Shown here: one piece after another, positions 1 to 25,683 of the stretch
How positions within the stretch are numbered: the first letter of the stretch is position 1
How the letters are laid out: each line of letters starts with the position of its first letter
DNA from: a virus
Length of the DNA stretch: 25,683 bases
Strand: one strand, 5' to 3'
IMG/VR virus record: IMGVR_UViG_3300007519_000071
Coordinates: 1-25,683 of that record
Program-made: the position numbers and the translations under genes
The notes under the pieces: generated by a model
Databases searched by the model: none
What the model saw: the letters and a program-made list of their open reading frames with translations, nothing else
Told to the model about the DNA's origin: nothing

Positions 1-20
1 ATCAATCAATTCAATAAACA

Positions 21-49
21 ATTATAAACGGTATTTGAAGATCTGTCAA
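21..49 (-). promoter_or_regulatory. Consensus sigma70-type promoter, leftward
   Basis: On the minus strand, TTGACA (44-49) lies exactly 17 bases upstream of TATAAT (21-26). Both hexamers match the bacterial consensus perfectly. It would start the next transcription unit beyond the left edge. Unlike the other seven promoters in the window it lacks the TGTGT extension before the -10 box. Confidence 0.75.
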
Positions 50-60
50 CAACTTTTTTC

Positions 61-82
61 ATATTGTTGCATAAATACAACA
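61..82 (-). repeat. Inverted-repeat element, copy 1
   Basis: On the minus strand TGTTG and CAACA flank a short T-rich loop. About 20 bases match a second copy at 12238-12258 with a single internal difference. Both copies lie just upstream of a promoter -35 box. It may be an operator or the relic of a terminator stem; the sequence does not decide. Confidence 0.45.
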
Positions 83-145
83 GGTATCTACGGGCTTGTA
101 GAAGGACTTTTGTCAAATCTAATAGTTTGTATTGACAGCAATATA

Positions 146-166
146 AAATGCCCGTAGTGGGCATTT
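146..166 (-). terminator. Probable rho-independent terminator after thyX
   Basis: AAATGCCC (146-153) and GGGCATTT (159-166) form a perfect 8-bp stem around a 5-base loop. On the minus strand the stem runs into TTTTATATT. It lies about 90 bases beyond the thyX stop and before the next leftward promoter, so it most likely ends the uvsX-gp41-thyX transcript. Confidence 0.6.
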
Positions 167-254
167 AAAGTGAGGCATTTTAGGCACTTCTACGGGTCTC
201 AATTTTTACCCTATATTGATATAGACTAACCAAAAAAGACTTACAGAAAGATGA

Positions 255-938
255 TTATGAACTAGTGTATTGTTTAATCAATGGGAATATTTTAGCAATA
301 GCTTCTGCACATGCTTTTGCGACTTCAATGTGTTCAAGCTGAGTTCCATTTGATGAGCGCAGTTCACAGTAATGAATCCATGACCGTAGCGTACCGTTGA
401 CATAGGCGCGTGACATCGTAAGTCCTTCTGGCAAGACTGCACGAGCCTGTTCTTTTGCAATACCATTTTCTATTGCCCATTCATATGCTACGCGTGAAGC
501 ATTAATGATATGACGTTGATGTTGTTGCCATATTGCTATAACTCCAACTTTAGATAAGTCATCATTATCTATCTTAATACTATTTTGACGATTCTTAGTG
601 TCTTGAAGTCTAGCCTCACGGTATACAAATTCAAGTTCAGTTGTAGGGTCTGCATAACGCTGTGAAAATTCTTGGAAAGTAAATGAACGATGTCTAAGTA
701 ACTGCCTCATAATATCGCGTGTTGTTTCTACTTCCATACAAACCGAAACCATTTCAAGCGGGCTCCAGTGTTTATTTTTTACTAGATAGTTAATCAGTTT
801 TTCAGATGTCTCTGTATTTAACTGATTAGACGGATTAGATACACGTGCACAATATGCAGCTAAGTCTTGTAAGTCCTTTATACCATCTGCTATAAATTCT
901 TCTGTAGGTTGTGAATACGATACTAGTTTTGCTTTCAT
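255..938 (-). CDS. thyX: Flavin-dependent thymidylate synthase ThyX
   Basis: ThyX makes dTMP from dUMP using FAD, NADPH and methylenetetrahydrofolate. The signature RHR-x7-S is present exactly (R82-H83-R84 to S92, then QR), where flavin and the substrate phosphate bind. The length of 227 residues is normal for the family. The open frame continues six codons further upstream, but the Met at 938 forms an ATGA overlap with the stop of the preceding small gene, so that start is chosen. In a phage with dCMP deaminase and dCMP hydroxymethylase upstream, ThyX completes pyrimidine supply: deamination gives dUMP, which ThyX methylates. It is the last gene of its unit and is followed by a terminator-like hairpin. 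The family is certain; the start is very likely. Confidence 0.95.
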   Translation of the reverse strand: MKAKLVSYSQPTEEFIADGIKDLQDLAAYCARVSNPSNQLNTETSEKLINYLVKNKHWSPLEMVSVCMEVETTRDIMRQLLRHRSFTFQEFSQRYADPTTELEFVYREARLQDTKNRQNSIKIDNDDLSKVGVIAIWQQHQRHIINASRVAYEWAIENGIAKEQARAVLPEGLTMSRAYVNGTLRSWIHYCELRSSNGTQLEHIEVAKACAEAIAKIFPLIKQYTSS

Positions 939-1114
939 ACTGATAGTGCTCCACAAAGTTTACTTAGTTCGTCTTTAGTAAAATAAAATGTTTCAGTCGT
1001 AACATCTTGCCCTGGGTTATGTCTTTCAAATGCAACTTGATATAGACTGTTACTTGTTTCCTTAGTACTAACATATAACATATAACCATCGTTATTTTGT
1101 ATCAATGTTTTCAT
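935..1114 (-). CDS. Small hypothetical protein (59 aa)
   Basis: This is a short polar protein with no family I recognise. The open frame extends to 1159, but a GGAG ribosome site sits nine bases before the ATG at 1114, and none precedes the earlier ATGs, so the shorter form is chosen. It overlaps the end of the preceding gene by 23 bases and overlaps thyX by ATGA, which fits translational coupling in a tightly packed operon. No signal peptide, membrane segment or cysteine motif is visible. Its expression is likely because of the ribosome site and coupling; its function is unknown. Confidence 0.6.
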   Translation of the reverse strand: MKTLIQNNDGYMLYVSTKETSNSLYQVAFERHNPGQDVTTETFYFTKDELSKLCGALSV

Positions 1115-1490
1115 TTTTAAATTCTCCATATCTATGTAACCAGTTTTCGGCACAATCATTTACATAATTTGATGTCTTATCTTTAAACATACGAGCGCTA
1201 GCAATGTCGTTAGCTTCATACATAATCAAAAGATATACATCAGGATTATCATTTGCAATGTATAATAAGATTGAACGATTGTCAATACTCATTTCACATG
1301 TCAGAGTGTATGAGTCTTTAATATTGTCATACTGTAATATTGTAAAAGAACTATCAAGATTATCTACCCATAATAATTTATCTCCTTCTTTAAATCCAGA
1401 AAGTTCTAAAATTTCTTGGTTCAATTCGATATACTTATCGCCGTCAGAATGTTCTTTGACATCTAGGCACCATTGTTTTGTCGTTGTCAT
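1092..1490 (-). CDS. Hypothetical protein with AbrB/MazE-like N terminus (132 aa)
   Basis: Residues about 5-55 read like the short beta-barrel half of AbrB/SpoVT or MazE-type proteins: a D-Y-I-E-L strand, then L-x-x-S-G-F-K-E-G-D-K-L-x-W-V-D, then a further strand. Small phage proteins with this pattern are common and usually unassigned. The C-terminal 70 residues are not recognised. It begins with an ATGA overlap with the stop of the gp41 C-terminal gene, so it is probably translated by coupling. A DNA-binding role is only suggested by the fold similarity. No toxin partner is visible beside it. Confidence 0.6.
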   Translation of the reverse strand: MTTTKQWCLDVKEHSDGDKYIELNQEILELSGFKEGDKLLWVDNLDSSFTILQYDNIKDSYTLTCEMSIDNRSILLYIANDNPDVYLLIMYEANDIASARMFKDKTSNYVNDCAENWLHRYGEFKNENIDTK

Positions 1491-2065
1491 ACTTTAAATC
1501 CTTGAAATGATTTACCTTCGCTTTTCATACGTGAACCCATTGTTGAACTATCAAATACTGGTATGTCTTTAACTAAAGTCTGAGCCGATTGTTCGACATC
1601 ATATAGTTTCATCTTTGCACGGTCAATACCAACAACAAATCGTTTATGCAGGTTTATATCGTTATAACGATTCTTAAGTTGCTTAATCATAATTTGACCC
1701 ATCTTTTCAAGATCTTCTGTTGATATTAGTGCAATCATCAAATCGGCCGTAGCAGGTACACCAAAGCTATTTTTTGTAAGAATTCCATTACAATAAAATA
1801 AGTTATCACCGCTAACAGATATATCAATTGTATCTAATACGCCAACATCTTCAATAGAAACAATTTTGTCATCATAAGAAATCATTGAATCACTGTTTGC
1901 GTTTTTATATATTTTTTCTTCTTCAAGCTTTATCAATACGTCAGTGAACTGGAATATATCCATTTCGTCAGTTAACTTAACCATGCCAGCTTCAACTAAC
2001 ATGACAGCTTTATTAAAGCAGTTCATTGCTATAGTTTCGTTAGCAACATTATTAAACTCTTCCAT
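1487..2065 (-). CDS. 41: Replicative helicase gp41, C-terminal half with split-intein C
   Basis: The 192-residue product has three parts. Residues 1-60 match nothing I know. Residues about 61-99 are the C-terminal piece of a split intein, with the usual TIDISVSGDNLFY strand pair and the ending GILTKN before S100. Residues 100-192 are the C-terminal part of T4-type gp41 helicase, from SFGVPATADLM through QLKNRYND and KRFVVGIDRAKMKLYDVE. Joining S100 to NNTSD of the upstream gene restores the normal helicase sequence. The penultimate intein residue is Lys where His is usual. The start at 2065 has an AAGGA site eight bases away and overlaps the endonuclease stop by 14 bases; the internal Met at 1885 has no such site. 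Confidence 0.9.
   Translation of the reverse strand: MEEFNNVANETIAMNCFNKAVMLVEAGMVKLTDEMDIFQFTDVLIKLEEEKIYKNANSDSMISYDDKIVSIEDVGVLDTIDISVSGDNLFYCNGILTKNSFGVPATADLMIALISTEDLEKMGQIMIKQLKNRYNDINLHKRFVVGIDRAKMKLYDVEQSAQTLVKDIPVFDSSTMGSRMKSEGKSFQGFKV
1769..1885 (-). other. Split-intein C-terminal fragment (IntC)
   Basis: About 39 residues ending in Asn, directly before Ser+1 of the helicase. They carry intein blocks F and G: V-L-D-T-I-D-I-S-V-S-G-D-N-L-F-Y, then N-G-I-L-T-K-N|S. The overall form matches the C fragments of the gp41-8-type split inteins known from marine metagenomes. Asn cyclisation is preserved, but the penultimate His is Lys. The left boundary is approximate, because the translated protein continues 60 residues upstream. 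Confidence 0.85.
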
Positions 2066-3131
2066 TCCATTTTTCCTTAATTAATATTTTAAGTTCTTCT
2101 AACCTATTAGATAAGTTATCATCAGACCATACAATATTATAATCCATTCCAGCATTTTTTGCAAGGACTTCTCTATGTATATCTGATTTAGTAGCTTCAG
2201 CTAACGACATCCAAGGGTTTTTCCATTCTATATCATTACGAGGGTGCCAAAAACAACCATGATATTCAATTACAGTTTTTATAGAACTAATTGTAAAGTC
2301 ATAAAATTTTCCACCGTTATGACTAATATTCATATCTTTTATAAAAAATTCTCTAGAGCCTTTGATGCCAAAATATATCTTTTCTTTAGGTATTCCAAGT
2401 CTTCTGCAAAATTTATATAACGGTATAAAAAATCGTATAGATTCTTTTGAAACGCTACCACCAGAAAATTGAGTAGCAATTGACTTTAACTTACTCGCTT
2501 TCCATTTATCACATCTTACTTTCCATTTATTGTAACCATCAGTCTCGCCATATTTTAATTGTAATGAGTTTAAATCATTTTTCATATCACGTAAAAATGG
2601 TTCTCTAAGTATTTCAGATTCTTCTTTGTTATACCCTTTATGCTCCCAATACTTAAGAGAATGTTTACAAGTATCTCTTCCATAATTTTTGTTTTTAACT
2701 CTTTTAGCTTTACATTTTAAAGAGTTACCCTTTTGTATTTCTGATATTTTTAATTTAGCTTCTTGTTCAGTATAGCCGCGTCGTAACACCCAAAAATCTA
2801 CAGTTAAGATAGAAAAGTTTTTTGGCGTAGGTCTACGTTTTAACTTATCTGTGTATGCATTAGTAACATCGCTACCATATTTTATAGAAAGTCGTTCAAT
2901 TACAGACTTAGCTGATTGATACTTAAGATACTTATTTTCATAAAAATCTTCATTATTAATCAGTATATCAAATAGTGCATTAGCCTTTCTTTTCTTTGAA
3001 GATAGAGTATGTATATCTAAATCAATATGAGCTTGCATGATAGATATATAAGCATTTGATTTATCTTTACATAATTGTGTAAGATGATCTTTTACAAATT
3101 TATGTTCTAGTAATGTGTTAAGTTTTTTCAT
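2052..3131 (-). CDS. Free-standing Vsr-like homing endonuclease within the split gp41 gene
   Basis: The 359-residue protein ends in a Vsr/EDxHD-type nuclease domain: E261 in SREFF, D278 in FYDF, E289 and H291 in IEYHG, then FWHPRND, with a final Asp-rich helix. Before it are duplicated DNA-binding-looking units: FWVLRRGYTEQEA (about 113-125) and YWEHKGYNKEES (about 161-172), and KYG-containing stretches near 84 and 193. Endonucleases of this family are known to sit between the halves of genes broken by split inteins, where they spread the arrangement by cutting intein-less alleles. It lies exactly between IntN (stop 3200) and IntC (start 2065). A T4 late-type box lies 29 bases upstream of its start. 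The Shine-Dalgarno site is weak, which fits low or delayed expression. Confidence 0.88.
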   Translation of the reverse strand: MKKLNTLLEHKFVKDHLTQLCKDKSNAYISIMQAHIDLDIHTLSSKKRKANALFDILINNEDFYENKYLKYQSAKSVIERLSIKYGSDVTNAYTDKLKRRPTPKNFSILTVDFWVLRRGYTEQEAKLKISEIQKGNSLKCKAKRVKNKNYGRDTCKHSLKYWEHKGYNKEESEILREPFLRDMKNDLNSLQLKYGETDGYNKWKVRCDKWKASKLKSIATQFSGGSVSKESIRFFIPLYKFCRRLGIPKEKIYFGIKGSREFFIKDMNISHNGGKFYDFTISSIKTVIEYHGCFWHPRNDIEWKNPWMSLAEATKSDIHREVLAKNAGMDYNIVWSDDNLSNRLEELKILIKEKWNGRV

Positions 3132-3159
3132 TAAGTCTGCCGTTGTTGGTTATATAGAT

Positions 3160-3167
3160 TATTTATA
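3160..3167 (-). promoter_or_regulatory. T4-type late promoter box before the homing endonuclease
   Basis: The minus strand reads TATAAATA, the exact T4 late promoter core, in the 68-base gap between the IntN stop and the endonuclease start. Transcription would begin about six bases on, leaving a leader of about 23 bases before the ATG at 3131. The 8-mer is expected several times by chance in so AT-rich a window, so the intergenic position is what supports it. Confidence 0.55.
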
Positions 3168-3199
3168 CAAACTTAAATTTCCAGCAACAGCAGATTTAA

Positions 3200-4591
3200 T
3201 CATTTGCTATGTAACCTATCACCTATGCTAAGACCAGAATTAATACAACGTCTGCCATTATTAGAAGGAAATACATGATCACGAGAAACGATGATTGTCT
3301 TTCCAGATTTTAGTGTAATCTTTACGCATTCTTTAGGCTTTTTATGATGAACAAACATTGTTGTTTTAAATTCATCTTGAGAAGTAATTTGATCACCTGG
3401 GACAACATCTCCAATTTGTTTAACAGTATTATCCTTAAGACACACTGACTCACCAACATAAATGCAATCACTTGTATTGTTTAGGTCAACATCAGAATTA
3501 CCAAAGCCATCACGGTTTGATTGTGTAGCAGTTACGATTGGTAAATCAAACTCTACTGCCAGACCGCGTACTTCTTCTGCAATAGACTTAATATACGAAT
3601 ATGAATTGATTGCCCCGCCCATACCTTTCATACGTGATGATGCACAAATATTCAAATAGTCAATCATAATTATTTGTGGCACAAAGTTTTTCTTTAGCTT
3701 TAGTTCGTTCAATAGAGCTCGGAAGTGGCCTACATGAGCAGAACCAGTAGGATATTCTTTAATGATAAGCTTACCTACATTCTTTTTGACAATCTTATCA
3801 ATCTTCGATTCAAACATATCACGCGACATTTTGTCTAATTGGTCAATAGGTACATTCATTAAGTTTGCATCAATACGTTCTGCAATACGTTCCTCTGACA
3901 TTTCCAATGTAATATAAAGTACATTCTTACATTGTGACAGCGCAGATGCTGCTAGGTGACACATAAACAGAGACTTACCTACACCAGTAGACGCCATAGC
4001 AATATTCAATGTCTTATTTGGCAGACCGCCTTTGGTAATCTGATTCATATAGTCAAGATCAAATGGAATACGTGACTCAGTCTTATGATAAAACTCGTAA
4101 CGAGAATCTGCATCATTTATATAGTCATGGCCAACATTGGCATCAAAAGTAACTGCTAGAGCAGATGTCAAGAGTTCAGGCAATGCATTCTTAGTAAGAG
4201 TCTCATGTTTACCATCAATGATGTTAATAGATTCCATGATTGCAAGATATATTGCTCGGTCTTGACACCATTGCTCTGTTCGATCATATAACCATATTAA
4301 ATCAGACTCAGGAGTTATTTTAGAAATAGCATTAATGACTTCGGCCGCCTCGGTAAGTTGTTGGTCACTAGACTTATCATTTGAAGATAGTTCAATACCC
4401 AGAGCCTCAAATGTTGGCAAGTTATTATACTTATTGACAAATGAAATAATCTCATTAAAGAGAATAGCATGAGCACCTTCAAAATATTCTCGTTTTAAAA
4501 ACGGTATAACCTTACGAGTGTATTCTTCATTGCTTATCAAGTTCCTCAGTACCGTTGTCTGTATTTTCTGGTCCAATTCGATATTCTCCAC
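3200..4591 (-). CDS. 41: Replicative helicase gp41, N-terminal half with split-intein N
   Basis: This encodes the 5'-3' hexameric replicative helicase, N-terminal half. Residues 1 to about 160 are the gp41 N domain. The RecA-like domain follows, with Walker A STGVGKS (about 201-207), the TLEMSEE segment, LLNELKLKKNFVP and Walker B IIMIDYLNI. The helicase stops at NNTSD (residue 375). An 88-residue intein N fragment beginning at Cys376 is then fused in frame and ends the protein. Splicing with the fragment from 1487-2065 would give about 468 residues, close to T4 gp41 at 475. No ATG is available: the first start is GTG at 4591, and a TTG at 4576 has a well-placed GGAG nine bases upstream and may be the true start. 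It overlaps the preceding gene by about 50-65 bases. Confidence 0.92.
   Translation of the reverse strand: MENIELDQKIQTTVLRNLISNEEYTRKVIPFLKREYFEGAHAILFNEIISFVNKYNNLPTFEALGIELSSNDKSSDQQLTEAAEVINAISKITPESDLIWLYDRTEQWCQDRAIYLAIMESINIIDGKHETLTKNALPELLTSALAVTFDANVGHDYINDADSRYEFYHKTESRIPFDLDYMNQITKGGLPNKTLNIAMASTGVGKSLFMCHLAASALSQCKNVLYITLEMSEERIAERIDANLMNVPIDQLDKMSRDMFESKIDKIVKKNVGKLIIKEYPTGSAHVGHFRALLNELKLKKNFVPQIIMIDYLNICASSRMKGMGGAINSYSYIKSIAEEVRGLAVEFDLPIVTATQSNRDGFGNSDVDLNNTSDCIYVGESVCLKDNTVKQIGDVVPGDQITSQDEFKTTMFVHHKKPKECVKITLKSGKTIIVSRDHVFPSNNGRRCINSGLSIGDRLHSK
3203..3466 (-). other. Split-intein N-terminal fragment (IntN)
   Basis: 88 residues starting with the nucleophile Cys in CIYVGESVCLKDNTVKQIGD (block A) and continuing through VPGDQI to block B at TIIVSRDHVFPS, with the SxxH that replaces the common TxxH. 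The length and the ending GLSIGDRL match the N fragments of gp41-1 and gp41-8 type split inteins. A second Cys eight residues on was considered as the first residue, but only the first Cys gives a correct helicase junction (NNTSD|SFGVPATAD). Confidence 0.9.
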
Positions 4592-4880
4592 TGTCTAGTG
4601 CCGATGATATAATATATTGTAGTACTTCGCCAATATAATTTTTAAAGTTTGTATCTTCTTGTAGCATATCCTCGCGTAGAGGTGATTCAATAATGTGATA
4701 GTTGAATGAAAGGGTAGCATATTCATTATCGCCTTCAGCATCTACATTTACTTTTAGTTTGCCATATTGAAATACTGTGCCATTCCATTCGTTCTCGCCA
4801 ATAAGTTTGACATAGGAAGTTTCTTGGCCATCCTTTTCAACAAACTTATAGTGAGTCGAATCAATTACAGGGTTTGTCAT
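4527..4880 (-). CDS. Conserved phage protein between uvsX and gp41 (117 aa)
   Basis: An acidic 117-residue protein of unknown function. Similar small proteins containing YKFVE and a later YGK/L motif occur in this slot, between uvsX and gene 41, in marine T4-like phages; this is from memory and could not be checked by search. It begins with an ATGA overlap with the uvsX stop, so it is translationally coupled, and its last 50-65 bases overlap the start of gp41. No membrane segment or catalytic motif is visible. Its position inside the recombination-helicase operon suggests a replication-linked role, but this is inference. Confidence 0.75.
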   Translation of the reverse strand: MTNPVIDSTHYKFVEKDGQETSYVKLIGENEWNGTVFQYGKLKVNVDAEGDNEYATLSFNYHIIESPLREDMLQEDTNFKNYIGEVLQYIISSALDSGEYRIGPENTDNGTEELDKQ

Positions 4881-5956
4881 GCTGCTGCTTCCTCCTCATC
4901 GTCATATGATTCAGCAACTTCATTTTGGTCTCCTAGCATTGCTCGATGACCAATAGTATACTTTTCTTTAATGAAGTTAGCAAAGTCTGTATTGCTGAAG
5001 ATCGGTTCCCAAAACGTTTTATTCAATGTTTCTTTTTCACGTACCTTAGGTTGCATTAATTCTCCAGTCTCGCGGTCAATACGACAGTACCAACCGTTAG
5101 ATGGTTTGCCAACATAACCACCATCAAGGGCGACATCAAGTAAACCTGAATATCGCTCAATACCACCAGCCCATGAAACTGCAATTGGAATCTTTGACTT
5201 TTCTTTAACATAACGAGATTTTTCAATGTTGATAACAAAGTTATAACCAGTAACTTCAGTACCAGTCTTTTCTTGTTGTCGACCCATAATCCAAATGTTA
5301 GATGCCGAATAATATATGCCAGTGCCGCCTGACACAATTGCCTTTGGAAACAAACCAATTTCTTGATAAGTATGATTAATTGCAATCATAGGAATGTTCT
5401 TCATTGCAAGGTAAGGTGTTACCATACGGAATAAACCTTTAAGCGCTTTTGCGCGAGACATATCTGCAACTGATTTTTCATTGATTGCATCTTCTAGTTC
5501 TTTCTTTGATGCCAAGTTACCAACAGAATCGATTACAATAATAACTTTATCTCCACGCTCAATTGCTTCTAATTGATTGACAACATCAAACTTTAAATGT
5601 TCGACATCAACAATAGGCGTATGTAATACTCTAGTTGTATCAATACCAAATGATTCAAAGTATGAAGCTGGCGAACCAAATTCAGAATCATAAAACATCA
5701 TGATAGCTTCAGGATATTTTTTCAAATATGCTGCGGCCATCAATAACGCAAAGTTAGTTTTAAAATGTTTCGAAGGCCCAGCAAGAACCGTTAACCCTGG
5801 GGTCAGACCACCATCGATTGAACCAGACAAAGCAACATTAACCATTGGCACATCAGTTGATACCATATCTTTATCAGAAAAGAATTTAGATGTAGCAAGA
5901 ATTGACGTTTCTTTAATACGAGAATTCTTTTTAAGTTTATCCATTACAGATGACAT
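4877..5956 (-). CDS. uvsX: UvsX recombinase (RecA-like)
   Basis: UvsX is the phage RecA/Rad51-type strand-exchange protein used in recombination-dependent replication. The Walker A loop is GPSKHFKT (residues 60-67), matching the T4-family form, with Walker B VIIVIDSV (D143). The MSRAKALK and AINHTYQE segments follow, then a central beta-rich part, and the protein ends in the usual acidic tail (SYDDEEEAAA). The 359 residues compare with about 390 in T4. The ATG at 5956 has an AAGGAG site at good spacing. A strong promoter (5983-6011) overlaps the end of the upstream methyltransferase gene, so uvsX begins a new transcription unit containing gp41 and thyX. Confidence 0.97.
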   Translation of the reverse strand: MSSVMDKLKKNSRIKETSILATSKFFSDKDMVSTDVPMVNVALSGSIDGGLTPGLTVLAGPSKHFKTNFALLMAAAYLKKYPEAIMMFYDSEFGSPASYFESFGIDTTRVLHTPIVDVEHLKFDVVNQLEAIERGDKVIIVIDSVGNLASKKELEDAINEKSVADMSRAKALKGLFRMVTPYLAMKNIPMIAINHTYQEIGLFPKAIVSGGTGIYYSASNIWIMGRQQEKTGTEVTGYNFVINIEKSRYVKEKSKIPIAVSWAGGIERYSGLLDVALDGGYVGKPSNGWYCRIDRETGELMQPKVREKETLNKTFWEPIFSNTDFANFIKEKYTIGHRAMLGDQNEVAESYDDEEEAAA

Positions 5957-5982
5957 ATCACATACTCCTTGTTTGATTTATT

Positions 5983-6011
5983 ATTATAACACAGAATTAA
6001 GTTTCTGTAAA
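5983..6011 (-). promoter_or_regulatory. Extended -10 promoter for uvsX
   Basis: The minus strand has TTTACA (6006-6011), a 17-base spacer and TATAAT (5983-5988), preceded by TGTGT, which gives the TGn extension. The methyltransferase stop codon TAA is contained in the -10 box. Transcription would start near 5976, about 20 bases before uvsX. Confidence 0.8.
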
Positions 6012-7270
6012 CTAAAAAATTCATCTAGTGCCATTGTATTACTAACTTTATCATCATCAGCAGCCGTAGTATATGTCATTGATGCATTAGATTGTTTTAG
6101 CAAGTCCGTTTTAATCGTATCAGTATTACCAGTAAGATATTCGATTACGTTTTCCATCATGTCGGCCGCTGTCGTGACTGGTACATTTTGACAAATTACA
6201 TTAGATGAAGTAACTGGTCGTTCGCCAATCAAGTTGAAGTCTTCTGGCATTTTCATAATGCGCAAACAATCGCGCAGTGTTAAATATTGGTCTTTAAATG
6301 GATTGACTAATGAATATGGAAGAGCACCAACTAATGATGGGATAATACCTTTAGGTACCGTTACACCATGTGCCCAGTAGCCTTTACCTGAATCAACTTT
6401 ACCTTGCATAGCACGAGCGCGTTCACCAAACTTTGTCTTAAAGTTATTCTCGTCCATCCAGTCTGCTACTTCATGAAGGCTACCAGAAATACGATCTGAC
6501 TGAACAATACAGTTAGTAGACTTTTCTAGTGTGTTATAATACTCTAAAATATTAGATGCGCCTGACTTATGAACACAATAAGCAATCCATGGATTAAGCA
6601 TTGGTTTCTCTTCATTAATCAGTACATTCATTGGATCATCTGCACGCATCTCCATCTTTAAGATATCTTCTACTGGTTCTGTATCGCGGCGGTAATATTT
6701 AAAGACTGGATTTTCTTCACCTTTAGTAAAGAAGTAAAAGGTACGAGGACGTTTCTGTGCCAGACCATGTAGACGTGATTCAGTATAATATAGATTAAGT
6801 ACATAACCGTATTTCTTACCAATCTCTTGAAGTTTATCTGCAACTTTCTTACCAGCAGTAGTAAATAGACGAGGAGCATTCTCTCCCCAAAAGACTTTAG
6901 GTTTAATTGACCCTAGCACATATTCTGTAGTAGTATACATCCATTCATTAACATTAGAGTCTGCATTAGATGTCGTTGATAAACTAGAGAGACCAGCACA
7001 AGGGCAAGTGGTCATAACAACATCGACTTGTTTAGTTGGAACATAATTTTCGTTACCAGGCGCATCTAGTAATACATATTCCTTATCCCATTTTTTAACA
7101 TCACGAAGATAATTAACAAAGTGAGAATCATTTCCAGCAAATGGCGTATATGATAGTACCCATTCTGGTAGACGATCATTCATAGCCTTCATTGTTCCAA
7201 TTACTTCTCCGCCTACTAATGGTACGATTGTTCCATATGTAATTGTCTCTCTTGTTAGTGATTGCGTCAT
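5984..7270 (-). CDS. C5-cytosine DNA methyltransferase homologue
   Basis: The 428-residue protein shows the ordered motifs of C5-cytosine methyltransferases: a divergent motif I (LVGGEVIG, about 18-25), motif IV with the catalytic Cys (TTCPCAGLSS, PC at 90-91), motif VI as GENAPRLF (about 129-135), motif VIII as AQKRPRTFYF (171-180), a target-recognition stretch, a motif IX-like LRDCLRIMKMPEDF, and motif X as QNVPVTTAADM near the C terminus. It is therefore expected to act on cytosine C5 in DNA. The oddity is its company: gene 42 in this window makes hydroxymethyl-dCMP, whose C5 is already occupied. It begins with an ATGA overlap after the glycosyltransferase and is coupled to it. Its gene end doubles as the uvsX promoter. 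Family confident; substrate open. Confidence 0.85.
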   Translation of the reverse strand: MTQSLTRETITYGTIVPLVGGEVIGTMKAMNDRLPEWVLSYTPFAGNDSHFVNYLRDVKKWDKEYVLLDAPGNENYVPTKQVDVVMTTCPCAGLSSLSTTSNADSNVNEWMYTTTEYVLGSIKPKVFWGENAPRLFTTAGKKVADKLQEIGKKYGYVLNLYYTESRLHGLAQKRPRTFYFFTKGEENPVFKYYRRDTEPVEDILKMEMRADDPMNVLINEEKPMLNPWIAYCVHKSGASNILEYYNTLEKSTNCIVQSDRISGSLHEVADWMDENNFKTKFGERARAMQGKVDSGKGYWAHGVTVPKGIIPSLVGALPYSLVNPFKDQYLTLRDCLRIMKMPEDFNLIGERPVTSSNVICQNVPVTTAADMMENVIEYLTGNTDTIKTDLLKQSNASMTYTTAADDDKVSNTMALDEFFSLQKLNSVL

Positions 7271-8520
7271 TGTGTGATTTCCTTGTAAGTGTTCATGATA
7301 ATATTGTTAATATGGTCTCCAGAATAATATTCTGGTTTTATCATATTCTTAATGTTATTTACCAGCGTATCATATGCATCTGGATTCTTTTCTAAAAACT
7401 CAATCTTTTTATATAAGTCTTGTGAACTGCTTATACGCAAAAATTCTGGGCACTTAAGATTGTTCTGTTGGTCATATGTTGGATGTAAGAATGGAATAAT
7501 ACCATAATGAGCCATTTCCCAAAACTTTGCAGTTACCCAACCTTTCTTGATAGGAATACAGAATGTATATTTAACTCGCGGTAACATTGCTTGTAAATCA
7601 TTAAACTTTTTAGGACCTTTAAATCTAATGTCTTCGCCAATCGTATCAGGATTCCATTTACCATACACATCGACATCTTCTACATAGTCAAGAATATATT
7701 TCTTTAGATCTTTATAACGAGATGGCGTGCCTTCGTTACATACAATCATAAACTTAATATCTTTAGTACCTGGGTCTGCCACTGCAGAATCATCTGCTTC
7801 AAAAAACGAATCAAGAGAAGCAACCTTTTCTACTATTGCAGACCCAGGTGTCTTATTGATTAGGAACAGCGTTTCCATAGCAGAATACAAACATTCGACA
7901 GTTTCGGTTTTCATGACTGCTTCGCTATAATTTTTCCATGTCCGCTGTTGTATGGTTTCAGTATATTGTGATAACACCTTATTAGGTAGTCGATACCAGT
8001 CACGAGCATTAGTTGGAAAGTACCTTGGATCATTAGAGACTAGCACATAAGGAAAGTCTGTCATATTGATAAAATCGATAATAGGCCCAGCATATTTAGA
8101 TAACATATCTATCGGCTGGGCCATCTTATCTGGTGTCATAACATTACGCGCCTTACCTAATACATTTGAAGTACCGGTTGGGCCTGCAATAAACACACCA
8201 TATTCCATTTTAGGTAATGATTCAAATATATGAGCCAAATATGATAGTCGATCTTTAGCACCTTCTGAACCAGTAGCAGTTCTCCATTCAACAAACTTTT
8301 CCCATATATTGATTACATTACCATGTTTGTTGATACGGTTACGCTCATGTTTATCAAGTCTGACATAATCAGACACACCAACTAAATAAAAATTGATATG
8401 TGGATTTTTATGGAATAATGTTTCATATAGAGCTGGTGCCTCATTGTCTCCGCCAATTGCGCCCCACTTTGACGAATCAAATAAAATTGATTTACCGACC
8501 TTGCCTACTGCTATGTTCAT
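7267..8520 (-). CDS. GT-B-like glycosyltransferase, possible DNA-base glycosyltransferase
   Basis: A 417-residue protein starting MNIAVGKVGKS and containing a conserved-looking FDSSKWGAIGGDNEAP near the N terminus. The C-terminal half resembles GT-B glycosyltransferases: IPIKKGWVTAKFWEMAHYG, then IIPFLHPTYD, L-x-x-P-x-F-L-R-I, and a run of helices of the kind that close the nucleotide-sugar site. No signal peptide or membrane helix is seen, so it works in the cytoplasm. Its neighbours are a HAD phosphatase and nucleotidyltransferase-kinase upstream and a cytosine methyltransferase downstream, with dCMP hydroxymethylase further up, which suggests transfer of a sugar to modified cytosine. This is inference. 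The start at 8520 makes an ATGA overlap with the HAD stop; an ATG at 8535 is also possible. Confidence 0.65.
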   Translation of the reverse strand: MNIAVGKVGKSILFDSSKWGAIGGDNEAPALYETLFHKNPHINFYLVGVSDYVRLDKHERNRINKHGNVINIWEKFVEWRTATGSEGAKDRLSYLAHIFESLPKMEYGVFIAGPTGTSNVLGKARNVMTPDKMAQPIDMLSKYAGPIIDFINMTDFPYVLVSNDPRYFPTNARDWYRLPNKVLSQYTETIQQRTWKNYSEAVMKTETVECLYSAMETLFLINKTPGSAIVEKVASLDSFFEADDSAVADPGTKDIKFMIVCNEGTPSRYKDLKKYILDYVEDVDVYGKWNPDTIGEDIRFKGPKKFNDLQAMLPRVKYTFCIPIKKGWVTAKFWEMAHYGIIPFLHPTYDQQNNLKCPEFLRISSSQDLYKKIEFLEKNPDAYDTLVNNIKNMIKPEYYSGDHINNIIMNTYKEITQ

Positions 8521-8873
8521 AGTGATCTTGTCCATTTTATAAAATCTTGTAGATTCATTCCCTTATCATCGACATAATATGTATCAGAATAAGGTTTGCC
8601 ATACTGAATCTCATCATACGGCACGAAGTGTTCTGCTAACCAATTAATAGTTATATCACCAATATCTGCTACTATTTTTTTGACATTGCCTGAATGAGTT
8701 ACCATACGTCTAGCAGAACAAATAATAATATGATAGTTCATTTCATGTAATTTTTGCATTTCTTCTATGACTTCAGTATTAGGCTTGGCTAGGCCATACT
8801 TATCATAACTAGTTTTAGCAGAATGATCTGGAAAGCAGATCGTATCATCAAGATCAAAGACTATAGTTTTCAT
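8517..8873 (-). CDS. Small HAD-superfamily phosphatase
   Basis: A 118-residue HAD hydrolase: motif I IVFDLDDTICF near the N terminus (nucleophile Asp and general-acid Asp, D-x-D), motif II in IIICSAR (Ser), a Lys region in VKKIVADIG, and the acidic end YYVDDKG. It has no large cap domain, like small HAD phosphatases found in capsule and sugar-nucleotide gene clusters. It sits between a nucleotidyltransferase-kinase and a glycosyltransferase, overlapping both, which suggests that it dephosphorylates a sugar phosphate or similar small molecule in that pathway. The Met at 8873 is preferred over 8888 because a GAG site lies upstream and homologues start right before motif I. The exact substrate is not visible. 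Confidence 0.75.
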   Translation of the reverse strand: MKTIVFDLDDTICFPDHSAKTSYDKYGLAKPNTEVIEEMQKLHEMNYHIIICSARRMVTHSGNVKKIVADIGDITINWLAEHFVPYDEIQYGKPYSDTYYVDDKGMNLQDFIKWTRSL

Positions 8874-10356
8874 GTTTAAGATACTCATTTACATAGCTAA
8901 GAAAGCGTTCTTGTCTAAGTTTATTATCATAGTGTAATGGTATGCAAGTTGCTAATAGTAAAAGACCGCCTTCAATAATAAGTTCAACTGGTAGGTTGTA
9001 CTCTTTAAGCTTGCGTACAAATACTTTTTTCACAATCATATTTTGTTCTACGCCAGCAACCATTACATTATAGCCATGATATAAGTCATGTGATAATTTA
9101 CACCAGTCATATAAGTCATCACCATAAGTACCAGCTATATTACCATAAGTACCGCGTGGATCAATCAATGTTATACGATCTGAATACTGATCATACAAGA
9201 TATTACCAAAATGTAAATCACCATGAACGCCCATACGAGGACGCGTTTCTTTATAAACGCGTCTGGCAATTTTATCAAGGGAAAGACCGTTTGGTATGTT
9301 AAGACCAGCTAACCTACTACTAGTTTTAGAGACCCACATTATTTCTGCATTAACATTGAAACTATTATTATATTCTGAACAGTTAGATCTTTGGTTGAAA
9401 TACTTTAGCTTAACATTAAAGACCTTGTCAATTAGATATTCCCAAAATGATTCAGGTAAATTTTCATACAACATTAAGTCAGACAATAGTACACCAGATT
9501 CATATGACATAATCAAATCAGTTGGATGCTTAAGAATACGCGGAACAAACATTCGTTGCTGTTGATTCAGTTTGCTATACCAATGCTTTTCATTCTTGTT
9601 TTGATTTATTGAGTTAATGTCATGATAGTCTGGCATTTTACATAAAGTATTCAGCTCACTATCGTACTCAATAGTATGGAATGCGCGTGTCTTTAATTTT
9701 AACAATGCTGCACATGTTTTATAGTATGATGGTAGATCACCAATGTCATACCAGTCATTAGCTATAACACACTGAAATGCTAATGTTGTTATATAACAAT
9801 AATCGATTAGTGCGCCTGATATTTCAGACGAATGAAACCTAAATGCTCTGGCAGCACAGTCACCATTGCTAAACGAATATAACCCTACAAGAGCAACCGT
9901 ATCATCAATAGACCTTGAAGGTTTATTAAAATACCCGATAGAACGATCCCACATACACCATGCCGACTGATCTTTTACTTCTTTACATAATAGAAAATCA
10001 GTACCTAGCTCCAAGTTATCATCAAGAATAATTGCATCGCCTAGCCATACAACTAAAGGCAATGTTGGATCGTTAAGAGCGCTTATTCCAATAGAAATTG
10101 CATCTCTGGGACCGTTAAGTTGTTCTTGCTTAACAATAGTTACAGTAGGGTGTCGCTTAGCGCAGTATTCTCTAATGTCATCAAGCTTGCCATCAACAAT
10201 AACAATTTGATTAATAACTGCTAATGCATTTGCACGTTCAATAATATAATCAATACAAGGCTTACCGTTGACACGAACCATTGCTTTTGATGTATTATTT
10301 GACAGAGGTCTTAAACGAGTAGCAGCACCAGCCGCAGGAATAACTAAGTTTATCAT
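8854..10356 (-). CDS. Nucleotidyltransferase fused to an aminoglycoside/choline-kinase-like domain
   Basis: The 500-residue product has two catalytic domains. Residues 1 to about 225 are a sugar-phosphate nucleotidyltransferase: IPAAGAATRLRPLSNNTSKA (about 6-25) is the nucleotide-binding loop, WLGDAI (about 104-109) holds the metal-binding Asp, and DWYDIGDLPSYY (201-212) is the usual late motif. Residues about 260-490 are a protein-kinase-fold small-molecule kinase: VHGDLHFGNILYD (377-389) is the catalytic loop and LIDPRG (397-402) the metal site. Such a fusion could phosphorylate a sugar or alcohol and then activate it as an NDP or CDP derivative. It begins its own transcription unit with a promoter at 10380-10408 and an AAGG site close to the ATG, and feeds into the HAD and glycosyltransferase genes. 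The substrate is unknown. Confidence 0.8.
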   Translation of the reverse strand: MINLVIPAAGAATRLRPLSNNTSKAMVRVNGKPCIDYIIERANALAVINQIVIVDGKLDDIREYCAKRHPTVTIVKQEQLNGPRDAISIGISALNDPTLPLVVWLGDAIILDDNLELGTDFLLCKEVKDQSAWCMWDRSIGYFNKPSRSIDDTVALVGLYSFSNGDCAARAFRFHSSEISGALIDYCYITTLAFQCVIANDWYDIGDLPSYYKTCAALLKLKTRAFHTIEYDSELNTLCKMPDYHDINSINQNKNEKHWYSKLNQQQRMFVPRILKHPTDLIMSYESGVLLSDLMLYENLPESFWEYLIDKVFNVKLKYFNQRSNCSEYNNSFNVNAEIMWVSKTSSRLAGLNIPNGLSLDKIARRVYKETRPRMGVHGDLHFGNILYDQYSDRITLIDPRGTYGNIAGTYGDDLYDWCKLSHDLYHGYNVMVAGVEQNMIVKKVFVRKLKEYNLPVELIIEGGLLLLATCIPLHYDNKLRQERFLSYVNEYLKHENYSL

Positions 10357-10379
10357 ATTTACCTTATAGCGTATTATCT

Positions 10380-10408
10380 ATTATAACACATATCGGGTTA
10401 TTTGTATA
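10380..10408 (-). promoter_or_regulatory. Extended -10 promoter for the nucleotidyltransferase-kinase unit
   Basis: TATACA (10403-10408), a 17-base spacer and TATAAT (10380-10385) with TGTGT before it, on the minus strand. The stop codon of the dCMP deaminase gene lies inside the -10 box. The start point would be near 10373, only about 17 bases before the ATG at 10356. Confidence 0.78.
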
Positions 10409-10845
10409 CCACATTCTGAAAATATTTGTTCAGTATGTAATAACGATTCTTTCCATATATCAGCAACTTCTTCTTTGTTATCGCCTAATGTATATATGAC
10501 ACGCTTAATACCAACTTGAACAATGCCCTTTGCACATTCTGAACAAACTGGCAAACCGTACACATACATTGTTGCGCCGTCTAATGATGTACCGTTATAT
10601 GTAGCATTATATATGCAGTTCATTTCGGCATGAACAATGAACTTATATTTTACTTCTCTGTTTTCATAACGTTCTAGTTTATCTAACATACCGCGAGGAA
10701 AACCGTTGTAGCCTGTAGCAAGTACCTGACCCTTTTCAGATACTGCTACGGCTCCGATTTTACGTGACGGGTCAATGCTCCATGACGATACACTCAGTGC
10801 AAGACTTAAGTATCGTTTTGTCCATTTATCGTCACTTATGTTCAT
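10381..10845 (-). CDS. cd: dCMP deaminase
   Basis: Zinc-dependent deamination of dCMP (or hydroxymethyl-dCMP) to the dUMP series. The zinc and catalytic residues are all visible: HAEMN (H72, E74) and PVCSEC (C101, C104). The N-terminal half carries SIDPSRKIGAVAV and ATGYNGFPRG, typical of phage and cellular dCMP deaminases. The 154 residues are close to the family length. It is coupled by an ATGA overlap to the small HTH gene upstream, and its last codons, GTG TTA TAA, are also the extended -10 box of the next promoter. Together with ThyX and dCMP hydroxymethylase in this window, it sets the balance between thymidine and modified cytosine precursors. Confidence 0.93.
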   Translation of the reverse strand: MNISDDKWTKRYLSLALSVSSWSIDPSRKIGAVAVSEKGQVLATGYNGFPRGMLDKLERYENREVKYKFIVHAEMNCIYNATYNGTSLDGATMYVYGLPVCSECAKGIVQVGIKRVIYTLGDNKEEVADIWKESLLHTEQIFSECGIQITRYVL

Positions 10846-11102
10846 TGTTCTGCGTATGTAGAAAAGAAACCTGCAGAGGCTGCAGCTGCAACCATTGCCT
10901 TTGATGGAGTACCTAAACGGTATTTTACTGCGGCTTTGCCAGTTTTAAGAATAGTTGGGTTTGTATAAATGCAGTGACCTTCTGAACGTAACTTACAAAT
11001 AACTGAAGATGGGTTAACAATTTTAAATTTTGTTTTAATTTGTTCAGTAGTTAATGCTGAACCGCTTTCTAGTTTGCTTAATAGACGTTCTGTTTTAGTC
11101 AT
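10842..11102 (-). CDS. Small helix-turn-helix protein (86 aa)
   Basis: The N-terminal 50 residues read as a winged-helix or HTH domain: a helix at TERLLSKLESG, a turn at LTTEQIKTKF and a putative recognition helix at NPSSVICKLRSEG, followed by a wing (HCIYTN). The C terminus is Ala-rich and otherwise plain. Short proteins of this type are common in T4-like marine phages and are presumed to bind DNA; no target is known. The ATG at 11102 has a GGAG site about nine bases upstream. Its end overlaps the dCMP deaminase start by ATGA. A regulatory role is inferred from the fold only. Confidence 0.7.
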   Translation of the reverse strand: MTKTERLLSKLESGSALTTEQIKTKFKIVNPSSVICKLRSEGHCIYTNPTILKTGKAAVKYRLGTPSKAMVAAAASAGFFSTYAEQ

Positions 11103-11120
11103 AATGTTAACTCCGTATAG

Positions 11121-11146
11121 TTCATCATTTAAAATAGGTTGATGAA
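11121..11146 (-). other. Small inverted repeat between gene 42 and the HTH gene
   Basis: TTCATCA (11121-11127) and TGATGAA (11140-11146) form a 7-bp stem around a 12-base AT-rich loop in the short gap just upstream of the HTH gene's ribosome site. It could be an operator or an RNA hairpin. There is no U-tract, so it is not a clear terminator. Confidence 0.3.
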
Positions 11147-11153
11147 TACCTTA

Positions 11154-11834
11154 CTACTTAATCAAACCAAAATGTCTTTCATAGACATGTAGGTTTTGTA
11201 CTTGCCAGTAAATATTGCCTGGGTTTAAGTCTGCAAATATATTAAGATCTAAATAACGATCACATATAGATTCTAGCAAATGTTGCTGCCATGCATAATC
11301 ATTCTTATAACCGTAGATTGCATCGTTACTGCGCATCTGTACGACACAGTGTAATTGGCTATCACGTATGTAATATGTTACTGCATTTGTGCAAATAAAA
11401 TCATTCTTACCATTATCACTATAGTCAACCCATATTGATGGCCGAGTATAAATCATTGATGCACGACGGCTTGAGGAATTTTCTATTAGCTCGTTTACTA
11501 CTTGTGCAAATTGATTATTAAACTTATCAGAAAATACTAGATAGCCATAGTTTGAATTGATTTCACCATGTAAATTTGCAGTTGCTTTCCATGCTGCAGG
11601 CGGTTCACGACCATCACCATATATGTCATTAATGTTTGTCGATTCTGATTCATACCAATCAAGTTCTGCTTTAATATATTCTTCATTAGGCGTGCCAAAG
11701 ATAGCAGGTTCATCTGCAATAAATGATGCTCCTAATACCTCAATCATATTTTGACCAGAACGATCTTTTATAAAATTACCAGCAACATATTCATGTACGA
11801 ACATATCGCGCATATCGCGTACTGTCATTATCAT
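11154..11834 (-). CDS. 42: dCMP hydroxymethylase (T4 gp42 homologue)
   Basis: This enzyme makes 5-hydroxymethyl-dCMP from dCMP and methylenetetrahydrofolate, so that the phage can place hydroxymethylcytosine in its DNA. The match to T4 gp42 runs along the whole protein: EVLGASFIADEPAIFG, HGEINSNYG, RASMIYTRPS, then FICTN with Cys at residue 148, MRSND, and YKNDYAWQ with Asp at residue 179, ending in NLHVYERHF. In T4, Cys148 is the nucleophile and Asp179 sets the dCMP preference over dUMP; both fall at the same numbers here. It is 226 residues, against 246 in T4. The ATG at 11834 overlaps the preceding stop (TAATG) and has GGAG ten bases upstream. Confidence 0.95.
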   Translation of the reverse strand: MIMTVRDMRDMFVHEYVAGNFIKDRSGQNMIEVLGASFIADEPAIFGTPNEEYIKAELDWYESESTNINDIYGDGREPPAAWKATANLHGEINSNYGYLVFSDKFNNQFAQVVNELIENSSSRRASMIYTRPSIWVDYSDNGKNDFICTNAVTYYIRDSQLHCVVQMRSNDAIYGYKNDYAWQQHLLESICDRYLDLNIFADLNPGNIYWQVQNLHVYERHFGLIK

Positions 11835-12172
11835 TATTCTGATGCTCCATGCATTTCTTTATTTAAAAAGTTACGAGATTGATGTTGACCGTCCATCTTG
11901 CCACGAGAATATGAAACAAAGAATGATAGGTAATTGATTGCGTCTTTAGCCGAGTCTTCAAGAGATTCAAAGTTAACTTCTTGACCAGCTTCCATTGATT
12001 CCATAACAGAATAAACGCGTGTAATCTTTTGATGTACCATGTCAATAATTGTTGCACAACCACGAGGATAATGATCGGCCTGACGAATGCGAGACATTTT
12101 ATTTTGATAGTCATTAGACTTACGTACTTGTAGGTCTGCACACTCTTGTAATACTTTTAGCGATTCGCTCAT
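11834..12172 (-). CDS. DUF1599-type protein (nucleotide-modification associated)
   Basis: A 112-residue helical protein with the layout of the DUF1599 family: KSNDYQNK near the start, a central IIDMVHQKITRVYSVME helix and a final SLEDSAKDAINYLSFFVSY helix containing the ES/D-x-x-x-D pattern. The family, also called nucleotide modification associated domain 1, is found in phages near base-modification genes; its biochemistry is unsettled. Here it lies directly upstream of dCMP hydroxymethylase and shares its promoter. The open frame reaches 12220, but a promoter at 12203-12231 overlaps that stretch, so the Met at 12172 is the real start. Confidence 0.75.
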   Translation of the reverse strand: MSESLKVLQECADLQVRKSNDYQNKMSRIRQADHYPRGCATIIDMVHQKITRVYSVMESMEAGQEVNFESLEDSAKDAINYLSFFVSYSRGKMDGQHQSRNFLNKEMHGASE

Positions 12173-12202
12173 TTTATTGCTCTCACATGATATGTATAGT
12201 AT

Positions 12203-12231
12203 ATTATAACACACAATCAAACAAATGTAAA
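12203..12231 (-). promoter_or_regulatory. Extended -10 promoter for the DUF1599-gene 42 unit
   Basis: TTTACA (12226-12231), a 17-base spacer and TATAAT (12203-12208) with TGTGT before it, on the minus strand. The start point near 12196 leaves about 24 bases of leader. A terminator-like hairpin ends six bases upstream of the -35 box. Confidence 0.82.
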
Positions 12232-12262
12232 TAGGTATTGTTGCAAAAATACAACAATATTA
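12232..12262 (-). terminator. Hairpin after the PrimPol-like gene, inverted-repeat copy 2
   Basis: The stem ATTGTTG (12237-12243) and CAACAAT (12252-12258) encloses an 8-base loop, extended by GGTA and TACC after a small bulge. It begins at the stop codon of the 12260-13207 gene and is followed by TATTTA on the minus strand. Twenty bases repeat the element at 61-82. It may be a weak terminator insulating the next promoter, or an operator. Confidence 0.5.
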
Positions 12263-13207
12263 CCTATTTTTATAGACAAATTCAAGGGCACGGTCTGCCT
12301 CGACAACAAGCGGTCTAGATTCATACCAGTTTCCAGTTTCTATGTCAAGCTCTGAACAAAGCGCAGATATTTCATGAGCAGTAATAGGATAGCCTTTAGT
12401 GATTGCATTAGCGGCTATCGATACCATCAATCGATACATTGTACGATACCAACCAGTTTCTGAAATGCCTTTGTATTCTTCTACAAGTTTTCTGGAAACA
12501 AATGGGCAGTCACGATAACCAGACCAATTGAACTTCTTTGTATTGTTTTTAGCAAGTTGTTCTTTACGATATGAAATGATTTCGTGCTGCATGCTTTCTG
12601 GTAGTCTGTCTATAAATGATGTACCAGTCATTTGCTTTGTCACAAACGAGTGTTTAGCCATTAGTTCAGATGGAACAATAAAGTTGCCGCCTGAGTTAGT
12701 GAATATGAAGTTATTTGCGTTTTCATAGTCACCAGGGATATAATACATACGTGAAAAGTCTTTAACCTGTTTGTCGCCCATCTCGCCAAATTCACTGTTC
12801 AGCGCATGCCAAAAATGTCTAATGTTTTCTGCAACAACAGCATAGGCCAACGGAAAAACAATACGGAACTTTGGTTTATCAATTGTGCTTGATGCAGTAG
12901 AATAACATACAAAGTAATAAGAACCATACTTAGCCAATAGCTCATCACGAAAATTATTTTCGTTCAGCACATGGTCATCGACATCTAGTGCAGCCCAACC
13001 AGCCCATGAAATAACATTCTTGTTTGCTCGTGTGGTATCTTCAAGATATATTGCTGGTGAAATAAGTTGAGCATCTTTCTTTGATTTACGTTTGATTGCA
13101 GAAAGACCATATAAAAGATGCTCGAACTCATTCCAGTTCGTAAAGCTCATTTGTTTATCCGTATACTTGTCATATATAGATTTGAATAGAGTTAAAGAAT
13201 ATACCAT
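12260..13207 (-). CDS. PrimPol-like (archaeo-eukaryotic) primase
   Basis: The 315-residue protein has features of the archaeo-eukaryotic primase/PrimPol fold: the acidic metal motif WAALDVDDH (about residues 71-79), a second motif in CYSTASSTIDKPKFRIVFPL, and DFSRMYYIPGDY, the Arg-Pro-Gly motif typical of plasmid and phage PrimPols. The last 100 residues, with GYRDCPFVSRKLVEEY and ETGWYRTMYRLMVSIA, look like a helical PriCT-type accessory domain. It probably makes primers or has polymerase activity for the phage. T4 uses a DnaG-type primase (gp61), which is not in this window. It overlaps the MazG-like stop by TAATG. Confidence 0.72.
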   Translation of the reverse strand: MVYSLTLFKSIYDKYTDKQMSFTNWNEFEHLLYGLSAIKRKSKKDAQLISPAIYLEDTTRANKNVISWAGWAALDVDDHVLNENNFRDELLAKYGSYYFVCYSTASSTIDKPKFRIVFPLAYAVVAENIRHFWHALNSEFGEMGDKQVKDFSRMYYIPGDYENANNFIFTNSGGNFIVPSELMAKHSFVTKQMTGTSFIDRLPESMQHEIISYRKEQLAKNNTKKFNWSGYRDCPFVSRKLVEEYKGISETGWYRTMYRLMVSIAANAITKGYPITAHEISALCSELDIETGNWYESRPLVVEADRALEFVYKNR

Positions 13208-13632
13208 TACGATTTATCAAATAATGATGTTAAAAGACCATGATTACCTATATGTGATGGAGCTATCCAGCCATCAGGTTTAATCAAATCTGGAAGACCA
13301 AGCACATTAGGACGAGATGCCTTGACGCCAACAGTCTTTGCCATGTTTGCCACATGAACACGATTCCATGCAGTATTTGCGTTTACACCAAATGCATTTA
13401 GCGTGCCAATAGCAACCACACATAAGTCAATTAGACCATCAACGATTTCTTCAGGATCTTTGTTCTTAACCGCAAGTTTTGTTTCAGCAAGTTCTTCATC
13501 AAGGAAGTTCATACGAAACTCTAGGAATGCAGTTAGCTTTTCAAGGTCATCTTTCGTAAACTTTTCATAAACCCAGTTGTTGACTCCATATTTAGAATGC
13601 ATCTCTGCAATATTTTTTGACCAATCAGTCAT
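13207..13632 (-). CDS. MazG-like nucleotide pyrophosphohydrolase
   Basis: An all-alpha NTP pyrophosphohydrolase of 141 residues: DWSKNIAEMHSKYGVNNWV at the start, an EELAETK helix carrying the metal-binding Glu pair, and EIVDGLIDLCVVAIGTL, the second E-x-x-D helix, followed by AWNRVHVANMAK as in phage MazG and phosphoribosyl-ATP pyrophosphohydrolase relatives. It could hydrolyse dCTP or other NTPs. In T4 the same superfamily supplies gp56, which removes dCTP so that only modified cytosine is used; a similar job here is plausible but unproven. The open frame extends to 13725, but an AAGGG site nine bases before the ATG at 13632 and the known N terminus support the shorter form. Confidence 0.8.
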   Translation of the reverse strand: MTDWSKNIAEMHSKYGVNNWVYEKFTKDDLEKLTAFLEFRMNFLDEELAETKLAVKNKDPEEIVDGLIDLCVVAIGTLNAFGVNANTAWNRVHVANMAKTVGVKASRPNVLGLPDLIKPDGWIAPSHIGNHGLLTSLFDKS

Positions 13633-14092
13633 TGTCATTATCCCTTTGTTGTTGTCGCTGTTGTTGTAAAAGCTCAATACCACGTTTAGTCGGCGTTGCA
13701 ATATTTTGACCCATAAGCTCTTCACCGTATGAAAAGTTATTATAGTTTGCTACTACTAGGCCTTTACGATCTAGGCTAGCCGTTGATATAAAAATAGAAG
13801 TCAGCACAACTTGTGTATTAAATTGTTCATCAGTCAGAGCAGAGGTTCCTTCTGCAGCAGTTAGTATCAATGTCAATAAGACAGCATAGTCAGACGGCTT
13901 AGCCGGGTCTAATGTTAATTCTCTAAGTTCTTCTAATTCCATATCAGTTAATGGTTTAAAAAATTCAGAGCAATTCATCATTGGGTTGATTTGCAGTTTT
14001 GTTGCCAGTGCACGAATAGAAGAAGGCACCTCAGGTTGTTCAGCGATTCTAGTATAGTTAAGTCTATAAATGCTTACGTCATTATTATCCAT
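13625..14092 (-). CDS. Hypothetical protein after the gp43 operon (155 aa)
   Basis: An unrecognised 155-residue protein. It is mostly helical, has a modestly hydrophobic middle (VLLTLILTAAEG) too short to be a clear membrane segment, and ends in a Gln/Asn/Asp-rich tail (LLQQQRQQQRDNDND) that looks disordered. It is the first gene behind the promoter at 14115-14143, and its end overlaps the MazG-like start by eight bases, so the two are likely co-expressed. No catalytic motif is visible. Confidence 0.7.
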   Translation of the reverse strand: MDNNDVSIYRLNYTRIAEQPEVPSSIRALATKLQINPMMNCSEFFKPLTDMELEELRELTLDPAKPSDYAVLLTLILTAAEGTSALTDEQFNTQVVLTSIFISTASLDRKGLVVANYNNFSYGEELMGQNIATPTKRGIELLQQQRQQQRDNDND

Positions 14093-14114
14093 AACATATT
14101 CCTCCAGTAGTATT

Positions 14115-14143
14115 ATTATAACACATATTCGTTGTAATGTAAA
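14115..14143 (-). promoter_or_regulatory. Extended -10 promoter after gp43
   Basis: TTTACA (14138-14143), a 17-base spacer and TATAAT (14115-14120) with TGTGT before it, on the minus strand. It sits 13 bases past the gp43 stop and about 16 bases before the start of transcription for the 13625-14092 gene. Confidence 0.82.
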
Positions 14144-14155
14144 CCATTATTTGCA

Positions 14156-17100
14156 TCAAGAGAAAAAGTCTTCAAGAGATACACTATTTTCATGTCGCCA
14201 GCCAACTGCATCAAGGATAGGCAGGATAGGCTTAAGAAATGCTTTTTCGAACTGTGTCTCATAGTCAATATACTTATGAAGTTTTAACTCAGGCGGTAAG
14301 TAACCAATATATGAAATAACATTTTGACGAACGGTATTTGGCATTTTAAGATAACAAAACTTTACTTTGTCCCCGTTACGAATAAGATCATTACGTTTAT
14401 CCAGACCAGCAGATAGCACAGCATTGTTATATGTAATGGCACCACGAACATGAATGGGACAACCACTTTTAAATATTGTATTTTTGTCTGTCCACTTATC
14501 GACATCAGATACACCACGTGGAAACGATACTTGCTCTGGCGGCAGACTACAAAAGTAATCTTTAAATGATGAGATTGCTTTTTGTGTATTTGCCTCTGAG
14601 CCTGATATGATTACTTTGAATAATTGTTTTAGAGCATCACGACAGACAGAAGGAGTCGAAGATTTAATTGCTTCAATACCCATGATCTTTAGTTCAGGAA
14701 CTGCATAACGAACACCTTCATTGTCATGCACGTTCAGAATATATCGCTTCTTAGCTGTCCAGATACCACGGTCTGCAATTGATTCACGTTTCATTTCCAT
14801 ACGTGCTTCATAACAGTTGAACCTATCAAACAGTTCGGCATATGAAACTTCTAATGCCTGACCAAATGTTTCTTCACATACCTTATCAAGAAAGTCAACA
14901 GGACTCTTAGGATTAAACTTATTGACCAGAGGACCAAAGTTAACATACAGAGAATTATGAACGCAAATATTATTACCAAAAAAGTTATGGTTATCTTCTA
15001 CTTCAATATCATATACCCATTCTTCGCATACGCCTAAACACTCTACTACAAAGTTATCACTAAACTCTATTATAGGTTCAATATTAGAGCCAACTAAATT
15101 TATAATATTATGAATTTTAGGATTTAAATTAGTTGGCTTAATATCGCTTATTACTAGACTAGTTTTATCCTGAACTATAATTGAGTGATCTTCAGTGACT
15201 GTTACAGATTCTCCGTTTGAATTAGTAATTTTAAAAAGAGTCTTTTTTACTTTATGAGCCATTACATACTTTACAGGCTTATATTCTAGTACACCACTAG
15301 AACTAATTGAAGGTGTTAAATCTGGCGGCGTAATTTTAACATAGTCTTCATTATAATGATCTTCTTTAATTATATTTCCAGTACAAGAATCAAAGTAATC
15401 AGAAATACTTATTGACTTACCATTAACGTTTATTATGGTTGACCCAACGACAGAATCAGTATCAATGGCGACAGTATAGTCAATTGCTTTAGTTTTAAGC
15501 AATGAATTCATCTTAGCATTGACTGCTCGCTCTGCCCATTGAATAACCATTTGACCAGTCAGTGTAATTGCTTCAGCAATACGCAAGTCAAAGTACCTGA
15601 AGTATGCATTACCCATTGCGCCATAAAGAGAGTTCAGTAATAACTTAACGGACATCTGTTGAGTATCAAGGTTGATAATTTCATGCTCAAGGATTAGCCT
15701 GCGTTGTTTATCAGAACTATCAACGGTCTCAAGTTCTTGCTTAAGCTTAATCATTCGCTTTTTGATAGCCTTACGCTCATTGTAATACTTAACAATGATA
15801 TCTGGAATAAAACCTTGCTTATCTTTTCTGAACTGAACTCCATTTACAGCAGTAGCATATGTAGGATCTTGTTCAGACATTCTGCCATTTAAACAAGTAT
15901 CGACATCAAACTGACCACGACCATAATGATCAGAAATAGTTTCGGGCGACATATTCCACTGAACAATAATGTTAGGATACAAAGAGTTTAAGTCAAACGA
16001 ACAGATCCATTCATGAATACCAACTTGTGGATCTTTGACATAACCGCCTGGGTAAGGTGCCTTAAAGTTATCCTTTGCTGGAGGAATAACAATGTTGCGA
16101 GAAGCTAAGTCTCGATAGATTATGCTTTCCCAGATACCAGTAGTACCAAACACGTCAGTATAGTTGACACCGCCACGATAGGCCATTGTCATTGCTAGAG
16201 TAATACAGCCAAGTTGTTCTTCTAGTCTATCAACAAGTTCAACGTCTTTGATGTTATATGATATGAATTTCTGAAAATTAGTTTCATATAGTTCATGCAG
16301 AGATGATACCTCGTCATATGATAATTTGTTTTCACCTAGCACAACATATGCAATATGGTCTAGTTTGTATGATTCTTGAGGACCATAAGTCAACACACCA
16401 AACTTTTGGAACAAGTCATAATAGTCTAGTTGTTGAATACCATACAGTTCATATGCATCAAGTTTTTTACCTTTGATTGCAATTTGACGATAGTTAACAA
16501 TTTCCCACGGTGAAAGTTTCTTAGACATGTCTTCACCCATCACTCGTGTAATACGATTGACAAGATAAGGTATATCGAATAGACGAGTATTCCAACCAGT
16601 AACAATATCTGGTGTATTGTTAGGGCTATGCCAAAAGTCTAGGAAGTTAAGTAAGAGTTTAATTTCATCATCACACTTAGTATATACGATAGCTGAGTCT
16701 TTAATATCAAACTCAGATGTATCATAGTCTTGAGTACCCCAGACATAGTATGTATTATCTTTGCTTAGCTTTAGAGCAATGGAAATGACAGGATACTTTG
16801 CATCTTCAGGAAATGGAAACCCATCTTTTGAGTAGACCTCAATATCAATTGTACCAATGTTAACTCTTTCGCGGCTGAAGGAATCAATTGTATTTGGAAA
16901 CTTATCATGAATGTATTGAGTGGTATAGTTTGTGTTGCCATAGACTTTGAAATTATCTACATCTTTATACATAGCAATGAAGTCTTTAGCATCACGCATT
17001 GTATCAAACTCACGTGGCTCTACTGGAGTACCATCGACTGAATGATAACCAGTAGGTTTATTTGTTTGAAGGTATAGCGTAGGAGAGAATTTAATCTTAC

Positions 17101-17188
17101 GTGCAACTGATGTACCAGTACCGTCATAACCACGATACAGGATGTTGTTGCCGTACCTATTTACACAAGTATAAAAACCGTCGTTCAT
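14156..17188 (-). CDS. 43: DNA polymerase gp43 with in-frame intein
   Basis: Family B replicative polymerase with proofreading. Exo I is TIDIEVYS (D115, E117), Exo II WNTRLFDIPYL and Exo III YNIKDVELVD. Polymerase motif A is FDLNSLYPNI, motif B KLLLNSLYGAMGN and motif C IDTD|S. A 167-residue intein (579-745) interrupts motif C between Asp578 and the Ser of SLYVNFG. After splicing the enzyme would be about 843 residues, against 898 in T4. The KKRYI motif follows in the C-terminal part. The open frame reaches 17206, but GGGAG lies six bases before the ATG at 17188 and the promoter's start point is near 17206, so 17188 is chosen. It is the first gene of its unit. Confidence 0.96.
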   Translation of the reverse strand: MNDGFYTCVNRYGNNILYRGYDGTGTSVARKIKFSPTLYLQTNKPTGYHSVDGTPVEPREFDTMRDAKDFIAMYKDVDNFKVYGNTNYTTQYIHDKFPNTIDSFSRERVNIGTIDIEVYSKDGFPFPEDAKYPVISIALKLSKDNTYYVWGTQDYDTSEFDIKDSAIVYTKCDDEIKLLLNFLDFWHSPNNTPDIVTGWNTRLFDIPYLVNRITRVMGEDMSKKLSPWEIVNYRQIAIKGKKLDAYELYGIQQLDYYDLFQKFGVLTYGPQESYKLDHIAYVVLGENKLSYDEVSSLHELYETNFQKFISYNIKDVELVDRLEEQLGCITLAMTMAYRGGVNYTDVFGTTGIWESIIYRDLASRNIVIPPAKDNFKAPYPGGYVKDPQVGIHEWICSFDLNSLYPNIIVQWNMSPETISDHYGRGQFDVDTCLNGRMSEQDPTYATAVNGVQFRKDKQGFIPDIIVKYYNERKAIKKRMIKLKQELETVDSSDKQRRLILEHEIINLDTQQMSVKLLLNSLYGAMGNAYFRYFDLRIAEAITLTGQMVIQWAERAVNAKMNSLLKTKAIDYTVAIDTDSVVGSTIINVNGKSISISDYFDSCTGNIIKEDHYNEDYVKITPPDLTPSISSSGVLEYKPVKYVMAHKVKKTLFKITNSNGESVTVTEDHSIIVQDKTSLVISDIKPTNLNPKIHNIINLVGSNIEPIIEFSDNFVVECLGVCEEWVYDIEVEDNHNFFGNNICVHNSLYVNFGPLVNKFNPKSPVDFLDKVCEETFGQALEVSYAELFDRFNCYEARMEMKRESIADRGIWTAKKRYILNVHDNEGVRYAVPELKIMGIEAIKSSTPSVCRDALKQLFKVIISGSEANTQKAISSFKDYFCSLPPEQVSFPRGVSDVDKWTDKNTIFKSGCPIHVRGAITYNNAVLSAGLDKRNDLIRNGDKVKFCYLKMPNTVRQNVISYIGYLPPELKLHKYIDYETQFEKAFLKPILPILDAVGWRHENSVSLEDFFS
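14954..15454 (-). other. DNA polymerase mini-intein (167 aa)
   Basis: The intein starts SVVGSTIINVNG (Ser1 nucleophile), has block B VTVTEDHSIIV with the TxxH pattern, and ends WVYDIEVEDNHNFFGNNICVHN before Ser+1, with a normal penultimate His and terminal Asn. It sits at the DTD|S position used by polymerase inteins of archaea and some viruses. No LAGLIDADG, HNH or other endonuclease domain fits in its 167 residues, so it is a splicing-only mini-intein. Confidence 0.93.
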
Positions 17189-17212
17189 CAGTAACTCCCA
17201 TAACAATATAAT

Positions 17213-17241
17213 ATTATAACACAGTTCTTACAACTTGTATA
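17213..17241 (-). promoter_or_regulatory. Extended -10 promoter for gp43
   Basis: TATACA (17236-17241), a 17-base spacer and TATAAT (17213-17218) with TGTGT before it, on the minus strand. The -35 box ends immediately before the stop codon of the upstream gene (17242-17244). The start point would be near 17206, 18 bases before the gp43 ATG. Confidence 0.8.
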
Positions 17242-17535
17242 CTAAAATATGATCTTTTTCTGTGCTGGTGTTACAATTTTGGTATACATTTCACGATACT
17301 TTGATGCTAGTTCCTCAACTGGTTCGGTAAAGAACATGACATCTTTTTCTTTAAATGTGATACCAGTTTCTGGGATTTGTGAATATGGCATAAATGGTGC
17401 AAGGCCAAGTGAGTTAGCTTGTGTCGGAATTAGGACCGTAATATCTTTTACAAAGTAATCGCCGCCATGCTTTATAGTCACATCACCAATCAATTCTTCG
17501 CCAGAGTTAAGTCTAAATAATTTAATGTTACTCAT
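17242..17535 (-). CDS. Conserved small protein, Sm-like fold suspected (97 aa)
   Basis: The N terminus MSNIKLFRLNSGEELIGDV and the middle IPTQANSLGLAPFMPYS resemble a small protein conserved beside gene 43 in marine T4-like phages. The pattern of short beta strands (LFRLNSGEELIGDV, DYFVKDITVLIPT, VMFFTEPVEEL) recalls Sm/LSM barrels, which bind RNA; that is only an impression. The start at 17535 has a GGA site seven bases upstream; an in-frame ATG at 17547 has none. The stop directly abuts the -35 box of the gp43 promoter. Confidence 0.75.
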   Translation of the reverse strand: MSNIKLFRLNSGEELIGDVTIKHGGDYFVKDITVLIPTQANSLGLAPFMPYSQIPETGITFKEKDVMFFTEPVEELASKYREMYTKIVTPAQKKIIF

Positions 17536-17554
17536 AATATTTTCCATGATTAGG

Positions 17555-17576
17555 CGCGGATCAGAATTGATCCGCG
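17555..17576. terminator. GC-rich hairpin between hsp20 and the Sm-like gene
   Basis: CGCGGATCA (17555-17563) and TGATCCGCG (17568-17576) form a perfect 9-bp stem with a GAAT or ATTC loop, the most GC-rich stem seen in the window. No U-tract follows on the minus strand, so it is either an attenuator or RNA-processing hairpin, or an incomplete terminator. Confidence 0.45.
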
Positions 17577-17594
17577 GTATGTCAGTATTACTTA

Positions 17595-18122
17595 TTAGTC
17601 AGAGCCAGGGCCAAATACTTGTTCGCCTGTTCGATAAATATTACTTGATGTAAATTCAGATACAGTTTGTGCCTCATCATCTTGAATATCAATCTTATAT
17701 GATTTGTTTTTTTCTGGAATGATTTTTTCTAACATGATTTTTAACATGCCATTGAATAAACCAGCATTTTTAACAACAACATTATCATTAAGCGCAAATT
17801 CACGAGTGAATGCTCTGTTAGCAATGCCTTCATATAACATAGTACCAGCCGGTGTAGACTTATCGACATTACCGCGAACTGAAAGTTTGTCACCATCAAT
17901 TTGAATTTCAAGTTGGTGTTTATTAAACCCTGCAATTGCTAGTTCAATAGCATAAGTGTTTTCACCAATCTTTTTAATATTGTATGGCGGATAGTTTGAT
18001 ATGTTTTTAGTTAAGTCTTGATGTAGCTTAGTTAATTGATTAGCATAGCCATCATAGCCATCATAACCAATAAAGAATTTCTCAAAGTCTTTTACAGTGT
18101 TGAATGAATTTATAGTATTCAT
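17595..18122 (-). CDS. hsp20: Hsp20 small heat shock protein
   Basis: A 175-residue alpha-crystallin-type chaperone. The N-terminal arm carries an unusual GYDGYDGY stretch (about 19-26). The core domain follows, with YNIKKIGENTYAIELAIAGF, the strand LEIQIDGDKLSVRG, and GIANRAFTREFALNDNVVVKNA with the usual F-R-F-x-L pattern. The closing GMLKIMLEKIIPEK contains the I-x-I/V-like tail segment. Small heat shock proteins of this form are a hallmark of marine T4-like phages and are thought to protect folding or capsid proteins late in infection. An AGGAG site precedes the ATG at 18122. It follows a 117-base non-coding gap. Confidence 0.95.
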   Translation of the reverse strand: MNTINSFNTVKDFEKFFIGYDGYDGYANQLTKLHQDLTKNISNYPPYNIKKIGENTYAIELAIAGFNKHQLEIQIDGDKLSVRGNVDKSTPAGTMLYEGIANRAFTREFALNDNVVVKNAGLFNGMLKIMLEKIIPEKNKSYKIDIQDDEAQTVSEFTSSNIYRTGEQVFGPGSD

Positions 18123-18239
18123 AGTGTGAATGCTCCTATTAAGCGAGTTTTAGTTTAAGTTAACGATACCCATTAGGCATATCGAATTTCCTGCGTACCG
18201 AATACAGGGACACCATATCGTTGTGTCGGCAAACGTTTC
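18123..18239. other. Non-coding leader of hsp20 (117 bases)
   Basis: The longest internal intergenic gap in the window. On the minus strand it contains an imperfect hairpin near 18166-18187 (CGATA and TATCG arms around CC and GG), several short GGTGTC or GACAC repeats, and the AGGAG site of hsp20. I see no promoter of the common type and no gene. Confidence 0.4.
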
Positions 18240-18863
18240 CTAAGGTAGGGGAAATCTTCTAAAGGCATATGAACGAATATCTTCACGACCTAGTAATGTT
18301 TCTTGATCATTCCATTCGACTAGTTCGAACCCATGACGCTTTGCCCATTCAATAAAACCGTTATGTGTAAAGTACCATATATGTTCTCCTGGGCGATAAT
18401 GTTTAGATTCTTGTACAGTATCTCCAGATTTAAATAGCGGTATTGATGCAAAGAACCACTTATCGACATTATTTAGTAAAGCAGTTGGATTTGGAATATG
18501 TTCAATTGAGTCCCAACATGTAATTGCATGTGCACGATCCTCATATGGATTTTTGAATCTGTTATTAGCGTATAACCATTGGTTTGCGCATTCATTTACG
18601 TCAAAACCATAGCAGTTAATTTCACTAACAAATAGACCACCGCCAATTCCAATATCAACTATATTTGCGCTTTTAGTATGTTCTTTGACTAAGTTAATAC
18701 GAGCACTAGTAAGATCTTTACCCATGTCTGACTTATCATATTCTAAATATTTATCCCAATAGTCTCTATCATAATCAATTGGTTCTACTGGATGGTAACC
18801 CATGCCAAGCTCTGGCCACCATATAAAATTATCTTCGTAACCAATCGGTAAACTGCTGTTCAT
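18240..18863 (-). CDS. SAM-dependent methyltransferase
   Basis: A 207-residue class I methyltransferase. Residues about 60-85 hold SANIVDIGIGGGLFVSEI, the SAM-binding glycine loop, followed by YGFDVNE with the acidic residue at the end of strand 2, then ITCWDSIEHIPNP, the motif of small-molecule methyltransferases, and SIPLF. An HIWYFTHNGFIEW segment near the end is shared with methyltransferases of sugar and LPS clusters. The target is unknown. The Met at 18863 has an AAGGA site, while 18890 has none, so 18863 is chosen. It overlaps the heptosyltransferase-like gene by 35 bases, so both probably act on the same molecule. Confidence 0.8.
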   Translation of the reverse strand: MNSSLPIGYEDNFIWWPELGMGYHPVEPIDYDRDYWDKYLEYDKSDMGKDLTSARINLVKEHTKSANIVDIGIGGGLFVSEINCYGFDVNECANQWLYANNRFKNPYEDRAHAITCWDSIEHIPNPTALLNNVDKWFFASIPLFKSGDTVQESKHYRPGEHIWYFTHNGFIEWAKRHGFELVEWNDQETLLGREDIRSYAFRRFPLP

Positions 18864-19683
18864 AATTACTAATTTCCTTGTTACAGTCATGTCTCATATC
18901 GATACACCTGCAAAATTTATCTGGCATTGCAAATGCAACACTATTCTTTTGACGATACATAATTGCTTCTGGTGAATTGAACATGCCATGACCGCCTAAT
19001 ACAATCCATGCCGGATTGTTATAACATAGACTAACAGGAACAATCCAACCAACGCCGCCTACTGTATATCGTGCAGACTGTGTCAGAGCTAACAATTCTT
19101 TTACGCCTAACTGACCATCATGGAACTTTATATCTGCATAAGGTTCTGGACTGACTAACCATTCGTCAATCATATTTATATCTCCAATAGAGATAATTTT
19201 AATGCCTATGTCTTTTAATATTTCAGCAGACCGTGCAATGTACTCAGGCTTAGGATTCCTTGCAGAATTAAACCATTCTTTACGTTCAGTTGATGGTCTA
19301 ATTAATGCATATTCTCCAAGGTCTTGAATCCATGGAAATTCTGATCTAAAATCTGGTAAGTCAAAACGTGTAGCCTTTACTCCAAATGATACTGCTAACT
19401 CTTTTCGAATTCCACGAAAACCTATAGGCCTACTATAATGGATTTGTTTAACATTTTTAACTTTGTCTAGCTCAATATCTTCCCAGACAATATTAGGATC
19501 ATCTTTTAAGACATTCTTTGCCTGAGTTCTTAATTTAGTATTTGGTCGAATATACTTAACATTTTCTAGGCCTTGATATATTTGTGGCCATGCTGTCTCA
19601 AGATACACGTCTTCTTTGATATTTTTAATAAAGGCTCGTTGATAGATATTATCTCCGAGTCCTTTCATACCACGAATGTACAT
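18829..19683 (-). CDS. Glycosyltransferase, heptosyltransferase (GT9)-like
   Basis: The 284 residues recall GT9 glycosyltransferases of the ADP-heptose:LPS type: RGMKGLGDNIYQRAFIKNI at the N terminus is the G-x-G-D loop. YALIRPSTERKEW and YIARSAEILKDIGIKIISIG mark the nucleotide-sugar half, and SARYTVGGVGWIVPVSLCYNNPAWIVLGG the late G-rich motif. It may alter host LPS, decorate a phage protein or act on DNA. It begins at ATG 19683, overlapping the RegA stop (TAATG). It and the methyltransferase form a two-gene pair between regA and hsp20; in T4, regA is followed directly by gene 43, so this is an insertion relative to T4. Confidence 0.72.
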   Translation of the reverse strand: MYIRGMKGLGDNIYQRAFIKNIKEDVYLETAWPQIYQGLENVKYIRPNTKLRTQAKNVLKDDPNIVWEDIELDKVKNVKQIHYSRPIGFRGIRKELAVSFGVKATRFDLPDFRSEFPWIQDLGEYALIRPSTERKEWFNSARNPKPEYIARSAEILKDIGIKIISIGDINMIDEWLVSPEPYADIKFHDGQLGVKELLALTQSARYTVGGVGWIVPVSLCYNNPAWIVLGGHGMFNSPEAIMYRQKNSVAFAMPDKFCRCIDMRHDCNKEISNYEQQFTDWLRR

Positions 19684-20120
19684 TATCTTGGTTGATGCGA
19701 AGGAACAGATCCAATATTATACTTTGGGCAAAGTTCCCATTCATCTTTTTCACGAAATGATATGACTTTAATTTGTCGAAGAGGGGCACGATTTTCCATA
19801 CGTTCTGCAGATACAGCAGTCAATAAACCCCAGTCAGATAACAACGTTGTAATGGTATTACGACGTTGTACATCATTTTCTAAAAGGTTTGATGGTTTAC
19901 CGTCAAGTAAAAACAATTCTTTAAAGTGTACAATAAAGTATCGTCCTTGTTTATGAAGAATATGACAAGACTGATATAGTTTGTTTTCTTTACGAGATGC
20001 TACACCAATTCGTGTCAGAGTTTCTTTAATCTTTAAAAAATCATCAGGCTCATTGAGCACTACCTCTAACATCATTTCTGGTACCCAGTCGATTGGGTCT
20101 AAGTTATTTTGATTGTCCAC
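19683..20120 (-). CDS. regA: RegA translational repressor
   Basis: RegA binds the ribosome sites of early phage mRNAs, including the clamp-loader genes, and shuts off their translation. The match to T4 RegA is clear: DDFLKIKETLTRIGVASRK, LYQSCHILHKQGRYFIVHFKE, DVQRRNTITTLLSDWGL, and KVISFREKDEWELCPKYNIG. It carries about 15 extra N-terminal residues compared with T4. The chosen start is GTG at 20120 with AGGA nine bases upstream; an internal Met near residue 16 lies closer to the T4 start but has a poor ribosome site. The GTG overlaps the end of the second gp62 3' copy, just as regA normally overlaps gene 62. Confidence 0.93.
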   Translation of the reverse strand: MDNQNNLDPIDWVPEMMLEVVLNEPDDFLKIKETLTRIGVASRKENKLYQSCHILHKQGRYFIVHFKELFLLDGKPSNLLENDVQRRNTITTLLSDWGLLTAVSAERMENRAPLRQIKVISFREKDEWELCPKYNIGSVPSHQPR

Positions 20121-20301
20121 CTTTATACATCCTATTTTTCAATTCATCGATTTGATTCTGGTTTAGCAACGATAACACTTGTCGTGCTTTCTCATTACTA
20201 TATCCATAATATGCTTTAACGGTTTCAAACTCATCATTACTTATAAGTTTGTCCCATTTAGAAAACCGTTTACGTTTCCTAATAGTATTTATATATTTCA
20301 T
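20104..20301 (-). pseudogene. 62: Second copy of the gp62 3' end
   Basis: A 65-codon frame whose product, from NTIRKRKRFSKWDKL through YYGYSNEKARQ to KGGQSK, repeats the C-terminal half of the intact gp62 at 20516-20887. Two blocks are nearly identical at the DNA level: 20178-20220 matches 20581-20623 with one difference, and 20245-20286 matches 20648-20689 with one difference. The rest has drifted. There is an ATG at 20301 but no ribosome site, so it is probably a relic, although the frame is intact. Since regA overlaps its end, this copy may be the original gp62 tail, cut off when a homing endonuclease gene entered. Confidence 0.85.
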
Positions 20302-20311
20302 AATTTAATAA

Positions 20312-20533
20312 GTTATAGAAGAACGTAAACGTAAAATTTCAGAAGCTAATAAAGGAAAAGATAGAGGGCCTAGGGGGCCAAGGTCAGATGAAACAAAAAA
20401 TAAAATGAGTAACTCTGCTAAAAATAGACCTTTATTCAATTGCTCAGTTTGTGGAAAAGCTGTTCAAAAGCAAACTCTTGCATTATATCATGGTATAGAC
20501 GGATCTAAATGTAAACTATCCGCCGCGGAATAG
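20312..20533 (+). pseudogene. 3' remnant of a homing endonuclease gene
   Basis: This is the only plus-strand gene sign in the window. After a stop at 20309 the frame runs 73 codons to TAG at 20531. It encodes ERKRKISEANKGKDRGP, then RSDETKNKMSNSAKNR, which are two NUMOD3-like DNA-binding repeats, then a C-x-x-C-G-K ... H-G-x-D-G-S-K-C zinc-ribbon-like end. This is how many phage GIY-YIG and HNH homing endonucleases finish. The catalytic N-terminal part is missing, so it is a dead fragment. Its 3' end overlaps the gp62 stop by 18 bases in the opposite direction. Confidence 0.8.
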
Positions 20534-20887
20534 TTTTGCCTTTATTACATTAATTTCATTTGTGTTTAATATTGTTAAAGCTTGTCGTGCTTTCTCATTA
20601 CTATATCCATAATATTCTTTAACAGCTTTAAATGAATCTATTATTTCAAGTTTGTCCCATTTAGAAAAACGTTTACGTTTCCTAATAGTGTTAGTTAAAA
20701 AATCAAATTGAAGTTTGTTATCTAGTTGATGATATCTATTCATTTCGTTAGCAAGTAATACGGTATCAGAGAAGTATGACAGTGAACGATTGATGATATA
20801 TGCATTGTATGATTTTTCTGCCAGATCATCAACCATCAAGTCTTTTTTAGTATAGTTTATTGAGTTTAAATAGTCAAATGGGCTCAT
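20516..20887 (-). CDS. 62: Clamp loader small subunit gp62
   Basis: gp62 joins gp44 to load the gp45 clamp. The product of 123 residues has the short marine-phage form of gp62: FDYLNSINYTKKDLMVDD, AYIINRSLSYFSDTVLLANEMNRY, LTNTIRKRKRFSKWDK and the closing YYGYSNEKARQALTIL. T4 gp62 is longer, at 187 residues. It lies directly after the membrane-protein gene and its C-terminal half is repeated downstream at 20104-20301 beyond the homing endonuclease remnant. Its tail therefore seems to be the incoming copy that kept the gene whole. Confidence 0.9.
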   Translation of the reverse strand: MSPFDYLNSINYTKKDLMVDDLAEKSYNAYIINRSLSYFSDTVLLANEMNRYHQLDNKLQFDFLTNTIRKRKRFSKWDKLEIIDSFKAVKEYYGYSNEKARQALTILNTNEINVIKAKLFRGG

Positions 20888-20889
20888 GA

Positions 20890-21195
20890 TTATACTACTT
20901 TAACTAACATACGAGTCAGGCCTAATAAATCAATAGATACGAGCAAGAGGTAGTTAGCCAGCATCCCAAAAGACTTCCTAGTATAAGAAGACCAAGCATA
21001 CAAAGCGCAGCCCATGATCCAAATAGGATATAAAATGAGCAGTGGTGGGTTGGGGACCGTGACAGCCATTGTAATGCTACAGCCAATAGAAATACCCCAA
21101 GCAAGTAGCTCAATAATAAACCTAGTGGGGTAAGATATATAGTCATCACGTATCCATTTAAAAGTATTTCGTACTACATTTGGTTCGATCATCAT
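20890..21195 (-). CDS. Conserved phage membrane protein (101 aa)
   Basis: Three probable membrane helices are visible: FIIELLAWGISIGCSITMAV (about 26-45), LLILYPIWIMGCALYAW (about 52-68) and LANYLLLVSIDLLGL (about 79-93), with a charged N-terminal stretch. From memory, similar proteins with ELLAW-x-ISIG occur in other marine T4-like phages near the clamp-loader genes; the function is unknown. Two ATGs are adjacent at 21195 and 21192, with only a weak GAGAA upstream. It sits between dexA and gp62 in the same direction. Confidence 0.78.
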   Translation of the reverse strand: MMIEPNVVRNTFKWIRDDYISYPTRFIIELLAWGISIGCSITMAVTVPNPPLLILYPIWIMGCALYAWSSYTRKSFGMLANYLLLVSIDLLGLTRMLVKVV

Positions 21196-21215
21196 AATAT
21201 AAGGTTCTCATAGTT

Positions 21216-21800
21216 TTAAGAAATTGCTATCACTAGACTTTGCATTCTCATAACGTCAATTGCAATGTCATGAATAGGGTTATGTGGAATAAAGACTTCT
21301 TTTAGTTCTGGTGGTATAAATCCATGTTTAAGACCAGAGCCGAACGATAAGCCTTCGATCATTGAGCGGCTATCACGAATGTTCCACCATTCAAATGGAT
21401 CTGTCTTATTTACTGCAGCTAATATTGATTCAAGAAAAGGCGGATCAAATGTGTTACCTCTGGTATAGATCTTTTTTGGTTTGCCAAATGATAACAAAAT
21501 ATCATGTAGTTCTTCTAGTGGAATATCTTGGTCAGATGGTTTTAATAACTGCTGTGCTTCTTTACTTTGTTCTGACCACCACTTAAGAGTATCTTTATCA
21601 ATAAGGCGGCCATACTTATTGACTTGCTCTGCTACATTAAATTTAATCAGTTTGGCAGATTTTAAAAGCTCGTTATATGTATATGGATCTGTAGTATAAC
21701 GAGATTCGCTAAAGGGCAACAATGCTAGACATACTACAACAGAATTAGCTGGAGTCTTGCCTAGAGTTTCAAAATCATAAATCAAACAATTATTAGTCAT
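21216..21800 (-). CDS. dexA: DexA-like 3'-5' exonuclease
   Basis: A DnaQ-fold exonuclease like T4 DexA. The metal motif YDFETLG lies near the start (D-x-E), the middle contains LKWWSEQSKEAQQLLKPSDQDIP and a YTRGNTFDPPFLESI segment with an Asp, and the end has PHNPIHDIAIDVMRMQ with the catalytic His and Asp. T4 DexA shows the same IEWWKNQSPEARKNI-like and HDSIHDCAKD-like patterns. It would digest DNA ends or single strands. The open frame starts with TTG at 21815, but the ATG at 21800 has a GGA site and lies next to the gp44 stop, so it is preferred. Confidence 0.9.
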   Translation of the reverse strand: MTNNCLIYDFETLGKTPANSVVVCLALLPFSESRYTTDPYTYNELLKSAKLIKFNVAEQVNKYGRLIDKDTLKWWSEQSKEAQQLLKPSDQDIPLEELHDILLSFGKPKKIYTRGNTFDPPFLESILAAVNKTDPFEWWNIRDSRSMIEGLSFGSGLKHGFIPPELKEVFIPHNPIHDIAIDVMRMQSLVIAIS

Positions 21801-21801
21801 A

Positions 21802-22740
21802 TCATTTCCATTCAATCGAAGCCATTAGCTCTGTCATACATGCCACAACATTTAACTCATGATCAGCCACAAATGCGTTTTTAAACTGATAGTCTGCCAA
21901 GATCAATACAATTTGTGGTACAGACTGAGGCTGAACATAGTCTAGCATTACGTCATATACTTTACGAAAGATTGCTTGTGGTTCGACATCAATGTTTTCG
22001 ACAACCCAGCGTCGCATAACTTTAAAGTCTTTATCTTTCAGAGACTTCATTAATACCTTGACATTATCTTCTGACATATTGACAAGTACACCAGAATCGA
22101 TCTTACCAGATATTGCATAACGCTGGCATTCATTTAATATACGGCGCCAGTCTGGAAAATGCTTTTCAATCAATTTAGCTAGAGCTTGTGGCTCAAAGAT
22201 TACATTTTCTTGAGTAAGAATTGTACCTAACCGTTTGAAAAACTCAGATGCCATTTTTGGTTTTTCTGCATTAGGTATACCAAACTCATATACAGAACAT
22301 CGTGAATGGAGTGGTGTAATGATTCGATTCTTAAAGTTACAAGTCAGAATAAATCTGCAGTTCTGAGAGAATTCTTCAATAAAACCACGAAGCGCTGGTT
22401 GTGTTGAGTTAGGGTTTGTATAGTCGGCCTCGTCAAGAATGATAACTTTATAGCCACCAGATAACGATATAGTAGAAGCAAACTGTTTAATTTTACCACG
22501 GAGAGTATCAATATTACCTTCTTCTGAGCCGTTGATAAGAATATAATCTAGACCAAGTTCATTACATAGCGCTCGGGCAACTGTAGTTTTCCCTACGCCA
22601 GCAGTACCAGAAAACAGCATGTTTGGCAGTTCACCAGTCTTTAAGATTTCAGAAAATGTATCTTTGATTGACTTTGGTAAAATACAATCAGCAATACGTT
22701 GAGGCCTATAACGTTCGACCCAAAGGAATTCATTTCTCAT
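21802..22740 (-). CDS. 44: Clamp loader large subunit gp44
   Basis: An AAA+ ATPase of 312 residues, 319 in T4. The N terminus FLWVERYRPQRIADCILP is typical of clamp loaders. Walker A is SGTAGVGKTTVA (about 44-55), Walker B VIILDEADY (about 98-106), sensor 1 is in FILTCNFKNRI, and the SRC arginine-finger motif follows in LHSRCSVYEF. The collar domain makes up the C-terminal third. It loads the gp45 ring with gp62. A GGAG site precedes the ATG, and a promoter lies at 22760-22788, so it starts a transcription unit for gp44, dexA, the membrane protein and gp62. Confidence 0.97.
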   Translation of the reverse strand: MRNEFLWVERYRPQRIADCILPKSIKDTFSEILKTGELPNMLFSGTAGVGKTTVARALCNELGLDYILINGSEEGNIDTLRGKIKQFASTISLSGGYKVIILDEADYTNPNSTQPALRGFIEEFSQNCRFILTCNFKNRIITPLHSRCSVYEFGIPNAEKPKMASEFFKRLGTILTQENVIFEPQALAKLIEKHFPDWRRILNECQRYAISGKIDSGVLVNMSEDNVKVLMKSLKDKDFKVMRRWVVENIDVEPQAIFRKVYDVMLDYVQPQSVPQIVLILADYQFKNAFVADHELNVVACMTELMASIEWK

Positions 22741-22759
22741 TTAATACTCTCCATAATAT

Positions 22760-22788
22760 ATTATAACACAGTTTCATATACTTGTAAA
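22760..22788 (-). promoter_or_regulatory. Extended -10 promoter for gp44
   Basis: TTTACA (22783-22788), a 17-base spacer and TATAAT (22760-22765) with TGTGT before it, on the minus strand. The -35 box lies directly next to the stop codon of the upstream membrane-peptide gene (22789-22791). The start point is near 22753. Confidence 0.82.
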
Positions 22789-22986
22789 TCATTTACCCTT
22801 TTGATTTGCTATGACTCCGCCAAAGGTGACTATCTGAAGCCATACCATTGCTAACCATGTCCAGAAAGTTATTTCAATTGTCAAAGCAAAAATTGTATTA
22901 AGCGACATGATTGTTAACATCGGCACAAAAATAACGGATAATACAAATAGCGATAATATTAAAATGTTTTTAATAACGGCTATCAT
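22789..22986 (-). CDS. Small two-helix membrane peptide (65 aa)
   Basis: The product is almost entirely hydrophobic: a first membrane helix at about 4-26 (IKNILILSLFVLSVIFVPMLTI) and a second at about 32-57 (IFALTIEITFWTWLAMVWLQ through VTFGGVIA). The SLNTIFAL and WLQIVTFGGV segments are, from memory, a pattern in small proteins beside gene 44 of marine T4-like phages. An AAGGA site precedes the ATG. Nothing suggests an enzyme; a membrane-modifying or exclusion role is possible but unsupported. Confidence 0.72.
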   Translation of the reverse strand: MIAVIKNILILSLFVLSVIFVPMLTIMSLNTIFALTIEITFWTWLAMVWLQIVTFGGVIANQKGK

Positions 22987-22995
22987 GCTTATTCC

Positions 22996-23259
22996 TTAGG
23001 AAATTATTGCAGTGTAAATATCTTCTACATCAGAGAATTCATTCTTAACTTCATTTAAGTTTTGCTTATGGTATACTGTTGCAACCTTACGCATATACTT
23101 TTTAGGAAGTTCAAATGTTTCCTCTAGCATTGCTAATGACTCTTTAATGTATTCGCGTTCTGATTCAATTCTGCTCATTGCACCAGAGATTTCACGCATA
23201 GAAGCTTGTACTTTTGCGCGGTCATCTGGTGACGTAGGGATCACGACATTAATAGACAT
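22996..23259 (-). CDS. dsbA: DsbA-like dsDNA-binding protein
   Basis: An 87-residue helical protein whose second half, LPKKYMRKVATVYHKQNLNEVKNEFSDVEDIYTAI, follows the layout of T4 DsbA (a Y-H-K-x-N segment, then acidic residues, then V-x-x-I/L-Y near the end). DsbA is a small DNA-binding protein linked to late transcription in T4. The match is by recall of the T4 sequence, not a search. A long helix at about 20-48 precedes it. GGAG lies at good spacing before the ATG. It sits two genes below gp45, the clamp that also activates late promoters, which fits. Confidence 0.62.
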   Translation of the reverse strand: MSINVVIPTSPDDRAKVQASMREISGAMSRIESEREYIKESLAMLEETFELPKKYMRKVATVYHKQNLNEVKNEFSDVEDIYTAIIS

Positions 23260-23262
23260 TGT

Positions 23263-23499
23263 TTACTCTCCTGATTCATTTAAAAGTTGAGCAGAATCAG
23301 TTGTTGATTCTGGTAGTGATTCTTGCTCTTTTGGAGCATTAGCATTTAAGAATGTAGCAAATCGGTTACGAAGACCGCCTACTGCTTCTAGCTCTGATCC
23401 TTCAAATGCACCACGTTTTGTTACGACATCGATAACCTGAACAGTAGCCTGAATATCATTAATACTAAGTTGTACTTGTGGGGTTGTTTCTGTTGACAT
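23263..23499 (-). CDS. Conserved small hypothetical protein (78 aa)
   Basis: An unassigned small acidic protein. The core LSINDIQATVQVIDVVTKRGAFEGSELEAVGGLRNRFATFL is a helical pattern I associate with small proteins of marine phages (V-I-D-x-x-x-x-R-G-A-F-x-G-x-E-L-x-x-V/I-G). The last 25 residues are polar and look unstructured. An AAGGAG site lies six bases before the ATG, so it is well translated. It follows gp45 by nine bases and precedes the DsbA-like gene by three, in one operon. Confidence 0.72.
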   Translation of the reverse strand: MSTETTPQVQLSINDIQATVQVIDVVTKRGAFEGSELEAVGGLRNRFATFLNANAPKEQESLPESTTDSAQLLNESGE

Positions 23500-23508
23500 A
23501 ATATCTCC

Positions 23509-24198
23509 TTATTGACCTACGGTTGAGTTTTTCTCCAAAGCAATGTAGTAGGTTACATCGCCTGCAGAATTAGTAAAGCGTGAAATTAATTTATTTGAGA
23601 TTGATACTGTATATGAATCATGAATTACTTTAAGGTTATTGATATTAAAGATGAATGAAAAGACTTCATCTGGTTTAATATTAACGTTATCAATTTCTAG
23701 TTCAAATGAGTTTGATGTTGCATCTTTAGTATCTGTTGCTTTGACAATAATCTTTTTGTCTTTGCCATTTGTAATAACAATGTCAGATACATCAAGAGGA
23801 CCTGCTGCCTTGCGTAACGAGAGAAGATCTTCTTCAGTAAGAACAAATTCTAAGTCAACAGTAGGCATAACAATATCACGTGACGGATATGCACTACTTA
23901 AAATATTTGTATCAGAAAAGAAGTACTTTACTGACCGATGTGAATCGACAATTGATACTGATGTCATATCATCAGAGAAGCGTAACTCAGGAGCAGAAAA
24001 CATACCTACGACACTAAGGAATTTATTCAGATCATATACGCCAAATTCTGTGGGAAATGATTCAGACACTTTGGCCGAGGCCATAATGTTTTTGCTTTCT
24101 GACAGTGATTTGATTGTATTACCTTCTTTAAAGATAATGCTAGCATTGATTGCACTAAAGTTTTTAAGAATTTTGATTGTATCTTCGCTAAGTTTCAT
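23509..24198 (-). CDS. 45: Sliding clamp gp45
   Basis: The trimeric processivity ring for the DNA polymerase and, in T4, the mobile activator of late transcription. At 229 residues it is almost the same size as T4 gp45 (228). It begins MKLSEDTIKILKNFSAINAS and has FPTEFGVYDLNKFLSVVGMF, the typical clamp segment, and a C-terminal half ending VTYYIALEKNS. The clamp fold has no catalytic motif, so the assignment rests on overall pattern and on the neighbours gp44, gp62 and gp43. A promoter at 24223-24251 and a CGGA site precede it. Confidence 0.95.
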   Translation of the reverse strand: MKLSEDTIKILKNFSAINASIIFKEGNTIKSLSESKNIMASAKVSESFPTEFGVYDLNKFLSVVGMFSAPELRFSDDMTSVSIVDSHRSVKYFFSDTNILSSAYPSRDIVMPTVDLEFVLTEEDLLSLRKAAGPLDVSDIVITNGKDKKIIVKATDTKDATSNSFELEIDNVNIKPDEVFSFIFNINNLKVIHDSYTVSISNKLISRFTNSAGDVTYYIALEKNSTVGQ

Positions 24199-24222
24199 AA
24201 GTAAGTTTCCGTTTAAAATAAT

Positions 24223-24251
24223 ATTATAACACAGTTTTAGGATTTTGTAAA
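24223..24251 (-). promoter_or_regulatory. Extended -10 promoter for gp45
   Basis: TTTACA (24246-24251), a 17-base spacer and TATAAT (24223-24228) with TGTGT before it, on the minus strand. The stop codon of the upstream gene (24224-24226) lies within the -10 box. The start point would be near 24216, about 18 bases before the gp45 ATG. Confidence 0.82.
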
Positions 24252-24517
24252 TCTTTTTGTAATAAAAATAACACAGAACACGCCATGTGAGCTAAATGGT
24301 CTATACCAGTCTCTGGGTCATGTCGTTCACCTTGCATATAACTTGAAAAGTGACGCATCAATGCAGCTTGGTAACGTGTCTCATCAACATATTGCCAGTT
24401 ATGACGATCATACTTTTTTGCGCCATAGGTCAGTACCTTAACCACTTCATCAAGAGCACCAAACGGGACTAATGAATAATCTAGTTTATCTTGGTCATGT
24501 TTAATCCCTACGGTCAT
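24224..24517 (-). CDS. dATP/dGTP diphosphohydrolase-type protein (DUF5664)
   Basis: A 97-residue MazG-superfamily-like protein with the signature of the dATP/dGTP diphosphohydrolase N-terminal family: KHDQDKLDYSLVPFGAL, VVKVLTYGAKKYDRHNW, RYQAALMRHFSSYMQGE and DPETGIDHLAHMACSVLFLL. It probably hydrolyses nucleoside triphosphates; relatives in Z-genome phages remove dATP and dGTP. No PurZ is present in this window, so a 2-aminoadenine genome is not implied. It begins next to the stop of the CobS-like gene, and its last codons, GTG TTA TAA, form part of the gp45 promoter. Confidence 0.8.
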   Translation of the reverse strand: MTVGIKHDQDKLDYSLVPFGALDEVVKVLTYGAKKYDRHNWQYVDETRYQAALMRHFSSYMQGERHDPETGIDHLAHMACSVLFLLQKDLQNPKTVL

Positions 24518-25683
24518 TATGCTGATCCTAATATTTCGTCAAGAATAACTTGGCTTGCTTCAGTATCAGATTTTATATTTTCATCTGGTGTAACAACCGA
24601 TGCATCAACCTTTGAATAAAGATCAATAAAGGCTTCACGTGTATCAGTATCAAACCGATTGACACAAAGTTCAATTGCCTTTGAACGATTCTTAAAGATA
24701 GAAAACGTCTGGATAATATGGCAAATACGGCGAGTAGAAATTAGCTCATCAAGACCACCATCTTCAAATGTTTTACGAATTGTGTCAGACCATGTTGCTA
24801 ACAGAGTTGCAAATGTTTCATCAAGACAATCAAACTTCTTCATATGATTTAAAATGATTTTCTTTTCGATGGCCATTGTAGGGTATGGTTGCTCAATCGT
24901 AACCACAAACCGCTCAAGGAAAGCTTCGTCAATAATATTAGCAGTAACGAATCGACCATCTTCTGAGCCTTTACCTTTTGTGTTAGCCGTAGCAATAATG
25001 TTGAAGCCTGCAGAAGGACTAACTATTTCACCAGTCTTTTTGATTAATACTGGTTTACCTTCAAGCACCCCTTGCAGACACATAATTTTGCTTGAGCCAC
25101 GGTCAATCTCATCAATCAATAATATAGCACCAGTCTCCATTGCTTTAATAACAGGACCTTTATTAAATACGGTCTCACTATCAATCAAACGGAAGCCGCC
25201 AATAAGATCGTCTTCATCAGTCTCTGGCGTAATTTGTACACGAATGTAAGAACGTTTTAATTTAGCGCATGCCTGTTCAACCATTACAGTCTTACCATTA
25301 CCAGACATACCAGTGATGTATGTAGGATAAAAGAAATTACAACCTATAATAGTTTCAATAGTTTTATAGTTGCCCCATGAAACAAAGTATAAATCTGTTG
25401 GCGGTACAAACACTGAATCATTTAAGATTGATTGTAATTTTTTAGGTGGTTGCATATCAGAAGTTGTCACTTGTGCATTATGTTGTTGTTCTGGGAATGG
25501 CAGAAGTACTGCCTGCAAATTATATATACCACGAGATTTTTTTGGTGCATCTTTAACAAGTCGGTACACTTCACCAGCTGGTATATCAATCGATTTTGCG
25601 ACAGTCAGTAACATTGACAATTTAAAGTCAGTAGTGTCATTGAATCGTGCAGTAAGTTCAGATACTAGGGTTTGTTGTAATGG
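24517..25683 (-). CDS. cobS: CobS/MoxR-like AAA+ ATPase (5' end outside the window)
   Basis: A MoxR/CobS-type AAA+ ATPase. Walker A is TGMSGNGKTVM, then VQITPETDEDDLIGGFR, Walker B AILLIDEIDRGS, GFNIIATANTKGKGSEDGRF with the sensor Asn, and LERFVVTIEQPYP. Marine T4-like phages commonly carry this gene and it is usually labelled cobS, although a cobalamin role is unproven. The frame stays open through TTG and ATG codons near 25620-25612 to the last base of the window, and the 21 codons upstream still read as coding, so the true start lies to the right of the window. It overlaps the next gene's start by one base. Confidence 0.9.
   Translation of the reverse strand, partial: PLQQTLVSELTARFNDTTDFKLSMLLTVAKSIDIPAGEVYRLVKDAPKKSRGIYNLQAVLLPFPEQQHNAQVTTSDMQPPKKLQSILNDSVFVPPTDLYFVSWGNYKTIETIIGCNFFYPTYITGMSGNGKTVMVEQACAKLKRSYIRVQITPETDEDDLIGGFRLIDSETVFNKGPVIKAMETGAILLIDEIDRGSSKIMCLQGVLEGKPVLIKKTGEIVSPSAGFNIIATANTKGKGSEDGRFVTANIIDEAFLERFVVTIEQPYPTMAIEKKIILNHMKKFDCLDETFATLLATWSDTIRKTFEDGGLDELISTRRICHIIQTFSIFKNRSKAIELCVNRFDTDTREAFIDLYSKVDASVVTPDENIKSDTEASQVILDEILGSA

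Follow-up and report, generated by a model that had tools for sequence, protein, structure and literature searches.

Introduction

Textbooks treat the replisome of phage T4 as a model, its primosome being a single unit formed by gp61 and gp41. T4 gp61 has a zinc-binding domain besides its DnaG/TOPRIM fold. Cryo-EM places it on a hairpin of the gp41 N-terminal domain (NTD), with a contact range of 104–118 (PMC10359460). The T4 Core Genome table, which covers Core and Quasicore genes, lists gene 61 together with gene 41 (PMC2993671). Archaeo-eukaryotic primases (AEPs) are widespread among phages, where they occur almost as often as DnaG-like primases (PMC5862659). Among AEPs of solved structure, the closest to the enzyme described here is the PrimPol of cyanophage S-2L (6ZP9), an All3500-like AEP of 737 aa that has an extra C-terminal region and belongs to another replication module. 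More distant are NrS-1 PrimPol (N300) and pRN1 ORF904, which share a two-domain layout (catalytic domain and helix bundle) and are fused to their own helicase. In ORF904, the helix-bundle-type C-terminal domain is needed for priming (PMC8718748). S-2L PrimPol polymerises, yet lacks primase activity in the standard assays described in PMC8065100, and an AEP/PrimPol fold therefore does not prove priming.

Outside the NAR 2016 survey (doi 10.1093/nar/gkw322), our literature search returned no account of a PrimPol replacing gp61 in a T4-type phage, and a search for papers naming phage C48C1, a marine relative that bears the same primase family, found nothing. The gene itself is already known under the label “DNA primase”; what appears to be new is a primase swap inside a T4-type replisome.

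A PrimPol-type gene within a T4-type replication block

The window analysed here is an entire virus record of 25,683 bases (IMGVR_UViG_3300007519_000071), which is a genome fragment. It carries a T4-like replication module comprising gp45 (23509–24198), gp44 (21802–22740), regA (19683–20120), a family-B gp43 DNA polymerase with an intein (14156–17206, minus strand; phrog_262 E 8e-300; PF14890 at residues 629–751), the UvsX recombinase (4877–5956, minus strand; phrog_97 E 6.7e-93) and the gp41 replicative helicase. The last is split by an intein (1487–4591, minus strand), the N-terminal extein and the intein start lying at 3200–4591 (minus strand; phrog_19 E 2.1e-102, with weak Hint/intein matches), and the intein end and C-terminal extein at 1487–2065 (minus strand; phrog_19 E 1.1e-16, profile 522–590). 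A 359-aa ORF located inside it (2052–3131) has a weak match to a Vsr-type endonuclease (PF03852, E 0.0097). A dCMP deaminase (10381–10845) and a gene-42-type enzyme with a dCMP hydroxymethylase/thymidylate synthase fold (11154–11834, minus strand; phrog_160 E 4.5e-45; PF00303 E 2e-14) are also encoded. Near these two genes, the minus strand at 5984–10356 holds C5-methyltransferase-like, glycosyltransferase-like, HAD/PNKP-like and nucleotidyltransferase-like genes, which with their neighbours probably form a cytosine hypermodification cluster.

A 315-aa ORF occupies exactly 12260–13207 on the minus strand, between gp43 and the gene-42-type gene. An earlier note on this DNA had placed a PrimPol-like primase there, and the three motifs on which it relied, DVDD (residues 75–78), KPKFRIVFPL and SRMYYIPG, were all found in the translation. 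The protein matched the “DNA primase” profile of PHROG 9765 (E 1.7e-50, residues 3–251), its weaker profile matches being phage primase-helicase PHROGs. Because of this match and of the hundreds of homologues described below, the ORF is not a chance one. Searches of Pfam-A gave no family at E ≤ 0.1 and no primase family, PF13362 was not found in the window, phrog_47 (the T4 gp61 profile) did not match the 315-aa protein, and no PDB chain was significant by sequence (best E 0.45 with phmmer and 1.3 with a profile).

Nine homologues were detected at E ≤ 1e-3 in 50,697 phage records, of which six had at least 80% query coverage, namely Phage C48C1, 48% identical, and five records of Vibrio phages (26–27%). 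In IMG/VR, 45 PrimPol loci were obtained. A profile search yielded at least 580 PrimPol homologues among at least 599 pattern matches, and a search with the C48C1 protein confirmed at least 600 of at least 600 pattern matches, 80 being retained from each search; a scan with the PrimPol of Vibrio phage V6Aob returned no match.

Predicted fold and catalytic residues

An AlphaFold2 model was built on a 63-sequence alignment (mean pLDDT 88.6, pTM 0.62). Two domains were predicted, a catalytic palm at about residues 1–189 and a helix-bundle-like domain at about residues 226–315 (12263–12532, minus strand), with model helices at 239–314. When the model was compared with the PDB using Foldseek, the sole match at E ≤ 0.001 was the catalytic domain of S-2L PrimPol (6zp9, E 1.6e-4), to which VIA-align superposed 148 residues at 3.7 Å (Z 8.8). 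The subsequent VIA-align rows were mainly AEP enzymes (RepB', CAPP, Prim-PolC, LigD and NrS-1), and the 78 BFVD matches at E ≤ 0.001 were largely phage primase-helicases. For the C-terminal domain, alignment with residues 274–368 of the pRN1 primase-polymerase (3m1m) gave a Z of 4.9 over 77 residues, a value equalled by unrelated helical chains (designed and spidroin bundles). The putative two-domain layout would be that of NrS-1 PrimPol and pRN1 ORF904 (VIA Z of about 5), from which the primase here differs in being a separate protein.

The metal ligands expected of an AEP were recognised in motif I (hhhDhD/E) and motif III (D/E). Motif I corresponds to D75-V-D77-D78 (12974–12985, minus strand), where D75 and D77 were invariant in the 63 homologous sequences and position 78 was D in 55 and E in 6 of them. 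Motifs III/IV correspond to D145...S152-R153-M-Y-Y-I-P158 (12734–12775, minus strand), in which D145, Q147, K149, D150, R153, Y156 and P158 were likewise present in 63/63. The order of carboxylates is the same as in S-2L PrimPol (E85/D87/D88/D146 against D75/D77/D78/D145). A profile alignment to the latter by hhalign was not significant (E 0.32); in its register, D145 falls on S-2L D146 and R153 on R154, the roles of the S-2L residues being taken from PMC8065100, and the assignment of D145 to motif III rests on the fold together with this register of E 0.32. Loss of the metal ligands, which the earlier note had named as evidence against its proposal, was not seen, Asp75, Asp77 and Asp145 being kept in 63/63.

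Motif II (sxH) departs from the usual pattern. At the position inferred from the alignment register (12863–12871, minus strand), the His is absent and K113, F114 and R115 are invariant (63/63), R115 being the candidate stand-in for it. S-2L PrimPol carries His118 in this motif whereas the enzyme here carries Arg. Such a change has precedents: the motif II His is replaced by Gln, Tyr, Arg or Lys in known AEP families, Arg or Lys being found in DR0530-like AEPs (PMC5862659); given these substitutions, the superfamily as a whole is not defined by this His. Position 54 (Tyr in 43 of the 63 sequences, Phe in the other 20) lies near the S-2L steric-gate Tyr63 by motif I spacing and weakly hints at dNTP use and DNA primers. 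Taken by its predicted fold and metal ligands, the 315-aa protein (12260–13207) is a member of the AEP superfamily, as the earlier note had proposed.

Another reading is that the protein serves as an additional DNA polymerase that hardly primes, if at all, in phages that lack a dedicated primase. The nearest solved fold, that of S-2L PrimPol, is indeed that of a polymerase without primase activity in the in vitro work reported in PMC8065100. However, a complete family-B replicase, gp43, adjoins the gene, so that a second one is not needed, and a helix-bundle-like C-terminal domain is predicted and conserved, such a domain being needed for priming by pRN1 ORF904 (PMC8718748). A non-priming polymerase is hence considered very improbable.

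Absence of gp61 from PrimPol carriers

The earlier note had seen no gp61 in the window, and this held when a gp61 HMM was applied: the best E was 0.67, i.e., chance level, with a model made from 81 cyanophage-type gp61s, T4 held out, that recovers T4 gp61 at 3.6e-64. As the window is a fragment, gp61 was sought in its relatives. T4 gp61 belongs to PHROG 47, and whole records were searched with phrog_47. The first search covered 34 records, namely 25 IMG/VR PrimPol records (from the 45 loci, the 20 on contigs below 14 kb being left out), four named PrimPol phages (C48C1 and three Vibrio phages) and five gp61-type controls. No match was obtained in the 29 PrimPol records, and all five controls matched at E 1.5e-84 or better. 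The profile was also silent in 23 long PrimPol records of up to 160 kb, two of them repeated from the 29-record set. A gp61 elsewhere in the genome, the other finding that the earlier note had set against its proposal, was thus encountered in none of 50 distinct PrimPol records, most of which are fragments; they include the complete circular C48C1 and contigs of 160, 151, 145 and 135 kb. C48C1 is the sole closed genome of the marine clade, Vibrio phages V6Aob and henriette 12B8 being recorded as complete. Contigs of 135, 121 and 91 kb stand for the gene-42 subtype, the one nearest the window. In the annotation of C48C1, the single “DNA primase” is the PrimPol-family gene (WJE87912.1, PHROG 9765), and the missing gp61 is unmentioned in the record.

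PrimPol might still be an addition to a gp61 that has diverged too far, is split or lies beyond the assembled sequence, and the fragmentary state of the window and of most IMG/VR records leaves some room for this. Yet phrog_47 matched eight of eight further T4-superclade phages at E 4.8e-54 or better, bringing the T4-type controls to 13/13, and it reaches even the more distant T4 relatives Rhizobium RL2RES (4.8e-54) and SRB7757 (4.4e-63). In the complete C48C1, the gp61 HMM run with hmmsearch --max gave a best E of 0.35, at chance. PF08275 (DNAG_N) found nothing in ten PrimPol records, including C48C1 and seven long ones, while matching four of five gp61 carriers. PF13155 (Toprim_2) was empty in the same ten records; it tests only for an ordinary DnaG, because T4 and S-T4 are missed as well. 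A hidden gp61 consequently retains hardly any probability.

The exclusion was observed in both directions. PHROG 9765 was present in 6/6 PrimPol records and in none of the five gp61 carriers, nor in 14 further gp61 carriers, many of them fragments (0/19 in total).

Gene order and helicase partners

Gene order was surveyed in 201 IMG/VR PrimPol loci, many of which are near-copies. Wherever the respective side was seen, gp43 lay upstream on the same strand (173/173), and uvsX (130/130) and gp41 (107/107) lay downstream. In the 104 loci with both sides visible, PrimPol was always located between gp43 and uvsX or gp41. C48C1 has the same gp43/uvsX-gp41 arrangement. Cyanophage S-T4 has no PrimPol at this place: its gp43 is followed by uvsX-like and gp41 genes, and gp61 lies further on, adjoining a ribonucleotide reductase gene. 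A gp41 was found in the four named PrimPol phages (4/4). Of the 25 IMG/VR PrimPol records, 16 matched it at E 1e-100 or better, and 12 of 13 long PrimPol records contain it. The gp41 of the window is the probable helicase partner of PrimPol.

This constancy bears on whether PrimPol is instead an accessory enzyme for translesion synthesis or repriming where DNA is modified or damaged, lagging-strand priming being ensured by host DnaG, by RNA transcripts/R-loops or by recombination. Many AEPs act in repair or lesion bypass, and mutants of T4 gene 61 show a DNA-delay phenotype, not a complete null one. In addition, the window holds a gene-42-type enzyme together with C5-methyltransferase-like and glycosyltransferase-like proteins. 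However, PrimPol is syntenic with replisome genes in 104/104 loci, whereas the PrimPol–uvsX interval contains gene 42 in only 20 of them, an epimerase without gene 42 in 69 and neither in 15. Furthermore, gp61 is absent from all 50 PrimPol records searched, while an accessory enzyme should sometimes co-occur with gp61, and none of the 19 gp61 carriers has PrimPol. An accessory role in place of replicative priming is therefore unlikely. The suggestion of the earlier note that the protein primes across modified or damaged DNA found no specific support, and the scarcity of gene 42 in the interval led us to reject a modified-DNA link as the main role; such priming may exist as an extra activity.

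Other neighbourhoods were found outside the marine clade. Vibrio phages henriette 12B8, V6Aob and 2.058.O carry the same PrimPol family (26–27% identity) and gp41 but no gp61; there, PrimPol is not by gp43, uvsX or gp41 and comes just after UvsY, being followed by a Dda-like helicase gene. By gene content, these three phages show the same gp61-to-PrimPol swap. In GTDB, 13 contigs contain the PrimPol family, 11 in MAG/bin assemblies and two being Sphingomonas contigs (L349, 6532–8951; L350, 6568–8957), in which the PrimPol gene overlaps a free-standing VapE/DUF5906 helicase gene; a phage portal gene lies nearby in one of the two. The occurrence of the same primase family beside different helicases fits a primase working with its helicase in trans.

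Probable displacement of gp61 and its possible consequences

Given that gp61 was found in none of the 50 PrimPol records and that the metal ligands are kept, the proposal of the earlier note that the protein may replace gp61 is supported at the genomic level, neither of the two adverse findings it had envisaged having emerged. The protein very probably acts as replicative primase in a T4-type replisome that has lost gp61, whose place a non-homologous AEP primase with two domains would have taken. The best reading of the locus is that, in a marine clade adjacent to the cyanophages, a primase of the DnaG type underwent non-orthologous displacement. Compared with the T4 primosome, gp43, gp44/62, gp45, uvsX and gp41 are in common and the job is probably the same, i.e., making primers for gp43; unlike gp61, the enzyme here would consist of an AEP palm and a helix-bundle-like domain, and it has no sequence relation to gp61. 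In contrast to the 737-aa S-2L PrimPol, it is a free-standing 315-aa gene beside gp41.

Most likely, the AEP primase synthesises short primers where gp41 exposes the lagging-strand template; gp43 would extend them, and the primase would be coupled to gp41 physically or functionally. A more specific scheme, put forward tentatively, is a T4-type replisome in which the AEP enzyme works in trans with gp41, its primers are DNA instead of RNA, and the primosome of the marine clade has been rebuilt around it. Within this scheme, the loss of gp61 and the failure to find the helicase loader gp59 in 11/11 marine PrimPol records, including C48C1 and long ones, would mean that helicase recruitment and priming are unlike those of T4. 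A widespread marine sister group of cyanophages that keeps gp41 with its primase swapped would show that an unrelated primase can serve as the basis of a rebuilt primosome, and would offer a natural experiment on what gp41 requires from its primase. Besides, a free-standing AEP enzyme of 315 aa is convenient for enzymology.

Divergence of the gp41 contact surface was considered as a trace of the swap and rejected. The gp41 positions that distinguish PrimPol carriers from gp61-carrying cyanophages were not significantly concentrated in the published contact range 104–118 (p 0.06, 0.42 and 1.0). For the helical NTD hairpin taken as 96–135, where they looked concentrated, Fisher p values at three thresholds were 0.0014, 0.003 and 0.17; they are not used as evidence because this boundary was drawn after seeing the positions.

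Evolutionary history

Two changes of primase must be assumed on the gp41 trees, although a single PrimPol clade was not rejected (AU p 0.099). With few outgroups, the marine PrimPol rows were paraphyletic to the gp61 cyanophages (81/72). After eight outgroups were added and 17 near-duplicate PrimPol rows dropped, they grouped together (93/89) and had the gp61 cyanophages as their sister (83/76), with the Vibrio phages apart. From these gp41 sequences, the polarity of the swap is only moderately supported.

A link between the loss of gp59 and the primase swap was also rejected. The gp59 profile recovers 7/7 held-out gp59s, and gp59 is missing from gp61 carriers too, namely S-T4, Rhizobium RL2RES and six of seven gp61-carrying IMG/VR records (one of 188 kb, the others shorter fragments), while the three Vibrio PrimPol phages retain it, unlike the marine PrimPol records tested. 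Hence, its loss is not tied to the swap.

Finally, cyanophage S-TIM5 (JQ245707), which we take not to be T4-type, had no phrog_47 match. Its uncharacterised 328-aa protein H6WG13 matched the AlphaFold2 model (Foldseek E 9.5e-12) and is possibly another free-standing PrimPol in a cyanomyovirus.

What the first reader, a model, noticed from the sequence alone, without database searches (positions are those of the whole stretch)
14954..15454. Second intein: a splicing-only mini-intein inside the polymerase active site
gp43 carries a 167-residue intein exactly between DTD and S of catalytic motif C, so no active polymerase exists until it splices. It has all splicing motifs (Ser1, TxxH, HN|S) and no endonuclease. 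Thus the phage depends on two different inteins for its two core replication enzymes, which may act as a delay or a sensor (for example redox or temperature) on DNA replication.
Basis: partly seen in the sequence, partly recalled or inferred. Interest (0 to 1): 0.65.

Follow-up and report, generated by a model that had tools for sequence, protein, structure and literature searches.

The report
Endonuclease-free intein in phage DNA polymerase
A phage's DNA polymerase gene carries a small self-removing protein insert at its active site; the insert is real and very probably works, but it belongs to an intein family already known from T4-like phages, and nothing found here suggests that it acts as a timer or sensor.

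Summary
Window 14954-15454 (minus strand) encodes a 167-residue intein between IDTD and S of motif C of a T4-like gp43 (1010 aa; 843 aa after splicing). Intein profiles match it, and the AlphaFold2 model (pLDDT 97) is a HINT fold nearest to 9HTH, the Aes123 PolB1 intein.

It is ordinary in kind. Aeromonas, Campylobacter, Vibrio, Tenacibaculum and Pseudomonas phages and many viral contigs carry inteins at this very site. In 57 distinct copies the catalytic residues never vary. Most copies are split, with a Vsr-like endonuclease gene between the halves; the window's is one of nine contiguous ones, scattered among split ones. It looks horizontally acquired: the gp43s closest to it lack the intein, while its nearest intein relatives sit in gp43s about 40% identical.

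The delay/sensor reading is unsupported: no catalytic cysteine, no conserved cysteine pattern, and the best-studied relative splices with a 5 s half-life. The phage's other intein, in gp41, is a fractured-gene split intein; a related contig has both. New member of a known kind; the loose end worth following is whether contiguous copies are re-joined split inteins.

The parts
14156..17188 (-). gene 43: family B DNA polymerase precursor, 1010 aa, intein included
   Evidence: Pfam DNA_pol_B 2.5e-29 and DNA_pol_B_exo1 3.9e-22; translation
15455..17188 (-). N-extein, 578 aa, ends ...AIDTD
   Evidence: 72% identical to intein-less L007
14954..15454 (-). contiguous class 1 mini-intein, 167 aa: Ser1, T87-E-D-H90 (block B), VYDIEV..NHNFF (block F), H166-N167 (block G)
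14156..14953 (-). C-extein, 265 aa plus stop, begins with Ser+1 (SLYVNFGPL)
3203..3466 (-). N-half (88 aa, Cys1) of the split intein in gp41 helicase ORF 3200-4591; insertion site NTSD|S of gp41
   Evidence: translation; 57% identical N-half in G006; junction assigned here by comparison with gp41-1 from memory
2052..3131 (-). free-standing Vsr-like endonuclease ORF, 359 aa, between the two gp41 halves
   Evidence: Pfam Vsr 0.0097, below cut-off; weak but repeated similarity to the gp43-intein endonucleases, E to 1.8e-8
1769..2065 (-). C-half of the gp41 split intein (ends GILTKN|SFGVPATAD) within ORF 1487-2065
   Evidence: translation; 65% identical C-half in G006

Best explanation
The feature is a splicing-competent, endonuclease-free class 1 intein at the DTD|S site of phage gene 43, the same allele as the Aeromonas Aes123 and Campylobacter CP21 PolB1 inteins. 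It works by the ordinary class 1 route: Ser1 attack (N-O shift), transesterification to Ser+1, Asn167 cyclisation, ligation of the exteins to an 843-aa polymerase with motif C IDTDS restored (steps inferred from conserved residues and fold; not shown by experiment). It is a mobile parasite that entered this phage lineage horizontally. Its family usually travels as a split intein with a Vsr-like homing endonuclease gene between the halves; this copy has none, so it now probably persists because only an exact deletion would leave a working polymerase (inference).
For: Sequence and profile matches; fold and nearest solved relative 9HTH, Aes123 PolB1; catalytic residues invariant in 57 of 57 family members; same site in named phages and many viral contigs; characterised relative splices in seconds. 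Horizontal entry: exteins 71-72% identical to intein-less L007 but 40-45% to the gp43s of L096/L099, whose inteins are closest (54%; 50% N, 67% C). Endonucleases of the split copies form one family: 38 other loci, some of them duplicates, match that of L099 at E <= 2.4e-24.
Against: Splicing was not tested. The genome is a metagenome fragment, so a second intein-less gene 43 elsewhere in the phage cannot be excluded. Higher identity of intein than extein could in part mean slower intein evolution rather than transfer.
Confidence: 0.88

Rival explanations
1. On its origin: the contiguous intein is a re-joined split intein. The endonuclease was lost and the two halves were fused back into one frame, turning a trans-splicing gene into a cis-splicing one.
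For: The window copy groups, without decisive support, with split copies (84/98 set of 11, ten of them split). The contiguous state needs at least 8 changes on starred branches. Intermediates exist: L096 is split with no endonuclease, its second half having its own GGGAG-ATG start, at nearly the length of the window copy; L098 and L165 keep fragments resembling the endonuclease C-terminus. CC_R7 (contiguous) and CP21 (split, with endonuclease) are about 93% identical in DNA on both sides of the difference.
Against: Change counts cannot tell gain from loss; the unclustered labels also fit repeated invasion of contiguous inteins by the endonuclease. No endonuclease relic was seen in the window linker. 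The smallest set holding the window copy is not starred.
Confidence: 0.45
2. The intein regulates replication: conditional splicing (redox, temperature) or a built-in delay before the polymerase becomes active, coordinated with the gp41 intein.
For: Insertion at catalytic motif C makes activity depend on splicing; conditional splicing is documented for other replication inteins, e.g. mycobacterial DnaBi1 (PMC6195587). The copy has four cysteines (24, 139, 143, 164).
Against: No catalytic cysteine; cysteines vary across the family and 8 of 57 members have none; the nearest characterised relative is cysteine-less and ultra-fast; the closest gp43 relatives lack the intein; the sporadic distribution is that of a parasite.
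Confidence: 0.05
3. The intein is inactive or decaying and the phage relies on another polymerase or on a host enzyme.
For: Only that splicing was not measured and the genome is partial.
Against: All catalytic residues intact, frame open, high-confidence fold, identical intein protein in a second assembly.
Confidence: 0.04

Closest known systems
Aes123/Aes508 PolB1 intein, Aeromonas T4-like phages (PDB 9HTH; PMC11923092)
   Same: Host gene 43, same DTD|S site, Ser1 and Ser+1, same fold (Z 27.5, rmsd 1.8, 161 residues, 41% identity)
   Different: Aes is split (120 + 39 aa), with a Vsr-like endonuclease between the halves in Aes508 and none in Aes516, and has no cysteine; the window copy is one 167-aa chain with four cysteines
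Campylobacter phage CP21 (split) and CC_R7 (contiguous, 153 aa) gp43 inteins
   Same: Same site and catalytic residues; CC_R7 is also contiguous and endonuclease-free (44% identity over 167)
   Different: Different subtree; CP21 has an endonuclease-like ORF between the halves
Mimivirus PolB / archaeal pol-c inteins (PMC549080)
   Same: Intein in motif C of a family B polymerase
   Different: Sits two residues earlier, YGD|TDS, with Thr+1; in phages that other site is used by Salicola phage SCTP-2 (IIYGD|SVTH...LKN|TDSS)
gp41-1 and other fractured-gene split inteins with free-standing endonucleases
   Same: Phage replication gene, endonuclease gene between halves in most relatives; the window's own gp41 has this layout
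   Different: Different host gene and insertion site; the window gp43 intein is not split

Membership tests
gp43 PolB1 intein allele (Aes123/CP21 type) | Insertion in gene 43 exactly between DTD and S, Ser+1 | tested here: met
gp43 PolB1 intein allele (Aes123/CP21 type) | Sequence and fold relationship to Aes123 PolB1 | tested here: met
   phmmer 1.5e-29; Z 27.5, 41% identity
Class 1 intein | Nucleophile at position 1, block B TxxH, C-terminal HN, Ser/Thr/Cys +1 | tested here: met
   Ser1, T87xxH90, H166 N167, Ser+1; the intein residues are invariant in 57 of 57 copies
Class 1 intein | Self-splicing activity | not testable with these tools
   needs expression and mass spectrometry
Mini-intein | HINT domain with no endonuclease domain | tested here: met
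   167 aa, only intein splicing models matched it as a domain; HINT model over full length
Fractured-gene split intein | N and C halves in separate ORFs, endonuclease gene usually between | tested here: not met
   one open frame of 1010 codons, no ORF inserted; met instead by most relatives and by the window's gp41
pol-c intein allele (archaea, Mimivirus) | Insertion D|TD with Thr+1 | tested here: not met
   site is DTD|S with Ser+1
Redox-sensing intein (DnaBi1 type) | Catalytic cysteine that can form a disulfide | tested here: not met
   nucleophiles are Ser1 and Ser+1; other cysteines not conserved
Conditionally splicing intein in general | Splicing rate changed by a physiological signal | not testable with these tools
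   needs splicing assays

The most novel reading that the evidence does not exclude
Contiguous gp43 inteins, the window's among them, are re-joined split inteins: loss of the Vsr-like endonuclease gene and in-frame fusion of the halves has happened repeatedly, so split and unsplit forms interconvert in phage gene 43.
Probability: 0.45. Interest if true: 0.42.

Novelty: new member of a known kind. Interest (0 to 1): 0.25.

Why it matters
It adds a natural one-chain member to an intein family now being developed as a very fast, thiol-independent protein-ligation tool. The wider survey (57 distinct copies: 9 contiguous, 31 split with an endonuclease-type ORF, 17 split without a full one) shows one insertion site at which whole inteins, fractured genes and split inteins that lost their endonuclease can be compared, which makes the origin and possible reversal of split inteins testable. 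It does not support a regulatory role.

Tried and rejected
Redox sensor: tested by cysteine conservation, no pattern. Chance pattern or misread frame: excluded by profiles, fold and empty-site relatives. Flanking homing endonuclease next to gene 43: no such ORF seen beside the gene, and the gp43-intein endonucleases matched the window essentially only at the gp41 endonuclease (2064-2966; one weak hit at 6737-7030, E 0.002). pol-c allele: site differs by two residues. Plasmids as reservoir: one weak match only. Recent selection on the intein (dN/dS) could not be measured because the only near-identical contig has no intein difference. The original fractured-genes paper was not read here; statements on gp41-1 junctions rest on my own knowledge.

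Full report
What was checked. The window is a 25.7 kb virus record. Translation of 14156-17188 on the minus strand gives a 1010-residue family B DNA polymerase with the insert described...AIDTD|SVVGSTIINVNGKSIS...EEWVYDIEVEDNHNFFGNNICVHN|SLYVNFGPL.... The insert is 167 residues at exactly 14954-15454 and the exteins sum to 843.

It is a real intein. Pfam Intein_splicing (1.6e-10) and the NCBIfam N- and C-terminal splicing models match the insert. Modelled with 22 related rows, AlphaFold2 gives mean pLDDT 97 and pTM 0.90. Against solved structures the best match is 9HTH, Z 27.5, rmsd 1.8 over 161 residues, 41% identity, followed by many other inteins at Z 21 and below; 9HTH is the fused Aes123 PolB1 intein from Aeromonas phages.

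The site is empty in close relatives. L007, 72% identical, reads VIAIDTDSLYVNFGPLVNKFNP; phage C48C1 reads VVAIDTDSVYIRMG. In 73 of the other 79 closest loci the motif is intact; six were not scored by the pattern. Insertion inside motif C means the precursor is very probably inactive; this is an inference from the known role of the two aspartates.

It belongs to a known family. A protein search of phage records finds relatives annotated as intein-containing split DNA polymerase in Aeromonas and Tenacibaculum phages and others in Campylobacter, Vibrio and Pseudomonas phages; the junction is at TD|S of the polymerase in each one read (CP21's frame reads YTD just before the intein). Salicola phage SCTP-2 instead uses the neighbouring YGD|TD site, the pol-c site of Mimivirus and archaea.

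Layouts. Among 57 distinct copies, 9 are contiguous, 31 are split with a long ORF between the halves, 17 are split without a full one. The ORFs are mostly one family: that of L099 finds 38 other loci (some duplicates) at E 2.4e-24 or better. In Aes508 the record itself notes a Vsr-like domain, and PTm1's is annotated VSR endonuclease. Some copies look like stages of endonuclease loss: L096 is split at nearly the length of the window copy, with its own GGGAG...ATG before the second half; L098 and L165 retain stretches resembling the end of the endonuclease. These layouts were assigned by script and pattern; a frameshift error in an assembly could mimic a split, though several layouts recur in independent contigs.

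Tree. On the splicing-domain tree (148 columns) the label 'contiguous' needs at least 8 changes on well-supported branches; its distribution is no more clustered than shuffled labels. The window copy sits among split copies (L096, L099, L098; set of 11 with support 84/98), but no starred set holds it. So contiguous and split states have interconverted often; the tree alone cannot say in which direction. CC_R7 and CP21, about 93% identical in flanking DNA, differ by the presence of the endonuclease-like gene, so the change is recent there.

Horizontal origin. The window's exteins are 71-72% identical to intein-less L007, but only 40-45% identical to the gp43 of L096 and L099, which hold the closest inteins (54%; 50% and 67%). 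Transfer between distant gp43 lineages is the simplest reading; slower intein evolution may explain part of it.

The sensor idea. The nucleophiles are serines. In the 57 copies Ser1, Thr87, His90, His166 and Asn167 are invariant, whereas a cysteine at the window's cysteine positions 24, 139, 143 and 164 occurs in 8, 7, 4 and 15 copies, and 8 copies have no cysteine. The known redox-sensing replication intein, mycobacterial DnaBi1, works through its catalytic cysteine. The Aes intein splices with a half-life of 5.0 s at 37 C. None of this excludes conditional splicing of this particular copy, but there is no positive sign of it.

The other intein. gp41 in this window is a fractured gene: the first half ends in a Cys1 intein N-half (3203-3466), an endonuclease-like ORF follows (2052-3131) and the second half contains the intein C-half (1769-2065). 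G006, the contig of L099, has a split intein at the same gp41 site (57% and 65% identical halves), apparently another in the gp41 P-loop, and a split gp43 intein. So a replisome with two or more inteins recurs, as expected if these genes are preferred targets. Whether the gp41 endonuclease helps spread the gp43 intein (collaborative homing, discussed in PMC2988022) is open; its similarity to gp43-intein endonucleases is weak.

Verdict. Real, accurately described, ordinary in kind: a new contiguous member of the known gp43 PolB1 intein family. The regulatory interpretation is not supported. What deserves a follow-up is the family-wide interconversion of contiguous and split forms.

Noticed in passing
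   Followed up: partly
L175 (G006:C1:2500-7000), 1800-3576: gp41 of a related contig seems to hold two inteins, one at the P-loop (ESHN|TGVGKS) and one split at NTSE|S, beside a split gp43 intein: three inteins in two replication genes.
   Followed up: partly
L096 4001-4507; L098 4001-4579; L165 3770-4345: Split gp43 inteins without an endonuclease gene, two of them (L098, L165) with stretches resembling its C-terminal end: apparent endonuclease-loss stages.
   Followed up: partly
L088 (Salicola phage SCTP-2) 4001-4489; L129 2654-3192: Phage gp43 inteins at the neighbouring YGD|TD (pol-c) site, two residues from the window's site.
   Followed up: no
window 20178-20289 and 20581-20692: Two stretches of about 113 bases that appear to resemble each other (about 88% identity, seen as secondary matches to L002).
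   Followed up: no
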